From: Corallococcus coralloides DSM 2259
Lineage (GTDB): Bacteria; Myxococcota; Myxococcia; Myxococcales; Myxococcaceae
Assembly: GCF_000255295.1 (NCBI RefSeq)
Contig: NC_017030.1
Location: 496,001 to 560,000 of the forward strand
Length of the DNA stretch: 64,000 nt
Direction of reading: 5' to 3'
Shown: piece after piece, positions 1 to 64,000 of the stretch
Numbering within the stretch: the first letter of the stretch is position 1
Layout of the letters: each line of letters starts with the position of its first letter
Notes under the pieces: model-generated
The model's input: the letters and a program-made list of their open reading frames with translations, nothing else
Databases searched by the model: none
What the model was told of the DNA's origin: nothing
Translations under genes and position numbers: made by a program

Positions 1-644
1 TGTTCGAGAACGCCTTCATGGAGGCGGCCTCGAAGCTACACCCGGCGGTGCCGGTCCTCCTCTACATCCCGCTCACGCTGGGCCTGCTCGGGTGGGGCCT
101 GGCGGGGGGACGGACGACGGTGGGGCGGGCCCTGCTGTTCATCCCGCTGGGCCTGCTGACGTGGGTCGTCATGGAGTACTGCATCCACCGGTTCTTCTTC
201 CACTGGGAGGGCAAAGGCCCGCTCACCCGGCGGGTGCATGAGATTGCCCACGGCTACCACCACAAGTACCCGGACGACTCCCAGCGCCTGGTGATGCCGC
301 TCATCGTCACCATCCCGCTGTCCTCGCTCATCGGGGTGTCGCTGTGGTGGGTGGGCCGTCCGGCGGAGATGCTCCCGTACTTCGTGGGCATCGTCTGGGG
401 CTACGTGACCTACGACACCCTCCACTGGGCCACGCACCACCGCACGCCGCGCACGGCCTGGGGCAGGGCGCTGCGCGCGCACCACATGGCGCACCACTTC
501 GCGACGCCGGACCGCAACTTCGGCATCAGCAACCGGTGGATGGACACGCTGTTGGGCAGCGGCGGGCGGCGGCCCGAGCGCGCGGAGAAAGAAGCGTCAC
601 GCGGCGAGGCGCCTCCCAAGGAGGGCGCCGGCGTGAGACCCTGA
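1..644 (+). CDS. Fatty acid 2-hydroxylase, Scs7/FA2H type (5' end outside window)
   Basis: This is a membrane di-iron enzyme of the fatty acid hydroxylase/sterol desaturase superfamily. The reading frame is open to the left edge (residues FENAF precede the first ATG at 18), so the true start probably lies upstream. The histidine clusters are HRFFFH, HEIAHGYHHKYPDD followed by RLVMP, TLHWATHH and HHMAHHF followed by FGISN. The spacing and the HHKYP-x2-x3-RLVMP signature resemble the ceramide fatty acid 2-hydroxylases Scs7 and FA2H, without their cytochrome b5 domain. Hydrophobic segments lie between the clusters. The family hydroxylates C2 of acyl chains destined for sphingolipids. The stop is 2 nt from the stop of the convergent inositol-lipid operon, which suggests a shared role. 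Family assignment is strong; the substrate is inferred. Confidence 0.85.
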   Translation, partial: FENAFMEAASKLHPAVPVLLYIPLTLGLLGWGLAGGRTTVGRALLFIPLGLLTWVVMEYCIHRFFFHWEGKGPLTRRVHEIAHGYHHKYPDDSQRLVMPLIVTIPLSSLIGVSLWWVGRPAEMLPYFVGIVWGYVTYDTLHWATHHRTPRTAWGRALRAHHMAHHFATPDRNFGISNRWMDTLLGSGGRRPERAEKEASRGEAPPKEGAGVRP

Positions 645-646
645 CT

Positions 647-1228
647 TCAGGCCGCCTTCTCCGGCACGCCCGTCCACGCGGCCACGAAGTCCGCCAGTCC
701 GCGCAGCTGCCGGTCGTTGAGCGTTGCCTGCCAGCGCGCGTGGCGCACCGCCCGGTACGCCTCCGGCGCGTCCCAGCCGCGCGCCACCATCACCGCCAGG
801 CCCATCAGCGGCCCGCGCCCCACGCCGTGCTCGCAGTGCGCGTACAGCACGCCGCCCGCGTCCAGCCGGGGCAGCGCCCAGCGCACTCCTTGCGACAGCT
901 GCTCCACGGACGGCGGGTAGCGGTCCGTCACCGGCAGGCTGAGCAGCTCGATGCCCAGCGCCGCCAGCGCCTCGCGGTCGTCACAGCGCTCCGCGCGCAG
1001 GTCGATGACGCAGGTGATGCCCCGGTCCTTCAGCTCGCCGTAGCGCGCGCGGGACACGCTGCCGCCCACGTGCAGCCACGGGTTCACCTGGGACACGTTG
1101 AGGGCGCGCTTGCCGGGCAGCTTGGTGGTCCACTCCACCCCGCGCGCCACCACCCGCAGCACCTGCTTGCGCACGAACCCCCGGACCCCGGGGACGTGAT
1201 GCACCGACCGCAGCAACGACTCGCTCAC
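647..1228 (-). CDS. Dual-specificity phosphatase, PTPMT1-like
   Basis: This 193-residue cysteine phosphatase has the P-loop C122-E-H-G-V-G-R128 (HCx5R) and a likely general acid at D102 in LPVTDRYPP. An N-terminal stretch of about 45 residues precedes the catalytic domain. Compact phosphatases of this kind include PTPMT1, which removes the phosphate of phosphatidylglycerophosphate, and related enzymes acting on phosphoinositides. As the last gene of the operon with inositol-phosphate synthase and a CDP-alcohol phosphatidyltransferase, it could convert phosphatidylinositol phosphate to phosphatidylinositol; that is inference. It starts with GTG 19 nt after the preceding gene, with no strong ribosome binding site, so coupling is likely. 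A protein phosphatase role cannot be excluded. Confidence 0.8.
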   Translation of the reverse strand: MSESLLRSVHHVPGVRGFVRKQVLRVVARGVEWTTKLPGKRALNVSQVNPWLHVGGSVSRARYGELKDRGITCVIDLRAERCDDREALAALGIELLSLPVTDRYPPSVEQLSQGVRWALPRLDAGGVLYAHCEHGVGRGPLMGLAVMVARGWDAPEAYRAVRHARWQATLNDRQLRGLADFVAAWTGVPEKAA

Positions 1229-1247
1229 GCTGAGAACCCCTGCTCCG

Positions 1248-2243
1248 CTACTCGCCTTCCAACGTCACTTCCATCAACCCGTCCACCGGCGCCTTGCCCG
1301 GACGCTCCATCACGCCCCGGAGCAGGTACGTCACCGGCGAGCCCACCATCGGTCGCACCAGGCCGCTCAGCACCCCCAGCGACTCCACCGGCGCGCTGCG
1401 CTGGAGCAGCGACGTGCCCTTGAGCGTCACGGCCGGCTTGCCGTCGCGGTCGGTGAGCTCCGCCCGCCACGTGCTCTTCGCCTTCTCCCCCGTCTGCGTG
1501 AGCGTGAAGGACTCCAGGAGCTTCGCGGCCCCCTTGTCCTCCCAGACATACACGGGCGCGTAATCGCCCCCCTGGCCCTCGCGCCCCAGCACCACTGCGT
1601 ACGGCGGGCCCTTGATGGCGCGGAAGCGCACCCAGCGCTTCGCCAACTTCGCCGGCGCCACCGTGCTGCGCGAGTGGTCCGCGTAGCCGCCGCCCGACAG
1701 CGTCACCGCCTCCGTCTTGGGCACCTGGAGCGTCACCTTCACGGGGCTGCCGGCCACCAGCACCTCGTGGCGGTAGCGGTCCTTGCCTTCCTCCACCACG
1801 GAGCCGTCCGGCGACCACGGCTCGGGCTTGCGCGCGTACTCCAGCGTCACCCGGCCATTGTCCAACGCCGCGTCCACCGTCAGGCCCGTGTCCGAAGCCC
1901 GGGCGAGGCACGTGCCCACCTTCAACGTGTCCGTGGTCGCGGTGTAGCTCCACTCCTTCGCGCCCACGCGCGTCTGAGGCGCCCAGGCGGCCTTGCCCGG
2001 CCGCAGCACCGTGGCGCGGCAGATGCCCGTGCGCGACCCCGGGCCGATGTTCGTCACCGACAGGTTCACCGTCACGTAGGTGCCGTCTTCCGCATCCGCC
2101 ACGAAGGAGAAGCTCTCTCCGTACCGGTCGCTGGAGTCGAAGGACAACCCCAGCACGCCACCCGCAGCCGCCACCCCTGGAAGCGAAAGCAGGGCCCCCA
2201 CCAGCAGGGCCCTCAAGCCGCGGGCGCGCGTGTCACGCCGCAT
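1248..2243 (-). CDS. Exported protein of unknown function
   Basis: I do not recognise this 331-residue protein. It begins with a basic stretch and a hydrophobic segment (LLVGALLSLPGVAAAGG) that reads as a cleavable signal peptide, so a periplasmic or outer-membrane location is likely. The rest is soluble in character, alternates short hydrophobic strands with turns and looks beta-rich. It contains no membrane segment and no catalytic motif I can name. It overlaps the upstream phosphatidyltransferase gene by 11 nt and is followed by the phosphatase gene, so it belongs to the inositol-lipid operon. A role in lipid handling is conceivable but rests only on position. Confidence 0.7.
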   Translation of the reverse strand: MRRDTRARGLRALLVGALLSLPGVAAAGGVLGLSFDSSDRYGESFSFVADAEDGTYVTVNLSVTNIGPGSRTGICRATVLRPGKAAWAPQTRVGAKEWSYTATTDTLKVGTCLARASDTGLTVDAALDNGRVTLEYARKPEPWSPDGSVVEEGKDRYRHEVLVAGSPVKVTLQVPKTEAVTLSGGGYADHSRSTVAPAKLAKRWVRFRAIKGPPYAVVLGREGQGGDYAPVYVWEDKGAAKLLESFTLTQTGEKAKSTWRAELTDRDGKPAVTLKGTSLLQRSAPVESLGVLSGLVRPMVGSPVTYLLRGVMERPGKAPVDGLMEVTLEGE

Positions 2244-3474
2244 GGGGCCGCTGCTCCATGAGCTCGTCCGAGTTGTCGTTGAAGACGTAGTCGCGCTGCA
2301 GCGGCAGGTTCCACGCGAAGTACACGACGCCGCGCACCAGCCACCAGCCCAGCGTGTACGCCAGCTGCGGGTGCAGCGTGAGCAGCGCCACGCCGCCCGC
2401 GTTGAGCAGCGCGCTGGTCGCGCTCACCAGCGTGTAGCGCGCCAGCTGCGGCGCCACCGCCCCCTGGCTGCGGAAGGTGATGACCCGGTTGAGGGTGTAG
2501 TTCACCACGCCGCCCAGCACGCAGCCGGCCACCGTGGCCCACACCGGGGAGAGGCCTCCCCACTCCACCATGCCCAGCACCGCCACGAAGTCCACCGCCG
2601 TGGCGATGGCGCCCGCCGCCGCGTTGAAGCCGAACAGCGCCACGCCCGAGCGCTGCTTCACCGGCTTCTTGGGCGTCAGGGCCCGCACCAGCGTGCGGAA
2701 GCGCGCCAGCGCCGTGACGTTGCTCAGCACGGCCACGAAGACCAGGCCCGCCACCGCCAGCCAGTGCATGGGGTGCTTCTCCGTCGGCCAGAACAGCGCC
2801 TCCAGGATGGGCGACAGCGCCGTGCCCACGCCCAGGAACAGCACCCGCTCCAGCCGCTGCATCGCGCCGTCGCGCACGCTCACGCCCAGGCCCTCACCCT
2901 TGGCGCGCACGTACGGCACCAGCGAGGAGCCCATCAGCGCGCCCAGCGCGGGCAGCAGCACCCAGGTGTCCCGGTAGTACCAGGCCAGGCCCATCAGGAT
3001 GGCGGAGTCCACGTACCGGTCCAGCACGGAGTCCAGCGCCGCGCCCGCGGGGTTCGCCTCCTTGCGGGTGCGCGCCACGCGGCCGTCCATCACGTCCAGC
3101 ACGCCCGCGAAGAGGAACAGCCAGCCGCCCAGCGCGAAGCGGCCCGCCGCCACCGCCACGCCGGACGACACGCCCAGCAGGCCCGACAGCATGGACAGCG
3201 CGTTGGCCGGCAGGCCCGAGCGCAGGAGCACCCGCCACAGCGGCTGGATGACCCAGAAGAAGTAGTGGCGCAGGAAGAAGCCCACCAGCACCGACTTGCC
3301 GCGCGTCAGCGTCTCCGCGTCCCGGGGAATGCCCTTGATGGCGCAGCGGATACAGAAGAGCACCAGGCCCACGAGGAAGTACGCGACCGCGAACAGCGCG
3401 GGCGCGAGCGCGGTCCAGATGCGCGCCGAGGGGGACAGGTCTCCACTCAGCAAGGCCAGCACGTTGTCAGGCAC
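2233..3474 (-). CDS. CDP-alcohol phosphatidyltransferase fused to a GtrA domain
   Basis: This 413-residue polytopic membrane protein has two domains. The N-terminal part carries the complete CDP-alcohol phosphotransferase signature D127-x2-D130-G-x2-A134-R135-x8-G144-x3-D148-x3-D152, which binds metal and CDP-diacylglycerol. From about residue 290 to 405 it resembles GtrA, a four-helix family linked to translocation of lipid-linked sugars (it includes NYTLNRVITF). Given the neighbouring inositol-phosphate synthase, the likely reaction is CDP-diacylglycerol plus inositol phosphate giving phosphatidylinositol phosphate. The acceptor is inferred and could be another alcohol. It starts with GTG after a GGAGGG site with 7-nt spacing, overlaps the PAP2 gene by 8 nt and the exported-protein gene by 11 nt. 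Confidence 0.88.
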   Translation of the reverse strand: MPDNVLALLSGDLSPSARIWTALAPALFAVAYFLVGLVLFCIRCAIKGIPRDAETLTRGKSVLVGFFLRHYFFWVIQPLWRVLLRSGLPANALSMLSGLLGVSSGVAVAAGRFALGGWLFLFAGVLDVMDGRVARTRKEANPAGAALDSVLDRYVDSAILMGLAWYYRDTWVLLPALGALMGSSLVPYVRAKGEGLGVSVRDGAMQRLERVLFLGVGTALSPILEALFWPTEKHPMHWLAVAGLVFVAVLSNVTALARFRTLVRALTPKKPVKQRSGVALFGFNAAAGAIATAVDFVAVLGMVEWGGLSPVWATVAGCVLGGVVNYTLNRVITFRSQGAVAPQLARYTLVSATSALLNAGGVALLTLHPQLAYTLGWWLVRGVVYFAWNLPLQRDYVFNDNSDELMEQRPHAA

Positions 3475-4402
3475 GGGTGTTCCCTCCAGACGGCAGGGTC
3501 ATGGGCGCCATCCCTGGCGCTTCCACGGCCCGTCTTGCGAAGACAGCCCTCACGACCACGAAGGCCGCGACCGCCGCGATGCTTCCCGCGAGCACGTCGA
3601 GGACGTAGTGGTGCGTGAGATACACGGCGGAAAAAGCGACGAGCAGCGCGAACAGGATGGTGCCCACCCGCCACGCGAGGCCCTTGTGCCACAGGACGAG
3701 CACCATCATCAGCGGGTAGGCCGCGTGCAGTGACGGCATGGCCCCGAAGACGTTGGGGTTCTTGGCGTAGAAGTTCGCGAAGTAGTGGATGCCGAAGAAG
3801 GCATCGAAGCGCGCGGTGCCCGCGGGGCTGGGCGGCGCCGACAGGTCCGCGAGTCCCGGCCCGTACTTCAGCACGTACCAGGGGGGAGCCGCGGGGTAGA
3901 TCACATAGGTGACCACACCGATGGCGTTCACCACGAAGAAGGCCCAGCACAGCTGTTCGAATCTCGCGTCCTTCTTGAAGAAGAACCACAGCGCCACGAG
4001 GAAGACCTCGTAGAGGTAGGCCGCGTAGGCCCAGCCGCACAGCAGGTCCAGCGGCGTGTTGGGGTGACGCGACCACCACTCGGGCCAGTGCGTGCCGCCC
4101 GGGGCGGGGAACAGCAGCTTCTCCAGGTTCCACAGGTCGCCGGTGTGGATGGTGCCGCGCAGCCCCAGCCACAGCGGCTGGCTGTCCAGGATCATACCGG
4201 TGAGCCACAGCGGGAACGCGCCGCGGAGGAACCGCCGCGGGCCGGCGCCGGCCCAGGCCAGCACCACCAGCAGCAGGTCCGCCGCGACGTGCTCCCACCG
4301 GACTCTTCCGGTGGAGACCACCAGCGCGAAGTGGCCCGCCGCCATGACGGTGACGAGCCACTTGAACGCGGAGTCGTTCTTAGCGGGCGAGAGGGAGGTC
4401 AT
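3467..4402 (-). CDS. PAP2-superfamily membrane enzyme, Aur1-like inositolphosphotransferase candidate
   Basis: This 311-residue membrane protein has about six hydrophobic segments. PAP2 motifs are present: a YPAAPPWY segment near residue 169, GAMPSLH with H226 as candidate catalytic residue, and YLTHHYVLD with H264/H265 and D269. The pairs GAxPSLH and YLTHHYxxD are very close to those of fungal Aur1, inositol-phosphoceramide synthase, and less like simple PAP2 phosphatases. Aur1 moves phosphoinositol from phosphatidylinositol to ceramide. Position directly after inositol-phosphate synthase (23-nt overlap) supports an inositol-lipid substrate. The alternative is a lipid phosphatase acting on phosphatidylinositol phosphate. 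Family call is firm; the reaction is inferred. Confidence 0.85.
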   Translation of the reverse strand: MTSLSPAKNDSAFKWLVTVMAAGHFALVVSTGRVRWEHVAADLLLVVLAWAGAGPRRFLRGAFPLWLTGMILDSQPLWLGLRGTIHTGDLWNLEKLLFPAPGGTHWPEWWSRHPNTPLDLLCGWAYAAYLYEVFLVALWFFFKKDARFEQLCWAFFVVNAIGVVTYVIYPAAPPWYVLKYGPGLADLSAPPSPAGTARFDAFFGIHYFANFYAKNPNVFGAMPSLHAAYPLMMVLVLWHKGLAWRVGTILFALLVAFSAVYLTHHYVLDVLAGSIAAVAAFVVVRAVFARRAVEAPGMAPMTLPSGGNTRA

Positions 4403-5714
4403 CCCCGTAGTAGTCCATCCCCAGGTGAGTGATGGGCTCTTCGCCCGCGACGACGCGCAGCGTGTTCTTCAGCTTGGTCAGCTGGATGAACAGGTCGTGC
4501 TCCACCGGCAGGCCCGGGTGGGCCATGGGGCTCTTGAAGTAGAAGGACATCCACTCCTGGATGCCCCGCCACTCCAGCCGCTTCGCCAGGTCCATGAACA
4601 GCGCGATGTCCAGGACCAGCGGCGCCGCCAGGATGGAGTCGCGGCAGAGGAAGTTGACCTTGATCTGCATCGGGTAGCCCAGCCACCCGGTGATGTCGAT
4701 GTTGTCCCAGCCCTCCTTCGCGTCGCCGCGGGGCGGGTAGTAGTGGATCGACACCTTGTGCGAGTACTTGTTGTACAGCTCCGGGTACAGGTCCGGCTGC
4801 AGGATGGTGTCGAGCACGCTCGACTTGGTCACTTCCTTGGCCTTGAAGGCCTGCGGATCATCCAGCACCTCGCCGTCGCGGTTGCCCAGGATGTTGGTGG
4901 AGAACCACCCCTCCAGGCCCAGCATGCGCGCCTTGAGCGCGGGCGCGATGACCGTCTTCATCATCGTCTGGCCGCTCTTGAGGTCACGGCCCGCGACGGG
5001 CACGCCCTCCAGCTTCGCCAGCTCCTGCAGCGCGGGCGTGTCCACGGCCGCGTTCGGCGTCCCGTTGGCGAACGGCACGCCTTCCTTGATGGCCGCGTAG
5101 GTGTAGAGCGCCGTGGGGTTGATGTCCGTGCTGTTGGCGTCCAGCGCCTTCTCGAAGTTGGCCAGCGTCTGGAAGGCCTCCGGCAGCGGGCGGAAGGTCT
5201 CCACGCTGCTGCACACCACCATCACGGCGCGCTTGGCGTTGAGCTCCTTCTTGAAGTCCCGGATGTCCTGGCGCAGCGCTTCAATGCTCTCGCGGTGCGT
5301 CTTGGTGGCCTTGATGTGGTTCGCGGCGATACGGCGCACGAACTCCGGATCATGCACGCCCGGCTTCGGCTTGATGCCCTGGAGGAAGGGCTTCACCTGC
5401 TCCAGGTGCTTGTCGGTCAGCACGCCCGAGCGCACGGCCACCTGGTAGGCGTCCTCGCTGATGATGTCCCACGCGCCGAAGACGACGTCGTCCAGCGTGG
5501 CCAGCGGCACCAGCTCGTTGAGCTTCACGGTGCGGCCGTCGGTGCGCTTGCCCAGGCGGGCCGTGCCCATCTGCGTGAGCGAGCCAATGGGGGCACCCTT
5601 GCCCTGCCGCGCCAGCTCCACACCCGCCATCAGCGTGGTGGAAACCGCGCCCAGGCCCGGGATGAGCACCGCCAGCTTGCCCTCGGGCTTCGCGACCTTC
5701 TTCTTATTCTCCAT
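4380..5714 (-). CDS. ino1: myo-inositol-1-phosphate synthase (inositol-3-phosphate synthase)
   Basis: This enzyme converts glucose-6-phosphate to inositol phosphate using bound NAD, the first step of inositol synthesis. The 444-residue protein has a glycine-rich Rossmann start (LIPGLGAVSTTLMAG) and the segment GRDLKSGQTMMKT followed by NILGNRDG and K-rich motifs. These correspond to the conserved GxDxKSGQT and NHLGNNDG blocks of the eukaryotic-type enzyme. I chose the ATG at 5714 (MENKKK) because AGGA elements precede it; a longer in-frame start at 5792 has no support. It heads a minus-strand operon whose next gene overlaps it by 23 nt. It supplies the head group for the lipid enzymes downstream. 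Confidence 0.92.
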   Translation of the reverse strand: MENKKKVAKPEGKLAVLIPGLGAVSTTLMAGVELARQGKGAPIGSLTQMGTARLGKRTDGRTVKLNELVPLATLDDVVFGAWDIISEDAYQVAVRSGVLTDKHLEQVKPFLQGIKPKPGVHDPEFVRRIAANHIKATKTHRESIEALRQDIRDFKKELNAKRAVMVVCSSVETFRPLPEAFQTLANFEKALDANSTDINPTALYTYAAIKEGVPFANGTPNAAVDTPALQELAKLEGVPVAGRDLKSGQTMMKTVIAPALKARMLGLEGWFSTNILGNRDGEVLDDPQAFKAKEVTKSSVLDTILQPDLYPELYNKYSHKVSIHYYPPRGDAKEGWDNIDITGWLGYPMQIKVNFLCRDSILAAPLVLDIALFMDLAKRLEWRGIQEWMSFYFKSPMAHPGLPVEHDLFIQLTKLKNTLRVVAGEEPITHLGMDYYGDDLPLAR

Positions 5715-5832
5715 CGTCCTGATTCCTTCGAATGGCGGGAAATCGCTCCGCCCAATGAGCGTCTCCGAGTCCGTTCCATCCGGCGCCGGCAAAAATGCCG
5801 GACGGAAGGTGGAAAATCTCGAAAGCGGATGG

Positions 5833-5861
5833 TTGATACTCTAAACCGTCTGTCACTTCAA
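5833..5861 (-). promoter_or_regulatory. Candidate sigma70-type promoter for ino1
   Basis: Read on the minus strand, TTGAAG (-35, plus coordinates 5856-5861) is followed after 17 nt by TATCAA (-10, 5833-5838), each matching consensus at four of six positions. It would give a leader of about 110 nt. Found by eye only. Confidence 0.35.
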
Positions 5862-6073
5862 CGTGATGTGCGGACGGTGTCCGGCTCGTACCACGGCGGC
5901 GGTCGGCTGCATGACTCGGGCCGAGGGTGGGCTACAAGCCAGGACGAACGGCCCTGTCAGAGAAACAGCATTCAAGGAGCAAAAGTCTCACCCACCACGG
6001 CGAGCTCCCTGGGGGCGCTCGCCGGGTGGGTCCAGGTGCGTCAGGTCTGAGGCTGTCCTGCTTTCACACACCC

Positions 6074-6091
6074 CCTGACACACGTGTCAGG
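6074..6091. promoter_or_regulatory. Inverted repeat CCTGACAC-AC-GTGTCAGG, candidate operator
   Basis: The 8-nt arms are perfect with a 2-nt spacer. The spacer is too short for a good hairpin and no T-run follows, so a protein-binding site fits better than a terminator. It lies 53 nt beyond the end of the pyridoxamine-oxidase-fold gene and about 360 nt upstream of ino1. Confidence 0.45.
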
Positions 6092-6143
6092 ATTTGAGAG
6101 CGTGGGAACCGCCGGCCTTCCGGAGGCCCTGTTCGGGTTCCCG

Positions 6144-6665
6144 TCAGTTGTGGCGGGGGGCGCCCCGGTCGAGCTTCTGGTTGTCTCCCGGGTGGTACTT
6201 GTCTCCGGTGAGGACGGCTTTCACGAACCCGACCAGCTGGACCATCTTGCTGTTGGGTGTGTCCCAGTACTCGGCCTTCTCGACGGAGACGCGCAAGAGC
6301 GCCAGGTTCGGATCATCCAGCCCCTGGGGGAACCAGGCCTTGAGGGCGGGGTTCCACAGCTCCTTGGCCTTGGCCTTGTCGTGGATCAGCGTGCAGCGGC
6401 CGCTGACGGACACGTACCGGTCCCGGGTGGGGTCCGAGTAGGCGAGGCTGACATGGTGGTCCTTCTGCACCTCGTCCACCTTATGGGTGTGGTCGTTGGT
6501 GAAGAACCACAGCTCTCCGTCGAAGTCCTTGTCGTAGGTCCACATCGGCCGGCTGCGCAGGCTGCCGTCGGTGTCCACGGTCGTCATCATCGCGACCTTG
6601 ATGCCGTGGATGAGCTTGCCCAGGTGCTCCACCACGTCCTGCGGAGTCTTCGTCGTCGTCGTCAT
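6144..6665 (-). CDS. Pyridoxamine 5'-phosphate oxidase-fold protein, general stress protein type
   Basis: This 173-residue protein has the split-barrel flavin-binding fold of the PNPOx-like superfamily. Visible features are an N-terminal helix, the strand MMTTVDTDGSLRSRPM, WFFTNDHTHKVDE and the paired strand VSLAYSDPTRDRYVSVSG. This layout matches general stress protein 26-like proteins, which bind FMN or F420 and are usually not pyridoxine enzymes. The start at 6665 (MTTTTK) is set by GGGAGG seven nt upstream; the longer frame to 6740 has no such site. It appears monocistronic. The substrate is unknown. Confidence 0.85.
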   Translation of the reverse strand: MTTTTKTPQDVVEHLGKLIHGIKVAMMTTVDTDGSLRSRPMWTYDKDFDGELWFFTNDHTHKVDEVQKDHHVSLAYSDPTRDRYVSVSGRCTLIHDKAKAKELWNPALKAWFPQGLDDPNLALLRVSVEKAEYWDTPNSKMVQLVGFVKAVLTGDKYHPGDNQKLDRGAPRHN

Positions 6666-6832
6666 GTGCTCGCCTCCCTTGGGGGTTGAAGGTAGGCAGC
6701 GGCCGGGGAGCGAACATCGTCCGTACCGCCGGGTCGGCACCCCGGCAGCCGGGCGTGTGATAGGGGGCGTGCCGGGCCCTCTCGCTTGTTTCGTCCTTTG
6801 GAACGAGGCGTGACGGCCGGGAGCGACAAGGG

Positions 6833-7330
6833 ATGCTGAAGACCGCGTGGAACGAGTGGAGCCTGAAGGCGCTGCAGCTGGAGACGGCCCTGCTGGCGCT
6901 GGAGGAGATTGAGCTGCCGGACGCGATGCACGCGCTCCAGGACGCGGCCCAGCAGAAGCTGCTGGAGCTGGCGCGGGCGTGGCAGAAGACGCAGCCCGCG
7001 AAGGAGCCGCGCCAGTGGACGCGCGAGGAGAAGGCGGGCGGCGCGCCTCGCGACGAGGAGCTGGCGGACCTGGTGAAGGGCTTCCGCGAGGACGGCAAGA
7101 CGTGGACGCTCTACCGCCTCACCAGCGACAAGAAGGAAGTGGTGGAGACGGTGGTGTCCGAAGGGCGCGCGTGCATGGCGGCCGGCGGCGAGTACTACCT
7201 GGGCCAGTGGGACGCGGAGGAGGGCGTGCTGGAGGTGGGGCGCGACGACGAGGCCGGCGAGCCCGGCACCGGGCTGGTGCTGGAGCCGGGCGGCGAGCTG
7301 CGCTACTCGCCGTCTCCGGACCTGACGTAG
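6833..7330 (+). CDS. Hypothetical acidic protein
   Basis: I do not recognise this 165-residue protein. The first 50 residues look alpha-helical and rich in Leu, Ala and Glu; the middle is charged (RQWTREEKAGG); the C-terminal half looks beta-rich (WTLYRLTSDKKEVVETVVSEG, then YYLGQWD). It has no signal peptide or membrane segment, so it is probably cytoplasmic. GGGAG lies about 15 nt before the ATG, so the start is uncertain. It stands alone, divergent from the pyridoxamine-oxidase-fold gene and convergent with the aldo/keto reductase gene 10 nt away. Confidence 0.65.
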   Translation: MLKTAWNEWSLKALQLETALLALEEIELPDAMHALQDAAQQKLLELARAWQKTQPAKEPRQWTREEKAGGAPRDEELADLVKGFREDGKTWTLYRLTSDKKEVVETVVSEGRACMAAGGEYYLGQWDAEEGVLEVGRDDEAGEPGTGLVLEPGGELRYSPSPDLT

Positions 7331-7340
7331 TCCGCGCGGA

Positions 7341-8267
7341 TCAGGACTCGAAGAGCTTCACCATCCTCGCGCGCAGCTTCTCGTCGGGGAGCCGTCCGAA
7401 GCCCGCCTTCACGTTGTCCTCCAGGTGGGCGGGGTCGGAGGTCGCGGGGATGGGGCAGTTCACGGCGGGGTGGCCCAGGATGAACTTGAGGAAGAACTGG
7501 GCCCAGCTCGTGCAGTCGAACTCCGAGGCCCAGTCCGGCAGGGGACGGCCCTTCATCTTGCGGAAGAGGTTGCCCTTGTCGAAGGGCTCCATGACGAGCA
7601 CGGCCACGCCGTGCTCCTTCGCCGCGGGCAGGAGGCGCGCTTCGGCGTCGCGCATCGCGAGCGAGTAGGGCAGCTGCACGAAGTCCAGCTTGCTGCCCTG
7701 GATGTGCTTCTCCAGGTCGTCGAAGGCGCTGCGCAGGTAGTGGGTGACGCCCACGTAGCGGATCTTCTTCGCGGCCTTCAGCTCCCGCAGCACGGGCAGG
7801 TGCACGTCCACGTCCAGCAGGTTGTGCACCTGCATCAGGTCCATGCGGCCGTGGCCCATCTTCTGGAGGGACGCCTGTATCTGCGCCGCCCCTTCCGCCT
7901 TGCCGCGCGTCCAGACCTTGGTGGCGAGGAACGGGGTCTTCTCCTGGCCGGACTGCTTCAGCAGGTCGCCCACGACGGCCTCGGAGCGGCCGTACATGGG
8001 GGACGAGTCGATGAGGCGCGCGCCCGAGGCGAAGAACTTCTGGAGGACCTGGGCCAGGGGCGCGCGTTCGTTCGCGGCGCCGCCGACGTCGAAGGTCTGC
8101 CAGGTGCCCATGCCGATGACGGGCAGGGCTTCGCCGGAGCTGGGGATGGGGCGGGTGAGCATGCGGGGACTCTGGGCGAGGGCGGAGAGGGACGGCGCGA
8201 GCGCGGCGCCGATGCCCGCCACCAGGACCTCGCGGCGGGAAGGGTGGGGAGGACGGGACGGGCGCAT
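7341..8267 (-). CDS. Tat-exported aldo/keto reductase
   Basis: This 308-residue NADPH-dependent oxidoreductase has the aldo/keto reductase tetrad: Asp and Tyr in LIDSSPMYGRSE, Lys in FLATKVW and His in MQVHN. The N-terminus has a twin-arginine element (SRREVLVAG) followed by a hydrophobic stretch ending ALAQS, so Tat export of the folded, cofactor-loaded enzyme to the periplasm is likely. The ATG at 8267 is chosen because the signal peptide begins there; the frame stays open far upstream without homology. It is divergent from the surface-repeat gene. The substrate is not predictable. Confidence 0.85.
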   Translation of the reverse strand: MRPSRPPHPSRREVLVAGIGAALAPSLSALAQSPRMLTRPIPSSGEALPVIGMGTWQTFDVGGAANERAPLAQVLQKFFASGARLIDSSPMYGRSEAVVGDLLKQSGQEKTPFLATKVWTRGKAEGAAQIQASLQKMGHGRMDLMQVHNLLDVDVHLPVLRELKAAKKIRYVGVTHYLRSAFDDLEKHIQGSKLDFVQLPYSLAMRDAEARLLPAAKEHGVAVLVMEPFDKGNLFRKMKGRPLPDWASEFDCTSWAQFFLKFILGHPAVNCPIPATSDPAHLEDNVKAGFGRLPDEKLRARMVKLFES

Positions 8268-8393
8268 GGGGGAAGCGTAGCGGCGAAGGAGCGCCGGACA
8301 CCGGGCTTGGTGAGAGGTGAAGACGGGCAGGTGACAGTTCTGGAAGGCCGCGGTGTTCCCTTCGCCGAATCCTTTTTCAGGAAGGTCCAGGCG

Positions 8394-9821
8394 ATGAAGC
8401 GCAAGGTCGCGGTGTGTGTCGGGGTGATGGTCGCGGTGGCGGCGGGAGCGGCCGGGGCCGAGGAGCGGACGGAAGGCGCCGCCGCTCCGGAGTCGCACTC
8501 CGCCCCCGTGCAGGAGGCACCGGCGCCCACGGCCGTCGCGATTCCTGTCGCGGCGCTGTCTCCCGCGCCGCTCGTGGAGGCCGCGACGGGCGGTGAGCCC
8601 GCGCGGCCCGCGGGGACCACCGTGGCTCGGCAGCGCTCGGACACGGAGGAGATCCACGTTCCGGTGGTGCTGATGGCCCTGCCGCACGTGAGCACGGCGG
8701 GCACGGCCACGGAGCGGCTGGTGACCACGTTCGCGCTGGGTGCGCTCGCGACGCATGCGAAGCGGGTGGATGGCGCGGCCATGTCCCTGGGCGCGAACTG
8801 GGTGGGCGAGGACTTGTCCGGCGTGCAGCTGACGCTCGGGGCCAACGTGGTGCGCGGCACCGCGTCCGGCGCGCAGTTCGCCGTGGGCGGCAACATCGTC
8901 ACGGGCGACCTGGAGGGACTCCAGTCCGCGGTGGGCCTCAACGTGGTGAAGGGCGCGGCGGTGGCCGGCCAGCTCGCCGTGGGTGGCAACGTGGCGGGCG
9001 GCGCGCTGTCCGGAGGCCAGTTCTCCGTGGGCGCCAACATCGCGGGCTCGGGCGGCGTGGGGGCCCAGTTCACGGTGGGCGCGAACATCGCGACCGCGCA
9101 GTTCAAGGGTGCGCAGTTCGCGGCGGGCGCGAACCTCGCCTCGACGATGTCGGGCCTCCAGGCCTCCTCGGGCTTCAACTACGCGGGCCGGATGGATGGC
9201 GCGCAGCTGTCGCTCCTCAACGTGGGCGGGGACGTGTCCGGCGCGCAGGTGGGGTTGATCAACGTCGCGGGCAGGGTGGACGGTCTCCAGCTGGGGCTGA
9301 TCAACGTCGCGCGTGAGTCCCAGGGCGAGGCGCTGGGTCTGCTCAGCTTCATCGGCAACGGCCAGGCGAACCTGCAGCTGTGGGCCAGCGACCTCGCGTA
9401 CACCAACGTCGCGGTGAAGTTCGGCGGCCGGCACTTCCACACGCTGCTGACGCTGGGCTTCAACCCGGGCACGGACACGCACCGCCGCCGTTACGTGGGA
9501 GGCCTGGGCTTTGGCGCGCACATCCCCGCGGGGCCATTGTTCTTCGACCTGGATGTCATTGGCAGCAGCGTCCACGCGGACAACCTCTTTCGGGATGGCG
9601 ACGGCCTGAACGTGCTGGGACAGTTGCGGCTGGTGGCGGGCTGGCAGGTGGCGAAGCGGTTCGCGCTCATCGGCGGCGTCACCGGCAATACGCTCGTGAC
9701 CTGGGACAACGGGGACCGCTGGGAGGAGCTGGGCATCGGGCCGGAGTGGCGCAGCGTCTCCGACGGGGGACGCACCACCGTGCGGGTGTGGCCGGGCGTC
9801 CTGCTGGGCGTGCAGATCTGA
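8394..9821 (+). CDS. Surface-repeat protein, LA_2272-like
   Basis: This 475-residue protein starts with a signal peptide (hydrophobic to AAGAEE), a Pro/Ala-rich linker to about residue 85, then roughly fifteen imperfect repeats of 18-20 residues with the pattern G-x-Q-[LF]-x-[VL]-G-x-N-[IV]-x-x-G. The last copies read GLQLGLINVA. The regular spacing of Gly, Gln and Asn suggests a beta-solenoid or stacked beta-strand surface. This pattern resembles the LA_2272-type surface repeat described in Leptospira. The C-terminal 130 residues are beta-rich and may form a barrel or anchor. AGGAAGG precedes the ATG at slightly long spacing. The next gene, a head-GIN lipoprotein 33 nt on, may be co-transcribed. 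Function unknown. Confidence 0.75.
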   Translation: MKRKVAVCVGVMVAVAAGAAGAEERTEGAAAPESHSAPVQEAPAPTAVAIPVAALSPAPLVEAATGGEPARPAGTTVARQRSDTEEIHVPVVLMALPHVSTAGTATERLVTTFALGALATHAKRVDGAAMSLGANWVGEDLSGVQLTLGANVVRGTASGAQFAVGGNIVTGDLEGLQSAVGLNVVKGAAVAGQLAVGGNVAGGALSGGQFSVGANIAGSGGVGAQFTVGANIATAQFKGAQFAAGANLASTMSGLQASSGFNYAGRMDGAQLSLLNVGGDVSGAQVGLINVAGRVDGLQLGLINVARESQGEALGLLSFIGNGQANLQLWASDLAYTNVAVKFGGRHFHTLLTLGFNPGTDTHRRRYVGGLGFGAHIPAGPLFFDLDVIGSSVHADNLFRDGDGLNVLGQLRLVAGWQVAKRFALIGGVTGNTLVTWDNGDRWEELGIGPEWRSVSDGGRTTVRVWPGVLLGVQI

Positions 9822-9854
9822 CACGGCATTCGATTCGAAGTTCGGGAGGGGAAC

Positions 9855-10697
9855 ATGTGGAAGCGTTTGGGAGTCGCCGCGCTCGCGGCGGGGCTGCTGT
9901 CCGGCTGCTACTTCACCGATGAGATGCAGGGCGACGGCAACACCGTCACGGAGTCGCGCGTGGCGACCGACTTCTCCACCGTGGAGAACCGGGGCTCGAT
10001 GGAGGTGGTGATTCGCGAGGGCGAGGTGCCGGACGTGAAGGTCACGCTGGATGAGAACCTCCAGCACCGCGTGCGCACCTTCGTGTCGCCCGGCAACACG
10101 CTGGTCATCGAGACGGACGGCTCGTTCGCGCCCCGGGGCCCGGCGCGGGTGGAGATCCTCGTGCCGCGCATGATTGGCGCGACGCAGGACGGCTCCGGCT
10201 CCCTGCGCGTGGAGGGCTTCGAGCGGGTGAAGGAGGACGTGAAGCTGGTGGCGAAGGGCTCCGGCTCGCTGAGCTTCTGCGGCGGGGTGCGCACCCTGGA
10301 GGCGAAGCTCAGCGGCTCCGGGAACATGGAGCTGTGCGCGGCCGGTGAAGGCCTGGCCGAGTGGGTGGACCTGTCGCAGTCCGGCTCCGGCGACCTGAAG
10401 TTCGAGGGGGCCGCGAAGCATGTGCGCACCCGGACGGACGGCTCCGGCTTCACGACGCTCAAGGGCGTCACCAACCGGCTCGACGCCTGGCTGGACGGCA
10501 GCGGTGGCCTCGGGGCCCCGGGCCTCCGGGCCGTGGACGTGAACATCACGTCGAAGGGCTCTGGCACCGTCGCCGCGTACGTGGACGGGGGCGGGGCGGT
10601 CATCCTGCTCGACTCGTCGGGGAACGTGGACCTGTATGGCCATGCCCTGTCGACCCAGCTCCGGGTCAACGGCAGCGGTCGGGTCATCTGGCACTGA
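9855..10697 (+). CDS. Head-GIN domain lipoprotein (DUF2807 family)
   Basis: The 280-residue product has a lipoprotein signal peptide ending in the lipobox LLSGC, so it is anchored in a membrane. The mature part resembles the DUF2807 head-GIN family, a right-handed beta-helix with recurring GSG turns; I see GSGSL, GSGNM, GSGDL, GSGFT and GSGRV at regular spacing. The family is often annotated as putative autotransporter adhesin, but its function is not established. A good GGAGGGG site precedes the ATG. It probably forms a pair with the upstream repeat protein, 33 nt away. Confidence 0.85.
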   Translation: MWKRLGVAALAAGLLSGCYFTDEMQGDGNTVTESRVATDFSTVENRGSMEVVIREGEVPDVKVTLDENLQHRVRTFVSPGNTLVIETDGSFAPRGPARVEILVPRMIGATQDGSGSLRVEGFERVKEDVKLVAKGSGSLSFCGGVRTLEAKLSGSGNMELCAAGEGLAEWVDLSQSGSGDLKFEGAAKHVRTRTDGSGFTTLKGVTNRLDAWLDGSGGLGAPGLRAVDVNITSKGSGTVAAYVDGGGAVILLDSSGNVDLYGHALSTQLRVNGSGRVIWH

Positions 10698-10749
10698 CTA
10701 GCTTGTCCTCGACACCCGTGACGTGCGCGGGTGGGGAGGCAGGCGGGCC

Positions 10750-11751
10750 ATGGCGGCGACCATGCGGGCGATGGTGCTCCACGCACCCGGACAGCGCCTG
10801 CGGCAGGAGGAGCGGCCCCTTCCGGAGCCCGGGCCGGAGCAGGTGCTGTTGAAGGTGCACGCCTGCGCGGTGTGCCGCACGGACCTGCACGTGGTGGACG
10901 GAGAGCTGACGCGCCCGAAGCTGCCGCTGGTGCCGGGCCACGAAATCGTGGCCACGGTGGTGGCGACGGGCGCGAAGGTGGAGGGCCTGACCGCAGGGCT
11001 GCGCGTGGGGGTTCCGTGGCTGGGATGGAGCTGCGGGCAGTGCCGCTTCTGCCGCTCCGGCCGGGAGAACCTCTGCGACACGGCGCGCTTCACCGGCTAC
11101 GACATCGACGGGGGCTTCGCGGAGTACACCGTCGCGGATGCGCGCTTCTGCTTCCCACTGCCGCCGTCGTACCGCGACGTGGAGGCCGCGCCGCTGATGT
11201 GCGCGGGGCTCATCGGCTTCCGCAGCCTGCGCATGGCGGGAGACGGCCCCCGGCTGGGGCTGTATGGCTTTGGCGCCGCCGCGCACATCCTCATCCAGGT
11301 GGCGCGGCACCAGGGGCGCCGCGTGCATGCCTTCACGCGCGAGGGTGACGCCAAGGGCCAGGCCTTCGCGCGGGAGCTGGGCGCGGTGTGGGCGGGAGGC
11401 TCGGACACGCCGCCGCCGGAGCCGCTGGACGCGGCCATCCTCTTCGCTCCCGTGGGCGCGCTGGTGCCCGCGGCGCTGAAGGCCGTGGACAAGGGCGGCG
11501 TGGTGGTGTGCGGCGGCATCCACATGAGCGACATCCCGTCCTTTCCCTATTCGGTGTTGTGGGAGGAGCGCGTGGTGCGCTCGGTGGCGAACCTCACGCG
11601 GCAGGACGCGATGGACTTCCTGGCGTTGGCGCCGCGAGTGCCGGTGCGCACGGAGGTCCAGATGTTTCCCCTGTCCGCCGCGAACGAAGCGCTCCAGGCC
11701 CTGCGCGAAGGCCGCGTGCGAGGGGCCGCGGTCCTGGACATGGCGGAGTAG
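10750..11751 (+). CDS. Zinc-dependent alcohol dehydrogenase (MDR family)
   Basis: This 333-residue cytoplasmic enzyme oxidises alcohols or reduces aldehydes with NAD(P). Catalytic zinc ligands lie in CAVCRTDLHVVDGEL and PGHEIV. The structural zinc site has four cysteines in SCGQCRFCRSGRENLC. The Rossmann segment is GLYGFGAAAHILIQVA. The length is normal for the family. I chose the ATG at 10750 because GGGGAGG lies about ten nt upstream; a GTG at 10723 has no such site. It is followed by an unrelated gene on the same strand. Confidence 0.9.
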   Translation: MAATMRAMVLHAPGQRLRQEERPLPEPGPEQVLLKVHACAVCRTDLHVVDGELTRPKLPLVPGHEIVATVVATGAKVEGLTAGLRVGVPWLGWSCGQCRFCRSGRENLCDTARFTGYDIDGGFAEYTVADARFCFPLPPSYRDVEAAPLMCAGLIGFRSLRMAGDGPRLGLYGFGAAAHILIQVARHQGRRVHAFTREGDAKGQAFARELGAVWAGGSDTPPPEPLDAAILFAPVGALVPAALKAVDKGGVVVCGGIHMSDIPSFPYSVLWEERVVRSVANLTRQDAMDFLALAPRVPVRTEVQMFPLSAANEALQALREGRVRGAAVLDMAE

Positions 11752-11846
11752 GGCCGCGCTGGAGCGAGTGCCCGCGCGCCTGTCCGCCTGGATGCTTCGA
11801 ACACGGGGGAATGCACAGCTTTCGCGGCACGGAGGCTGTGCACCTC

Positions 11847-12473
11847 ATGAAAGCGCTTCAGGAGACGGGACCGTTCGAAGGGTATGACTCGGAGATCCAC
11901 CCGCTGGGCTCGTATGGCGTCTTGATAGGGACCTTCAGCACGACCGTGCTGGGCTTCCTGGGCTGGATGGGAGCCTCAGGGCGGCGCCTCCCCGAGCGCT
12001 TCAGCGGCAGCGACCTGGCGCTGTTCGGGGCCGCCACGCACGTCGTCACCCGGGTGGTGGCGGCGGACAAGGTCACGGCGGTGGTGCGCGCCCCGTTCAC
12101 GCGCTTCAAGGGCAACGCCAGCGCGGGCGAGGTGAGCGAGCAGGCCCGGGGCACGGGGTTCCGTCACGTGATGGGTGAGCTGCTGGACTGCCCCTTCTGC
12201 CTGAGCCCGTGGGTGGCCGCGTCCTTCCTCATCTCCGCCACGGTGCGCCCCCGGCAGACGCGCTTCGTGGCCTCCATCTTCGCCCTGAGCGGCGCGTCCT
12301 TCTTCCTCCACCGGGCCTATGAGTTGCTGGGCGAAGGGCTGCATCGCACCCGCGCGCAGGCGCGGCTGCTGCACAAGGAGCAGGAGAAGCAATCCGATGC
12401 GGGCGTGCAGTTCCCCGGTCGTGGGCCGCAGGTCGTCGAGCCCGGCCGCGCCCCCATTCCGTCTCCGAGTTGA
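11847..12473 (+). CDS. DUF1360 family membrane protein
   Basis: About 208 residues. The diagnostic segment is LLDCPFCLSPWVA, a cysteine pair in a membrane context typical of DUF1360 proteins (related to sporulation-associated membrane proteins in Bacillus). Hydrophobic segments occur near GVLIGTFSTTVLGFLGWMG, ALFGAATHVVTRVV and WVAASFLISATV, with a polar C-terminal tail. The start at 11847 is supported by GGAGG 11 nt upstream; an in-frame ATG at 11811 is the alternative. No function is known for the family. Confidence 0.75.
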   Translation: MKALQETGPFEGYDSEIHPLGSYGVLIGTFSTTVLGFLGWMGASGRRLPERFSGSDLALFGAATHVVTRVVAADKVTAVVRAPFTRFKGNASAGEVSEQARGTGFRHVMGELLDCPFCLSPWVAASFLISATVRPRQTRFVASIFALSGASFFLHRAYELLGEGLHRTRAQARLLHKEQEKQSDAGVQFPGRGPQVVEPGRAPIPSPS

Positions 12474-12548
12474 AGCGAGGCCGATTCACCGTGAGTCACT
12501 GAGCCGCGTCTCTGGCAATGGCTCGCGGGGCCGCGTCGTAATCCGGGC

Positions 12549-13955
12549 ATGCATCTCTTCCTCCTCGTCGGAGGCCTGCTGACGGCGGCCCCTTCCCCCT
12601 ACCTGGACTCGCGGACGACCGGCGCCGCGTACTGCTACGACCCGGAGAGCCCCGTGCTGCACGAGGCCTTCCGCCGTCCGAAGCCCACGCCCGACACGCG
12701 CGTGGACAGCGCCGCGCTGGCGGAGGACGTGCGCTTCCTGCACCAGGTCCTGCGCACCACGTACTCAGGCTGGCCGGAGCTGCTCGCGCACCGCGGCTTT
12801 GATCCGGATGCCTTCTTCCAGGACTGGAGCGCGAAGGTGGCCGCGTCCGGGCCCACCGTGTCGTTCCAGGACGGCGTGCTCACGCCCACCATCGCCGTCC
12901 GCGAGGCACTGACGGACAATCACTTCGGTCCGTCTGGCTTCCTGGGCCTGCTGCGCGAGGAGCCCCGGCTCTCCTTCCGCGAGTACCAGGCCGACGCGCC
13001 GTCAGGGCTTCAACTCACGTCCTGCGACGCGAACACCGTGGAGGGCGCACAGGCGGACACGCTGCGGGTGGCGCCGGTGCTCAAGCCGGATGGCTCCCGT
13101 GCACAGCGGCTCACCGTGTCCGCGCGAGGCGGAGGCGATACGAGGACGCTTCAGTGCGGCGCCACGTCAGTGCCGCTCACGGTGCGCCCCATGCATGCGT
13201 CTCGGAAGTTCGAGCCGAAGGACACGTACACGTACGAGCCGAAGGGCGACGTGGGCATCATCACGATTCGCGGCTTCTCCGGCCCGCCGGAAGCGGAGGC
13301 CGGGCTGCGCCAGTTCGTCGCGGACGCGCCGAAGCACCGCAAGCACAAGCTGCTGGTGTTCGACCTCCGGGGCAACGGCGGAGGCAACGATGGTTACGTG
13401 TACCAGTGGCTGGACACGATGGTGCGCGGGCCGTGGTTCTCCTCCGGCGAGGTGTGGATGCACGGCGCCTTCTATCCATGCTTCGAATGGAACTCGCGCG
13501 TGCAGCGGCAGGCCATGGATGGACGGTTGGACACGCCGGAGGCGAAGGCCGAACGTGACGCCATCCGTTCGAAGTGGCCGGTGAAGCCGGAGCCCTCGCG
13601 GCCCGTGTTCGACAGCGGTCGCGTGGAGGGCCACGCGAAGACGCCCTTCACGGGGCGCATCGTGGTGCTGGTGGATCGGAACTCCGGGTCCTCGGGGGAG
13701 AGCGGCGCGTACGCCCTGCACCGCGCCACGGGTGCGCCGATGGTGGGCGAGCGGACCGGAGGCTTCCTCACCTACGGCAACGCGCCCAGCTTCGTCCTTC
13801 CGCGCACGGGGTTCGCGTGGGTGGTGCCCAACAAGCGCAACTACTTCGACGCCCCCGTGGAGGGCGTGGGACACGCCGTGCAGGTGTACCTGGACGCGGA
13901 GGAGGTGGGGCGGCCAGTAGCGGAGCTGCTGCCTCGCTTGCGCAAGCTGCCATGA
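12549..13955 (+). CDS. S41 family (C-terminal processing-like) serine peptidase
   Basis: The 468-residue protein has a short signal peptide (MHLFLLVGGLLTAAP) and so acts outside the cytoplasm. The catalytic part has the S41 layout: a strand-turn segment KLLVFDLRGNGGG, then VVLVDRNSGSSGE, which contains the expected nucleophile serine, then GAPMVGERTGG. No clear PDZ domain is visible. S41 enzymes cleave C-terminal tails or short peptides. No strong ribosome binding site precedes the ATG. It has no obvious partner gene. Confidence 0.83.
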   Translation: MHLFLLVGGLLTAAPSPYLDSRTTGAAYCYDPESPVLHEAFRRPKPTPDTRVDSAALAEDVRFLHQVLRTTYSGWPELLAHRGFDPDAFFQDWSAKVAASGPTVSFQDGVLTPTIAVREALTDNHFGPSGFLGLLREEPRLSFREYQADAPSGLQLTSCDANTVEGAQADTLRVAPVLKPDGSRAQRLTVSARGGGDTRTLQCGATSVPLTVRPMHASRKFEPKDTYTYEPKGDVGIITIRGFSGPPEAEAGLRQFVADAPKHRKHKLLVFDLRGNGGGNDGYVYQWLDTMVRGPWFSSGEVWMHGAFYPCFEWNSRVQRQAMDGRLDTPEAKAERDAIRSKWPVKPEPSRPVFDSGRVEGHAKTPFTGRIVVLVDRNSGSSGESGAYALHRATGAPMVGERTGGFLTYGNAPSFVLPRTGFAWVVPNKRNYFDAPVEGVGHAVQVYLDAEEVGRPVAELLPRLRKLP

Positions 13956-14111
13956 GTCAACGTGCCCCATGCCGCGGGGCGCGTGTCCCGTCATGCCCCG
14001 TCAAAAGGGGGCCGTTATAGGTGTTTCGTGGGCCCGCAACGTTGGCCGGGCTCATGCAAAGCCTTGAATCCACACCGGCTCCAGAGCACGGAGCCCTACC
14101 CGAGGCAGACG

Positions 14112-14447
14112 ATGAAGCGCGCACTGCGAATCACCTACCGGGGCATGGAGACGAGCGACACCCTCAACGAGCACATCCGCGATCAGGCGGACAAGCTGGA
14201 GCAGTTCTACGACGGCATCACCGGCTGCAACGTGGTGGTGGAGGAGCCGCACCGCCACCACGCCCAGGGGCACCACTTCCACGTGCGAGTGGAGCTGCAC
14301 GTGCCGGGCAGGGACATCATCGCGGACCGGGAGCCGGCGGAGCTCGCGGCCCATGCGGATGCCTACCAGGCCGTCACCGACGCCTTCGAGGCCGCGCGGC
14401 GCCAGCTGCAACACCACGCGGACCGCCAGCACGCGTACCACCGCTAG
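14112..14447 (+). CDS. Ribosome hibernation/association factor, HPF/RaiA family
   Basis: This 111-residue protein has the HPF/RaiA beta-alpha fold pattern: LRITYRGMETSDTLNEHIRD for the first strand and helix, then NVVVEEP, HFHVRVELHVPGRDIIAD and a C-terminal helix AYQAVTDAFEAARRQLQHH. Members bind the 30S decoding region and silence or protect ribosomes in stationary phase. It is the short form without the dimerising C-terminal domain. It has an unusual number of histidines (HRHHAQGHHFH and the C-terminus). GAGG lies six nt before the ATG. It appears monocistronic. Confidence 0.87.
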   Translation: MKRALRITYRGMETSDTLNEHIRDQADKLEQFYDGITGCNVVVEEPHRHHAQGHHFHVRVELHVPGRDIIADREPAELAAHADAYQAVTDAFEAARRQLQHHADRQHAYHR

Positions 14448-14731
14448 TCATTGCAGGCTGACCGTGGTGCGCAGGAGCACCAGGTACGACCCACCCGCGG
14501 AACGACACCGCGCCGCCCGTGGTGCCTCCAGGCGCTACGTCCGGCGCGGTCCTGTAGAGGTCTGCCCTCTCCGCGTTCCACCAGAGGCCGTTGGGAGCGC
14601 CCCCCTGTCGCACGTCGGCCTGTCGGGGAACACGGGCACCGGACACTGACCCGGCCCTGGAGGGCGCGACGCCGCCGGGGCGGGTGCCGGTAGCGTCACG
14701 GGGGACGGACACCTCCCAGGAGTCGCTCGGA

Positions 14732-15331
14732 ATGAAGGGGCCTTCTACCCGGGGCTGGCTGATGCTCGCGGGAGCGCTGTGGTTGGGCGGAATCGGCACG
14801 GGTGTCGTGGCGCTGGCCCGGTACTCGATGACGCCGGGAGTCGCGCCCGTGACGGCGGCGACGTGGCCGGAGGGAACGCGGCTGACGCGTGGGAGCGGAC
14901 GTCCGGTGCTGGTGATGCTCGCGCATCCGAAGTGCACCTGCACGCGAGCGAGCCTGGCGGAGCTGGCGGAGGTGATGGCGCACGTGGGCGGACGCGCGGA
15001 GGCCTTCGTCCTGTTCCTGCGTCCGGAGGGACTGGAGGACGGCTGGGAGCAGGGAGAGCTGTGGCGCACGGCCGCGAGCATCCCGGGCGTCACGGTGCTG
15101 AGCGACCCGGACGGCGAGGAGGCGAAGCGCTTCGGCGCGACGACCTCCGGGCACGTGGTGCTCTACGGCGCGGACGGACGCCTGCGCTTCAGCGGAGGAA
15201 TCACGGTGGCGCGAGGCCACGTGGGAGACAGCCCGGGACGCGAGGCGCTGGAGCGCGTGCTGCGCGAGGACGGCGAGGGAGGCGGCACGCCGGTGTATGG
15301 CTGCGCGCTGGAGGAGCGCCGGGAGCGCTGA
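14732..15331 (+). CDS. Membrane-anchored thiol protein, RedB/thioredoxin-like
   Basis: The 199-residue protein has an N-terminal membrane anchor (WLMLAGALWLGGIGTGVVALA) and a periplasmic domain. The sequence VLVMLAHPKCTCTRASLAEL places a C-x-C pair where thioredoxin-fold proteins hold their redox cysteines. The following alpha/beta elements (AEAFVLFLRP, VTVLSDPDGEEAKRFGA, HVVLYGADGRLRFSGG) fit a peroxiredoxin or thioredoxin-like fold. Similar proteins are annotated as RedB in some genomes, with little functional proof. AGGAG lies nine nt before the chosen ATG. The 284 nt upstream hold no gene. Confidence 0.7.
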   Translation: MKGPSTRGWLMLAGALWLGGIGTGVVALARYSMTPGVAPVTAATWPEGTRLTRGSGRPVLVMLAHPKCTCTRASLAELAEVMAHVGGRAEAFVLFLRPEGLEDGWEQGELWRTAASIPGVTVLSDPDGEEAKRFGATTSGHVVLYGADGRLRFSGGITVARGHVGDSPGREALERVLREDGEGGGTPVYGCALEERRER

Positions 15332-15470
15332 GGCGCGCGGATGTCCTGCGTTGATCGGATGGGCGCGGGAGCGTGTCTGACGTTGGACGTCCCCAGGGGA
15401 GGGTGGTTGGCGCGGTGGAGGCGTCTGGGATTGGCTCCGCGCGCTTTTTCCATTCGCGAGGCAACCGCCC

Positions 15471-16556
15471 ATGTCGCTCGACCACTACGTCACCCTGGGC
15501 CGCTCCGGCCTGCGCGTCAGTCCCTTCTGCCTGGGCGCCATGACGTTCGGCGAGGACCTGGGCTGGGGCAGCAGCGTGGAGACGTCCAACGCCATCCTGG
15601 ACCGCTTCATCGAGCGGGGCGGGAACTTCATCGACACGGCGAACGTCTACACGTTCGGGCACGCGGAGAAGATCATCGGGGACCACATCGGGAAGCATCC
15701 GGCGAAGCGCGACCGGGTGGTCATCGCCACGAAGTTCTTCGGCAACCTCTTCGAGAAGGATCCGAACGGCGGCGGCGCGGGGCGCAAGTCGGTGATGGCG
15801 GCGTGCGATGAGTCGCTGCGCCGGCTTCAGACGGACTACATCGACCTGTACTGGATGCACGCCTGGGACGCGAACACGCCCATCGAGGAGACGATGCGGG
15901 CGCTGGACGACCTGGTGCGCTCCGGCAAGGTCCGCTACGTGGGCTTCTCCGACACGCCCGCATGGAAGGTGGCGCAGGCGCAGGTGACGGCCTTCTTCCG
16001 GGGCTGGGCGCCGCTGGTGGCGTTGCAGATCGAGTACTCGCTGCTGGAGCGCACGGTGGAGGGCGAGCTCATTCCCATGGCACGGGAGCTGGGGCTGGGC
16101 GTGACGCCGTGGTCGCCGCTGCGCAGCGGGGTGCTGAGCGGCAAGTACACGCGGGAGAACGCGGGCAAGCAGAAGGCGGACCGGGGCGCGTGGGCGGAGG
16201 CGTCGCTCAACGAGAAGACCTACAAGCTCATCGACGTGCTCCAGCGCGTGGCGAAGGAGCAGAACACCTCGGTGGCGCGGGTGTCGCTGGCCTGGGTGCA
16301 GGGCCGGCCGGGAGTGGCCTCCACCATCCTGGGTGCGCGCACGCTGGAGCAGCTGGACAACAACCTGGGCGCGCTGGACGTGAAGCTCACGCCGGAGCAG
16401 GTGAAGGCGCTGGATGACGAATCCCAGCCCACGCTCAACTTCCCAGCGGCCTTCCTCCAGGGCGCACCGTCCTTCATGCACGCGGGCCTGCGCGTGAACG
16501 GAGTCCAGGCCCCGCCCAGCAATCTGACGCCCAAGGCGAGCACCCCTCGGTACTGA
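15471..16556 (+). CDS. Aldo/keto reductase
   Basis: This 361-residue cytoplasmic NADPH-dependent reductase has Asp and Tyr in FIDTANVYTFGHAEK, Lys in VVIATKFF and His in YWMHAWD. The nucleotide-binding end includes STILGARTLEQLDNNLGAL. Sequence style matches the large group of bacterial aldo/keto reductases acting on small aldehydes or sugars; the substrate cannot be read from sequence. Unlike the other aldo/keto reductase in this window it has no export signal. It lies just upstream of the toxin-antitoxin locus but is not visibly part of it. Confidence 0.9.
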   Translation: MSLDHYVTLGRSGLRVSPFCLGAMTFGEDLGWGSSVETSNAILDRFIERGGNFIDTANVYTFGHAEKIIGDHIGKHPAKRDRVVIATKFFGNLFEKDPNGGGAGRKSVMAACDESLRRLQTDYIDLYWMHAWDANTPIEETMRALDDLVRSGKVRYVGFSDTPAWKVAQAQVTAFFRGWAPLVALQIEYSLLERTVEGELIPMARELGLGVTPWSPLRSGVLSGKYTRENAGKQKADRGAWAEASLNEKTYKLIDVLQRVAKEQNTSVARVSLAWVQGRPGVASTILGARTLEQLDNNLGALDVKLTPEQVKALDDESQPTLNFPAAFLQGAPSFMHAGLRVNGVQAPPSNLTPKASTPRY

Positions 16557-16575
16557 GGTGGAACGCCGTGTCGGG

Positions 16576-16602
16576 ACGTTCCGTATAATATGTACGGAAC
16601 GT
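16576..16602 (+). promoter_or_regulatory. Antitoxin promoter with perfect 10-bp inverted repeat over the -10 box
   Basis: ACGTTCCGTA (16576-16585) and TACGGAACGT (16593-16602) are perfect reverse complements with a 7-nt spacer. A consensus -10 box TATAAT occupies 16584-16589, inside the repeat, so a bound repressor would block RNA polymerase. No good -35 box is visible. Phd/YefM antitoxins typically repress their own promoter at such palindromes. Confidence 0.7.
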
Positions 16603-16622
16603 ACGTTTCCCGAGGAACGGCC

Positions 16623-16973
16623 ATGATGGAAGTCAGCATCACCGAAGCGCGCGACGACCTGGCGGAGCTGCTCAACCGGGCGGCCTACGGGAAGGAGCGG
16701 CTCGTCCTGACCCGGCACGGCAAGAAGCTGGTCGCGGTGATTCCCTTTGAGGACCTCCAGGCGCTGGAGGCACTGGAGGACCGGCGGGACATCCAGAAGG
16801 CGGACGCCGCGCGCCGGGAGTCCGAGGGCCAGCCGCGCGTCGCGTGGAAGCAGGTAAAGGCGGAGCTGGGACTCACGAAGAAGGCGAAGAAGACGGCTAG
16901 CGGTAGATCTCCCGCCGGTGGCCCAGCTCGACGATCAACACCACGAGCCGGCCGTCCTCGACCTGGTAGATGA
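16623..16973 (+). CDS. Phd/YefM-type antitoxin
   Basis: This 116-residue protein has the Phd/YefM DNA-binding fold: MEVSITEARDDLAELLNRAA, then RLVLTRHGKKLVAVIPFEDL, then a charged C-terminal half expected to wrap the toxin. GAGGA six nt before the ATG at 16623 (second ATG at 16626) and the promoter at 16584 fix the start; an earlier ATG at 16590 lies in the promoter. The last 25 codons run antisense through the 3' end of the toxin gene and give a Pro/Arg/Gly-rich tail unlike the family. The antitoxin may once have ended near residue 91; TAG in another frame at 16898 would close it there. Confidence 0.85.
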   Translation: MMEVSITEARDDLAELLNRAAYGKERLVLTRHGKKLVAVIPFEDLQALEALEDRRDIQKADAARRESEGQPRVAWKQVKAELGLTKKAKKTASGRSPAGGPARRSTPRAGRPRPGR

Positions 16974-17169
16974 CGCGGTAGTCGCCAATGCGGATCCGCA
17001 GGTAGTCACTGCCCTTGAGCTTCTCCGCGCCCACGGGCCGGGGCTCCGTGGCCAGGGCGTCGATCCGCTTCGCGATGCGGCGCTGATGGACCGGATCCAC
17101 CGCCGCGAGCTGCTTCACGGCGGTCTGGAGGAACTCGACCGCATAGGTGGCGGAGGGCTTCGTGCTCAT
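16897..17169 (-). CDS. RelE/ParE-type toxin
   Basis: This 90-residue protein matches the RelE/ParE toxin family, which cleave mRNA on ribosomes or poison gyrase. Visible motifs are a basic helix (HQRRIAKRIDALA), the KLKGSDYLRIRIGDYRVIYQV strand block and the C-terminal HRREIYR. The arginines in RIRIGDYR and the C-terminal RREIYR fit the RelE mRNA-cleaving subgroup. It lies on the strand opposite its presumed antitoxin, tail to tail, with a 77-nt overlap. No Shine-Dalgarno site precedes the ATG, suggesting weak translation. It has no other antitoxin gene upstream on its own strand. Confidence 0.85.
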   Translation of the reverse strand: MSTKPSATYAVEFLQTAVKQLAAVDPVHQRRIAKRIDALATEPRPVGAEKLKGSDYLRIRIGDYRVIYQVEDGRLVVLIVELGHRREIYR

Positions 17170-17435
17170 GCAGGGCGGGTAGGCCCTGAGTGTCTACCTC
17201 CCCCTCCTGACATGGCGGGTTGGCAGTGGAAAGCCGAACCCTGTCGGCACACCGGCGCACAGTGTGGAGTGCAGGGCCTTACGTTTCGGGCCTCGCGCGG
17301 GGGCAAATGGCCGCTGGAGCGTTCACGGCTGGACGCTCGCGGTAGCGCGAACGGGGGTCGTTCCTAACATCGGCCCCCTGGCAGTGAGCGGTGGTTGGGG
17401 CGGTCTGGCGCGGTATGGGCGGCGGGGAGGGTGGC

Positions 17436-19028
17436 GTGAGCGAGCTACTGACGGGTGATGTGTCTTCGCGGGCGCAGGTGGGCGGTTCGGACTTCTCCCG
17501 CGACCCCGAGACCTTCGAAGCCGAGCTGGATGCGTGCCTGGAGCGCGCGCTCTCCTCCGAGACTCCCGAAGAAGAGGAGGTCGTTCCGGAGTCCTTCGCG
17601 ACCGGCCCCCTGCGCACGCTGCTCGACCTGGCCTCCACTGAGGAGTCCTGGCTCCAGTCGCTGCCGCCTCCTTCCAATGACAACGTGGAGCCCCAGCTCA
17701 CGCTGTCCGCCGAGGCCGCCAACATCGTCATCCCGGAGTGGCTGCGCGCGGATGAGTCCTCGTCCAACACTTCGCAGGAGAACTCCTGCGGCGCCGTGAC
17801 GTCGTGGGATGCCGCGCCGCCGTCTCCCGCCTGGGCCACGCCCGGCTCTCCGGCCGAGGCCTACGCGCCGCAGCCGTGGATGCCGTACGCCCCCGTGGCG
17901 CCCGAGCCTCCGCCGCCCGCCATCGCCGATGCGTCCACGCGCATCCTCGGCATGAGCCCCATGTCCTTCGTCAGCGCCGTGGCGATGGGCGCGCTCGCCG
18001 CGGGGCTCCTCGTCGTCGCGGGTCTGCGCCTCACGTCGAAGGATGAGGCGCGGCCCGCGTCGCAAGCTCAGGTCCTGATCAGCGCCGTTGGCACGCCGCA
18101 CGCCGCGGGCCTCCCGGGCACGCAGGGCCTTACCGGTGCTCAGCGGGAGACCGGGGCCGTGCAGGCCACCGCCTCGGGCGCTCAAGGCCTCGTGGGCGCG
18201 TTGCCGGGCATCCCTGGCACGCAGGGCTTCTACGGTGTTCCCGGCTCCCAGCCGGCCACGCCGGACCTCTCGCAGTCCATCGCGGGCGCCGTGAACACGC
18301 CCGCGCTGACGGACGCGCAGCGCGCCGCGCAGGCCCTCACGCCGAACACGCCCGTCCTCGCGGGCCCCACGAGCGCGGGCCTGACCACCGGCCTGCACAC
18401 GCTGGCCCCGGACCCCGCGCCGTCCACGCAGCCCGCTCCGGTGACGCCGAAGAAGGCCCCCGTGGCCCAGCGCGCGGCCACGCTTGAAGCGCCCGAGGAC
18501 ACCGGCGAGGTCCGCGAGATGTCCTTCGGCAGCGAGATCTCCGAGGAGGAGATGGCCCAGGCCCGTCAGGCCGCCGCCGAAGCCGAGGCCGAGGAAGCCG
18601 CGCAGCCCGGATCCGAAATCGACGAGGACTTCGCCCGCGAGCTCGGCTTCACCGACGATGCGGAGTCCCCGGAGGCCTCCGCTCCGAAGCAGGCCCAGGA
18701 GAAGACCGTCTACATCCCGCCGGCCCCGACCTCCGAGCGCGAGCAGCTCGTGCCCTCGGACATCACCAACGTGGTCGTCACGAACCAGCCCGCCATCGCC
18801 ACCTGCGTCCAGAACTTCAAGGCCGGCACCGCGCTGGAGAACGGCGGCCGCTTCCAGCTGCGCTGGTCCGTGGACACCGCCGGCACCGTCTCCGGCGTCG
18901 CCATGGAGACCGAAGCCCTGAAGGGCTCCCCGCTCGCCGGCTGCATCGAGGACCAGGTGCGCGGCTGGAAGTTCCCCGTGCACCGCGTCGCCATGAACGC
19001 CCCCGTGCACTACCCCTTCGTCTTCTAG
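17436..19028 (+). CDS. AgmX/PglI C-terminal domain membrane protein with collagen-like linker
   Basis: The 530-residue protein has an acidic cytoplasmic N-terminal half (to about residue 170), one membrane segment (MSFVSAVAMGALAAGLLVVAGLRL), a Gly/Pro/Gln-rich periplasmic linker with collagen-like GxY steps (LPGTQGLTGAQ), an acidic stretch and a C-terminal domain from about residue 441 (a CVQNF and GxFQLRWSVDxxG block). That end domain is the AgmX/PglI type, resembling TonB C-termini and found in myxobacterial gliding-motility and envelope proteins. The GTG at 17436 is chosen because GGGGAGGG precedes it by about five nt; a GTG at 17391 is the longer option. A specific role in motility is not shown. 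Confidence 0.8.
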   Translation: MSELLTGDVSSRAQVGGSDFSRDPETFEAELDACLERALSSETPEEEEVVPESFATGPLRTLLDLASTEESWLQSLPPPSNDNVEPQLTLSAEAANIVIPEWLRADESSSNTSQENSCGAVTSWDAAPPSPAWATPGSPAEAYAPQPWMPYAPVAPEPPPPAIADASTRILGMSPMSFVSAVAMGALAAGLLVVAGLRLTSKDEARPASQAQVLISAVGTPHAAGLPGTQGLTGAQRETGAVQATASGAQGLVGALPGIPGTQGFYGVPGSQPATPDLSQSIAGAVNTPALTDAQRAAQALTPNTPVLAGPTSAGLTTGLHTLAPDPAPSTQPAPVTPKKAPVAQRAATLEAPEDTGEVREMSFGSEISEEEMAQARQAAAEAEAEEAAQPGSEIDEDFARELGFTDDAESPEASAPKQAQEKTVYIPPAPTSEREQLVPSDITNVVVTNQPAIATCVQNFKAGTALENGGRFQLRWSVDTAGTVSGVAMETEALKGSPLAGCIEDQVRGWKFPVHRVAMNAPVHYPFVF

Positions 19029-19044
19029 CCCCCTGGACAATCAA

Positions 19045-19082
19045 AACATTCACGGATATGTATATTGACGTCCATGAATGTT
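19045..19082 (+). promoter_or_regulatory. Promoter and inverted repeat overlapping the arsR-type start
   Basis: AACATTCACGGA (19045-19056) and TCCATGAATGTT (19071-19082) are reverse complements at 11 of 12 positions, with a 14-nt spacer. TGGACA at 19034 and TATGTA at 19057 (17-nt spacing) form a candidate promoter. The right arm contains the ATG at 19074, so a bound regulator would cover the transcription start and the start codon. Autoregulation by the ArsR-type protein is likely. Confidence 0.55.
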
Positions 19083-19424
19083 GACGTCTTCCAGACCCTG
19101 GCCGACCCCACGCGCCGCCGCATCGTCGAGGCGCTGAAGGGCGGTGAGCTGTCGGTGAACGACCTGGTGGCCCGGGTGGACATCCAGCAGTCGGGTGTCT
19201 CCCGTCACCTGGGCATTCTCCAGGAGGCGGGCTTCGTCCAGGTCCGCCCCGAGGGCACGAAGCGGCTGTACTCGCTTCGCCCGGAGCCCTTTCAGGAGCT
19301 CGACGCCTGGGTCACCGGGTATCGCAGCCTCTGGGAGGCCCGCCTCGACCGGTTCGGCCAGGCGCTCGAGCGAAGACGCAAGGCACGCACGGACGTCCCC
19401 AAATCCGAGGAGGAACCCCCATGA
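19074..19424 (+). CDS. ArsR-family winged-helix transcriptional regulator
   Basis: The 116-residue protein has the ArsR/SmtB winged helix: VFQTLADPTRRRIVEALKGG, then ELSVNDLVARVDIQQSGVSRHL as helix-turn-helix, then GFVQVRPEGTKRLYSL as wing. There is no cysteine metal site, so it belongs to the non-metal-sensing group often paired with SRPBCC proteins. The ATG at 19074 overlaps the inverted repeat described separately; the leader would be very short. Its stop overlaps the next gene (ATGA), showing translational coupling. Confidence 0.9.
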   Translation: MNVDVFQTLADPTRRRIVEALKGGELSVNDLVARVDIQQSGVSRHLGILQEAGFVQVRPEGTKRLYSLRPEPFQELDAWVTGYRSLWEARLDRFGQALERRRKARTDVPKSEEEPP

Positions 19425-19909
19425 TGACCGAAACCGGCAACCGCAGCACCGTCACCTTCGACCGCGGCTATCGGGCGACGCTCGACGAGGTCTGGGAGCT
19501 GTGGACCACGAAGGACGGCTTCGAGTCCTGGTGGGGCCCGGAAGGCTTCTCCGTGAAGGTGCACGAACTGGACGCGCGTCCGGAAGGCCTGCTGCGCTAC
19601 GACATGATCGCCACCGCGCCGGAGGTCATCGAGGGCATGAAGAAGATGGGCATGCCCCTCTCCACCCCCAGCAGCCTCACGTACACGGAGCTGACGCCGA
19701 AGCGGCGGCTCGCGTACCGGCACGCGGTGGACTTCATCCCTGGCGTCGCGCCGTACACCGTCTCCACGGTGGTGGAGTTCGAGGCGAAGGACGGCATCGT
19801 GCGGATGACCGTCACGTCCGACGCCATGCACAGCAAGGAGTGGACGGAGCGGGCGTCCATGGGAATGGCGAGCCAGCTCAACAAGCTCGACAAGCGGTTC
19901 CAGCGTTAG
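19421..19909 (+). CDS. SRPBCC/AHSA1-family protein
   Basis: This 162-residue protein has the START-like helix-grip fold of the AHSA1/SRPBCC family: FDRGYRATLDEVWELWTTKDGFESWWGPEGF at the N-terminus, central strands (EGLLRYDMIAT, KRRLAYRHAVDF, VSTVVEFEAKDGIVRMTVT) and a C-terminal helix ending SQLNKLDKRFQR. Such proteins bind hydrophobic ligands in a cavity, and those paired with ArsR regulators have no settled function. A strong GAGGAGGA site precedes the tandem ATGs, and the gene overlaps the regulator by 4 nt. The cavity ligand may be the signal for the regulator; that is inference. Confidence 0.87.
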   Translation: MMTETGNRSTVTFDRGYRATLDEVWELWTTKDGFESWWGPEGFSVKVHELDARPEGLLRYDMIATAPEVIEGMKKMGMPLSTPSSLTYTELTPKRRLAYRHAVDFIPGVAPYTVSTVVEFEAKDGIVRMTVTSDAMHSKEWTERASMGMASQLNKLDKRFQR

Positions 19910-19917
19910 ATTGGCGC

Positions 19918-20247
19918 ATGGCCGCGCGGGAGGACCCAGACCCCATCGAGTTGCACCTGTGTCACCGTTGCCTGATGAGGCTGCCGGTGGACGCGGGCGG
20001 GGTGGACCTTCCGCGCCGGGTGCGTGAAGCCCTCAAGGCCCACGGCCTGGCGGACAAGACGCAGCTCATCCCCGCGTCCTGCCTGGGTCACTGCCCCACG
20101 GGGAAGGTCACCGTGCTCGTGGTCCCCGACTCCACGGCGCGGGGCACGCACGCGAAGCTCATCGACCCGAAGGAGGACGGCGAGGACCTCGCGAAACACC
20201 TGGAGGCACGGCTCGTCCGGGGCTCGAAGAAAGCCGGGCCGCCTTGA
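19918..20247 (+). CDS. (2Fe-2S) ferredoxin-like protein, thioredoxin-fold type
   Basis: About 109 residues. The sequence has CHRC near the N-terminus and CLGHCPTG in the middle, with ELHLCHRC and KVTVLVVP strands around. This four-cysteine layout is that of thioredoxin-like [2Fe-2S] ferredoxins and related small metal-binding proteins. It has no signal peptide and is likely cytoplasmic. It begins nine nt after the SRPBCC gene, so it may be in the same operon. Its last 89 nt run antisense to the 3' end of pdxA, which is unusual and may make both C-terminal tails unreliable. Confidence 0.7.
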   Translation: MAAREDPDPIELHLCHRCLMRLPVDAGGVDLPRRVREALKAHGLADKTQLIPASCLGHCPTGKVTVLVVPDSTARGTHAKLIDPKEDGEDLAKHLEARLVRGSKKAGPP

Positions 20248-21214
20248 GCAGCGCTTCCATCATGGGCACGCAGCTCGCGGTCCCCGTGCCGGCAATCGCA
20301 TAGGCGGTGCCGTGGTCCGGCGACGTGCGAGGCACCGGCAGGCCCAGCGTCACGTTCACCGTGCGCTCGAAGTCCAGCGCCTTGGCAGGGATGAGTCCCT
20401 GGTCGTGGTACATGGCCAGCACCACGTCGTACTTCGCGCCGACTTCATCGGGCCGCGCGAACAGGCCGTCCGCGGGGATGGGCCCGTGCGCATCCACCCG
20501 CTTCGCCCGTGCGAGGCGGATGGCGGGCCCAATCACCTCCACCTCCTCGCGCCCCAGCATCCCGCCCTCGCCCGCATGGGGGTTGAGCCCCAGCACGGCG
20601 ATGCGCGGCTTGCGGCCCACCACCGGCTCCAGGCTGCGCGAGAGCAACTGAAGCTGCGCCACCAGCTTCTCCACCGTCAGCAGCTTCGGCAGCGCGGAGA
20701 TGGGGACGTGGTTCGTCGCCAGCGCGATGCGCACGCGCGGCCCGTCCATCATCATCAACACGTCCACGCCGAACGCGTCCGCCAGCACCTCCGTGTGGCC
20801 CATGAACGGGATGCCCGCGCGCGAAATCTCCTCCTTCGACACGGGCGCGGTGCACAGCGCGTCCACCGTCCCGGCGCGCATCGCGTCGATGGCGGCGCGC
20901 ACGTACGCGTACTGCGCCTTGCCGCCTTCACGCGTGGGCTTGCCCGGCACGCGGTGCTTCGCCGGCAGGTGCGTCACCTCCACCACCGCCGGCCCCTCCG
21001 TGCGGCCCAGCTCCTCCAGGGCCACGCGAGGGAAGCGGCGGAAGAGGGGGAAGCCGTCCAGCGTGGGCCCGTCGCCGAAGACCACCGGCACCAGCGCGCG
21101 GCGCACCGCGGGCTTCGCCAGCGCCAGGGCCGTCACCTCCGGCCCGATGCCCGACACGTCCCCCAGCGAGATGCCCACGCGGGGGCGCGCGTCCGCCGTG
21201 GCCACCGCGCTCAC
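20159..21214 (-). CDS. pdxA: 4-hydroxythreonine-4-phosphate dehydrogenase
   Basis: This enzyme oxidises 4-phosphohydroxy-L-threonine in pyridoxal phosphate synthesis. The 351-residue protein begins VGISLGDVSGIGPEV and contains the metal-site histidines and Asp segments of PdxA (FMGHTEVLADAF; LAMYHDQGLIPAKAL; GTAYAIAGTGTA near the end). A C-terminal tail of about 20 residues, rich in Pro, Arg and Ser, extends past the usual end and overlaps the convergent ferredoxin-like gene. The GTG start overlaps the stop of the surA-type gene (GTGA), so translation is coupled. surA and pdxA are also neighbours in E. coli. Confidence 0.92.
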   Translation of the reverse strand: MSAVATADARPRVGISLGDVSGIGPEVTALALAKPAVRRALVPVVFGDGPTLDGFPLFRRFPRVALEELGRTEGPAVVEVTHLPAKHRVPGKPTREGGKAQYAYVRAAIDAMRAGTVDALCTAPVSKEEISRAGIPFMGHTEVLADAFGVDVLMMMDGPRVRIALATNHVPISALPKLLTVEKLVAQLQLLSRSLEPVVGRKPRIAVLGLNPHAGEGGMLGREEVEVIGPAIRLARAKRVDAHGPIPADGLFARPDEVGAKYDVVLAMYHDQGLIPAKALDFERTVNVTLGLPVPRTSPDHGTAYAIAGTGTASCVPMMEALLKAARLSSSPGRAVPPGVSRGPRRPPSGR

Positions 21215-22182
21215 ATCTTCACTTCGACGTTGGCCTTCGAGCGCAGCTCCTGGACGTACTGGTCCAGGAACTTCTCCGTCTTCTCGTTGAGGAGCTTGGA
21301 CTCCAGCTTGGGCTTCATCTCCTCGAAGGAGGCCACGGCCACGTTGCGGCGCTCCTCCACCTTCAGGATGTGCCAGCCGAAGTTGGTGCGGATGGGCTCG
21401 CTGACTTCACCCTCCTTGAGGTTGAAGGCGGCCTTCTCGAAGGCGGGCACCATCACGCCGCGCTTGAAGTAGCCCAGGTCGCCACCGTCCGCCGCGCTGG
21501 GGCCCTCGCTGCGGGCGCGCGCCAGGGACGCGAAGTCCATGCCCGGCCGGCGGGCCTCCTGCGCGATGCCCTCCGCCTTCTGCTTCGCGGCGGCCACCTG
21601 CTCCGGCGTGGCCTTGGCGTCCACCTGCACCAGGATGTGGCGGGCGTGCACCTCCACGTCCTCGCTCTCCATGCGCGTGTACTGCGTGTACGCGGCCTTC
21701 AGGTCCTCCTCGGTGACCTTCACCTTGGGGCCCACCTTCAGGCGCAGCAGCTTGTCGCGCACCACGCGCTTGCGGAGCATGTCCTTGTAGCCGGCGAGCG
21801 TGAAGCCCTCGTTCTTGAGCAGCTGCTCGAACTGGCTCATGTCGCTGACGTTGTTCTGCTTGAGCACGTCCTGCACCAGCTCATCCACCTCCGCCTCGGA
21901 GGTGGTGATGCCCAGCTGCTGGACCTCCGACTCCATCAGCTTCTCGCCGATGAGCGTGTCCAGCGCGGTCTTCATCAGCTGCGCGCGGGCCTCGGCGCGC
22001 TTGTGCGGGTCGATTTCGGAGTTCACGCGCTGGAGCTCCGGCGCGGCGCGCTGCTGCACCTCCGACAGCGGGATGATGTCGCGGTTCACCACCGCCGCCA
22101 CCTTGTCCACCAGCTCCGCGCGGGCGGACGTCGCCCCCGTGAAGAGCATCACCGCCGCCAGGAACGCCACCAGGTTCTTCAT
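21211..22182 (-). CDS. SurA-like periplasmic peptidyl-prolyl isomerase/chaperone
   Basis: This 323-residue protein has a signal peptide (LVAFLAAVMLFTGATSARA), a SurA N-terminal domain (VDKVAAVVNRDIIPLSEVQQ) and a PpiC-type parvulin rotamase domain (HARHILVQVDAKATPEQ through DLGYFKRG and FGWHILKVEERR). SurA escorts outer-membrane proteins across the periplasm. It has one parvulin domain where E. coli SurA has two. It is the first gene of a coupled pair with pdxA and follows a second PpiC-type lipoprotein gene 61 nt away. Confidence 0.88.
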   Translation of the reverse strand: MKNLVAFLAAVMLFTGATSARAELVDKVAAVVNRDIIPLSEVQQRAAPELQRVNSEIDPHKRAEARAQLMKTALDTLIGEKLMESEVQQLGITTSEAEVDELVQDVLKQNNVSDMSQFEQLLKNEGFTLAGYKDMLRKRVVRDKLLRLKVGPKVKVTEEDLKAAYTQYTRMESEDVEVHARHILVQVDAKATPEQVAAAKQKAEGIAQEARRPGMDFASLARARSEGPSAADGGDLGYFKRGVMVPAFEKAAFNLKEGEVSEPIRTNFGWHILKVEERRNVAVASFEEMKPKLESKLLNEKTEKFLDQYVQELRSKANVEVKM

Positions 22183-22243
22183 CGCAACGACCCTCTTGAG
22201 ACAAACGCCGGGAGCCCAACAGGCCCGCTCCCGGAAAAGTCCT

Positions 22244-23251
22244 TCACTTCGCCGCCTGCGGCGCCGGCCGCCCGCGGATGGTCTGCAGCGTGGCCTCGTT
22301 CACCACCACCTGGGCCTTGTCGCGCAGCTCCTTCTCGAAGGCCTCCTGCGCCGCCGCCCGCTTGGCCTCCAGCAGCCGCCCCTCCACCTTCGAGCGCACC
22401 TCCACCAGCTCCCGCTTCCTCGCCGACCTGCGCTCCAGCACCTTGAACAGGTGGTAGCCGTACTCCGTGGACACCACGTCCGAAACCTGCCCCACCCCCA
22501 GCTTGAATACCACCTCGTCGAAGGCCGGAGGCATCTGTCCCCGGGGGAAGAAGCCCAGGTCGCCCCCCACCTTGGCGTCCGCGCTGAGCGAATAGCGCCG
22601 CGCGAGGTCGGAGAACTTCTTGCCCGCCTTGAGCTGCACCTGGAGCCTGCGCGCCTCGTCCAGCCCCTTCACCACCATCTGCGCGGCGTGGACCTCCTCC
22701 GGCTCCTGGAAGTCGGCCTCGTGCGCCGCGTAGTACGCGCGCAGCTCCTCCTCCGTCACCGCCACGCGCGAATAGACGTGGTTCGTGAAGAGCTTCTCGA
22801 TGGTGAGCCGGCTCGCCTCGCGCGCGCGCAGCTCCGCCATGGACAGCTGCCCCTGGGCGAGCACTTCATTGAAGTTGCCCGCGGGGTAGTCGCCGGACAG
22901 CCGCAGCACGCCGCGGTCCACCTCTTCGGGCGTCACGGCGATGTTGTTCTGCTTCGCCGCCTGGAGCAGCAGCATCCGCTTCACGAGCGTGTCCACGAGC
23001 GCCCGCTTGAAGGGCTCCACCTCTTCCGGCGTGGGCTCCGGCCCTTCCGTGGTGGCCAGCTCCCGCGCCAGCTCCTGTTCGAAGTCCGCCCGGCTGAGCG
23101 ACTCGCCGTTCACGGTGGCCACCACCGTGGGGTCCGGCCCCTCCTGGGCCTGCGGCCGGCAGCCCGTCAGCCCCAGGACTCCCAGGGCGAGGCCCAGGCT
23201 CAGGACGACGGACCACGGCATCGGGGAGGCGCGGAAGGAAGCGGGACGCAT
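22244..23251 (-). CDS. PpiC-type peptidyl-prolyl isomerase lipoprotein
   Basis: The 335-residue product has a lipoprotein signal peptide (LGLALGVLGLTGC) and then a SurA_N-like helical region (VATVNGESLSRADFEQELA) and a parvulin domain (HAAQMVVKGLDEARR, GGDLGFFPRG, YGYHLFKVLERR). It resembles PrsA-like foldases attached to a membrane. I chose the ATG at 23251 because the signal peptide begins just after it; a longer frame to 23383 has no support. It is likely co-transcribed with the SurA-like gene and pdxA. Confidence 0.86.
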   Translation of the reverse strand: MRPASFRASPMPWSVVLSLGLALGVLGLTGCRPQAQEGPDPTVVATVNGESLSRADFEQELARELATTEGPEPTPEEVEPFKRALVDTLVKRMLLLQAAKQNNIAVTPEEVDRGVLRLSGDYPAGNFNEVLAQGQLSMAELRAREASRLTIEKLFTNHVYSRVAVTEEELRAYYAAHEADFQEPEEVHAAQMVVKGLDEARRLQVQLKAGKKFSDLARRYSLSADAKVGGDLGFFPRGQMPPAFDEVVFKLGVGQVSDVVSTEYGYHLFKVLERRSARKRELVEVRSKVEGRLLEAKRAAAQEAFEKELRDKAQVVVNEATLQTIRGRPAPQAAK

Positions 23252-23441
23252 GCGCGGAGGCCTCGGGGGAGGGGACAGGGGACCTTCCACGGTGGTGCCG
23301 GGCCGCTGGGCTTTCAAGCGGGACGTCACGGCCGGGATGGGAAGCGAACGGATGGGCCCATGGGACGGCCTTCCGGGTAGCACGCCAAGGCGGGCCCGGA
23401 CAACCCGCGCCCCGGGAGGGCTTCCCCCTGGAGCGGGGTGG

Positions 23442-24461
23442 CTAGAGCGGGGTGGCGTTGGAGGACAGGAAGGCCTCTACCTGGGGAAAGATTTCGTCCG
23501 GCGCCTTGCGGCCCAGAATCAGGTCCGCGTGGCCGTAGTCCGCCGCGAAGCCGTGGCCGCGCCCGGCGACCAGCATCTTCACGGGGCCGCCCAGGTGCTC
23601 CTTCGCCCGGGCCACCGCCAGCGGCGGCGCGAGCAGGTCCCGGCTGCCGGCGATGAGCAGGAAGGGAATCTTCACCCCGGCGAGCGGCTCCCGGTAGTCG
23701 AAGCTGCCGTCGAACGTGGTGAACTGGCTGGTGGTGATCCACCGGGCGAACTGCCGTCCCACGCCCCCGGCCACGTCCGCCGGCACGTTGGCCAGCGCCC
23801 AGCGCACCACCTGCGGATCCATGTTGTCCGCCAGCATCATGTACCGGGTGAGCGGCCCCGGAGGCGCCCCGAAGAAGGCGATGCTGGTGACGCGCCGGGT
23901 GGGGATGACCTTGAGCTTGAGCACGGGCTCGACCCGCTGCACGAACGCTCGCAGGCCCGGCTGCACCGCGAAGGTGAAGGGCGCACCCAGGGACACCGCC
24001 GCCTTCACCGGCGCCTGGGGGTTCCTGGCCAGGTGGGCGTAGAGCATCAGGCCGCCCTTGGAGTGGCCCACCCAGAGCACTTGCTGGGCACCGGTGGACA
24101 TCACGGTGCGCAAAGCCGTTCTCACGTCGTGCTCGGCCTGGTCGTCAAAGTTCCAGTCCGCGCAGGCCCCGGCGAGCCCCCGGCCGCGCAGCTCGATGAC
24201 CCAGGTCTCGAACCCCGCCCGCGCCAGGTAGCGCGCCAGGCTGTACTGCTCGTTGAAGTCCATGTGGAAGCGGTTGGCTCCCAGCCCGTGGCACAAGAGG
24301 ACGGGCTCCGCGAACCGGCGCTCTCCCCGAGGGTGGTAGCGCCCCAGCGCGATGGCCGCTCCGTCGTCCGTGGGCACCCGGTACAGCTCATCCGGCTTGA
24401 ACGAGAGGGTCAGCAACCCCTCCTTGCTCCGCTCCACCGCCTTGGTGAAGAGGTCCGCCAT
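23442..24461 (-). CDS. Alpha/beta hydrolase
   Basis: About 339 residues. The hydrolase fold is visible: oxyanion-region PVLLCHGLGANRFHMDF, the nucleophile elbow GHSKGGLMLYAHLA, and a distal Asp (LIAGSRDLLAPPL) and His (VAGRGHGFAADYGH). The GxSxG type with an extended cap is common in lipases, esterases and polyhydroxyalkanoate-related enzymes; substrate unknown. No clear signal peptide. The start could be the ATG at 24461 or the in-frame GTG at 24500; neither has a strong ribosome binding site, though the ATG reads more naturally. Confidence 0.82.
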   Translation of the reverse strand: MADLFTKAVERSKEGLLTLSFKPDELYRVPTDDGAAIALGRYHPRGERRFAEPVLLCHGLGANRFHMDFNEQYSLARYLARAGFETWVIELRGRGLAGACADWNFDDQAEHDVRTALRTVMSTGAQQVLWVGHSKGGLMLYAHLARNPQAPVKAAVSLGAPFTFAVQPGLRAFVQRVEPVLKLKVIPTRRVTSIAFFGAPPGPLTRYMMLADNMDPQVVRWALANVPADVAGGVGRQFARWITTSQFTTFDGSFDYREPLAGVKIPFLLIAGSRDLLAPPLAVARAKEHLGGPVKMLVAGRGHGFAADYGHADLILGRKAPDEIFPQVEAFLSSNATPL

Positions 24462-24612
24462 CCGGCTCAACCGGGGTGCTGATGCCTGTCGTGATGTCAC
24501 CCCTTCAGTCTACGCCCTACGCCCGGACGATGCCGGGGTGTCGCGGGCGGACTTTCGTGGGACGGCAGGACAGTTGCAGGGGATGTGCGTCCATCGCGGG
24601 GAGGTCGTGGAA

Positions 24613-24924
24613 ATGGGGCAGGGCCGGGGTTTCAGGGAAGCGTTGTCGTCCTTCATCGCCACAGTTTTTCCCACAGACACACTGCTGGGTGCCTTGAAGG
24701 TGATGGAGCGGCACCACGTGCAGGTGGTGGGGGTGGTGGGGGCAGGGGGCAGTCTGGTGGGCGTGGTGCACGAAACGCAGGTCCTGGCGGGTTGGCAAAC
24801 GGATCCGCTGGCGCAGGTGTCGGACGTCATGGCGCGGGTTCGCAAGACGCACGCGGTCCGCAGCCAGAAGCGGCGGCTGGCGCGCCTGCATGGCAAGCGT
24901 GGGGGCGGGCAGAAGCTTTTCTGA
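24613..24924 (+). CDS. Small CBS-domain protein
   Basis: This 103-residue protein contains one CBS-like unit (VFPTDTLLGALKVMERHHVQVVGVVGAGGSLVGVVHETQVL) and a basic C-terminal tail (RSQKRRLARLHGKRGG). Most CBS proteins have paired units, so one copy suggests that it dimerises to make a ligand site. Such domains often bind adenosine nucleotides. GGGGAGG eight nt before the ATG at 24613 fixes the start; ATG 24583 is a weaker choice. The basic tail could bind nucleic acid. Confidence 0.7.
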   Translation: MGQGRGFREALSSFIATVFPTDTLLGALKVMERHHVQVVGVVGAGGSLVGVVHETQVLAGWQTDPLAQVSDVMARVRKTHAVRSQKRRLARLHGKRGGGQKLF

Positions 24925-24958
24925 GGGGCGGGGTCCTGGCGGTAGAGTGGGGCCCGAC

Positions 24959-25234
24959 GTGTCGGAAGCCCCGCCCACCGCCTGGACCGTGTACATGCTG
25001 CGCTGCCGGGACGGCACGCTCTACACGGGTGCCACCAACAACCTGGAGCGCCGCCTGGCCACGCACGGCCGGGGCAAGGGCGCCGCGTACACGCGGGCCC
25101 GGCTGCCGGTGACGCTGGTGTGGAGCGAGCCCGCTCAAGACCGGAGCGCTGCCCTGCGCCGCGAGGCCGCCATCAAGCGGCTGACGCGCGCCGACAAGCT
25201 GCGGCTGTTCGCGCGGCGCCCGGGACGGCGTTGA
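24959..25234 (+). CDS. GIY-YIG nuclease-superfamily protein, UPF0213 type
   Basis: The 91-residue protein has the GIY-YIG core: WTVYMLRCRDGTLYTGATNN, an Arg in the next helix (LERRLATH) and AALRREAAIKRLTRADK toward the end. This is the stand-alone UPF0213/YhbQ group, which bind or cut DNA in some members but remain poorly understood. It starts at GTG 24959 (GTG 24947 is an alternative), 34 nt after the CBS gene. Confidence 0.85.
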   Translation: MSEAPPTAWTVYMLRCRDGTLYTGATNNLERRLATHGRGKGAAYTRARLPVTLVWSEPAQDRSAALRREAAIKRLTRADKLRLFARRPGRR

Positions 25235-25422
25235 CGCTCGTTCCCCTGGCTTGTTGGCGGAAGAGGTTCGCTTCAGGACGCGGGATGCGCGCGGCGCGAC
25301 AGTTGGCGCGGCGTCCGCAGGTGTTTCATCGCCTGCTGATGAAAGGGCCGGGGCCTCCGGGTGGGTGTACGGACCGCCGGGGGCCGAATTAGGGTGTGGC
25401 CTGTCCTAGCAGGGGGAAGTCC

Positions 25423-25827
25423 ATGTCGCGTTCTCGCTCGTTCATGTTCGCTTTGCTTGCCTTGGGTCTGGGGAGCGTGGGGTGCGGTGAGCCCAACCAC
25501 CAGCCCGTCATCACCGCCGGACCGCGCCCGTTGGGCTCGCCATCCACGCCGGGCGGGCTCAAGTTCGAAGAGGGCACCGTCATCCAGCTCCAGCTGGAGG
25601 TGACGGACGCGGACAACGACGAAATCTTCTTCCGCTGGACGCAGAACCCGTCGAACGCGGGCGGCGTGTTCAGCGACCCCAGCATCGCCACGCCCACCTG
25701 GACCGCGCCGGCGCCGCTGGAGAACCCGAACCAGCCCATCTACCTCTACGTGGAGGTGGAGGACCACAACGGGGGCGTGCTGCTGGGCCAGTCACCCCCG
25801 CTCTTCATCCTGCCGAAGCAGCAGTAG
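25423..25827 (+). CDS. Lipoprotein with Ig-like/PKD-type domain
   Basis: This 134-residue protein has a lipoprotein signal peptide with lipobox LGSVGC, then one beta-sandwich-like domain (GTVIQLQLEVTDADNDEIFFRW, SIATPTWTAPAPLENP, YLYVEVEDHNGG). That pattern, with DADND and a repeated strand periodicity, is like PKD or cadherin-type Ig modules used in surface contacts. GGGGGAA precedes the ATG at 25423. Its partner is unknown. Confidence 0.75.
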   Translation: MSRSRSFMFALLALGLGSVGCGEPNHQPVITAGPRPLGSPSTPGGLKFEEGTVIQLQLEVTDADNDEIFFRWTQNPSNAGGVFSDPSIATPTWTAPAPLENPNQPIYLYVEVEDHNGGVLLGQSPPLFILPKQQ

Positions 25828-25838
25828 CGCGCCGCGCT

Positions 25839-26144
25839 TCAGGCGGCGGTGGCCGCGGGCGGCGGAGAGCCCGGACGCTGCTTCGCGCGGCTCCGGGCGC
25901 GCACGGCGACGAGGATGGCGGCCACCAGTCCCACGCCCGCGCCAATGCCCGCGCCCATCAGCTGCGAGTGCATCAGCGACGTCGTCACGCGGCGCACGAC
26001 CTCCGGCAGGTTGCACATGGTCTGCGAGGCGAGCGGCGTGCTGTTGTACCACTCGATGTAGGAGGGGGCGACCAGCGACGCGATGAACGTGCCCAGCAGC
26101 GTGCCGGCCAGGATGAAGATGAGGAACGTCTTGAACGTGGCCAT
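25839..26144 (-). CDS. Small two-helix membrane protein
   Basis: I do not recognise this 101-residue protein. It has two hydrophobic segments, one at the start (TFLIFILAGTLLGTFIASLVAP) and one near residue 70 (GAGIGAGVGLVAAILVAVRA), and a basic Pro-rich tail. GAGGAGG eight nt upstream of ATG 26144 supports the start. Divergent from the next plus-strand membrane gene. Confidence 0.7.
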   Translation of the reverse strand: MATFKTFLIFILAGTLLGTFIASLVAPSYIEWYNSTPLASQTMCNLPEVVRRVTTSLMHSQLMGAGIGAGVGLVAAILVAVRARSRAKQRPGSPPPAATAA

Positions 26145-26236
26145 GGCGGGGACCTCCTCGGCGGGTGGGCGGCGGGCCGTCCTTAGTATGCGCACGTCCG
26201 CCGCGAAAGGGGCGAAGGCGTGCTAAGGGGGCGGGT

Positions 26237-26518
26237 GTGCCGCTCCTGCCACTCGCCATCCTGTTCGGGGTCGTCTCGCTCGTGTGCGCGGCCCTCCTGC
26301 TGACGCACGCCTTCCGCCGCAGCGTGGGCACGGGCGTCATGGTGCTGCTCATCCCCTGCTACATGCTCGTCTATGCGTTCAGCCAGTTCGAGCACCCGCG
26401 CAAGAACCTCATCGTCGCGGGCTTCGTGGCCAGCACCGTGCTGACGGCGGTGTTCCTGGGCATGGGCGTCCACGGCATCGCCGCCGCGGCGGCCCGCATG
26501 CCGCCCCCTGGCTTCTAG
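26237..26518 (+). CDS. Small three-helix membrane protein
   Basis: A 93-residue protein with about three hydrophobic segments (LAILFGVVSLVCAALLLTHA, VGTGVMVLLIPCYMLVYAF, IVAGFVASTVLTAVFLGMGV). The GTG at 26237 follows a G-rich element. The next gene, a zinc-ribbon membrane protein, begins 10 nt after it, so the two are probably one operon. No family recognised. Confidence 0.65.
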   Translation: MPLLPLAILFGVVSLVCAALLLTHAFRRSVGTGVMVLLIPCYMLVYAFSQFEHPRKNLIVAGFVASTVLTAVFLGMGVHGIAAAAARMPPPGF

Positions 26519-26528
26519 GCCTCCACGC

Positions 26529-27014
26529 ATGATCGCGAGCCCCACGGGTGCCCGCTGTGGCCAGCATCCGGACGCGGCCGCGGTGGCCCTCTGCGCGCGC
26601 TGCGGCGGCTACCTGTGCGGCGCGTGCACGGAGGTGGTGGGGGAGACGGCGTACTGCGCGCCCTGCGCCGAGCGGCGCATCCAGGACACGCGCCCGTCGC
26701 GAGCGGTGCGGCTGGCGCTGCTGGCCAACGTCCTGGGGTTCCTGTTCCTCGGCGCGCCCGTGGTGCAGCTGTCGTGGTCCATCTACGGGAAGCTGGGCGG
26801 AGTCCTGGAGGTGCTGCTGGAACTGGCGTGCACGCTGGCGGCGGCGGTGGCGGGCACCGTCATCTCCGCGCGGAAGCTGCGGCGCCGCCAAGAGGTGGGG
26901 GACCGGGGCTTCGCCATCGTGTTGCGCGTGCTGTCCGCGCTGAACCTGTTGGGGCTGCTGGCGTGGGGCGCGCTCACCGCCTTCGTGCTGTCCCTGGGGC
27001 CCCCGATGCGCTGA
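26529..27014 (+). CDS. B-box-type zinc-finger membrane protein
   Basis: This 161-residue protein has an N-terminal zinc finger (CGQHPDAAAVALCARCGGYLC, then CTEVVGETAYCAPC) with cysteine/histidine spacing like bacterial B-box zinc fingers, followed by two to four membrane segments (ALLANVLGFLFLGAPVVQL, LLELACTLAAAVAGTVISA, LLGLLAWGALTAFVLSLG). The finger would lie in the cytoplasm and probably binds protein partners. It is 10 nt downstream of a small membrane-protein gene. Confidence 0.8.
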   Translation: MIASPTGARCGQHPDAAAVALCARCGGYLCGACTEVVGETAYCAPCAERRIQDTRPSRAVRLALLANVLGFLFLGAPVVQLSWSIYGKLGGVLEVLLELACTLAAAVAGTVISARKLRRRQEVGDRGFAIVLRVLSALNLLGLLAWGALTAFVLSLGPPMR

Positions 27015-27030
27015 GGGCCTCTCGTGCGCG

Positions 27031-27747
27031 TCACACGCCGCGCTCGTTGGGGTCCCAGAGGTACTTGTGCATCTGGAGCTGGAAGCGCACCGGCAGCCGG
27101 TCCTCGATGATCCACTCCGCCAACTGGCGCGGGTGGAGCTTGTCGAAGATGGTGGAGAACAGGACGCTGTAGGGCTTCTTTCCCAGCTGGTGCTCGGTCA
27201 CGAGCGCGCGCGCCCACTCGTAGTCCACGCGTGAGCCGATGACGATCTTGAGCTCGTCGTTGGCGTTCATGGAGGTGAGGTTGCGGTAGTCATTGCGGTC
27301 GCACTCGCCGGACGACGGCGTCTTCATGTCCACGATCTTGTGGACGGCCGGGGGCACGAGCCGCACGTCGATGGCGCCGCTGGTCTCCAGCAGCACCTTG
27401 AGGCCCGCGTCCAGCAGCGCCTCCATCAGCGGATACACGCCGGGCTGGAGCAGGGGCTCGCCGCCCGTGACCTCCACGGTGGGCGTGTTCCAGGCCAGCG
27501 CCTTCTCGACGACCTCGGGGATCTTCATGCGGCTGCCGCCGTGGAAGGCGAACTCGCTGTCACAGTACGTGCAGCGCAGGTGGCAGCCGGTGAGGCGGAT
27601 GAAGCCGCACAGCATGCCGGCGTGGGACGACTCACCCTGGAGTGAGAGATAGAGTTCCTTCACCACGACGGAGTCAGCGGTGGGGACGCGGCGGGGCTCG
27701 ATGTGCGGGCGTGCGGCAGGCATGGCGTGCGGTGCGAAGGGGCGCAT
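27031..27747 (-). CDS. queE: 7-carboxy-7-deazaguanine synthase (QueE), radical SAM
   Basis: The enzyme contracts the ring of 6-carboxytetrahydropterin to 7-carboxy-7-deazaguanine, a step toward queuosine and preQ0. The 238-residue protein has the radical SAM iron-sulfur motif C-x3-C-x2-C in LTGCHLRCTYCDSEFAFHGG and the QueE start VKELYLSLQGESSHAG; VEVTGGEPLLQP follows. The ATG at 27747 is chosen for AAGGG eight nt upstream; ATG 27723 is possible. No other queuosine gene is visible in the window. Confidence 0.9.
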   Translation of the reverse strand: MRPFAPHAMPAARPHIEPRRVPTADSVVVKELYLSLQGESSHAGMLCGFIRLTGCHLRCTYCDSEFAFHGGSRMKIPEVVEKALAWNTPTVEVTGGEPLLQPGVYPLMEALLDAGLKVLLETSGAIDVRLVPPAVHKIVDMKTPSSGECDRNDYRNLTSMNANDELKIVIGSRVDYEWARALVTEHQLGKKPYSVLFSTIFDKLHPRQLAEWIIEDRLPVRFQLQMHKYLWDPNERGV

Positions 27748-27772
27748 CAAGCGCACCCTTGGGGGGAGGGGG

Positions 27773-28603
27773 TCAAGCCCGGCGGGCCTTCACCCGGTCG
27801 ATGAAGGTGTCGATGAGGTGGCGCGCGATGCTCAGGCGGGGCGGGATGCGCGGCAGGTCGTCCACGCCGAACCAGCGCGCCTCGGCGATCTCCTTGCCGT
27901 CCACGACGACGTCGCCGCCCGCGTACTCGGCCATGAAGCCCACCATCAGCGAGCGGCCGAAGGGCCACGGCTGGCTGCCGAAGTAGGTGACGTTCTTCAG
28001 GTCCACGCCCACCTCCTCCTTCACCTCGCGCAGCACGGTCTCCTCCAGCGACTCACCGGCGTCCACGAAGCCGGCCACGGTGCTGAAGAAGGGCTCCGGG
28101 AAGGACGCGTTGCGCGCGAGCAGCATCTCGTCACCCCGGGTGATGAGGACGATGACCGCCGGAGCGATGCGCGGATAGAACGGCGTGTGGTCCACCGGGC
28201 AGCGGCGCGCGCGTTCGCCGGGCACGAGCTGCGTGGCCGCGCCGCACTTGCCGCAGAAGCGGTGGTTCAGGTCCCACTCACAGATGGCGAGCGCGCGGCC
28301 CGCCACGGCGAAGGTCGCCTCGTCCACCTGCTTGTAGAGCGAGCGGGCGGGCACGAACTTCAGCCCCTCTGGCGGCGTGAAGTCCCCGGGCATGGGCGCC
28401 GCGTAGCAGTCCGTGTCGTCGAGCATGCCCAGGAAGTGGGCGCTGGCCGAGGACTCCGGCAGGGCCAGACCCCGGGGAAGGTCGAGGCGGCCATCGTGCT
28501 CGGACACGAGCAGGTCCATGCCGCGCACGGCGAACAGGAGCGCGGAGTCGCGCGAGCGGGCGGGCGGTTCGTAGCCGGGCTGGAAGCGTTTGAGGGGGCT
28601 CAC
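27773..28603 (-). CDS. nudC: NAD(+) diphosphatase, Nudix family
   Basis: NudC cleaves NADH to NMN and AMP and can decap NAD-capped RNA. The 276-residue protein has a zinc-binding segment (FCGKCG...RRCPVDHTPFYPR), the Nudix box GFVDAGESLEETVLREVKEEVGV (matches GX5EX7REUXEEXGU) and the NudC-specific SQPWPFG block after it. The usual second CxxC of the zinc ribbon reads C-P-V-D-H, so the fourth zinc ligand may be His. The GTG start follows AAGGTGG. It is 26 nt beyond queE on the same strand. Confidence 0.9.
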   Translation of the reverse strand: MSPLKRFQPGYEPPARSRDSALLFAVRGMDLLVSEHDGRLDLPRGLALPESSASAHFLGMLDDTDCYAAPMPGDFTPPEGLKFVPARSLYKQVDEATFAVAGRALAICEWDLNHRFCGKCGAATQLVPGERARRCPVDHTPFYPRIAPAVIVLITRGDEMLLARNASFPEPFFSTVAGFVDAGESLEETVLREVKEEVGVDLKNVTYFGSQPWPFGRSLMVGFMAEYAGGDVVVDGKEIAEARWFGVDDLPRIPPRLSIARHLIDTFIDRVKARRA

Positions 28604-28696
28604 GAGGCCACCTTAACGGACGGCGCGGCGGGGCGCCGCGCGCTATGCTCCGGCCGCCCGCCACCCCGGGCACTGCCCGCCTGGGAGCCTTCGACC

Positions 28697-28921
28697 GTGA
28701 ACGCCCTCATCCTTCGCATCGTCTGCGGCCTGCTCTTCGCCGGAATGGTGTTGGGCGTGGTGACCCACCCCCCGCAGGACCTCACGCAGGGGCTGGGGAT
28801 GATGCTGCCCGCGACGATGCTGCTGGGCGTGGCGCTGAAGGGGCCGAAGGGACGCTCCACGATTCCGAAGAAGCGCTCGCCTCCGGCACCACCGGTGTCC
28901 GGGGGAACGCCCGGCGTCTGA
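28697..28921 (+). CDS. Small membrane protein
   Basis: A 74-residue protein with two hydrophobic stretches (ALILRIVCGLLFAGMVLGVV and GLGMMLPATMLLGVALKG) and a basic, proline-rich tail (GPKGRSTIPKKR). It starts with GTG ten nt after GGGAG. It is convergent with the FKBP gene, whose end is 9 nt away. No homology recognised; small size keeps confidence moderate. Confidence 0.6.
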   Translation: MNALILRIVCGLLFAGMVLGVVTHPPQDLTQGLGMMLPATMLLGVALKGPKGRSTIPKKRSPPAPPVSGGTPGV

Positions 28922-28929
28922 AGCCAACG

Positions 28930-29394
28930 TCAGTAGACGTTCATCAACTCCACGTCGAAGACGAGCACGGCGTTGCTGGGGATGACGGGCGCGGAGCCGC
29001 GCGAGCCGTAGCCCAGGTCGGAAGGGATGACGAGCTTGCGCTTGCCGCCCACGCGCATGCCGATGAGCCCCTCGTCCCAACCCTTGATGACGTCGTCATT
29101 GCCCACCACGAAGTCGAAGGGCTTACCGCGCGAGCGGCTGTTGTCGAACATGGAGCCGTCCGGCAGCCAGCCCGCGTAGTGGACCAGCACGTAGCTCTTG
29201 TTGACGGCCTCCTTGCCGGTGCCCACGACCAGGTCCTGCGTATAGAGGCCGGACTCGCTCTTGTTCATCGCGGACAGGTCCACGCCCAGGGACTCGGCGT
29301 AGGTCACCTTCGCGGGGTCACCCGAGGTCGATGAAGCGTCATCACCACAGCCGGCCAGGGCCAGCACCGCGCACAACAGGAGGGAACGAAGCAT
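28930..29394 (-). CDS. FKBP-type peptidyl-prolyl isomerase lipoprotein
   Basis: This 154-residue lipoprotein (lipobox ALAGC) has one FKBP domain: [41 protein letters not shown] and [23 protein letters not shown]. These match the family's core and active-site aromatics. It would act in the periplasm or on the outer membrane in protein folding. ATG 29394 begins the signal peptide; a longer frame upstream is not used. It is the third peptidyl-prolyl isomerase in an 8-kb stretch. Confidence 0.88.
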
Positions 29395-29526
29395 GGACCA
29401 CAGCCTGCCGCGCACGAGCCTCTTGGGGAAGGGGGGCACGCACGGCCTGCCCGCCCGGACGGTGAAGGACGCGCAGGTCCTGCTTGAAGCGCGTCCATGC
29501 GGGGCTTATCCGTTGCGCCGCCCGCC

Positions 29527-30738
29527 ATGCAGACGCCTTCCGATCCCGCACCATCCGCTTCGCTTCGTCCCTCGCTCGTCTGGCTGATGGCGGTGGCGGG
29601 CGCCGTCACCGTCGCGAACCTCTATTACAACCAGCCCCTGCTGGGAGACATCGGCCGGACGCTGGGTGCGGACGGGAGCGCACTGGGCCTGGTGCCCACG
29701 CTGACGCAGGTGGGCTACGCGGTGGGCATGCTGTTCCTGGTGCCGCTGGGTGACAGCCTGGAGCGCCGCAAGGTCATCCTCCTGCTGTGCGGCTGCGTGG
29801 GCGTGGCGCTGGTGGTCGCGGGGCTCGCTCCCAGCCTGCACGTGCTGGTGGCGGCGAGCTTCGCCATCGGCGTCACCACGGTGGTGCCGCAGATGCTCAT
29901 CCCGTTCGCGGCGCAGCTCGCGGCGCCCTCGGAGCGCGGGCGCGTGGTGGGCATGGTGATGAGCGGGCTGCTCATTGGCATCCTCCTGTCGCGCACGGCG
30001 GCGGGCTTCGTGGGCACGCACCTGGGCTGGCGCACCATGTTCTTCGTGGCCGCGGGGCTGATGGTGGTGACGGGCGTCGTGCTGCGCTTCACGCTGCCCT
30101 CGGCGCCGCCGGTGGCCGCCATGCCCTATCCGCAATTGATGCGGTCGCTCATCCACCTGGCCCGCACGGAGCCGGTGCTCCGGCTGCACGCGCTCCTGGG
30201 CGGACTGACCTTCGGCGCGTTCAGCGCCTTCTGGGCCACGCTGGCGCTCTACCTGCGCTCACTGCCCGGGCATTACGACGCGCAGGTGGCAGGCCTCTTC
30301 GGCGTGGTGGGCGTGGCGGGCGCGGTCATCGCGCCGCTGGTGGGGCGCTTCGCGGACAAGGGCGCTGGCCGCCGCATCAACGCGCTGGCCATCGCCGTGC
30401 TGCTGGCGTCCTTCGTCGTGCTGTGGCTCTGGGGGCACTCACTGTGGGGCATCGCGCTGGGCGTGGTGCTGCTGGACCTGGGCGCGCAGGCGAATCAGAT
30501 CGCCAACCAGGCGCGGGTGTACTCGCTGCGGCCCGATGCCCGGAGCCGGCTCAACACCCTCTACATGGTGACGTACTTCGTGGGCGGCGCCGCGGGCGCG
30601 TGGGCGGGCATGTCGGCGTGGACGCGCGCGGGCTGGCCGGGCGTGTGCGCCGTGGGCGCGGCGATGTCGCTCACCGCGCTGGTGGCAGTGCTCTGGGGCG
30701 CGCGACGTCTGCCGGCGGCCCAGGCCTCCGCGACCTGA
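29527..30738 (+). CDS. MFS transporter
   Basis: About 403 residues and twelve hydrophobic segments. The N-terminal signature VANLYYNQPLLGDIG and the cytoplasmic loop LGDSLERRKVIL (the MFS G-x-L-x-D-R-x-G-R-R-like motif) mark a major facilitator. The first motif is typical of YnfM/AraJ-type exporters of sugars, drugs or metabolites. The start is uncertain: ATG 29527 or ATG 29497, neither with a strong ribosome binding site. It stands alone between convergent genes. Confidence 0.85.
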   Translation: MQTPSDPAPSASLRPSLVWLMAVAGAVTVANLYYNQPLLGDIGRTLGADGSALGLVPTLTQVGYAVGMLFLVPLGDSLERRKVILLLCGCVGVALVVAGLAPSLHVLVAASFAIGVTTVVPQMLIPFAAQLAAPSERGRVVGMVMSGLLIGILLSRTAAGFVGTHLGWRTMFFVAAGLMVVTGVVLRFTLPSAPPVAAMPYPQLMRSLIHLARTEPVLRLHALLGGLTFGAFSAFWATLALYLRSLPGHYDAQVAGLFGVVGVAGAVIAPLVGRFADKGAGRRINALAIAVLLASFVVLWLWGHSLWGIALGVVLLDLGAQANQIANQARVYSLRPDARSRLNTLYMVTYFVGGAAGAWAGMSAWTRAGWPGVCAVGAAMSLTALVAVLWGARRLPAAQASAT

Positions 30739-30742
30739 AGCC

Positions 30743-31180
30743 TCAGAGGTCGCGCTGCATGTGCCGGTGGGGAATGCCCACCTCGACGAAGGGCTCGTCG
30801 TACACGGCGTAGCCCAGCCGCTCGTAGAAGGGGACGACAGGGGCCCGCGCGTGCAGGTGCACGTGGCGGAACCCGCGCTTGCGCAGCTCGTCCTCCAGCG
30901 CGCGCACCAGCTTCGCGCCCAGGCCCTTGCCCTGCAGGGACGGCAGCACCGCCATCTGGAAGAGCCGGCCGCTGTGCGCGTCCTCCGGATTGAAGAGCAC
31001 GCAGCCCTGCACGACGCCGCCCGCGTGGGCCACCAGGTGGAGGCTCTCGTTCTCGAAGGGGAACTTCACGTCCTCGCGGGCATGGCCCAGGGGCTCGCGC
31101 AGCACGCGGAAGCGCAGCTCCAGCTCTCCCTCGTAGAGCGGATGACGGGGGTCGATGAAGTCGAAGCGGAGGTCAGTCAT
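30743..31180 (-). CDS. GNAT-family N-acetyltransferase
   Basis: This 145-residue cytoplasmic enzyme has the GNAT core: RLFQMAVLPSLQGKGLGAKLVRALEDELRKRG, which carries the acetyl-CoA-binding Q/R-x-x-G-x-G/A loop, and a C-terminal VVPFYERLGY strand-helix block. The size and the LHARAPVVPFYERLGYAVYDEPF end fit ElaA- or YjcF-like acetyltransferases. It is 15 nt beyond the TonB receptor gene on the same strand and may be co-transcribed. The substrate is unknown. Confidence 0.87.
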   Translation of the reverse strand: MTDLRFDFIDPRHPLYEGELELRFRVLREPLGHAREDVKFPFENESLHLVAHAGGVVQGCVLFNPEDAHSGRLFQMAVLPSLQGKGLGAKLVRALEDELRKRGFRHVHLHARAPVVPFYERLGYAVYDEPFVEVGIPHRHMQRDL

Positions 31181-31194
31181 GGCGCGGGAGTCTG

Positions 31195-34059
31195 TCAGAA
31201 GCTGCCGGTGAGCTGGAGGTTGAACGTGCGGCCGTACTGGGGCACGGGGCCCGCGGACACGTCATCGCTCACGACGAAGGCGTAGCGCGAGTCGAGCAGG
31301 TTGTTCACGCCCGCGAAGTAGCGCAGCCGGCCGTAGTCGCCGGACACGCCGAAGCCCACGAGCAGCGCCTCCCCGCTGTCCGCGCCGGCGACGCTCGGCA
31401 CCCGGGCGCTCTGGTAGGTGGCCTGCGTGGCGATGCGCATGTCGCCGTTGCCCACGGGCAGCAGGAATCGTCCCGAGGCCAGGTGCGCGGGCGCGGCCTC
31501 CACCACGTCCTGCGAGGCGTTGCGCAGCGTCACGTACGAATAGCTCAGGTCCACCAGCAGCCAGCGGCCCGGCTGCCAGTGCAGCCCGGCCTCCGCGCCC
31601 CACGCGAGCGTCTCGCCGGAGTTGTTCGCGTAGACGAGGCACTGGGTGGGCGCGCTCGGGGTGCCGCAAGCGGGCGTGGCCGCGGACTCGGTGGTGAGCG
31701 TGACGAGCTGGGAGATGCGGTTGTGATAGCCCGCGACCGTCAGGCGCAGCTCGTTCGTCAGGTCGTGCGAGTGCTCCACCTCGAAGGTGGTGATGGTCTC
31801 CGGCGCCAGCTGCCCCGCGGGGCGCTGGGTGAGGAGGTTGTCCCCGTAGAACAGCTCGTAGACATTGGGGGCGCGGAACGCACGGCCGATGACGAGCTTG
31901 GTGAGGCCCTGCTCATACGGCCGGCCGATGACCGCGAGCCGGGGCGTGAGCGGCAGCGAGTCCAGGTCGGAGTACTTGTCCACGCGGAAGCCCAGGGACA
32001 GGCTCAGGCGCGGGTGCAGGCGCCACTCGTCCAGCGCGTACACGGACACGAGCGAGCGCGTCCGCGAGCCCAGCGACGCGGCCACCGCGGGGCCCACGCT
32101 CTTCTGGTCCACGCGCAGCTGGGCCTGGCCCTCCACGCCCACGGTGAGGCGGTTGGCTTCGGACAGGACCGCCAGCAGGCGCCCTTCGGCGGTGAGCCAG
32201 TCCGCGGCGCCGGAGTCGGTGTTCGTCTCCGTGGTGTCGCCGCCGTAGTTCCAGTGGCCCTCGTAGCGGCTCAGGTCCAGCGCGCCGCGCAGGGAGAGGA
32301 CGAAGCGCTCGGACAGGGGGCGCTCGTACTTGGCCTCGGCGAAGCCGCGCACGTCCTGCACGCGCGTGCCCTGCGCGCCCACCACGGTGCCATAGGGCGC
32401 GGTGGGCACGTCCTTGCTGCGCCCGTGCAGCCGGGCCACCAGGGACAGGTTGCCCAGGCGCGCGCGCAGCGAACCGGTGCCTGCCTTCTCTCCGTCCAGG
32501 CCGGTGACGATGGGGCCCGGGTCGCCCAGGCGGGTGGTGTCCGCGCCGTGGGACTTCATGCCCGCGAGGCTGAAGAGGACGGAGCGCTGGGGGTCCTCCC
32601 ACGACGTGGTGGCGTGCACGCGCGTGGAGCCCATCGCGCCCACGGCGCCGGTGATCTCCAGCCGCCGGTCCATGCCCAGCGACTCGCGCGGCACCACGTT
32701 GATGACGCCGAAGAACGCGCCCGTGCCGTACAGCGCGCTGCCGGGGCCGCGCACGACTTCGATGCGCTCCACCTCTTCCAGGTCCACGCTGAGGTCATGC
32801 GCCGCGTAGCCCTGGCCGGCCCACACGTCGTTCATCGCGTGGCCGTCCCAGAGGATGAGGATGCGCGTGTTGAGGTCGCCCGGCGGCGAGAAGCCGCGCA
32901 CGCCCAGGTACGTGTACGTCCGGTCGTCGGTGAGGAAGAAGCCGCGCACGCCCGCCAGCGCCTCCGCCAGGGTGCGCCAGCCGAACGCGCGCAGCTCCTC
33001 CGGCGTGAGCACGGTGGTGGAGGCGGGGGCCTCGTCCACGGACAGCAGGCGCTTGGACGCGGCGCGCACCGGAGGCGGCTCGTAGCGCAGGGTGGCGTGG
33101 ACCTTCACCTCCTGGTCGGGGATGACGGTGACCTTCTGGCGCACGGGGCGCACGTCGCGGCTCTCCACCTCCAGCACGTGCTCACCCTGAGGGAGGGTGA
33201 CGACGGTGGGGGTGAAGCCCGCGGGCCGGCCATCCACGCGCACGGTGGCGCCGTCGTGGTTGGCGGTGACGACGACGCGGCCGCTGGGCGCCGTCTGGGC
33301 GGTCAGCGTGACCGTGAGCGGCAGGGCGCCTTCAGCGGGCACGTCGATGACGTACTGGCCAGGCGCGTGGCCGGGAGCGCGCACGTGCAGCACGCGCTGG
33401 CCCGGAGACAGGCGCAGCTTCGCGGGGATGCGGCCCAGGACGGGGCCGGTGGGGCTGTCACGGACCTCCGCGCCCTCGGGGGAGCCGGTGATGTCCACCA
33501 TGCCGGTGATGAGGGCCAGGTCCAGGTCCACGGGCACCTCCCGGCCCCGGACGAGGGTGACGGTGGCCTCGGTGGGGCGGTAGCCGGACTTCTGGACCAG
33601 GACCTTGTGGCGGCCCGGCGACAGCGCGAGCGTCTGCGGCGAGCGGCCCCGGCTGCCCAGGTCCGCGCGGTCCACGAAGACCTCCGCGCCGCGGGGATTG
33701 GTGGTGACGCGCACCAGGGCGACCTTGGGGCGCAGCCGCTCCAGCGAGCGGGTGACCTCCGAGGCGTCCTCGGCCGGCAGGTCCTCGCCGAGCAGGTCGT
33801 TGTAGTAGCGGTACGCCTCGTTGAACTTGCCCAGCGCCTCGAAGCAGCGCGCGATGTTGAAGAGCACGTTGCGGTTGGGGACCAGCCGGTAGCTGGTGAA
33901 GTACGAGCGCAGCGCCTCCGTGTAGTTGCCGTGGGAGTAGGCGTCGTTGCCCAGCTCGAAGGCGATGTCCGCCTCGTCCGCGTTGTTGTCCGCGAGCGCG
34001 GGACCGGCGGTGAGGAGCCAGAGGGACAGCAGCCAGGGACCGAGGGGGAACGCACGCAT
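31195..34059 (-). CDS. TonB-dependent receptor with N-terminal TPR and PEGA domains
   Basis: This 954-residue outer-membrane protein has an uncommon layout. After a signal peptide (ending AGPALA) come a TPR-like helical region (DIAFELGNDAYSHGNYTEALRSY), then about three PEGA-like beta domains (one with NPRGAEVFVDRADLGSRG and PGRHKVLVQKSGY), then a TonB plug (STTVLTPEELRAFGWRTLAEAL, VRGFSPPGDLNTRILILWDGH, VERIEVVRGPGSALYGTGAFFGVINVV) and a 22-strand-type beta barrel. The plug identifies a high-affinity import channel. The TPR and PEGA modules would sit in the periplasm and may recruit peptidoglycan or a partner. I chose ATG 34059; an earlier frame start to 34131 is unlikely. No exbB/exbD genes are seen nearby. 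Confidence 0.85.
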   Translation of the reverse strand: MRAFPLGPWLLSLWLLTAGPALADNNADEADIAFELGNDAYSHGNYTEALRSYFTSYRLVPNRNVLFNIARCFEALGKFNEAYRYYNDLLGEDLPAEDASEVTRSLERLRPKVALVRVTTNPRGAEVFVDRADLGSRGRSPQTLALSPGRHKVLVQKSGYRPTEATVTLVRGREVPVDLDLALITGMVDITGSPEGAEVRDSPTGPVLGRIPAKLRLSPGQRVLHVRAPGHAPGQYVIDVPAEGALPLTVTLTAQTAPSGRVVVTANHDGATVRVDGRPAGFTPTVVTLPQGEHVLEVESRDVRPVRQKVTVIPDQEVKVHATLRYEPPPVRAASKRLLSVDEAPASTTVLTPEELRAFGWRTLAEALAGVRGFFLTDDRTYTYLGVRGFSPPGDLNTRILILWDGHAMNDVWAGQGYAAHDLSVDLEEVERIEVVRGPGSALYGTGAFFGVINVVPRESLGMDRRLEITGAVGAMGSTRVHATTSWEDPQRSVLFSLAGMKSHGADTTRLGDPGPIVTGLDGEKAGTGSLRARLGNLSLVARLHGRSKDVPTAPYGTVVGAQGTRVQDVRGFAEAKYERPLSERFVLSLRGALDLSRYEGHWNYGGDTTETNTDSGAADWLTAEGRLLAVLSEANRLTVGVEGQAQLRVDQKSVGPAVAASLGSRTRSLVSVYALDEWRLHPRLSLSLGFRVDKYSDLDSLPLTPRLAVIGRPYEQGLTKLVIGRAFRAPNVYELFYGDNLLTQRPAGQLAPETITTFEVEHSHDLTNELRLTVAGYHNRISQLVTLTTESAATPACGTPSAPTQCLVYANNSGETLAWGAEAGLHWQPGRWLLVDLSYSYVTLRNASQDVVEAAPAHLASGRFLLPVGNGDMRIATQATYQSARVPSVAGADSGEALLVGFGVSGDYGRLRYFAGVNNLLDSRYAFVVSDDVSAGPVPQYGRTFNLQLTGSF

Positions 34060-34143
34060 GAGGACGCCTGCATTCTTCCCCCGATACGGTGTCAGGTCCA
34101 TGACACTGGCCAACCCTGACGGGCACCGCACGCCGGGCGTGGG

Positions 34144-34587
34144 TCAGCGGGCAAGCGCCGCCGCCAGCCGCCGGGCCGCGGCTTCCAGTGTTTCCGGCGA
34201 AAGGTGCTCCGCCGGGGCCGCGTCGAAGGCGCCCCGACCCCGGAGGTGGGACGGGGTGTCCGCGAAGCGGGGGACGAGGTGCAGATGGAAGTGGCGGAGC
34301 ACGTCGCCAATGGCGAAGGCGTAGACGTGCTCGGCGCCGAGCACCTCGCGCTGGGCGCGCATCACCCGGGCGGCGAACGGGCCCAGCTCGCGCGAGGCCG
34401 TTTCGTCCAGGTCATACCAGCCGCGCACGTGCTGATCGCTGGTGAGCACCACCCAGCCCGGGACGGGGCTGGGGGACGCCACCCCGTGGAGGACGAGCCC
34501 GGGAGCCCGCGCGAGCACGCCACCCGGTGGGTGGATCTCCCCGCGAACAATGGCGCAGCCCAGGCAGGGGTCGTTGATGTCTGACAT
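34144..34587 (-). CDS. HIT-family protein
   Basis: The 147-residue protein has the histidine triad FHLHLVP with nearby LRH, and CLGCAIVRGE at the N-terminus. HIT proteins hydrolyse or transfer nucleoside phosphates. The cysteine-rich start is a possible zinc site. AGGA precedes the ATG. It is separated from the TonB receptor gene by 84 nt and is divergent from the next plus-strand lipoprotein. Confidence 0.87.
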   Translation of the reverse strand: MSDINDPCLGCAIVRGEIHPPGGVLARAPGLVLHGVASPSPVPGWVVLTSDQHVRGWYDLDETASRELGPFAARVMRAQREVLGAEHVYAFAIGDVLRHFHLHLVPRFADTPSHLRGRGAFDAAPAEHLSPETLEAAARRLAAALAR

Positions 34588-34739
34588 GGCGAGTCATCCT
34601 ATTTCAGGGCGCTTGGAAGCCCTTGGGTAGAAATCACCCCACCTTGACGGCGTGGGCCCGGGTCGGGGAGTGTCCGATTTCCGCCCTTTTGGGAGCAGCT
34701 GGGGCGTGAAAATTCCGTCATAATTTCAAGGTGGGGACG

Positions 34740-36395
34740 ATGAAGAAGCATGTGCTGATGGCCGTGTTGCCGCTGCTGGCTTGGGGGTGCGGTGACGCGA
34801 CTGACGCGGACAACGATGGTGTCGCTGACGGCATCCGTGATCCGAACAACGTGTCGGTGGTGGTGCCTTCCACGCCGAAGGGCACGGTGTCGGGCCAGGT
34901 GCTGAGCACGACGCTGCAGCCGCTGGCGGACGTCACGGTCGCGATGACGATTGGCAGCCAGGCGTCGGGCAAGTCGGCGACGACGGACGGCAGCGGCAAC
35001 TTCGTGATGACGGACGTGCCGGCGGGCGCCGAGGTGCTGCTGACCTTCAGCAAGGGCGGCTACTCGACGCTGCGCGCGACCTCCATCGTGCCGTCGTCCG
35101 CGGGCACGGTGCCCATCAACAACGGCAACGCGAGCTTCGGTCCGGTGACGCTGACGCAGCTGAACAGCTCGCTGAGCGTCACCGTGGTGACGCCGCAGGG
35201 CCGTCCGGCGGTGGGCGCGAAGGGCGTGCTCGAGGTGGACAAGGCGGGCTCGGTCATCCTGAGCAACAACGAGGCCCAGGGCGCCTCCGTGGTGAGCAAG
35301 GTCTACGTGGAGGCCACGGCGGACGCCAACGGCATCCTGACCTTCACCGGCATCCCCTCCGGCGTGGAGCTGGCGCGGCTGGACGGCACCTACAACCTCT
35401 GGATCGCGCCGATGGACACCAACGGCGACGGGGTCGTGGACACGGGCGGTTACTCGAAGAGCTACTCGGGTGGCACCATCGTGGGGTCGCAGGCCACGAC
35501 GCTCGCGCAGCTGTCCTTCTCGAAGCCGACGGGCGCGGGCGCGCTGAACATTGAGGGTGGCAACGTGTCCAGCCTGAAGGGCGCCGCGGAGGTGGATCCG
35601 CTCCGGAACATGGTGCGTCCTGGCGAGCCCATCTACGTGTACTTCAACCAGCCGGTGCAGCCGGGCTCGGTGTTCGTGCGCCTGACGGACGAGTACGCCA
35701 AGGAGCCGCTGGCCGTGACGGCCTCGGTGAACGTCGGCGGTTACTCGGCGACCATCACCCCGGGCAACGGCGTCGTGCAGGAGGGCAAGGAGTACAACAT
35801 CTTCGTGCGCGCCGTGGCCGCCGAGGGTGGCAGCAACTACAGCCGCACGGGCTTCTTCTTCGGCGGCGACCAGTCCGCGCCGAGGGCGGTGACCATCGCG
35901 GAGCTGCGGTACCAGGAGCTGTCGCTGCCGCCGGCCATCGCCGCGACGCAGCTCAATCCCGGTGAGACCGTGTACGTGAACTTCAGCGCGCCCATCGCGA
36001 AGCAGGTCGGCCAGTCCGTCCAGGTCTTCTTTGCCACCGACATCGACAACAACGGTACGATGGGCGGCAACTCCTTCGGCGAGCTCAACAACTACAGCGG
36101 CCAGGGCTTCCCCCTGGAGATCAACGAGCCGACGAGGCCCTACCAGACGCGTACGCCTGCCGAGCTGCCGGTGTTCGGCATCCAGGCATCCGGGTACAGC
36201 ACCCGGTACTCCTTCGTCTACGGCGGCACCGTCGCGCTCAACCCGAGCCAGACGCGGCTCGTGGTGTCGTTCAGCAACCTGGCGCCCGTCCTGGGCACCA
36301 ACGACGTCTACGAGTCCATCTGGGGCCAGCCGATCAACACGGACCTGGAGTCGACGAACATCGCCCAGCAGCCCGCGCCGACCCCTGCTCCTTGA
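34740..36395 (+). CDS. Large beta-rich lipoprotein with carboxypeptidase-regulatory-like and Ig-like domains
   Basis: This 551-residue lipoprotein (lipobox LAWGC) has calcium-site-like DADNDGVADG at the start, a carboxypeptidase-regulatory-like domain (GTVSGQVLSTTLQPLADVTVAM, ASGKSATTDGSGNFVMTDVPAG), a second EF-hand/dockerin-like stretch (DTNGDGVVDTGG) and C-terminal Ig-like strands (RPGEPIYVYFNQPVQPGSVFVRL). Such proteins are often surface lipoproteins with calcium-stabilised folds. AAGGTGGGG precedes the ATG. A strong terminator hairpin follows. Function is unknown. Confidence 0.72.
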   Translation: MKKHVLMAVLPLLAWGCGDATDADNDGVADGIRDPNNVSVVVPSTPKGTVSGQVLSTTLQPLADVTVAMTIGSQASGKSATTDGSGNFVMTDVPAGAEVLLTFSKGGYSTLRATSIVPSSAGTVPINNGNASFGPVTLTQLNSSLSVTVVTPQGRPAVGAKGVLEVDKAGSVILSNNEAQGASVVSKVYVEATADANGILTFTGIPSGVELARLDGTYNLWIAPMDTNGDGVVDTGGYSKSYSGGTIVGSQATTLAQLSFSKPTGAGALNIEGGNVSSLKGAAEVDPLRNMVRPGEPIYVYFNQPVQPGSVFVRLTDEYAKEPLAVTASVNVGGYSATITPGNGVVQEGKEYNIFVRAVAAEGGSNYSRTGFFFGGDQSAPRAVTIAELRYQELSLPPAIAATQLNPGETVYVNFSAPIAKQVGQSVQVFFATDIDNNGTMGGNSFGELNNYSGQGFPLEINEPTRPYQTRTPAELPVFGIQASGYSTRYSFVYGGTVALNPSQTRLVVSFSNLAPVLGTNDVYESIWGQPINTDLESTNIAQQPAPTPAP

Positions 36396-36437
36396 GCTTT
36401 CCTGCGTCATTCTGACGTAGGAGGTTGAATCCTCCTG

Positions 36438-36481
36438 GATGCCCCCGTGAAGCCCAGGCTTCGCGGGGGCATCTTCGTTTC
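36438..36481 (+). terminator. Rho-independent-type terminator after the beta-rich lipoprotein
   Basis: The stem GATGCCCCCGTGAAGC / GCTTCGCGGGGGCATC (16 pairs with one G-T wobble, 36438-36453 and 36458-36473) has a 4-nt CCAG loop, and TTCGTTTC follows. A smaller hairpin, AGGAGG / CCTCCT (36419-36424, 36431-36436), lies just upstream. Confidence 0.75.
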
Positions 36482-36616
36482 AATCTGTCCCCGAGGTGGG
36501 ATCCTCCTGTCTTGAATGGAGACGTGTCCCCGCGTCGCTGGACGCGCAACGTCCCGAGGATGCATACGGAGTGGGTCTGCTTCCGGATGGACTCCTTCTT
36601 GCTCAGCCGCGTCACC

Positions 36617-38437
36617 ATGAAAAATCTCAGCTTCATCTGGATGGCGATGCTGCTCATGCCCGCGGCATGCATCGAGATTCCCGACCTCGCTGTCCCACCC
36701 GAGACGCTTCCAGGCAGTGACGCAGGAACGGGCCCGCAGGAGCAGGAGCCGATTGGCATCCAATGGGTGTCACCCGTGGAAGGGGCAACGGTCGGAAGCA
36801 TCGTGAGGTTCCAGATTCAACTGACGGGACCAGCGCCTGACAGTGTGGAGCTGCTCGTGGATGGCACCGCGGTCGCTACCTTGGAAGAACCCTTTGTTCT
36901 GGATTGGGATACTCAATCCATCTCAGAGGGCCCACATGCATTCGTCATCCGTGCACGCCAGGGAGTGCAGGAGTTCTTGAGTACCCCGCGCCAGTTGATG
37001 ACGGACCGGACGAAGCCACGCATGGTCGCCCAGGCTCCTCTCAACGATGCCTCGGAGGTTTCGAGCCTGGCGACCGTGGAAGCCACCTTCTCGGAGGCGT
37101 TGGATCCGACCACGGTGAATGAACAGTCAGTCCAACTGATGGTGGAGACCACGCGTTTGGAGGCAGCAGTCCTTCTTTCGGGAGATGGAAGGACCTTGAC
37201 CTTGAACCCGACCTCACCGCTTCCGGTGAATCAGAGGGTGCGGGTGGTGATTGCGGACACGGTCGCCGATTTCGCTGGGAACAAGCTCGACTCTGCGTCC
37301 CTGGACTGGTCTTGGCTTGTGCCCACGCATCTCCACCTGGGTGCTCCCCTCACGGCCTTTCCCGGTCGGAGCCATATCGAGAGCGCCTCCTACGGAATGG
37401 GTGCGGACCTGCGTCCCATTGTTGCGTGGACCGACGCCGGGGAAGAGACACTCAAGGTTTATGTCCGGCGATGGAGTGGGAGCTCATGGGAGGCCCTGGG
37501 GACGCCCATGAGCTCAGGCAGGGTGACCAATGCCTACCAATGCGCACTCCAGGTGGATGTGGATGGAAAGCTGACGGTCGTGTGGTTCGAGAACATGAAC
37601 TTCAAGGACTACGAATGGTTCGTCAGGCGCTGGAACGGACAGTCCTTTGAACCCTTGGGCCCCACATTGACCCCCGTCGTGCAGGGAGCCTCTGTGATGG
37701 ACTGGCGCTTGGCTCAGGGAGCGCATCCGTATCTCACCCTCGCATCCCTGGAGGCGGGTGATGGGTGGCAGCGCATCTACGTCCGCCAATGGCGCGATGG
37801 AACCTGGGGGCAGTTGGGAGCCGGCATCGAGTTGCGAGCGAACTCGATCGTGGACTCCTTCTCCATGGATGTCGATGGCCAGGGATATCCACTCGTTGTG
37901 CTGAGAGAGCAGATTGGAGGGATTCCCTCGAACACCGCGATGCGGTGGACTGGAACCGCGTGGCAGGACATCGGCTCCACCTTGTCAGGCCGTTCGACGG
38001 CCCTGTCGTTCGACGCCAGCAATGCTCCGCTGGTGGCGACATTGGATACGCTCACGGGCAAGCCAAGGACTCTCCTGCAGAAGTGGACGGGAGGCGCTTG
38101 GGAGCCATGGGGTGGAGCGTTGGAGGCTCTGCCGGGCGTGGACAGCACGACCGTGGCTTCGGTGAAGCTGGACACCCAGGGGCGCCCGGTCGTGGCGCTC
38201 CATGGTGTGACGGGGAATGACCTCAACAGGTCTGGCAAGGGCCAGGTGCGACGGTGGAACGGGACTCAATGGGAGGCGCTTGGCGGGATCTTAAATCCGT
38301 CGCCCGGAATGATCCCCTACAGCCGTCCGATGCTCGGAATGGTCTCGGACGACGAGCCGCTCCTCACGTGGATTGAAATGCCTCCTCCGGTGTACTCGGT
38401 GGGAGGGAGGGTCCACGTGTATCGCCTCAACCACTGA
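36617..38437 (+). CDS. Lipoprotein with Ig-like domains and a W-G-x-x-W-x-x-L-G beta-propeller
   Basis: This 606-residue lipoprotein (lipobox MPAAC) has an Ig-like/Big_5-type region (QAPLNDASEVSSLATVEATF) and then repeated blades with the pattern W-x-G-x-x-W-x-x-[LW]-G: VRRWSGSSWEALG, VRRWNGQSFEPLG, YVRQWRDGTWGQLG, AMRWTGTAWQDIG, LLQKWTGGAWEPWG and VRRWNGTQWEALG. About six or seven blades suggest a beta-propeller on the cell surface. The gene is visibly less GC-rich than its neighbours, with frequent TTG and CAA codons, so recent acquisition or relaxed selection is possible. The ATG at 36617 sits at the signal peptide. Confidence 0.75.
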   Translation: MKNLSFIWMAMLLMPAACIEIPDLAVPPETLPGSDAGTGPQEQEPIGIQWVSPVEGATVGSIVRFQIQLTGPAPDSVELLVDGTAVATLEEPFVLDWDTQSISEGPHAFVIRARQGVQEFLSTPRQLMTDRTKPRMVAQAPLNDASEVSSLATVEATFSEALDPTTVNEQSVQLMVETTRLEAAVLLSGDGRTLTLNPTSPLPVNQRVRVVIADTVADFAGNKLDSASLDWSWLVPTHLHLGAPLTAFPGRSHIESASYGMGADLRPIVAWTDAGEETLKVYVRRWSGSSWEALGTPMSSGRVTNAYQCALQVDVDGKLTVVWFENMNFKDYEWFVRRWNGQSFEPLGPTLTPVVQGASVMDWRLAQGAHPYLTLASLEAGDGWQRIYVRQWRDGTWGQLGAGIELRANSIVDSFSMDVDGQGYPLVVLREQIGGIPSNTAMRWTGTAWQDIGSTLSGRSTALSFDASNAPLVATLDTLTGKPRTLLQKWTGGAWEPWGGALEALPGVDSTTVASVKLDTQGRPVVALHGVTGNDLNRSGKGQVRRWNGTQWEALGGILNPSPGMIPYSRPMLGMVSDDEPLLTWIEMPPPVYSVGGRVHVYRLNH

Positions 38438-38612
38438 CCCCCACCCCCAGTCCCTCCGCCCACCTACACTGTCGTCCTCTGTGTCCCTGTCGCTTGGCGG
38501 ACATCGGACCTACCCTGGGATCCGTCCAGGGAAATCTTGCGAGAACGGGCGCTTTTCGGTGGACGTGTTTAGATTCGCTCCGCCCCTCCCCTGCATGCGA
38601 GGCCTCTGCTCC

Positions 38613-39083
38613 ATGAAGAACGCGGTCCTGACATCTCCAGAGGGTGAGCCAACCGCGAGCGGTGGGCCCGCTCCCGTGAACTCCGCCAAGCAGCGCGTCC
38701 TCGTCGTCGACGACTTCGACGACGCCCGCGAGATGTACGCCGAATACCTGGAGTTCTGCGGGTTTGAGGTGGACACCGCGAAGAACGGCCTGGAGGCCGT
38801 GGAGAAGGCCCAGGAGGGGGAGCCGGACATCATCCTCATGGACCTGTCCCTCCCTGTCATGGATGGCTGGGAGGCGACGCGGCGCATCAAGCAGGACACC
38901 CGCACCCGCGACATCCCCGTGATGGCCCTCACCGGTCACGTGCTCGCCGGCAACGCCGAGCACGCCCTGTCCGTGGGGGCAGACGAGTTCGTCGCCAAGC
39001 CCTGCCTGCCCCAGGACCTGGAGAACAAGATCCGCAACATGCTCAAACCCAGCAAGGCGAAGCCCCGCTCGGGTCAGGAGTAA
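38613..39083 (+). CDS. Single-domain response regulator
   Basis: The 156-residue protein is a REC domain with a short N-terminal tail. The phosphoacceptor Asp is in IILMDLSLPVMDGWEA, the acidic pair in VLVVDDFDDAR, the Thr/Ser switch in VMALTGHVL and the Lys in EFVAKPCLPQ. It has no output domain, so it probably works through a partner, as CheY or diffusible regulators do. The adjacent Ser/Thr kinase gene is not a histidine kinase, so the cognate kinase lies elsewhere. ATG 38613 follows GAGG by ten nt; an upstream ATG is possible. Confidence 0.87.
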   Translation: MKNAVLTSPEGEPTASGGPAPVNSAKQRVLVVDDFDDAREMYAEYLEFCGFEVDTAKNGLEAVEKAQEGEPDIILMDLSLPVMDGWEATRRIKQDTRTRDIPVMALTGHVLAGNAEHALSVGADEFVAKPCLPQDLENKIRNMLKPSKAKPRSGQE

Positions 39084-39202
39084 CCCCAGGCTCCGTCCCG
39101 GGGTGTCCATGGGTGGACACTCGGGTGCGGCACCCTGCGCCGGGACGGGCTCCCGCAGGCCCCCCGGTTGACCCACGGACGCGGGAAACGTAGGCAACCC
39201 TG

Positions 39203-42200
39203 GTGGGCTCTCCCGCCTCGTCCTCTCCACCCGACGCGTGGACTCCTCCCGAGGAGTTCGACGAATACCGCATCGTGCGGCCGCTCGGACGGGGGCGCAC
39301 GGGCCGGGTGTACCTGGCGCACGACACGCTGCTGGAGCGCCCCGTCGCGGTGAAGTTCATCCCGTCGCTGGGCTCCAACGCGCTGGCGCGCTTCCTGGTG
39401 GAGGCTCGCGCCGCCGCCCGCATCCAGCACCCCAACGTCGTCACCCTGTACCGGGTGGGACAACTGGAGGATCAGCCCTACCTCATCTCGGAGTTCATCC
39501 GGGGCGTCAGCCTGGATCGGCTGGCCCGGCCCGTGCCCTGGGAGCGCGCGCTGGGCATCGGGCGGGACCTGGCCCGGGGCCTGGGCGCCGCGCACCGCCG
39601 GGGTGTGCTCCACCGCGACATCAAGCCCGGCAACGCCGTGCTCACGGAGAGCGGCGAGGTGAAGCTGCTCGACTTCGGCCTGGCCAAGCTGCTCGACCGC
39701 GCCGAGGCCAGCGAGCCCACCCCTCCGCGCGCGCCCCTGCCGCCACCGGAGCTGCCCGCGGACTGGGATCCGGAGTCCAGCCCCGCCCTGGGGGCCCGCT
39801 CGCTGGACGGCGTCTTCCTGCCGTCCCTGCCGCGCGGCGCGCTGGTGGGCACGCCCTACTACATGTCCCCGGAGGCCTGGGCCGGCGAGGAGCTCACCGC
39901 TCGCAGCGACGTGTACTCGCTGGGCGTCGTGCTCTACGAGCTGTGCGCGGGAAAGGGCCCCTTCCGCGACGTGCCCTGGCGCGAGCTGTCCGAGGCCGTG
40001 CGCACCCGCGACGTGCGCCCCCTCCTGGAGGTGGCCCCGTCGGTGGACCCGGGCTTCGCCGCCGCCATCGACAAGTGCCTCAAGCGTGACCCCGCCCAGC
40101 GCCACGCGTCCGCCGCGCAGCTGCTCGACGCGCTGGAGGCGCTGACGCGCGAGGAGCTTCCGGCCGTCATTCCGGAGGGCAATCCCTACCGGGGCCTCCG
40201 CGCCTTCGAGGCCGAGCACCGCGGCCTCTTCTTTGGCCGCCGCCGCGAGCAGCGCGCCGTGCTGGAGCGGCTCAAGGCAGAGCCCTTCCTGCTGATGACG
40301 GGCGACTCCGGCGTGGGCAAGTCGTCCCTGTGCCTCGCGGGCATCCTCCCCGCCGTGGCGGACGGCGCGCTGGAGGACGGCCGGCGCTGGCGCACCGCGC
40401 GGCTCGTGCCCGGGCGCAGGCCCGTGTCCGCGTTGGCCGTGGCGCTCGCGCCGGTGCTGGAGGTGGAAGAGGAGCCGCTCGCGGAGACGCTGCGCCAGGA
40501 CCCCACGTCGCTCGGCCGCAGGCTGCGCGCGAAGCTGGGCACGCAGGGCGGGCTGCTCGTCTACATGGACCAGCTGGAGGAGCTGGTGACGCTGTCCCCG
40601 CCGGAGGAGGCCGCGCTCGCGGGGGCCGCGCTGGGGTCGCTCACGGAGGCGGCCGGGGGACTGCGCCTGCTCGCCACCGGCCGCAGCGACTTCCTCACCC
40701 GCCTCACCGCCGTGCCCGGCCTGGGCCCGGAGGTGCCGCACGCGCTGTACCTCCTGCGCGCGCTCACGCCGGAGGAGACGCGTGAGGCCATCGTCGGTCC
40801 CGCGCGCGTGAAGGGCGTGAGCTTCGAGTCCGAGGCCGTGGTGGACGCGCTCGTCGCCTCCACGGCGGCCTCCGACGGCGGACTGCCGCTGCTCCAGTTC
40901 GCGCTGGCGGAGCTGTGGGACGCGCGCGACGAGTCCCGCGGGGTGATGACCCAGGCGGCGCTCGACTCGCTGGGCGGTGTGTCCGGCGCGCTCGCCCGGC
41001 ATGCCGACGCCGCGGTGGCCCGCCTGCTGCCCGACCAGCGCTCGGCGGCGCGCGGGGTGATGCTGCGCCTGGTGACGGCGGACGGCACCCGCGCTCGCAA
41101 GACGGACCGCGAGCTCGTGGGCGATGACCCTCGCTACCGCGCGGCGCTGGAGGCCCTGGTGCGCGCGCGCCTGCTCGTGGCTCGCGAAGGCGAGGGCGGC
41201 ACCGCGTACGAGCTGGCCCACGAGGCGCTCCTCACCGGCTGGGCCACGCTGGCGCGCTGGCTGGTGGAGGCGGGCGAGCGCCGCGAGGTGCAGGCCCGCC
41301 TGGAGGCCGCCGCCGCGCAGTGGGAGCGCCTGGGCCATGCGCGCGAGTCACTCTGGGGCCCGCGCCAGCTGGCGGAGGCGGAGCTCCTGGATCCGTCCGA
41401 GCTCACCCAGCGCGAGCAGTCCTTCCTCAGCACCTCGCGCCGCACCGGCGTGCGCAGCCGGCGCCTGAAGGTGGGGCTGGTGCTGGGGTTCCTCGTGTCG
41501 CTGGGGCTCGTGTACGCGGGCCTCCAGTGGCGCGAGCGCCGCATCCTGGACGTGCGCGTGCGCGGCGAGCTGGCCTCGGCCGGGTCGGAGCTGGAGGCCG
41601 TGCGCCGCGAACGCGACGCGCTCCAGGCCGAGCGCGCGGAGGCCTTCCAGCTCTACGACACCGGCCACAAGGCGGACGGCGACCGGAGCTGGGCGAAGGC
41701 GGCGGGCCACGGCGCCCAGCTGTCCCACCACTTCGACGCCGTGGCGGACCGGCTGGAGCGCGCGCTGGCGCTGGCCCCCACTCGCACCGACGTGCGCGAC
41801 GCGCTGGCGGACTTCCTCTACGAGCGCGCCCTGTGGGCCGAAAGCGAGCACGAGCCCGTGCTGCCCGCGCTGCTCCAGCGCCTGCGCCTCTACGACCCCG
41901 ACGGCGTGCGCTGGAGCCGCTGGAACACGCCCGCGCACCTGTCGCTCCGGGTGGACGCGCCCGGTGCCTCCGCGGAGCTGCGCCCCGTGTCGCGCGAGGC
42001 CACGGGACCGGAGGTCGTGGGCGAGCCCCTGCCTTCCCCGGGCGCGCTCCCCTGGACCGGCCTTACGGTGCCTCCGGGGACCTGGCAGCTCACCGTGCGC
42101 GCCCCGGGCCATGAGGTGTCGGTGCAGCCGCTGCTCCTGTCGCGCGGGGAGTCGCGGAACGTCGTCCTGCCGCTCGTCCGCGCGGGTTCGCTCCCGCCGG

Positions 42201-43018
42201 GGTTCGTGTACGTGCCCCCGGGCGACGTGCGCTTCGGCAGCGCCGCCGAGTCCAGCGTGCGCGACTTCTTCAACGCCACCCCGCTGCACACCGTGCCCGT
42301 GCAGGGCTTCCTCATCGCCCGCCACGAGACGACGTACGCGGACTGGCTCCAGTACCTGGCGGCCCTGCCCGCGGAGGAGCGCGCCACGCGCCAGCCTCGC
42401 GTGGGCACGGGCGGCTACGCCGGAGGCCTGGCGCTGGAGCCGGACGGCAATGGCTGGCGCCTGCGCTTCCAACCCGGCGGCGTGCGCTACACGGCGCGGA
42501 CGGGCGAGCCCGTGCGGTACGCCCGGCGCTCGCAGCGCACGGAGCAGGACTGGCGCCAGTTCCCCGTGAGCGGCATCAACTTCGCGGACGCGGAGGCCTA
42601 CGTGGCCTGGCTGTCCAAGTCCGGCCGGGTGCCGGGGGCACGGCTGTGCTCGGAGCTGGAGTGGGAGCGCGCCGCTCGCGGCGTGGACGGCCGCGAGTAT
42701 CCCCACGGCAACCGGCTGGGCCCGGACGAGGCCAACGTGGACGTCACCTACGGCAAGGACCCGGGCGGCTTCGGCCCGGACGTCGTGGGCAGCCACCCCG
42801 CGTCCCGCAGCCCCTTCGGCGCGGACGACATGGCCGGCAACGTGTGGGAGTGGACGCGCTCGTGGCTGGAGCCCGGCCGCCCTGTGGCCCGGGGCGGCAG
42901 CTTCACCTTCAACGTGACGAGCGCGAGGTCCTCCAACCGCGAGCTGCCGGAGGCCTCCCTGCGCGACGTCACCGTGGGCCTGCGCGTGTGCGCGGACGCG
43001 CCCGTGTCCGGCGGCTGA
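39203..43018 (+). CDS. Ser/Thr protein kinase fused to nSTAND-type NTPase and FGE/SUMF1-type domain
   Basis: This 1271-residue protein has three modules. Residues 20-310: a Hanks-type kinase (glycine loop LGRGRTGRV, lysine VAVKFI, catalytic HRDIKPGN near 136, DFG near 157). Residues 340-750: an NTPase with Walker A GDSGVGKSS near 367, a LLVYMDQLEEL segment and a long C-terminal helical stretch. A membrane segment (VGLVLGFLVSLGLVYAGLQW) is near 755-775. Residues 1000-1265: an FGE/sulfatase-modifying/EgtB-like domain (GFVYVPPGDVRFGS, ARHETTYADWLQYL, RLCSELEWERAARG, DDMAGNVWEWTRS). The kinase and NTPase are cytoplasmic and the FGE-like part outside. The GTG start has only a weak upstream site. 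The combination is notable; the target is unknown. Confidence 0.9.
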   Translation: MGSPASSSPPDAWTPPEEFDEYRIVRPLGRGRTGRVYLAHDTLLERPVAVKFIPSLGSNALARFLVEARAAARIQHPNVVTLYRVGQLEDQPYLISEFIRGVSLDRLARPVPWERALGIGRDLARGLGAAHRRGVLHRDIKPGNAVLTESGEVKLLDFGLAKLLDRAEASEPTPPRAPLPPPELPADWDPESSPALGARSLDGVFLPSLPRGALVGTPYYMSPEAWAGEELTARSDVYSLGVVLYELCAGKGPFRDVPWRELSEAVRTRDVRPLLEVAPSVDPGFAAAIDKCLKRDPAQRHASAAQLLDALEALTREELPAVIPEGNPYRGLRAFEAEHRGLFFGRRREQRAVLERLKAEPFLLMTGDSGVGKSSLCLAGILPAVADGALEDGRRWRTARLVPGRRPVSALAVALAPVLEVEEEPLAETLRQDPTSLGRRLRAKLGTQGGLLVYMDQLEELVTLSPPEEAALAGAALGSLTEAAGGLRLLATGRSDFLTRLTAVPGLGPEVPHALYLLRALTPEETREAIVGPARVKGVSFESEAVVDALVASTAASDGGLPLLQFALAELWDARDESRGVMTQAALDSLGGVSGALARHADAAVARLLPDQRSAARGVMLRLVTADGTRARKTDRELVGDDPRYRAALEALVRARLLVAREGEGGTAYELAHEALLTGWATLARWLVEAGERREVQARLEAAAAQWERLGHARESLWGPRQLAEAELLDPSELTQREQSFLSTSRRTGVRSRRLKVGLVLGFLVSLGLVYAGLQWRERRILDVRVRGELASAGSELEAVRRERDALQAERAEAFQLYDTGHKADGDRSWAKAAGHGAQLSHHFDAVADRLERALALAPTRTDVRDALADFLYERALWAESEHEPVLPALLQRLRLYDPDGVRWSRWNTPAHLSLRVDAPGASAELRPVSREATGPEVVGEPLPSPGALPWTGLTVPPGTWQLTVRAPGHEVSVQPLLLSRGESRNVVLPLVRAGSLPPGFVYVPPGDVRFGSAAESSVRDFFNATPLHTVPVQGFLIARHETTYADWLQYLAALPAEERATRQPRVGTGGYAGGLALEPDGNGWRLRFQPGGVRYTARTGEPVRYARRSQRTEQDWRQFPVSGINFADAEAYVAWLSKSGRVPGARLCSELEWERAARGVDGREYPHGNRLGPDEANVDVTYGKDPGGFGPDVVGSHPASRSPFGADDMAGNVWEWTRSWLEPGRPVARGGSFTFNVTSARSSNRELPEASLRDVTVGLRVCADAPVSGG

Positions 43019-43204
43019 GCACCACCGGACACTGAAACCCCCGGGAACCGCTGGCATCACCCTGGGGTCTCCTCCAACTGGAAGCCACTGGACGCTGCAA
43101 GTGCCCGGACGGGCCCCGTGTGGTTGCCGCTCCCGCCCACCGGACTGACCTTGTGCCCTGTAACGCGGTGCGGGTCGGGGTCGGGGCAGGGAAGGGGCAT
43201 CCAG

Positions 43205-44152
43205 ATGAGGACGTTGCAGCGAGTGGTCGCGGCGTGTTTCGCCGTCGTGGCGGTGGGCTGTGGCACGGAATCGTCGGAGCCCGAGGCTCCCTCCCTGCGC
43301 ACGCAGGTGGCGGAGGTCGTGTCTCCCAATGGACGCAACCTCAATGGACGCAACCTCAACGGCCGCAACCTGAACAACACCGAGCTGGGCGGCATGCTGG
43401 TGTCCGTGGCGTACGCGGGCGCCACCTCCGCCTCCGGCAAGGCACTCACCAACGTGCGGCTGCAGGGCTCCGTCTTCGTCGGCCTGGACGGCCCCAACCC
43501 CGTGACGGGCACGGGCTTCACCGGTGCACGCTTCGTCGGCAAGCTGGGGGACGGCTCCACCCTGCCCGTGCGCGTGGACGGCATCACCCAGGGCAGCGGC
43601 GGCGACAGCGAGCTGTGGTCCTACCAGGTCACCTACCAGGGCTCGGACGGCAGCTGGCGCCCCGTGTGCCAGGACGCGAATGGCGGGGCGCTCCCTGCCA
43701 TCGCCGTGGCCAACCGCTGGAACTACCTCCAGGGCGTGGCGGGTGGCGGCGAGAAGATTGAGGACGCCACCGCCTTCACCTTCGCCTGCGAGGGCGCCGC
43801 CATCGCGAAGTGCATGCACTTTGGCTACAAGCCCTGGGCCACCGTCAACGGCCAGAGCCTCGCGGGCCACCACCAGGCCTGCACCCGCATGGTGCGCGCG
43901 GACTTCTGCGGCGACGGCGAGTCGCACACCACCGATGGCCAGTGGGTCAACCTCTACGACGGCGTGGGCATCCAGGCCGACACCGAGTCCTGGAGCGTGG
44001 AGGCCGAGTGGAACGAGGCCGGCGCACGCTGCTTCACCTCCCAGACCCGCGCCCAGGCGCCGGTGACGTGCTCGGGCTTCAACCCCATCCCTGACTGCGG
44101 CAGCACCAGCCACTTCCAGTCCGGTACCCGCCTCATCAGCGAGGCGCCCTAG
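43205..44152 (+). CDS. ADYC-domain lipoprotein with NGRNL repeats
   Basis: This 315-residue lipoprotein (lipobox VAVGC) has three or four tandem NGRNL units near residue 40, then a beta-rich region and a C-terminal ADYC-type domain (KCMHFGYKPWATV, HHQACTRMVRADFCGDGESH, VEAEWNEAGARCFT). The domain is named for a conserved Ala-Asp-Tyr-Cys and is common in myxobacteria; here it reads ADFC. The cysteines probably form disulfides outside the cell. GGAAGGGG precedes the ATG at 43205. Function is unknown. Confidence 0.8.
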   Translation: MRTLQRVVAACFAVVAVGCGTESSEPEAPSLRTQVAEVVSPNGRNLNGRNLNGRNLNNTELGGMLVSVAYAGATSASGKALTNVRLQGSVFVGLDGPNPVTGTGFTGARFVGKLGDGSTLPVRVDGITQGSGGDSELWSYQVTYQGSDGSWRPVCQDANGGALPAIAVANRWNYLQGVAGGGEKIEDATAFTFACEGAAIAKCMHFGYKPWATVNGQSLAGHHQACTRMVRADFCGDGESHTTDGQWVNLYDGVGIQADTESWSVEAEWNEAGARCFTSQTRAQAPVTCSGFNPIPDCGSTSHFQSGTRLISEAP

Positions 44153-44165
44153 CGGGTCCGCGGTT

Positions 44166-44184
44166 TGTAGCCTCTCCGGCTACA
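44166..44184. promoter_or_regulatory. 19-bp palindrome TGTA-N11-TACA, site 1
   Basis: TGTAGCC-TCTCC-GGCTACA has perfect 7-nt arms. It lies 14 nt after the ADYC gene stop and could be read as a hairpin, but the twin site 32 bp further on with the same TGTA-N11-TACA form suggests a dimeric regulator binding site. Confidence 0.5.
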
Positions 44185-44197
44185 GCAATCCCAGACT

Positions 44198-44216
44198 TGT
44201 AACGGATTAGGTTACA
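44198..44216. promoter_or_regulatory. 19-bp palindrome TGTA-N11-TACA, site 2
   Basis: TGTAAC-GGATTAG-GTTACA has perfect 6-nt arms, extended by CCAGA on the left and TCTGG on the right. Its centre is 32 bp from the centre of site 1, about three helical turns, so both would face the same side of the DNA. AT-rich sequence with GATAAT (44230-44235) follows, a possible -10 box for the next gene. Confidence 0.5.
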
Positions 44217-44427
44217 AAATCTGGAAGTCGATAATTGTCAGTCTTTCATGTTATGAGAACGCTCCATTCGCCTCCGTGTCGCAAGGACCGGAGGGGGATG
44301 GGGCGTTTTCCGCATCCACGGAGGGGGACGGGACCGGTGTGTCCGGGGTTCCGCGCACGGTGAGGGGGAGGGTGCCCCATCGCGAGGCTGTCGTCGCGGT
44401 ATCCCCGTCGTGAGTGGAGCACACCCC

Positions 44428-46302
44428 ATGAAGCCTGAGCTGTCCCTGCTGTGGAAGCATTCCCGGAAGCGTCTGCCGTTCGCGCTCCTGGCCTCGTCGC
44501 TGGCGGTGGGCTGTGGCCAGCCCGCCCCGGAGGCGTCTGAAACTCCCGCGCCTTCCGCGCCCCAGGCGGACTCCTCCGCCCAGGCCGTGGACCCGTCCGG
44601 CAACCTGGAGGTGGCGCTCGGTGCGACCCTGCAGGCCCTGGAGGGGGACGAGGCGCGTCCGGTGGTGGAGTCGCTCTTCGCGATTCCCCAGGGCGCGGCC
44701 AGCAAGAGCACGGCCACGGTGTTCCAGCTGAAGCTGGACCCGAGGCGCACGGAGAACGAGGCGTTCCGCGGCGGGACGCTGGCGATGGCGGAAGGCGCGC
44801 AGCAGCTGACGTTCCGCGACGACGGCCAGGGGGGCGACGCGGTGGCGGGGGACCTGCTCTTCACGGCCTCCGGCACGTTCGACTTCGTGGCGCTCCAGGC
44901 CCAGCAGCAGCGCATTGCCCAGGCGCAATCCCAGTCGCCCACGCAGCTGACCACGGCCGTGTTCGAGAACCGCCAGCTGGTGCGCACCGTGCCGGTGACG
45001 GCGCTGAGCACGCAGTTCCCGGTGGGCCAGCCCGTGCCCATCCAGCCCATTGGCCTGGCGTCGCTGGTGGACCCGGCGCGCTCGCTCATCATCCGCGCGC
45101 CCTCTGTCGTGAACGACACGACGCGCACGTATGACCCGTGCACCGGCGTGGGCAACCCGACCGGCAAGTGGACGTTCAACTACCTGATGACGGAGATGGC
45201 CAACCAGCCCTTCACGGGCGTGGCCCCCTCCACCTTCGTGCGCGAGTGGCTGCGGCAGTGGGAGCAGCCGCGCACCATCAACGGCTTCGTGAACCCGCCG
45301 CGCTCGTCCATCGCGGGGAACCTCATCGGCCCCTGGCCGAAGCTGGCCTCCGGTGAGCTGAACCTGGCGAAGTCGCCGTTCAAGCTCATCGCCATCGTGA
45401 ACCGGCTGGACCTGGCCGGCAGCAACCCGGCCTACGGCGCTGGCGGCGCGGGCGAGGGGCGCTTCATCTTCGCGGCCACCACGGGCACGGGGTCGAGCTG
45501 CTACACGGTGCCCTTCCTGGTCATCCTGGAGTACGGGGTGGACAAGAACGGCTGCGCGGCCATCAAGACCTACGCGCAGCAGTGGCAGGCCCTGTCCGGG
45601 CTGCCGCTGGGCAGCGCGTCGTACAACGCGGCGCTGGAGGCCCTGACGGAGCAGTTCGCCAAGCGCGACCTGTCCCCGCGCAAGCCCAACCGCAGCTCCA
45701 TCAACCAGGTGCGCACCAACGACGACTGGCTGGCCAGCCCCTGGGAGCTGCGTGAGTTCCGCCTCTGGAACGGCTCCATCAACCCGAACTCGTACTCCAC
45801 CACGCCGCCGCCGGTGCTGGGACTGCTCAACAGCCACACCGTGGCCCAGACGCCGGACCGCACCCGGCAGACGACGCTGTTCCCGGCCTACGTGAACGCC
45901 AACACCGGGCCCATCATCGCCGGCACGTACTCCGTCCCGCTGCCGTGGGCCGGCGGCACCTTCCGCGCGGGCCGCGCCATCGTGACGAACCCCGTGGCCA
46001 CCCCGCCGTTCTGGAGCCAGCCGGCGTCCGTCATCCCCAACCGTCAGGCGCGGCACGTCTTCTCGCTCAACACCTGCGACGGCTGCCACGGCGACGAGCT
46101 GGGCACGAACTTCACCCACGTGAGCTGGACCGGCGCGCTGTCGCCGTTCCTCAGCGGCGCGCTCACCGTGCCGGACCGCGCGGACGGCACGCCCGTGCGC
46201 ACCTTCAACGAGGTGCTGGCGCGCCAGACGTTCCTGGACCAGATGGCCAACCAGAGCTGCCTCACCTCGGCGTTCGTGACCGCTCCGCCGAGCGTCCACT
46301 GA
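44428..46302 (+). CDS. Lipoprotein with choice-of-anchor X-like domain and one CxxCH motif
   Basis: This 624-residue lipoprotein (lipobox LAVGC) has an N-terminal beta region containing TFRDDGQGGDAVAGDLLFT, which is typical of choice-of-anchor X domains, and a large C-terminal part with one CDGCH motif, the form that binds heme c in cytochromes (RHVFSLNTCDGCHGDELG). A nearby Met could be the sixth ligand, but this is unproven. GGAG lies nine nt before the ATG at 44428. A strong terminator follows. Confidence 0.68.
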   Translation: MKPELSLLWKHSRKRLPFALLASSLAVGCGQPAPEASETPAPSAPQADSSAQAVDPSGNLEVALGATLQALEGDEARPVVESLFAIPQGAASKSTATVFQLKLDPRRTENEAFRGGTLAMAEGAQQLTFRDDGQGGDAVAGDLLFTASGTFDFVALQAQQQRIAQAQSQSPTQLTTAVFENRQLVRTVPVTALSTQFPVGQPVPIQPIGLASLVDPARSLIIRAPSVVNDTTRTYDPCTGVGNPTGKWTFNYLMTEMANQPFTGVAPSTFVREWLRQWEQPRTINGFVNPPRSSIAGNLIGPWPKLASGELNLAKSPFKLIAIVNRLDLAGSNPAYGAGGAGEGRFIFAATTGTGSSCYTVPFLVILEYGVDKNGCAAIKTYAQQWQALSGLPLGSASYNAALEALTEQFAKRDLSPRKPNRSSINQVRTNDDWLASPWELREFRLWNGSINPNSYSTTPPPVLGLLNSHTVAQTPDRTRQTTLFPAYVNANTGPIIAGTYSVPLPWAGGTFRAGRAIVTNPVATPPFWSQPASVIPNRQARHVFSLNTCDGCHGDELGTNFTHVSWTGALSPFLSGALTVPDRADGTPVRTFNEVLARQTFLDQMANQSCLTSAFVTAPPSVH

Positions 46303-46338
46303 GCGTCGCCCAGAGGTGAAGGAAGCGTGAAGCAAGCG

Positions 46339-46379
46339 CGGCCTCCGTCCCCTCGCGTGGGACGGAGGCCGTCGTCTTT
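46339..46379 (+). terminator. Rho-independent-type terminator after the CxxCH lipoprotein
   Basis: A perfect 13-bp stem, CGGCCTCCGTCCC / GGGACGGAGGCCG (46339-46351 and 46359-46371), with a 7-nt loop, is followed by TCGTCTTT. Confidence 0.75.
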
Positions 46380-46564
46380 CCAGGCGCCGTTCGCATGCCT
46401 CCCCGCCTGTCAGGGGGACGGGCCGGGCGTGTTCTCCAGGTTCACGCCCGGTGGTGGCACGACTTCCCCGGCCGGGGGGGCGGCACCACGTTTACCCGGC
46501 CCCGGGGACCGCCCCCGGGTGGAACTCCAGGGCCAATGGCCCCTGGGGGCCGGGGAGGCAGGCC

Positions 46565-47845
46565 GTGGGACACACCGAAGAGACAGCGGGTCTTCGAGCC
46601 CGGCGCACGGGTTCGCGGTGGGGGGCCGTGCTGGCCGTTGTCTGGCTGGCCGGCGCCTGCGGGCAGCGCTCCGAGGAGGTCGCGCCCACCGCGCCGACGG
46701 TGGTGTCGCTGGGGCCAGAGAACGTGGTGCGCGTGGAGCCCATGAAGCTGGAGAACGGGCCCGTCATCTCCGGGACGCTCCAGGCGCGGCGGCTGGCCAG
46801 CGTCCGCGCGGAGGTGGGGGGCAGCATCCTGGATGTGCTGGCGGACCAGGGCCAGACGGTGAAGGAGGGGCAGTTGCTGGCGCGCGTGGAGGAACACACG
46901 TTGCGCGAGCAGGTGCTGGCGGCCAGCTCCAGCCTGCGCGTGGCGCGCAATGCCTTGCAGGTGGCGAAGACGGATGAGCAGCGCAATCAGACCCTCGTCA
47001 AACAGGGCGTCATCACCCGCCGCGACTTCGAACGCACGCAGCTCGCGCGGACGCAGGCGGAGGGACAGCTGGCGCAGGCGCAGGCCCAGCTGAAGCTGGC
47101 GCAGGACCAGTTGGCGCGCACGAAGGTGGCCGCGCCCTTCACGGGCGTGGTGAGCGAGCGGCAGGTGAACGCGGGCGACATCGTCCAGCCGGGCGCGCCC
47201 CTCTTCGTCGTGGTGGACCCCGCGACCCTGCGGCTGGAGGCCTCCGTGCCCGCGGCGCAGCTGGGCCAGGTGAAGGTGGGCACGCCCGTGGACTTCCGGG
47301 TGAATGGCTACGAGGACCGCGCCTTCAAGGGTGAGGTCGAGCGCATCAACCCGGCGGTGGACCCGGCCACGGGCCAGGTGCGCATCTACGTGGGCATCCC
47401 CAACAGCGAGCAGACGCTCCTGTCCGGCCTGTTCGCATTGGGGCGCGTGGCGTCCCAGTCGAAGGAGGCGCTGGCCGTGCCGGTGGATGCGCTGGACACG
47501 CGCCAGGAGCCTCCCACCGTGCAGCGCATCTCCAACGGCAAGGTGGAGCAGGTGGCGGTGACGACAGGCCTGCGGGACGACGTGGCGCAGACCGTGGAGG
47601 TGCGCTCCGGGTTGAAGGCCGGGGACGTGGTGCTGCTTGGATCCGCGCGCGACTTGACCCACGGCACGCCCGTGAAGCTCACCGCCGCGCCGCAAGGGCC
47701 GAAGAAGCAGCAGCGGCCGGCGTCTCCACCGGAAGCCCAGCAGGGCGTGGGCGGCGCGGGCAACGCGTCTGGTGGCAGTGGCCCAGGACAGGCTCCGGCC
47801 GCGGCAGGGACTCCCACGCCTCCGGCCCAGGCCCCCGCGAAGTAG
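46565..47845 (+). CDS. RND efflux membrane-fusion lipoprotein
   Basis: The 426-residue periplasmic adaptor has a lipoprotein signal peptide (VVWLAGAC), a lipoyl-like half (SVRAEVGGSILDVLADQGQTVKEGQLLARV), an alpha-hairpin rich in Ala, Gln and Leu, the second lipoyl half (TKVAAPFTGVVSERQVNAGDIV) and a beta-barrel domain (FRVNGYEDRAFKGEVERINPAVDPATG). The tail is Pro/Ala/Gly-rich. GTG 46565 is chosen because GGGGAGG lies seven nt upstream. It links the inner-membrane pump, encoded next, to an outer-membrane channel that is not in the window. Confidence 0.92.
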   Translation: MGHTEETAGLRARRTGSRWGAVLAVVWLAGACGQRSEEVAPTAPTVVSLGPENVVRVEPMKLENGPVISGTLQARRLASVRAEVGGSILDVLADQGQTVKEGQLLARVEEHTLREQVLAASSSLRVARNALQVAKTDEQRNQTLVKQGVITRRDFERTQLARTQAEGQLAQAQAQLKLAQDQLARTKVAAPFTGVVSERQVNAGDIVQPGAPLFVVVDPATLRLEASVPAAQLGQVKVGTPVDFRVNGYEDRAFKGEVERINPAVDPATGQVRIYVGIPNSEQTLLSGLFALGRVASQSKEALAVPVDALDTRQEPPTVQRISNGKVEQVAVTTGLRDDVAQTVEVRSGLKAGDVVLLGSARDLTHGTPVKLTAAPQGPKKQQRPASPPEAQQGVGGAGNASGGSGPGQAPAAAGTPTPPAQAPAK

Positions 47846-47891
47846 CAGCGAGGCGTCTCCACTTCTTGAAGAAGCACCGCAGGAGTCGTCC

Positions 47892-50800
47892 GTGTTCATC
47901 TCCGACTTCGCCATCAAGCGCCCCATCATCACCATCACGGCGATGGTGGCGCTCGTCGTGTTCGGCATCGTGGCGCTCTTCAACCTGGAGACGGACGAGT
48001 TCCCGGACGTTCAGCAGCCGGTCATCAACGTCACCATCGCGTACCCAGGGGCCTCACCCGACACGGTGGAACGCGAAATCGTGGAGCCCATCGAGGACGC
48101 CATCTTCGCCATCTCCGGCGTGGACGGGAAGAAGACCACGTCCAGCTCCACGGACAGTCTGGCGAACTTCACGGTCTTCTTCGACTTCGAAAAGGACATC
48201 CAGGAGGCGTCACAGGACATCCGCGACGCCATCTCCAGCAAGCGCGCGGACCTGCCGCAGGAGATGGAGGAGCCCATCCTCACGCGCTTCGACCCCGCGG
48301 ACCAACCCATCGTGTCGCTGGTGCTGACGTCGGACGCGCTGGACGTGCCTGCGCTGTCGCTCATCGCGGACCCGCTGGTGGTGGGGGATTTGCGCTCGGT
48401 GCCCGGCGTGGCGCAGGCCACGGTGGTGGGCGGCGTGGACCGGGAGATGACGGTGCAGGTGCGGCCCGCGGCGCTCCAGGCGGCGGGCCTGTCGGTGGCG
48501 CAGGTGGTGGCGGCGCTCCAGGCGCAGAACCTGGCGGCGCCGGTGGGCCGGCTCAACACGGAATTGCAGGAGCGCACCATCCGGCTCAAGGGCCGCCTGG
48601 AGACGCCGGAGGACTTCGCGCAGGTGCCCATCGCGGAGCGCAACGGACGCACGCTGCGGCTGGGCGAAGTGGCGGACGTGTTCGCCGGCACCGAGGAGCC
48701 GCGCACCCTGTCGCTCTACAACGGCGCGCAGGCGGTGGGCATCGAAGTCATCAAGTCCAAGGGCTACAGCACCACGGAGGTCGCGGACGGTGTGCGCGAG
48801 CGGGTGAAGATGCTCCAGCAGCGGCTGCCCGCCAACGCGAAGCTGGAAATCGTCCGCGACGCGGGCACGCGCGTGGAGAACTCCGTCGTCAACGTGCAGC
48901 AGGCGCTGATTGAAGGCGCGCTGCTCACGGTGCTGGTGGTGTTCCTGTTCCTCAACTCCTGGCGCTCCACGGTGATTACGGGCCTGGCGCTGCCCGTGTC
49001 CGTGCTGGCGTCGTTCGTGAGCGTGTGGGCGTTCGGCTTCACGCTCAACACGATGTCGCTGTTGGGCCTGACGCTGGCCATCGGCATCCTCATCGACGAC
49101 GCCATCGTGGTGCGCGAGAACATCGTGCGGCACGTGGAGATGGGGAAGGACCACTACACGGCGTCGCGCGAGGGCACCAACGAGATTGGCCTCGCGGTGG
49201 CGGCGACGACGTTCTCCATCGTGGCGGTGTTCGTCCCGGTGGCGTTCATGTACGGCGTGGCGGGGCAGTGGTTCAAGCCGTTCGCGCTCACCATCGCGTG
49301 CTCGGTGCTGGTGTCGCTGTTCGTGAGCTTCTCGCTGGACCCCATGCTCAGCGCGTACTGGCCCGACCCGCAGGTGGAGAAGGGCGAGCGGCGCAACTTC
49401 ATCTCGCGGGGGCTGGAGCGCTTCAATCACTGGTTCGACCGGCAGGCGGACCGCTACAAGGGCGTCATCGCGTGGGCGCTGGACCACCGGCTCGCGATGG
49501 TGCTCCTGGCGGTGGGCTCGCTGGTGGGCGCGGTGGCGCTGCAGGGCGTCTTCGGCGGCGCGGGCTTCGTGCCGGTGAGCGACCGCGCGGAGATTGAAAT
49601 GCTGGTGGAGACGCCCGCGGGCTCCAGCCTGGACTACACGCGGCGCAAGGTGGAGGAGGTGTCCCGCCTCACGCGCCAGCACCCGGAGGTCGCGTACACG
49701 TACACGACCATCGGTGTGCCGCTGCCCCTGCGCTCGCCGGGCGTGGATCAGGCGCTGGTGTACGTGCGGCTCAAGCCGAAGACGGAGCGCAAGGCGAGCC
49801 AGGAGGTGCTGGGCAAGACGCTGCGTCAGGAGTTGCTCGCGGTGGGCGGCGCCAACGTGTCGGTGTTCACCAGCGGGTTCGGCGGGGCCATCAAGTCCAT
49901 CCAGCTGGAGCTGCGCGGGCCGGAGTCCAAGGGGCTCAATCAGCTGGCGCAGCAGGTGATGAAGGAGGTGAAGCAGGTGCCGGGCGCGGTGGACGTGGGG
50001 CTGTCCACGCGCGGTGAGAAGCCGGAGCTGGAGGTGGAGCTGAACCGCGGCGTCGCGGGCCAGCTCAACGTGACGGTGGGCCAGGTGGCGCAGTCACTGC
50101 GGCCGGCCTTCGCGGGCCTGGACTCCGGCGACTGGGTGGACCCCATTGGAGAGACGCGCGACGTGATGGTGCGCCTGGCGCCCCAGTTCCGGGAGAACCC
50201 ATCCCAGCTGTCGCAGCTGCCGCTGGTGGTGGGCACCAGCCCCACGGGCGCGCCGGTGACGGTGCCGCTGGGACAGGTGGCGACGGTGAAGCAGACGGTG
50301 GGCCCGGCGCAGATCGACCACCTGAACCGCGAGAAGGTCATCAACGTGCAGGCGAACGTGGCGGGGCGGTCGTTGTCGGAGGTGATGAACGACGTCCAGA
50401 CGCGGCTCGAGGCGGTGCAGGTGCCGCCGGGCTACGAGGTGTCCACGGGCGGTGAGTCCGCGGATCAGCAGGAGGTGTTCGGCCGGGTGTTCCTGGCGCT
50501 GGGCGTGGCGGTGATGCTGATGTACCTCATCCTCGTCATCCAGTTCGGCTCGTTCATCGACCCACTGGCCATCCTGGTGTCGCTGCCACTGTCCCTGATT
50601 GGCGTGGTGCTGGCGCTGGTGGTGACGGGCGACACGCTGAACATCATGAGCCTCATCGGCGTCATCCTGCTGATGGGCATCGTGGCGAAGAACGCCATCC
50701 TGCTCATCGACTTCGCCAAGTGGCAGCACGAGAAGGGCATGCCCTTGCGCGAGGCGCTCATTGAAGCAGGGCGCATCCGCTTGCGGCCCATCATGATGAC

Positions 50801-51077
50801 GACGCTGGCGCTCATCGCGGGCATGGTGCCGGTGGCGCTGGGGCATGGCGAGGGTGGCGACTTCCGGGCGCCGCTGGGCCGCGCGGTGATTGGCGGCGTC
50901 ATCACGTCCACGGTGCTCACGCTGCTGGTGATTCCGACGGTGTATGAAATCCTGACGGACGGTCGCGCGTGGATGACGGGGAAGCTGCGCCGGGTGTTCA
51001 AGGCGGGTGGCCGGGCACACGGGCCGGCGCACGGCGGCGGCGAGCCCCGGCCCCAGCCGCAGGCCCGGCAGGACTGA
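47892..51077 (+). CDS. RND efflux transporter, HAE1/AcrB type
   Basis: The 1061-residue protein has the standard RND topology: a first membrane helix (PIITITAMVALVVFGIVALF), large periplasmic loops, blocks of six helices after residues near 335 and 855, and the internal repeat of the family. In the first half, GLTLAIGILIDDAIVVRENIVRH contains the acidic pair used for proton relay. The FPDVQQPVINVTIAYPGASPDTVE start is typical of multidrug pumps. The GTG start follows AGGAG by seven nt. It is 46 nt downstream of its adaptor. The likely role is proton-driven export of hydrophobic compounds. Confidence 0.93.
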   Translation: MFISDFAIKRPIITITAMVALVVFGIVALFNLETDEFPDVQQPVINVTIAYPGASPDTVEREIVEPIEDAIFAISGVDGKKTTSSSTDSLANFTVFFDFEKDIQEASQDIRDAISSKRADLPQEMEEPILTRFDPADQPIVSLVLTSDALDVPALSLIADPLVVGDLRSVPGVAQATVVGGVDREMTVQVRPAALQAAGLSVAQVVAALQAQNLAAPVGRLNTELQERTIRLKGRLETPEDFAQVPIAERNGRTLRLGEVADVFAGTEEPRTLSLYNGAQAVGIEVIKSKGYSTTEVADGVRERVKMLQQRLPANAKLEIVRDAGTRVENSVVNVQQALIEGALLTVLVVFLFLNSWRSTVITGLALPVSVLASFVSVWAFGFTLNTMSLLGLTLAIGILIDDAIVVRENIVRHVEMGKDHYTASREGTNEIGLAVAATTFSIVAVFVPVAFMYGVAGQWFKPFALTIACSVLVSLFVSFSLDPMLSAYWPDPQVEKGERRNFISRGLERFNHWFDRQADRYKGVIAWALDHRLAMVLLAVGSLVGAVALQGVFGGAGFVPVSDRAEIEMLVETPAGSSLDYTRRKVEEVSRLTRQHPEVAYTYTTIGVPLPLRSPGVDQALVYVRLKPKTERKASQEVLGKTLRQELLAVGGANVSVFTSGFGGAIKSIQLELRGPESKGLNQLAQQVMKEVKQVPGAVDVGLSTRGEKPELEVELNRGVAGQLNVTVGQVAQSLRPAFAGLDSGDWVDPIGETRDVMVRLAPQFRENPSQLSQLPLVVGTSPTGAPVTVPLGQVATVKQTVGPAQIDHLNREKVINVQANVAGRSLSEVMNDVQTRLEAVQVPPGYEVSTGGESADQQEVFGRVFLALGVAVMLMYLILVIQFGSFIDPLAILVSLPLSLIGVVLALVVTGDTLNIMSLIGVILLMGIVAKNAILLIDFAKWQHEKGMPLREALIEAGRIRLRPIMMTTLALIAGMVPVALGHGEGGDFRAPLGRAVIGGVITSTVLTLLVIPTVYEILTDGRAWMTGKLRRVFKAGGRAHGPAHGGGEPRPQPQARQD

Positions 51078-51149
51078 CGCGGAGAAGATGATCGCGTCAC
51101 CCTCAAGGAACGGTTGGCGCATCGCGCGGAGGGCCATAGGGTCCGGAGT

Positions 51150-53087
51150 GTGGAGCTCCTGTCCCCGCTGCCCGATTCGCACCGCTCGCTCATCACCGAA
51201 GCCCTGGAGGCACTGGGTGTCACCCGCTGGGTCCTGAGCATCCATGACCCCAGCTTCCCCGGGCTCCCCGGAGAGGACCTGGGGCGGGGAACGCCGTACT
51301 CCGAGGGCGCCGCGCGCTTCCTCGCCTTCGCTCGGGACCTGGGCTTCACCGGCATCCAGTTGGGGCCGCAGGGGCAGACCACCGCGTACAACCCTTCGCC
51401 GTATGACGGCACGTTGTTCTCGCGCAACACGCTGAACGTGGCGCTCGCGCCGCTCACGGATCCGCACGGACCGTGGGGGGCGCTGCTGTCCGCGGACACC
51501 CTGGCCCGGCTCGTCTCCGAAGTGCCGGAGGCGGGTGGTCCAGAGGTCCTGTACTCCTCCGCGTGCCGGGGCCAGGCGGTGGCGCTCCAGGAGGCGTGGG
51601 ACACCTTCCGGCGCACCCGGGAGCCAGGGCTGGTTCGCCGCTTCGCGGACTTCCGCCTGGAGAATCGGGAGTGGCTGGAGCGGGATGCGCTCTTCGACGT
51701 GCTCGCTGCCCGGCATCACACGCCGGATGACTGGCGCGGTTGGGCGGATTCGCTGGATGGGCGCCTGTTCGCACCGCGTGCCGGCGAAGAGGCGCAGGCG
51801 GAGGCGCGCATCCGGGAGCTGCTCACCGTCGAAGCCGGCGCGGTGGAGCAGTACGCCTTCCGCCAGTTCCTCGTGCACGAGCAGCATGGGCTGCTGCGGG
51901 AGCGCGCGGGGGCTTGGGGGCTCAAGCTGTACGGGGACCTCCAGATTGGTTTCTCGCCCCGGGACACGTGGGCGCGGCAGGGGCTGTTCCTCGGCGCGTA
52001 CCTCATGGGGGCTCCGCCCAGCCGTACCAACCCGGAGGGCCAGCCGTGGAACTACCCGGTGCTGGATCCGGAGCAGTACGTCGCCGCGGATGGCTCCAGC
52101 CCCGGGCCGGTGCTCCGCTACATGGACGCGCGGCTGGGCAAGATGCTCTCCGAGTACGACGGGCTGCGCATCGACCATCCGCACGGGCTCGTGTGCCCTT
52201 GGGTGTACCGCGCGGGCTCGGCGGATCCGCTGCGCGCGGTGCAGGGTGGGGCGCGCCTGTTCTCCTCGCCGGACCTGCCGGACCACCCGGCGCTGGCGCG
52301 GTACTCCATCGTGGCTCCGGAGCAGCTGAACCGCTCGGTGCCGCGTTACGCGGATGGATGGGTGACGGGGCTCACGGAGGAGCAGGTGGCCCGGTACGCC
52401 ATCCTCTTCGACTCCGTGGTGCGCACGGCGCGGGCGCACGGCCGGGCCCGCGAGGACGTGCTGTGCGAGGTGCTGAGCACGCTGCCGTACGAGCTGTCGC
52501 GGGTGATGGCCCGCGATGGCCTGGGCCGCTTCCGCGTCACGCAGAAGGCGGACCTGAACAACCCGGCGGATGTGTACCGCAGCGAGAACGTGGCCCCCGA
52601 GGACTGGGTGATGGTGGGCAACCACGACACGAAGTCGCTCTGGCGGCTCATCTCCGAATGGCAGTGGAAGCACGCGCTGCGCGCCCAGGCGGACTATCTC
52701 GCGGAGCGTCTGCATCCCGAGGCGGAGGGGCGTGAGGCCTTCGCGCGGCAGCTGGCGGAGGACCCGGGGCTGCTCGCGCAGGCGAAGTTCGCGGACCTGT
52801 TCGCCAGCCGTGCGCGCAGCGTGATGGTGTTCTTCGCGGACCTGCTGGGCATGCCGGACACGTACAACGCGCCCGGCTCCGTGGATGCGCGCAACTGGTC
52901 CCTGCGCATCCCTACGGACTGGGCCGAGCACTACCAGCAGCGGCTGCGCGTGGGGGCCGCGCTCAACCTGCCGCAGGTGCTCGCCATGGCGCTGCGCGCG
53001 GGCGGAGCGGAGGCACGCGCACGGCACGCGGAGTTGCTGACCCGGCTGGACGAAGCGGCTGCCCGGCTGCGAAGCGGCGCGCGGTGA
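51150..53087 (+). CDS. malQ: 4-alpha-glucanotransferase (GH77)
   Basis: This enzyme transfers segments of alpha-1,4-glucan between chains in maltodextrin or glycogen metabolism. The 645-residue cytoplasmic protein has GH77 features: GFTGIQLGPQGQTTAYNPSPYD near the start, the nucleophile Asp in YDGLRIDHPHGL, the acid/base Glu in EDVLCEVLSTLP and the stabiliser Asp in MVGNHDTKSLW. The Asp block reads RIDHPHG where many family members have RIDHFRG. GTG 51150 is the preferred start; a TTG frame start at 51114 is less likely. Confidence 0.9.
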   Translation: MELLSPLPDSHRSLITEALEALGVTRWVLSIHDPSFPGLPGEDLGRGTPYSEGAARFLAFARDLGFTGIQLGPQGQTTAYNPSPYDGTLFSRNTLNVALAPLTDPHGPWGALLSADTLARLVSEVPEAGGPEVLYSSACRGQAVALQEAWDTFRRTREPGLVRRFADFRLENREWLERDALFDVLAARHHTPDDWRGWADSLDGRLFAPRAGEEAQAEARIRELLTVEAGAVEQYAFRQFLVHEQHGLLRERAGAWGLKLYGDLQIGFSPRDTWARQGLFLGAYLMGAPPSRTNPEGQPWNYPVLDPEQYVAADGSSPGPVLRYMDARLGKMLSEYDGLRIDHPHGLVCPWVYRAGSADPLRAVQGGARLFSSPDLPDHPALARYSIVAPEQLNRSVPRYADGWVTGLTEEQVARYAILFDSVVRTARAHGRAREDVLCEVLSTLPYELSRVMARDGLGRFRVTQKADLNNPADVYRSENVAPEDWVMVGNHDTKSLWRLISEWQWKHALRAQADYLAERLHPEAEGREAFARQLAEDPGLLAQAKFADLFASRARSVMVFFADLLGMPDTYNAPGSVDARNWSLRIPTDWAEHYQQRLRVGAALNLPQVLAMALRAGGAEARARHAELLTRLDEAAARLRSGAR

Positions 53088-53115
53088 GTCGCACCCTGGC
53101 GGGGGCGCGCGGCTC

Positions 53116-53142
53116 GAACCTGTCCGACAGTCGGACAGGTTC
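53116..53142. repeat. 27-bp perfect palindrome between convergent genes
   Basis: GAACCTGTCCGA (53116-53127) and TCGGACAGGTTC (53131-53142) are perfect reverse complements around a CAG centre. It lies 28 nt after malQ and 21 nt from the end of the convergent glycolipid-binding gene. It could act as a bidirectional terminator hairpin, although no T-run follows, or as a protein-binding site. Confidence 0.6.
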
Positions 53143-53163
53143 TGGACGTCCGTCGCCGGGGGC

Positions 53164-54279
53164 TCAGGTGATGCGCCGCATGTCGAAGCGCGCCTGGAGC
53201 TTCCACTGGCCGGCGCTGTCCTGCTCCTCGCCGCGCCAGGTGAAGCGGTCCGCGCCGATGTCGGAGAAGCTCCAGCGAATGGGCTTCCCATGATGCTCAC
53301 CCAGGAGGACGAGCCGGTCGCCATCCCGTCCCCCAGCCAGCCGGTTGATGGCGCCGCCCGTGGGACTGATCCAGGTGATCTGCCACCTGCCTCCGGCCCG
53401 GTCGAAGGTGCGCACCGTGGTGCCGTAGCGCCTGTTCGCCCCGGGCCCTGACTGCGCGGGGGCGCGCCTGGACGGCACGATGAAGATGTCCTGCAGGGCC
53501 CGTCCCTCCAGCACCCAGTGGAACCACCACTCGCCCTGACTCTGTCGGACGCTCCCGTCCGGATCATGGTCCTGGATGGTCCCGGCCCAGCCTCCCACCA
53601 GCCAGCCGAAGGTGGCCGCCGCGTCGCCCAGCTCGCTCGAAGGCCCGGGGCTCACCAGGGCCTCCACGAACGCCTGCGTCGAGGACACGGGAGCGGCGGG
53701 CCCTTCCGCGAGCCTGCGCCAGATGCCGGCGTATTCGATGGGCAGCCCATCCGTGTCCACGTCCAGCATCGCGTTGAAGCCGCTCTCCAGGCTCTCGTAG
53801 CGGTAGCGCGCGGGCCCCGTGCGTGTGTAGCCCTGCCGCGCTGGCACGACCTCCAGCGCGGGAAACCTCACCCACGCCGCACGGATCTCCGCGCTGGCAC
53901 CTTCTCCCAGCCGCAGCCGGTTGATGGGCAGCGCGTTGGTGGAGGGACTCAATCCCAGGTCCACGTCCGTGCAGCCTTCCAGTTCCTCCGAGCCCCGGCC
54001 GTCCTTTTGCCAGTGGCCCTCCCCGTCATGCTCCAGCGTGAGCGTCCGGTGCTCGCCGCGCCACGATTGCGTCACGCTCACCCGGCGCGTGCGCCACGCA
54101 CCGTCACAGCCGACCGAATACTCCGCCCGCAGCGGTGCACCCTGTTCCGCGACGAGAATCACGCCGGAGAGCTCCGTGCCTTCCTGCCCGCGCCGCACGC
54201 GTGCGTGCTCGAATCCCAGTTCATCCATCACGCGCCGCCAGATGAGCTCCCGCGTGACTGCTGTTGCCTCCATCGTCAT
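53164..54279 (-). CDS. Putative glycolipid-binding domain fused to a DUF1579-like domain
   Basis: This 371-residue protein fuses two domains. Residues 10-190 match the putative glycolipid-binding family (DELGFEHARV, LRAEYSVGCDGAWRTRRVSV, LEGCTDVDLGLSPSTNALPINRLRL, PARQGYTRTGPARYRYESL). Residues 220-371 resemble DUF1579-like beta proteins (WLVGGWAGTIQDHDPDGSVRQ, HWVLEGRALQDIFIVPSRR, KPIRWSFSDIGADRFTWRGEE). There is no signal peptide, so it is likely cytoplasmic. It is divergent from an AraC regulator whose start is 20-50 nt away, so the two probably form a regulator-target pair. The ligand is unknown. Confidence 0.8.
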   Translation of the reverse strand: MTMEATAVTRELIWRRVMDELGFEHARVRRGQEGTELSGVILVAEQGAPLRAEYSVGCDGAWRTRRVSVTQSWRGEHRTLTLEHDGEGHWQKDGRGSEELEGCTDVDLGLSPSTNALPINRLRLGEGASAEIRAAWVRFPALEVVPARQGYTRTGPARYRYESLESGFNAMLDVDTDGLPIEYAGIWRRLAEGPAAPVSSTQAFVEALVSPGPSSELGDAAATFGWLVGGWAGTIQDHDPDGSVRQSQGEWWFHWVLEGRALQDIFIVPSRRAPAQSGPGANRRYGTTVRTFDRAGGRWQITWISPTGGAINRLAGGRDGDRLVLLGEHHGKPIRWSFSDIGADRFTWRGEEQDSAGQWKLQARFDMRRIT

Positions 54280-54329
54280 GATTCGGTCACCCCGTTTGGA
54301 TGTGCGGGGGGAGGATGGAAGGACGGACC

Positions 54330-55193
54330 GTGGCCGACTTGGGGAAAGTGGACCTGACGACGGCTCGCCGGCTGGCGTCCGGAGACGGATGGCGCGTGAG
54401 CGAGATCCTCTGTCGCTCCGGTCCAGGAGACCCCATCTTCGAGGAACAGCACACCTGGGTGTCCGTCTCCGCCGTCCTGTCGGGAAGCTTCACCTACCGC
54501 TCCCGGAATGGACGCGTGCTGCTGACGCCCGGCTCGCTGCTGCTCGGGGAACAGCACGCGTCCTTCTGCTGCGGCCATGAGCACGGCGTGGGCGACCGCT
54601 GCATCGCCTTCCACTTCAAACCCGAGCTCATGGATGAGGTGGCCCGGGACCTGTCCGGGGTGACTCGCACGGACTTCCCAAAGCACCGGCTGCCTCCCCT
54701 CCAGCGGCTCGCACCGCTCATCGCGGACGTCCAGGCGCTGGCCGAGCAGCCTGGCTCGCGCGGCGCGGAGGAACTGGCGCTGCGGATGGCGGGCGCGGCG
54801 CTGAGCGGCATCCACGAAGGGACAGCCCGGCCCGTCACCGCCACCGAGGAGCGCCGCATGGCGGACGCGCTCCGGTTGATGGAGGCACGGCTGGTGGAGC
54901 CCCTCTCCCTGGCCGTGTTCGCGCAAGAGCTGGGCATGGGCCGCCACCACTTCCTGCGCACCTTCCGCAAGGTGGTGGGAGAGAGTCCCTACAGCTACAT
55001 CCTGGGCCGCCGCCTGACCCTCGCCGCCGAACACCTGCGGACGGACCGCGAGCGCATCGCGGACGTCGCCTTCGCGTGTGGATTTGGCGACCTGTCTGAA
55101 TTTGTCCGCCGCTTCCGTAACCGCTTCGGCGTCACGCCGTCCGCGTACCGCGCCCGCGCTCGACCCGGGTCGGTCGGGACAGAGCGGGTCTAA
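54330..55193 (+). CDS. AraC-family transcriptional regulator
   Basis: The 287-residue protein has a cupin-like N-terminal sensor (EEQHTWVSVSAVLSGSFTYRSRNG, LTPGSLLLGEQHASFCCGHEHG) and a C-terminal double helix-turn-helix (LSLAVFAQELGMGRHHFLRTFRKVVGES, IADVAFACGFGDLSEFVRRFRNRFGVTPSAYRA), both AraC hallmarks. The sensor has several His and Cys residues that could bind metal. GTG 54330 is favoured by GGAAGG seven nt upstream; ATG 54300 and ATG 54315 are alternatives. It probably controls the divergent glycolipid-binding gene. Confidence 0.88.
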   Translation: MADLGKVDLTTARRLASGDGWRVSEILCRSGPGDPIFEEQHTWVSVSAVLSGSFTYRSRNGRVLLTPGSLLLGEQHASFCCGHEHGVGDRCIAFHFKPELMDEVARDLSGVTRTDFPKHRLPPLQRLAPLIADVQALAEQPGSRGAEELALRMAGAALSGIHEGTARPVTATEERRMADALRLMEARLVEPLSLAVFAQELGMGRHHFLRTFRKVVGESPYSYILGRRLTLAAEHLRTDRERIADVAFACGFGDLSEFVRRFRNRFGVTPSAYRARARPGSVGTERV

Positions 55194-55269
55194 CCAGTCT
55201 CCTTGGAAATCCCTGTTCCCGATGCTATCGGGTCTGCGCAATTCTTGATCTGTGTGAGGCAAGGACCGC

Positions 55270-55677
55270 GTGGCGAATCATCGTGAGTGGGAGTTCGGAG
55301 CGCATCGCGCGTACTTCGAAGAGCCGGACCTGTTGGTGATGAAGTTCAACGGGCCCTCGACGCTGGAGGACTCGAAGAAGGTGCTGGAGATCTGCAAGGA
55401 GGTGTCGAAGAACGGACCTGTGTTCCTCATCTCCGACGTGTCCAACTCCAGCATCGACAAGGATTCGCGCGAGCTGCTGGTGGCGCAGGCGAAGGCCGAG
55501 TGGTTCCGCGGCCACGTCTACCTGGGCACGGGCCCGCTCCAGCGCGCGGGCGCGAAGGCGTTGATGCTCGCGCTCTACTTCACCGGCAAGTGGACGGTGG
55601 ACGTGGACTTCGCGGACTCGGAGAAGGAAGCGCGCGAGCTCATCGCGAAGAAGCGCGCGCAGCCTCCCAAGAAGTAG
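55270..55677 (+). CDS. STAS/SpoIIAA-like protein
   Basis: The 135-residue protein has the STAS/SpoIIAA-like alternating pattern: WEFGAHRAYFEEPDLLVMKFNGPSTLEDSKKVLEICKEV, then GPVFLISDVSNSSIDKDSRELL, then an Arg/Lys-rich C-terminus. The serine-rich loop after DVSN corresponds to the region phosphorylated in SpoIIAA-type antagonists, but whether it is phosphorylated here is unproven. Similar STAS-like proteins are common in myxobacteria. AAGGA precedes the GTG. It is 76 nt downstream of the AraC gene. Confidence 0.75.
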   Translation: MANHREWEFGAHRAYFEEPDLLVMKFNGPSTLEDSKKVLEICKEVSKNGPVFLISDVSNSSIDKDSRELLVAQAKAEWFRGHVYLGTGPLQRAGAKALMLALYFTGKWTVDVDFADSEKEARELIAKKRAQPPKK

Positions 55678-55694
55678 GCCGCTTCCCTTGCGCC

Positions 55695-56348
55695 TCAGTG
55701 CTGGACGTCCAGCACGAGGCGCGTGGGGTTCGTCAGCTCCAGCACGCGGAACGGGGCGCGGCGCGCGGTGCCCAGCACCCACGTCACCTCGCCCTCGAAG
55801 TCGCACACGCGCTCCAGCCCCAGCAGGGACGGCAGCGCGGGCTTGAGCGAGCGCTGCGCCACCGTGGCCTGCCCCTGGTCGTCGTGCGCGCGCGCCAGCG
55901 TGAAGCGCACCTCCAGCGCGGCCTCTCCCGGCGTCTTCACGTCGTCGCCGGAGCCGCACTGCTGCACCGGCGTCTTCACGTACCCCAGCTGGTAGCCCGG
56001 CAGGCGCGGCCCGTCGAACTCGAACACCGTGCGGTCGTAGTCCGCGTGCGTCCCCGTGCGCACCGAGCGCAGCGTGATGGACGGGGGCTCGCCGCGCGGC
56101 TTCTGCACCGTCGCCGTGGTCCACGCTGCTTCCGCCGGGGACGCCGGCTTGCCCGCGTCTTCCTTCACGTCCAGCACCTGGTGCACCACCGGGGCGGTGG
56201 CGGCCGGTCCCTCGCGCGGCACGGTCCTGGCGGGCGGGGGCACGGCCGGCACGTCCATGGGGACGGTCTGGGGCTCCTGCTTCTGGCAGCCCTGGCCCAG
56301 CAGTCCCAATGCCACTCCTACCCCGTACAGCCCCTGTCGCAGGCGCAT
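55695..56348 (-). CDS. AMIN-like domain lipoprotein
   Basis: This 217-residue lipoprotein (lipobox LLGQGC) has a Pro/Ala-rich linker and a C-terminal beta-rich domain (SITLRSVRTGTHADYDRTVFEFDGPRLPGYQLGY; VLELTNPTRLVLDVQH) that matches the AMIN-like type, often found in peptidoglycan-associated proteins. The GGGAGGAAG site six nt before ATG 56348 fixes the start. It is divergent from the aminotransferase gene, with 161 nt between starts. Confidence 0.8.
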   Translation of the reverse strand: MRLRQGLYGVGVALGLLGQGCQKQEPQTVPMDVPAVPPPARTVPREGPAATAPVVHQVLDVKEDAGKPASPAEAAWTTATVQKPRGEPPSITLRSVRTGTHADYDRTVFEFDGPRLPGYQLGYVKTPVQQCGSGDDVKTPGEAALEVRFTLARAHDDQGQATVAQRSLKPALPSLLGLERVCDFEGEVTWVLGTARRAPFRVLELTNPTRLVLDVQH

Positions 56349-56509
56349 CCGCTTCCTCCCGTCAAACCCCGTCAGCCGGGGACTTCCCGAGTCCTCGCAC
56401 ACCGCGTCCCCCAGGACCATGGAAGATGCGCCTTCCCGGCGCCGTTGCGTATAGGGTCCGCCGGGCCGCGTCCCCCCGGCCCCCCTTCGTGCACTGGAGA
56501 GTTTGCACC

Positions 56510-57805
56510 ATGGCCATTGACCTGACCTCCCTCCCGCGTCCCTCTCGCGATGACACCACCGTGAGCACCATGGTGCGTGGGCTCGTGGGCAGCGAAATCC
56601 TCCGCATCGCCGCGGAGATTCGCGAGCTCGTGGCCAAGGGCAACAAGGTGTGCAACCTCACCGTGGGAGACTTCAACCCGAAGGAGTTCCCCGTCCCGGA
56701 CGGCCTGCGCGACCAGATTGGCGCCGCGCTCCAGGGCGGTGAGACGAACTACCCGCCGTCCGACGGCGTGCTGGACCTGCGCCAGGCCGTGCAGCGCTTC
56801 TACGAGCGCTCCCTGGGGCTGAAGTACCCGCTGGAGGGCATCGTCATCGCGGGCGGCGCGCGGCCCGTCATCTACGCCACCTACCGCGCGGTGCTCGACC
56901 CGGGGGACGTCGTCGTCTACCCGGTGCCGTCGTGGAACAACAACCACTACGCCCACATGCTGGGCGCCAGGAGCGTGGTGGTGACCACGGACGCGGCGGC
57001 GGGCTTCATGCCCACGCTGGCGCAGCTGGAGCCGCACCTGTCGTCCGCGCGCCTGCTGTGCCTGTGCAGCCCGCTCAACCCCACCGGCACCATGATTGAC
57101 GCGGAGGCCCTGCGCGCCATCTGCCAGCGCATCGTCGAGGAGAACCGCGCGCGCGAGGGCCGCGGCCAGAAGCCCCTCATCCTGATGTACGACCACATCT
57201 ACTGGGTGCTGAACTTCGGCAAGAAGCACGTCACGCCCGTGGAGCTGGTGCCGGAGATGGCGCCGTACACCGTGTTCGTGGACGGCATCAGCAAGGCCTT
57301 CGCCGCCACCGGCGTGCGCGTGGGCTGGGGCGTGGGCGCGCCCACCCTCATCTCCCGCATGCGTGACGTGCTGGGCCACGTGGGCGCCTGGGCCCCCAAG
57401 GCCGAACAGGTCGCCACCGCGCGCTACCTGGACGACGTCCCCGCCACCGAGTCCTTCCTGACGACGATGCGCCAGCGCGTCGACCAGCGCCTGGAGGCCC
57501 TCTACAAGGGCTTCCAGCGCATGAAGGACGCGGGCCTGCCGGTGGAGGCCATCGCACCGCAGGGCGCCATCTACCTCACCGTGCGCTTCGACGTGGTGGG
57601 CAGGGACGGGCTCGCCACCAACGACGCCATCCGCAAGCGCCTCCTGGAGAAGGCCCGCTTCGCCATGGTGCCCTTCCAGGCATTCGGCCTGGCGGAGGAC
57701 ACCGGCTGGTTCCGCCTCTCCGTGGGCGCCACCTCGGTCGCTGAAATCGAGGAGGCGATGCCCCGCGTGGAGGCCACCGTGCGTGAAATCCTGGCGGCCC
57801 GGTAG
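56510..57805 (+). CDS. PLP-dependent aminotransferase, class I/II
   Basis: The 431-residue cytoplasmic enzyme has the fold-type-I features: NPTGT in LCSPLNPTGTMID, the Schiff-base lysine in VFVDGISKAFAATGVRVGWG, the Asp/Tyr pair in LMYDHIYWVLNFG, and a C-terminal Arg in WFRLSVGATS for the substrate carboxylate. Family members include aspartate and other amino acid aminotransferases; the exact substrate is not visible. GGAGA lies nine nt before the ATG. No clear operon partner. Confidence 0.9.
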   Translation: MAIDLTSLPRPSRDDTTVSTMVRGLVGSEILRIAAEIRELVAKGNKVCNLTVGDFNPKEFPVPDGLRDQIGAALQGGETNYPPSDGVLDLRQAVQRFYERSLGLKYPLEGIVIAGGARPVIYATYRAVLDPGDVVVYPVPSWNNNHYAHMLGARSVVVTTDAAAGFMPTLAQLEPHLSSARLLCLCSPLNPTGTMIDAEALRAICQRIVEENRAREGRGQKPLILMYDHIYWVLNFGKKHVTPVELVPEMAPYTVFVDGISKAFAATGVRVGWGVGAPTLISRMRDVLGHVGAWAPKAEQVATARYLDDVPATESFLTTMRQRVDQRLEALYKGFQRMKDAGLPVEAIAPQGAIYLTVRFDVVGRDGLATNDAIRKRLLEKARFAMVPFQAFGLAEDTGWFRLSVGATSVAEIEEAMPRVEATVREILAAR

Positions 57806-57873
57806 CCACTTTCCTCCACAGGCTGGCAGGCAGGGAATAGCCTGCCAGCGCTGGCGTTGGGAGCGCCGCCAAC

Positions 57874-59160
57874 ATGCTCAAGCGCTTCGTGGACGTCCGT
57901 GACGAGGAGGTAGGGGCGGTCCTCGGGGCGTTCGTCTACTTCTTCACGCTGATGTGCGGCTACGCCATCCTGCGGCCCATCCGCAACGAGATGGGCACGG
58001 CCGGGGATGTGAAGCAGCTGCCCTGGCTCTTCACCGTCACCTTCGGCGTGATGCTGCTGGCGGTGCCGGCCTTCTCCGCGCTGGTGGCGCGCTACCCCCG
58101 GCGGGTGGTGGTGCCGCGCGTCTACCGCTTCTTCCTCTTCAACCTGCTGGCCTTCTTCGCGCTGCTCAAGTGGGGCGTGGCGAAGGAGGGCGTGGCGCGC
58201 GCCTTCTACATCTGGCTGAACGTCTACAACCTGTTCGTCGTCTCCATCTTCTGGAGCTTCATGGCGGACGTGTTCGCCAGCGACCAGGGCAAGCGGCTCT
58301 TCGGCTTCATCGCCGCGGGCGGCACCACGGGGATGATGGTCGGCCCGTTCCTGGTGGGCAGACTTGCGGAGCCGGTGGGGCCGGTGAACCTCATCCTCGT
58401 GTCCGCGGTGATGCTGGAGGTGAGCGCGCAGTGCGTGCGCCGCCTGGGCCACTGGGCGAGGGACGTGCAGCACCAGCCCGCCACGCGCGAGGGGCCGGTG
58501 GGCGGCGGGGTGCTCGCGGGCCTGAGGCTCCTGGTGACGTCGCCGTTCCTGTTCGCGCTGGGGCTGCAGGTGCTCCTGTACGCGGCGACCTCCACGTTCC
58601 TGTACTACCAGGAGGTGCAGCTGGTCGCGTCCCTGGCGAAGGACGCGGCGTCGCGCACGGCGGCGTTCGCGGACATCGACTTCTGGGTGCAGGTGCTGAC
58701 GCTGGCCCTCCAGACGCTCGTCACCGGACGGGTCATCTCGCGTCTGGGATTGGGCGTGGCCATGGCGGTGGCGCCGGTGCTCACGCTGGTGGGCCTGGGG
58801 GTGCTCGCGTTCGCGCCGGTGCTGACGGTGCTCATCGCCGTGAAGTCATTCCGGGGCGCGAGCCACTACGCGCTGGAGCGCCCGTCGCGCGAAATCCTGT
58901 TCACCACGGTGGACCGCGAGGCCCGCTACAAGTCCAAGAGCTTCATCGACACGGTGGTGTACCGCGGCAGTGACATGCTGAGCGCGTGGCTGCAGGGTGG
59001 CCTCACCGCGCTGGGCCTGGGCATGATGGGCCTGTCGCTGGCGGCCGTGCCCCTGGCCGCGCTGTGGCTCGCGGTGGCCCTGTACCTGGCGCGCCAGCAG
59101 CGCACGCGCGCCGCTGAAACCCTTCCGCAGACGACCCTTCCTGGAGGAACCACGGCATGA
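57874..59160 (+). CDS. MFS-like transporter, ATP/ADP-translocase-related
   Basis: The 428-residue membrane protein has about twelve hydrophobic segments. It begins KRFVDVRDEEVGAVLGAFVYFFTLMCGYAILRPIRNEMG and contains SFMADVFASDQGKRLFGFIAAGGTTGMMVGP, which together resemble the NTT/Npt nucleotide-transporter-like MFS group of free-living bacteria. These relatives are often annotated as MFS transporters, and nucleotide transport is not shown here. Its stop overlaps the start of the next gene (ATGA), so it is coupled to the exported epimerase-like protein. Confidence 0.8.
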   Translation: MLKRFVDVRDEEVGAVLGAFVYFFTLMCGYAILRPIRNEMGTAGDVKQLPWLFTVTFGVMLLAVPAFSALVARYPRRVVVPRVYRFFLFNLLAFFALLKWGVAKEGVARAFYIWLNVYNLFVVSIFWSFMADVFASDQGKRLFGFIAAGGTTGMMVGPFLVGRLAEPVGPVNLILVSAVMLEVSAQCVRRLGHWARDVQHQPATREGPVGGGVLAGLRLLVTSPFLFALGLQVLLYAATSTFLYYQEVQLVASLAKDAASRTAAFADIDFWVQVLTLALQTLVTGRVISRLGLGVAMAVAPVLTLVGLGVLAFAPVLTVLIAVKSFRGASHYALERPSREILFTTVDREARYKSKSFIDTVVYRGSDMLSAWLQGGLTALGLGMMGLSLAAVPLAALWLAVALYLARQQRTRAAETLPQTTLPGGTTA

Positions 59161-60326
59161 AGCTGACCCGAAGAGGCGTGATTCAAGCAGCGGCCGCGCT
59201 GGGCGCGGTCCAGGTGTTGGGCTGTGCATCGTCCCCCAAGGCGGGGCCGGGCCCGGCAACGGGTGACGACAAGGGGGATGCCCCGGGCAAGCCCCTGAAC
59301 ATCCTCATCCTGGGCGGCACCCGGTTCCTGGGCCCCGCGCTGGTGCAGGTGGCGCAGGCGCGCGGCCACACGCTCACGCTCTTCAACCGCGGCAAGTCCA
59401 ACCCGGGCCTGTTCCCGGACGTGGAGAAGCTCCAGGGCGACCGCGACCCCAACAAGGGTGAAGGCCTGAAGGCGCTGGCGGGCCGCAAGTGGGACGCGGT
59501 CATCGACACGTCCGGCTACGTGCCGCGCGTCGTGAAGGCGTCCGCGGAATTGCTCGCGCCGAACGTCGGCCAGTACGTCTTCATCTCCAGCATCTCCGTC
59601 TACAAGGAGATGACGAAGCAGAACCTCAACGAGTCCGACGCCGTGGGCACCCTCCCCGACGAGACCACGGAGGAGGTGGGCGAGACGAGCTACGGCCCGC
59701 TCAAGGCGCTCTGCGAGAAGGCCGCGGAGACGGCGCTGCCCGGCCGCACGCTCAACATCCGCCCCGGCCTCATCGTGGGCCCGGATGACGGCTCCGACCG
59801 CTTCACCTACTGGCCGCTGCGCGTGGCGAAGGGCGGCGAGGTGCTGGCCCCCGGCGACGGCGAGGACCCCGTGCAGGTCATCGACGCGCGCGACCTGGCC
59901 GCGTTCATCATCCGGAACGTGGAGCGCCGCACCACGGGCATCTTCAACGTCACCGGCCCGGTCCAGCCCATGAAGATGAAGGGCATGCTGGAGACCCTGC
60001 GCGAGGCGACCGGGAGCGACGCGCGCTTCACCTGGGTGGACACCGCGTTCCTGGATCAGCAGAAGGTGACGGCCTTCGGGGACATGCCCGCGTGGGTGCC
60101 ACGCACCGGGCCGGAGGGCGGCATTGGCGCGGTGAGCATCGTCAAGGCGACGCAGGCGGGGCTCGTCACCCGGCCGCTCGCGGACACCGTGCGCGACACG
60201 CTGACCTGGTTCCACGCGCTGCCGGCGGACCGCCAGGAGAAGCTGCGTGCGGGCCTGTCCGCTGAGCGTGAGAAGGAAGTGCTCGCCGCCTGGCACCAGG
60301 CGAAGGGCACCGCCAGGGCGGGTTGA
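59157..60326 (+). CDS. Tat-exported NAD-dependent epimerase/dehydratase-like lipoprotein
   Basis: This 389-residue protein has a signal peptide with twin arginines and a lipobox (MKLTRRGVIQAAAALGAVQVLGC), suggesting folded export by Tat and lipid anchoring. The mature part is an extended-SDR fold: LNILILGGTRFLGPALVQVAQ, then VFISSISVYKEM, the SYGPLKALCEKAAE segment with Tyr and Lys, and LNIRPGLIVGPDDGSDRFTYW. Exported SDR proteins are unusual because the NAD cofactor must be bound before export. The ATG overlaps the transporter's stop, so the pair is translationally coupled. Confidence 0.85.
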   Translation: MKLTRRGVIQAAAALGAVQVLGCASSPKAGPGPATGDDKGDAPGKPLNILILGGTRFLGPALVQVAQARGHTLTLFNRGKSNPGLFPDVEKLQGDRDPNKGEGLKALAGRKWDAVIDTSGYVPRVVKASAELLAPNVGQYVFISSISVYKEMTKQNLNESDAVGTLPDETTEEVGETSYGPLKALCEKAAETALPGRTLNIRPGLIVGPDDGSDRFTYWPLRVAKGGEVLAPGDGEDPVQVIDARDLAAFIIRNVERRTTGIFNVTGPVQPMKMKGMLETLREATGSDARFTWVDTAFLDQQKVTAFGDMPAWVPRTGPEGGIGAVSIVKATQAGLVTRPLADTVRDTLTWFHALPADRQEKLRAGLSAEREKEVLAAWHQAKGTARAG

Positions 60327-60449
60327 TCCGCGGCAGGCTGAACCCGGTGCCCGGCCGTGGAGCGGCCGGGCGTCCATCCATGAGCCGCCAGGCAGGCGAG
60401 GGGCATGCGGTGCTGGCCGGGCGCGTCATGCGTCCGCACCTTTTCCGCC

Positions 60450-61808
60450 ATGGAACGCGTCCGGGACAGCAGGCATCACGTGGTCATCGTGGGGGCGGGC
60501 TTTGGCGGGCTGGAGGCCGCGAAGGCCCTGGGCAAGGCGGACAACGTGCGGGTGACGGTGGTGGACCGCTACAACCACCACCTCTTCCAGCCGCTGCTCT
60601 ACCAGGTGGCGACCTCGGTGCTGAACACCGCGGACATCTCCGCGCCCATCCGCAGCGTGCTGCACTCGCGCAACACGGAGGTGCTGCTGGCGGAGGCGAA
60701 GTCGGTGGACGCGCGCCGCAAGGTGCTCGTCGTGGAGGGCGGGGAGATTCCCTACGACTCGCTGGTGGTGGCCACGGGCGCGTCGCACTCGTACTTCAAG
60801 CACCCGGAGTGGGCGGACGTGGCGCCGGGCCTGAAGACGCTGGACGACGCGGTGCGCATCCGCGAGCGCATCCTGACGGCCTTCGAGGCCGCGGAGCGCG
60901 AGCCCGACCCGGAGCGCCAGCGCGAGTGGATGACCTTCGTCATCATCGGCGCGGGGCCCACGGGCGTGGAGCTGGCGGGGGCGCTCGCGTACATGACGCG
61001 GCACTCGCTGCCGAAGGACTTCCGCCGCATCGACACGCGCCAGGCGCGGGTCGTCCTGCTGGAGGGCCTGCCGCGCGTGCTGAATGCCTACCCGGAGGAG
61101 CTGTCGGAGGCGGCGAAGCGCGACCTGGAGAAGCTGCATGTGGAGGTGCGCACCGGGGCCCTGGTGACGGACCTCGACGCGGAGAGCGTCACGTTCGGTG
61201 ACGAGCGCATCGCCACGCGCACGGTGCTGTGGGGCGCGGGGGTGGCGGCGTCGCCGCTGGTGCGCTCGCTGGAGGTGCCGCTGGACCGCGCGGGGCGGGT
61301 GAAGGTGACGCCGCTGCTCACGGCGCCGGGCCTGGAGGACGTGTATGTGATTGGCGACGTGGCGGCGGCGGAGCAGCACGGCAAGCCCGTGCCGGGCATC
61401 GCGCCGGCGGCGATGCAGATGGGGCGGCACGTGGCGAAGACGATTCGCGACCGTCTGGCGAACAAGCCGCTGCGCGCGTTCCGCTACCACGACAAGGGCA
61501 GCTTCGCGGTGATTGGCCGCGGCTACGCGGTGGGCGTGCTCTACGACAAGTGGCGCATGAAGGGGCTGCCCGCGTGGTGCGTCTGGGCGGGCGTGCACAT
61601 CGCCTACCTCATCGGCTTCCGCAACCGCCTCTTCGTGATGCTGAACTGGGGCTACACGTTCTTCACCCAGGGGGGCCGGAACATGCGGCTCATCACCCAC
61701 AACGTGGCCAAGCGCATGCCCGCCCTGGCAGCGTCCCCCCAGGCGCCCGCCCTGCCTCCTCCCGCACGCCCGGAGCTCCCGGCGTCGCAGCCCGCGCCGG
61801 TGCACTGA
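60450..61808 (+). CDS. ndh: Type II NADH dehydrogenase / NAD(P)/FAD-dependent oxidoreductase
   Basis: The 452-residue flavoprotein has the FAD-binding GxGxxG in HHVVIVGAGFGGLEAAKALG, the NADH-binding second Rossmann segment (FVIIGAGPTGVELAGALAYM), the PLLYQVATSVL quinone-site-like block and the conserved VYVIGDVAAAE for FAD. NDH-2 enzymes pass electrons from NADH to quinones at the membrane without pumping protons. A C-terminal amphipathic and hydrophobic region (VWAGVHIAYLIGFRNRLFVM) fits peripheral membrane binding. A strong terminator follows the gene. Confidence 0.88.
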   Translation: MERVRDSRHHVVIVGAGFGGLEAAKALGKADNVRVTVVDRYNHHLFQPLLYQVATSVLNTADISAPIRSVLHSRNTEVLLAEAKSVDARRKVLVVEGGEIPYDSLVVATGASHSYFKHPEWADVAPGLKTLDDAVRIRERILTAFEAAEREPDPERQREWMTFVIIGAGPTGVELAGALAYMTRHSLPKDFRRIDTRQARVVLLEGLPRVLNAYPEELSEAAKRDLEKLHVEVRTGALVTDLDAESVTFGDERIATRTVLWGAGVAASPLVRSLEVPLDRAGRVKVTPLLTAPGLEDVYVIGDVAAAEQHGKPVPGIAPAAMQMGRHVAKTIRDRLANKPLRAFRYHDKGSFAVIGRGYAVGVLYDKWRMKGLPAWCVWAGVHIAYLIGFRNRLFVMLNWGYTFFTQGGRNMRLITHNVAKRMPALAASPQAPALPPPARPELPASQPAPVH

Positions 61809-61838
61809 GGCAGGAAGACCTGGGACGTGGTGCGTGAG

Positions 61839-61878
61839 TCGCCCCGGTGCCTGCTGGCGCCGGGGCGATTTCCGTTTT
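61839..61878 (+). terminator. Rho-independent-type terminator after ndh
   Basis: The 13-bp stem TCGCCCCGGTGCC / GGCGCCGGGGCGA (61839-61851 and 61856-61868), with one wobble pair and a TGCT loop, is followed by TTTCCGTTTT. Confidence 0.75.
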
Positions 61879-62060
61879 GATCGGACCCATCGTTTCTTCT
61901 GGCCGCGCTTGTTGGCCCCCTGGTGGGGAAGCGGGCGTGACGGAGCGGGACAGGGGGGCCCTGGCCATGTCAGCCTCTCGCGATAGGGAAGGGTAGGGAC
62001 GCGCACGGTGGGGGGCCCGACCCCGCGGGTGGGCGTTCAGGGGCGGGGAGGGGACAGGTC

Positions 62061-64000
62061 ATGAGGTGGGATGAGATGGGCGAGTCGCCCGGATGGGACA
62101 GGTCGGTGTCGCGGGACGCGAGCGTGGACGGTGGGACGGCTCGCGGTGGGCGGGGTTCCGTCCTCGCGGTGGTGGCGGAGAAGCCCGCCGTGGCGCGCGA
62201 CATCGCCCGGGTGCTCGGTGCCACCGAGCGCGGCGAGGGCTTCCTTCGCGGCAACGGCTACGTCGTGACGTGGGCCATTGGCCACCTGGTGGGCCTGGCC
62301 CAGCCGCATGAGATCCGCCCCGAGTGGAAGAAGTGGCACCGCTCGCAGCTGCCCATGCTGCCGGGGGACTGGCCGCTGGTGGTGTCGGACTCAACGAAGG
62401 GGCAGTTCGAGGTCGTCCGCCGCGTGATGAACGCGCCGGAGGTGTCCGCCGTGGTGTGCGCCACGGACGCCGGGCGCGAGGGCGAGCTCATCTTCCGGTA
62501 CATCTACGACGCCGCCGGGTGCCGCAAGCCGGTGCGGCGGCTGTGGGTGTCGTCGCTCACCGAGCGCGCCATCCGCGACGGCTTCCAGCAGCTCAAGGAC
62601 GGCAAGGCCTACGCCCCGCTGGCCGCCGCCGCCATGGGGCGCAGCCGCGCGGACTGGCTCGTGGGCATGAACCTGTCGCGCCTCTACACGCTGGCGAGCG
62701 GGACCTACGGCAACATGCTGTCCGTGGGGCGCGTGCAGACGCCCACGCTGGCCATGGTGGTGGAGCGCGAGCTGGCCATCCGCGACTTCGTGCCCCGGGA
62801 CTACCTGGAGGTCGTGGCCACCTTCTCGCCTCGTGGCAAGGGCGCGCCCGTGGGGGCCCGCTACCAGGGCACGTGGTTCCGCTCGGGGCCGGACGGCAAG
62901 CCGGTGATTCCGCCGGGCTACGACTCCGTGCGCGAGGCGCGCCGGCTGGACGCGGATGGTGTGGAGGCGGGCCGGGTCATCGACCGCGTGCGCGGTGGCA
63001 ACGCGGTGGTGGAGTCTCTGGATGCGGAGACGAAGCGGATGCCGCCGCCGCTGCTCTACGACCTCACGGAGCTGCAGCGCCACGCGAACCGGCTCTATGG
63101 CTTCAGCGCGCAGCGCACGTTGGAGGTCGCGCAGGCGCTCTATGAGAAGCACAAGCTGCTGAGCTACCCGCGCACCGCGAGCCGGCATTTGTCGGAGACG
63201 GTGGCGGACACGCTGCCGGAGGTGGTGCGCGCCATCGCCACGCCCTACCAGGAGGACCTGGCGCCGGGCACGGGCGAGCGCCCGCTGGGCAAGCGCTACG
63301 TGGATGACTCGAAGGTGACGGACCACCACGCCATCATCCCCACGCCCATGCCGGCGTCGGGCGTGCGGCTGTCTCCGGACGAGCAGCGCCTCTATGACCT
63401 GGTATGCCGGCGGCTGCTCCAGGCGTGGCACGAGGACCACGTCTGGAAGGTGACCACGGTCATCACCGCGGTGACGTCGAAGGGGGACGCGGGGCCCGTG
63501 GTGGACCGCTTCCACAGCGCGGGCACGCAGGTGGAGAAGGTGGGCTGGAAGGTCCTGGACGTGGGGGGCGGGCAGAAGGCGCCGCGCCTCAAGCCGGAGG
63601 GCAAGAAGGGCGGGGACAAGGACAAGGAGGAGGAGCCGGACGACGAGCCGCAGGACCTGCCTTCAGGGCTCGCGCGCGGACAGGCGCAGACGGTGGAGGA
63701 CGTGGAGGCGGTGAAGAAGCGCACGCGTCCGCCGCCGCGCTTCACGGAGGCCACGCTCCTGACGGCGATGGAGTCCGCGGGGCGCACGCTGGATGAGAAG
63801 GAGCTGGTGGACGCGATGCGCGACACGGGGCTGGGCACGCCCGCCACGCGCGCCGCGACCATCGAGCTGCTGCTCGAGCGCGAGTACCTGACCCGCGAGG
63901 GCAAGCGCCTGGTGGCCACGGACAAGGGCATCCACCTCATCCAGGTGGTGCACCCCGACGTGAAGTCCCCCGTGATGACGGGGCAGTGGGAAGCGTGGCT
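62061..64000 (+). CDS. topB: DNA topoisomerase III (3' end outside window)
   Basis: This type IA topoisomerase breaks and rejoins single strands to resolve entangled DNA. The partial gene encodes 646 residues to the window edge without a stop. It has the Toprim start VLAVVAEKPAVARDIARVLG, the acidic CATDAGREGELIFRY, the block MGRSRADWLVGMNLSRLYTL and the active-site Tyr in LLSYPRTASRHLSE. A lysine- and glutamate-rich stretch (GDKDKEEEPDDEPQ) is an insert between domains. ATG 62061 follows GGAGGGG by eight nt. The N-terminal 30 residues are a low-complexity extension before the Toprim domain. Confidence 0.92.
   Translation, partial: MRWDEMGESPGWDRSVSRDASVDGGTARGGRGSVLAVVAEKPAVARDIARVLGATERGEGFLRGNGYVVTWAIGHLVGLAQPHEIRPEWKKWHRSQLPMLPGDWPLVVSDSTKGQFEVVRRVMNAPEVSAVVCATDAGREGELIFRYIYDAAGCRKPVRRLWVSSLTERAIRDGFQQLKDGKAYAPLAAAAMGRSRADWLVGMNLSRLYTLASGTYGNMLSVGRVQTPTLAMVVERELAIRDFVPRDYLEVVATFSPRGKGAPVGARYQGTWFRSGPDGKPVIPPGYDSVREARRLDADGVEAGRVIDRVRGGNAVVESLDAETKRMPPPLLYDLTELQRHANRLYGFSAQRTLEVAQALYEKHKLLSYPRTASRHLSETVADTLPEVVRAIATPYQEDLAPGTGERPLGKRYVDDSKVTDHHAIIPTPMPASGVRLSPDEQRLYDLVCRRLLQAWHEDHVWKVTTVITAVTSKGDAGPVVDRFHSAGTQVEKVGWKVLDVGGGQKAPRLKPEGKKGGDKDKEEEPDDEPQDLPSGLARGQAQTVEDVEAVKKRTRPPPRFTEATLLTAMESAGRTLDEKELVDAMRDTGLGTPATRAATIELLLEREYLTREGKRLVATDKGIHLIQVVHPDVKSPVMTGQWEAW

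What the first reader, a model, noticed from the sequence alone, without database searches (positions are those of the whole stretch)
1..5861. Candidate inositol-phosphoceramide biosynthesis island in a myxobacterium
Seen: a fatty acid 2-hydroxylase of Scs7/FA2H type, and a five-gene operon with eukaryotic-type inositol-phosphate synthase, an Aur1-like PAP2 enzyme (GAMPSLH and YLTHHYVLD), a CDP-alcohol phosphatidyltransferase with complete signature, an exported unknown protein and a PTPMT1-like phosphatase. Known: in fungi, Ino1, Pis1, Aur1 and Scs7 supply inositol, make phosphatidylinositol, make inositol-phosphoceramide and hydroxylate its acyl chain. Inference: the locus encodes an entire route, with phosphatidylinositol phosphate as intermediate dephosphorylated by the phosphatase. 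A single bacterial locus for this set would be notable.
Basis: partly seen in the sequence, partly recalled or inferred. Interest (0 to 1): 0.78.

Follow-up and report, generated by a model that had tools for sequence, protein, structure and literature searches.

The report
Myxobacterial inositol-sphingolipid operon with lipocalin
A Corallococcus operon carries the head-group half of a yeast-like pathway for inositol sphingolipids, and its "unknown" exported protein looks like a relative of the yeast ceramide carrier Svf1, which makes a bacterial sphingolipid-handling system testable.

Summary
The five genes at 647-5714 (-) are real, tightly packed and conserved: in 53 of 54 family-f1 genomes holding the set, the AUR1-like and exported-protein genes lie about 2.2 kb apart. 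The pathway reading holds: MIPS nearest Bacteroides BT_1526, a transferase with the PIP-synthase motif, a synthase matching yeast AUR1 over most of its length, and a phosphatase. The kind is known (BT_1522-1526; ceramide phosphoinositol is reported from Myxococcus xanthus). The window is not an entire route: ceramide-backbone candidates lie 4.9 Mb away and the Scs7-like hydroxylase is adjacent in 16 of 54. But relative G049 holds the whole proposed route in 9.5 kb.

New here: the exported protein is predicted as a two-domain lipocalin; 13 of 24 family members, though not the window's own, hit Pfam Svf1_C, the yeast ceramide-carrier family. In 12 genomes it is fused to PIP synthase-GtrA. The phosphatase slot holds DSP, PgpA or HAD enzymes. 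Best reading: cytosolic PI synthesis, periplasmic IPC synthesis, lipocalin as lipid carrier. Against: G049 has no lipocalin match. Activities and carrier role are inferred.

The parts
1..644 (+). Scs7/FA2H-type fatty acid 2-hydroxylase, 5' end cut by the window edge (gene may begin 37 bases left of base 1); convergent with the operon; a facultative neighbour, not part of the operon
   Evidence: PF04116 60 bits; the two PDB matches at E <= 0.1 are yeast SCS7, E 2.6e-16 and 5.2e-16; histidine boxes HRFFFH, HEIAH, HWATHH, HHMAHH; near the operon in 16 of 54 genomes
647..1228 (-). Dual-specificity-type (cysteine) phosphatase without a hydrophobic segment; candidate PIP-lipid phosphatase
   Evidence: HCEHGVGR at residue 131, no hydrophobic segment; DSP-PTPase Pfam families; close orthologues (E < 1e-80) in 54 of 195 genomes, exactly the 54 that hold lipocalin and PAP2 in family f1
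1248..2243 (-). Exported two-domain lipocalin of the AttH/CrtC/Svf1 type; candidate periplasmic lipid carrier (or lipid-modifying enzyme)
   Evidence: N-terminal hydrophobic segment; AF2 pLDDT 90.8, pTM 0.90; Foldseek top 24 rows and VIA Z 18.9-23.1 over 266-289 of 304 residues; Svf1_C in 13 of 24 family members scanned, not in this one
2233..3474 (-). PIP synthase (CDP-alcohol phosphotransferase, residues 90-219) fused to GtrA (residues 286-398)
   Evidence: Pfam; NCBIfam archaetidylinositol-phosphate synthase, PIPSynBT1523 and PIP synthase models rank first, all below their cut-offs; PIP synthases are the best PDB matches, E 6.9e-17; complete motif
3467..4402 (-). AUR1-like inositol-phosphoceramide synthase (PAP2_3)
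   Evidence: Profile hits AUR1 E 5.8e-29 over positions 14-284 of 309; AF2 pLDDT 86.3; AUR1 VIA Z 24.5 over 291 residues, next LpxE 16.8 over 163; PAAPPWY, GAMPSLH, YLTHHYVLD
4380..5714 (-). myo-inositol-3-phosphate synthase, first gene of the operon
   Evidence: PF07994 and PF01658; best PDB match 7nwr, E 7.5e-143, which is Bacteroides BT_1526

Best explanation
The operon makes the head group of inositol sphingolipids and helps to move the lipids. In the cytosol MIPS turns glucose-6-phosphate into inositol phosphate; the CDP-alcohol transferase joins it to CDP-diacylglycerol (or an ether analogue) to give PIP; the cysteine phosphatase removes the phosphate to give PI. The GtrA domain fused to the transferase is proposed to help PI (or PIP) reach the outer leaflet. 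The AUR1-like enzyme, whose active site by analogy with the Golgi-lumen enzyme faces the periplasm, moves inositol phosphate from PI to ceramide. The exported Svf1-like double lipocalin carries one of the hydrophobic partners (ceramide, PI, IPC or released diacylglycerol) in the periplasm. Ceramide comes from a separate locus. Shown: gene identity, motifs, predicted folds, fusions and conserved order. Inferred: every activity, the membrane sides, flipping, and the carrier role. My odds: IPC pathway 0.9 (raised from 0.85 after the G049 locus was found on re-checking); phosphatase acts on PIP 0.7; lipocalin is a lipid carrier 0.45.
For: AUR1 match over most of the chain in sequence and fold. MIPS nearest BT_1526. 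PIP-synthase motif and NCBIfam PIPS models. Lipocalin, PAP2 and close DSP orthologues occur together in 54 f1 genomes; PAP2 and lipocalin starts are 2027-2342 nt apart in 53, lipocalin and DSP within 1.5 kb in 54; PIPS-GtrA in the same genomes; all 54 have the SPT candidate. Outside f1, SPT lies within 16 kb of PIPS in 6 of 18 SPT genomes and of PAP2 in 4; in G049 PIPS, HAD phosphatase, AUR1-like synthase, MIPS, hydroxylase, SPT, GNAT and an NAD-epimerase follow one another. PIPS-GtrA-lipocalin single frames in 12 genomes. In G018 the gene beside that fusion is MMPL fused to PgpA, the family of the tested Bacteroides PIP phosphatase BT_1525, and a MIPS lies near; no PgpA match in the window's own genome. 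Ceramide phosphoinositol is reported from M. xanthus (sentence in PMC9246714). Svf1 as a ceramide carrier: PMC10583516 passages.
Against: Deleting the GtrA gene BT_1524 left inositol lipids unchanged by TLC, so GtrA may have another job. G049, with the whole proposed route in one locus, shows no lipocalin match and no GtrA hit beside PIPS, so neither is indispensable. The lipocalin is fused to the PI side, not to the AUR1-like enzyme, so ceramide need not be its cargo. The best fold neighbours include enzymes. The window's own lipocalin does not itself hit Svf1_C. Nine f11/f12 genomes have lipocalin matches but no PAP2 match. The PAP2 protein scores 136.6 bits against a cut-off of 480 for the NCBIfam synthase model, and a small tree did not resolve it. 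Two small genomes (G144, G145) keep MIPS, PAP2 and PIPS-GtrA without an SPT match at 1e-100.
Confidence: 0.74

Rival explanations
1. The exported lipocalin is an enzyme that alters the lipid (isomerase, hydratase or lyase, like other proteins of this fold), not a carrier.
For: Nearest solved folds include Diels-Alderase-type pericyclases, kievitone hydratase and 25-phosphosteroid lyase. Polar residues are invariant or nearly so across the 24 aligned members: E16, N38, D26 and D162 in mature numbering.
Against: More members hit Svf1_C (13 of 24), a binding-protein family, than CrtC (3 of 24). Some conserved residues may be structural. In G049, where no lipocalin is matched, an MlaC gene, another periplasmic lipid-binding family by recall, overlaps the start of PIPS.
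Confidence: 0.3
2. The locus makes phosphatidylinositol (perhaps ether PI) and the PAP2 enzyme uses an acceptor other than ceramide.
For: G144 and G145 keep MIPS, PAP2 and PIPS-GtrA but have no SPT match at E <= 1e-100. Dialkyl-ether inositol phospholipids are reported for Stigmatella (passage of PMC1586193).
Against: All 54 full-operon genomes have the SPT candidate; SPT is clustered with PAP2 in G040, G041, G042 and G049; AUR1 is the closest fold, with a clear gap; ceramide phosphoinositol is reported from M. xanthus.
Confidence: 0.08
3. The DSP is a protein phosphatase and the PIP phosphatase lies elsewhere.
For: Its solved relatives include protein phosphatases (PRL types, DUSP23); the genome has a second, weaker DSP relative.
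Against: Close orthologues (E < 1e-80) occur in exactly the 54 operon genomes; a weaker relative lies 5 kb from PAP2 in G144 and G145; the same neighbourhood holds PgpA in G018 and HAD phosphatases in G040 and G049; no PgpA match in the genome.
Confidence: 0.25
4. One reading: in this organism one locus holds a complete route to 2-hydroxylated inositol phosphoceramide.
For: The hydroxylase is Scs7-like, is near the operon in 16 of 54 genomes, and starts within 1 kb of the SPT start in G049 and G189 and 3.6-4.6 kb in G045-G047. In G049 a complete locus of this kind exists.
Against: In the window's genome the SPT candidate is 4.87 Mb away; the hydroxylase is not found in 29 of the 54 operon genomes and is present in genomes without the operon.
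Confidence: 0.04

Closest known systems
Bacteroides thetaiotaomicron inositol-lipid cluster BT_1522-BT_1526 (Heaver et al. 2022, PMC9246714; abstract, outline, section 6 and passages seen)
   Same: MIPS, PIP synthase, AUR1-like PAP2 synthase, GtrA protein and a lipid-phosphatase slot, with PIP as intermediate
   Different: GtrA is fused to PIP synthase here; a DSP phosphatase stands in place of PgpA; an exported Svf1-like lipocalin has been added, which is not among the five BT genes described in the parts seen
Yeast AUR1 inositol phosphorylceramide synthase (PDB 9ivc, 9vj3, 9vj4)
   Same: Fold over most of the chain; PAAPPWY, GA.PSLH and YLTHHY..D motifs
   Different: 24% identity or less; no Kei1 partner was sought; acceptor specificity unknown
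Yeast Svf1 (lipocalin-type ceramide transfer protein; PMC10583516 passages)
   Same: Two lipocalin domains; Pfam Svf1_C hit by 13 of 24 family members; works beside an AUR1-type synthase
   Different: Svf1 is cytosolic/Golgi-surface, this one is exported; fused to PI synthesis in 12 genomes; cargo unknown; the window protein itself has no Svf1_C hit
AttH / CrtC-type proteins (PDB 2ich)
   Same: Two-domain lipocalin fold, VIA Z 21.4 over 279 residues
   Different: 12% identity; separate gene family (a CrtC protein lies elsewhere in the same genome)
Mycobacterial-type PIP synthase (PDB 6wm5, 6h53)
   Same: Motif D..DG..AR...G...D...D and core homology
   Different: Extra N-terminal segment and a C-terminal GtrA domain; different lipid context
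Scs7/FA2H ceramide acyl 2-hydroxylase (PDB 4zr0, 4zr1)
   Same: Histidine boxes and core
   Different: Only FA_hydroxylase found by Pfam; facultative neighbour

Membership tests
Bacteroides-type inositol-sphingolipid cluster | MIPS, PIP synthase and AUR1-like synthase in one cluster | tested here: met
Bacteroides-type inositol-sphingolipid cluster | PgpA-type PIP phosphatase | tested here: not met
   no PgpA match in the whole genome; a DSP gene occupies the operon. PgpA is found in the cluster of the relative G018
Bacteroides-type inositol-sphingolipid cluster | GtrA protein in the cluster | tested here: met
   as a C-terminal fusion, PF04138
Bacteroides-type inositol-sphingolipid cluster | Cells make PI and phosphoinositol ceramide | not testable with these tools
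   reported for M. xanthus by citation only
AUR1 / IPC synthase | Catalytic H...H...D motifs and PAAPPWY | tested here: met
   the matched stretches of the two other PAP2_3 proteins of the same genome lack all three motifs as searched
AUR1 / IPC synthase | Homology and fold over most of the chain, beyond the shared PAP2 core | tested here: met
AUR1 / IPC synthase | Curated NCBIfam cut-off of the Bacteroides synthase model NF052609 | tested here: not met
   136.6 against 480 bits: related, not the same equivalog
AUR1 / IPC synthase | Clusters with AUR1 in a tree against other PAP2 proteins | tested here: inconclusive
   171-column tree; deep nodes unresolved; of the two other PAP2_3 proteins one joins AUR1 and one a bacterial relative, each at UFBoot 61
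Svf1/CrtC/AttH two-domain lipocalins | Two-lipocalin-domain fold | tested here: met
   predicted model
Svf1/CrtC/AttH two-domain lipocalins | Recognised by family sequence models | tested here: inconclusive
   of 24 members (window included) 13 hit Svf1_C (best 6.5e-6) and 3 CrtC (best 3.5e-5), at a reporting limit of E <= 1; the window protein hits neither; hhalign of the 24-member profile against CrtC E 7.7e-6, best of 30 shuffles 0.043; with the narrower A2 profile E 0.018
Svf1/CrtC/AttH two-domain lipocalins | Binds ceramide (Svf1) | not testable with these tools
   needs binding assays
PIP synthase | Motif D..DG..AR...G...D...D | tested here: met
   window and the 12 fusions
FA2H/Scs7 hydroxylase | Histidine boxes and homology to Scs7 | tested here: met
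PTPMT1 | Closest to PTPMT1 among solved cysteine phosphatases | tested here: not met
   5z59 protein-tyrosine phosphatase (2.4e-9) and ShufPTP (1.9e-8) rank above PTPMT1 (1.2e-6)

The most novel reading that the evidence does not exclude
Bacteria have their own Svf1-Aur1 pair: an exported Svf1-family lipocalin, coupled to PI synthesis (physically, by fusion, in 12 genomes), hands ceramide or PI to a periplasmic AUR1-like synthase or passes its product on. Svf1-, AUR1- and Scs7-type proteins would then be an old, shared kit for making inositol sphingolipids rather than a fungal invention.
Probability: 0.3. Interest if true: 0.78.

Novelty: new variant of a known kind. Interest (0 to 1): 0.6.

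Why it matters
It gives candidate genes for a lipid already reported from Myxococcus xanthus, in a genetically tractable phylum, and shows a relative in which the whole proposed route to a hydroxylated inositol sphingolipid sits in one 9.5-kb locus. It points to a missing part of bacterial sphingolipid biology: how ceramide or PI meets a synthase in the periplasm and how the product is moved. It suggests that the PIP-phosphatase step has been filled several times by unrelated enzymes. If the Svf1 relationship holds at the level of function, a eukaryotic ceramide-transport idea becomes testable in a bacterium.

Tried and rejected
Sequence searches for the lipocalin that found no lipocalin: PDB with the single protein, with alignment A1 and with A3; Pfam with the window protein alone gave only DUF11 at 0.012. 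The lipocalin idea was written down before the model came back.

The first profile comparison with CrtC proteins used an alignment polluted by wrong strands; the corrected one with the narrow alignment A2 was not significant (hhalign probability 2.5, E 0.018); only the wider alignment A3 gave probability 84, E 7.7e-6.

A PAP2 tree with a yeast AUR1 fragment and stretches of the two other PAP2_3 proteins of the genome did not resolve: L107 joins AUR1 (0.83 FastTree, 61 UFBoot), L108 joins the bacterial relative L037 (61 UFBoot), and deep supports are 15-62. I rely on motifs, profile and fold instead. The first two IQ-TREE runs gave no tree (in 102 the message was a thread setting).

Rejected: ordinary PAP2 phosphatase (LpxE/PgpB profile E about 2e-4 against 5.8e-29 for AUR1); a complete single-locus route in this genome; hydroxylase as an operon member.

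The GNAT protein is called ceramide-synthase-like, and the NAD-epimerase beside SPT in G049 a possible ceramide reductase, from recall and position; NCBIfam gave no name to the GNAT protein and ranked other epimerase models, below their cut-offs, for the other. Lorenzen et al. 2014 is not held, so its result rests on the citing sentence in PMC9246714.

Prior description of the myxobacterial operon: searches; I looked at the listings and at passages of three of the papers they listed (PMC9246714, PMC1586193, PMC11334938) and saw none. One search for Svf1, AttH, CrtC and lipocalin (three of four) listed no paper.
Full report
What is there. The window lies at 496001-560000 of a 10.08 Mb single-contig genome. 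Its nearest named relatives are Corallococcus records, so the organism is a Corallococcus or very near one. On the minus strand, in reading order: MIPS (4380-5714), AUR1-like PAP2 (3467-4402), PIP synthase fused to GtrA (2233-3474), an exported protein (1248-2243) and a cysteine phosphatase (647-1228). A fatty-acid hydroxylase (to 644) runs towards them on the plus strand and is cut by the window edge.

Enzyme identities. MIPS is closest in the PDB to 7nwr (E 7.5e-143; next 9e-61), the Bacteroides enzyme BT_1526 (data statement of PMC9246714). The transferase carries D..DG..AR...G...D...D and is closest to solved PIP synthases; NCBIfam ranks the archaetidylinositol-phosphate, BT1523 and PIP synthase models first, all below their cut-offs. 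Heaver et al. used the same motif to assign BT_1523 (section 6 of PMC9246714). The PAP2 protein matches AUR1 at 2.7e-20 alone and 5.8e-29 as a profile (17 sequences) over positions 14-284 of 309, against about 2e-4 for LpxE and PgpB. Its model (pLDDT 86.3) matches AUR1 with Z 24.5 over 291 residues and 24.3 over 274; the next row is LpxE, Z 16.8 over 163. PAAPPWY is present in yeast AUR1 and in 14 of the 15 bacterial sequences that I chose to align, window included (the other has P.APPWY), and absent from the matched stretches of the two other PAP2_3 proteins of the same genome. A tree of these did not resolve.

The exported protein. The window protein has no informative Pfam or PDB sequence match. 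From its sequence I guessed a lipocalin of the AttH/CrtC/Svf1 type and noted this before the test. AlphaFold2, with 19 sequences (window and 18 of the 28 loci), gave pLDDT 90.8 and pTM 0.90. The first 24 Foldseek rows (E 1e-10 to 1.1e-6) are AttH 2ich, Diels-Alderase-type pericyclases, kievitone hydratase and 25-phosphosteroid lyase; that these form one superfamily is recalled. VIA-align gives Z 18.9-23.1 over 266-289 of 304 residues for these and 8.3 for the next row. Of 24 members scanned one by one (window included; chosen from the 83 genomes with a match), 13 hit Pfam Svf1_C (best 6.5e-6), 3 CrtC (best 3.5e-5) and 1 Svf1_N (0.039), at a reporting limit of E <= 1; the window protein is not among them. 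A profile comparison of the 24 with myxobacterial CrtC proteins gives E 7.7e-6; the best of 30 column shuffles gives 0.043 and the reversed profile 0.4. With the narrower profile it was not significant (E 0.018). Svf1 is described as a two-lipocalin ceramide transfer protein acting between ER and cis-Golgi (passages of PMC10583516), and Aur1 converts the delivered ceramide to IPC (passages of PMC11594620).

Fusions. In 12 of 195 Myxococcota genomes the transferase and the lipocalin lie in one open frame of the same length: G018 and 11 genomes of family f2 (of the 12 with handles G019-G030). Reading the sequences, 10 are complete and two run off the contig end; all 12 keep the PIP-synthase motif. 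In G018 the neighbouring gene is MMPL fused to PgpA, and a MIPS lies beyond the AUR1-like gene; a mycobacterial-type origin of that MIPS is my reading of its first residues, not a test. In G040 a HAD phosphatase lies between lipocalin and GtrA.

Conservation. Of 195 genomes: PAP2 78 (E <= 1e-10), lipocalin 83 (1e-5), PIPS-GtrA 106 (1e-10), SPT candidate 89 (1e-100), hydroxylase 98 (1e-12). Close orthologues of the phosphatase (E < 1e-80; the next match is 1.3e-29) occur in 54, all family f1. Recounted by script: these are the same 54 f1 genomes that have the lipocalin, and all have PAP2 (three more f1 genomes have PAP2 without lipocalin); PAP2 and lipocalin starts are 2027-2342 nt apart in 53, and in G081 they are on different contigs, near contig ends; lipocalin and phosphatase are within 1.5 kb in all 54. 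All 54 have the SPT candidate. Ten genomes of genera g3 and g6 have it but lack PAP2, lipocalin and PIPS-GtrA matches. The named loci show the same order in Corallococcus, Citreicoccus, Myxococcus including M. xanthus AM003, Pyxidicoccus and Hyalangium.

The rest of the route. In this genome an SPT candidate at 5,367,447 scores 509.5 bits for NF047600 (cut-off 640) on a partial frame. Beside it are a GNAT protein, an MMPL transporter, MlaC and a second PAP2_3 protein. The hydroxylase is within 2.5 kb of the operon in 16 of 54 genomes (12 of 16 g1, 3 of 7 g7, 1 of 1 g8), elsewhere in 9 and not found in 29.

SPT and these genes together. Outside f1, 18 genomes have the SPT candidate. Within 16 kb of it lie PIPS in 6 (G040, G041, G042, G043, G049, G157), PAP2 in 4 (G040, G041, G042, G049), lipocalin in 3 (G040, G041, G157) and hydroxylase in 5 (G045, G046, G047, G049, G189); 8 of the 18 show none. 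In G049 (L054, a 3.5 Mb genome rated 87% complete) one stretch, 6534-16079, holds MlaC, PIP synthase, HAD phosphatase, AUR1-like synthase (212.5 bits for NF052609), MIPS, FA_hydroxylase, SPT (481.8 bits for NF047600), the GNAT protein and an NAD-epimerase. It has no lipocalin match and no GtrA hit; the MlaC gene overlaps the start of PIPS there, which may be another way to supply a periplasmic lipid carrier (inference).

Mechanism. The model in the best explanation follows from established roles of the families; the membrane sides are inferred from AUR1 (recalled: its active site faces the Golgi lumen) and from the export signal of the lipocalin. Against a simple story: BT_1524 (GtrA) could be deleted without change in inositol lipids by TLC, the lipocalin is fused to PI synthesis rather than to the AUR1-like enzyme, G049 does without it, and nine f11/f12 genomes have lipocalin matches without PAP2 matches.

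Novelty. The pathway kind is known from Bacteroides, and ceramide phosphoinositol is already reported for M. xanthus. The variant is new in its Svf1-like lipocalin, in the PIPS-GtrA and PIPS-GtrA-lipocalin fusions, in the exchange of phosphatase families and in the G049 locus; I saw no paper on it in the searches named under Tried and rejected. On re-checking I raised the odds of the IPC pathway (0.85 to 0.9), the overall confidence (0.72 to 0.74) and the interest (0.56 to 0.6), and lowered the other-acceptor rival (0.12 to 0.08), because of the SPT linkage and G049.

Noticed in passing
L054:6534-16079 (G049): One 9.5-kb locus with MlaC, PIP synthase, HAD phosphatase, AUR1-like synthase, MIPS, fatty acid hydroxylase, SPT, GNAT protein and NAD-epimerase: by family a whole route to inositol phosphoceramide, without lipocalin.
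   Followed up: partly
L043:3824-6829 (G018): MMPL transporter fused to PgpA in one 1002-aa frame next to the PIPS-GtrA-lipocalin fusion: a lipid phosphatase tied to a lipid exporter.
   Followed up: partly
L104:4500-11900 (G000:C1 5363.5-5370.9 kb): Sphingolipid-backbone candidate locus: SPT, GNAT protein, MMPL transporter, MlaC and a second PAP2_3 protein without the AUR1 motifs; possibly another ceramide head-group enzyme and an export route. The GNAT gene also accompanies SPT in L054, L143-L146 and L148.
   Followed up: partly
L038, L039 (G144, G145): Small genomes (2.1-2.7 Mb) with MIPS, PAP2 and PIPS-GtrA and a weak DSP relative nearby, but no lipocalin and no SPT match at the thresholds used. 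Which acceptor the PAP2 enzyme uses there is open.
   Followed up: no
L062:9899-13736; L065: In family f2 an MMPL transporter and a class-III aminotransferase lie between the PIPS-GtrA-lipocalin fusion and the AUR1-like gene (families tested on L062; similar layout in L065); the aminotransferase hints at a further head-group change.
   Followed up: no
L093: A record titled Comamonas sp. KCTC 72670 carries the whole Myxococcus-like operon; the title or the assembly is probably wrong.
   Followed up: no
window 6144-6740: A pyridoxamine-phosphate-oxidase-like gene lies upstream of MIPS on the same strand in most f1 loci looked at; meaning unknown.
   Followed up: no
L118 (G000:C1:9229246-9229773): A true CrtC-family protein, also two-lipocalin by family, is encoded elsewhere in the same genome.
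   Followed up: partly
L129-L131, L139 (family f11): More distant relatives of the lipocalin in f11 and f12 genomes (G002-G010), none of which has a PAP2 match; a wider role of the family is possible.
   Followed up: no
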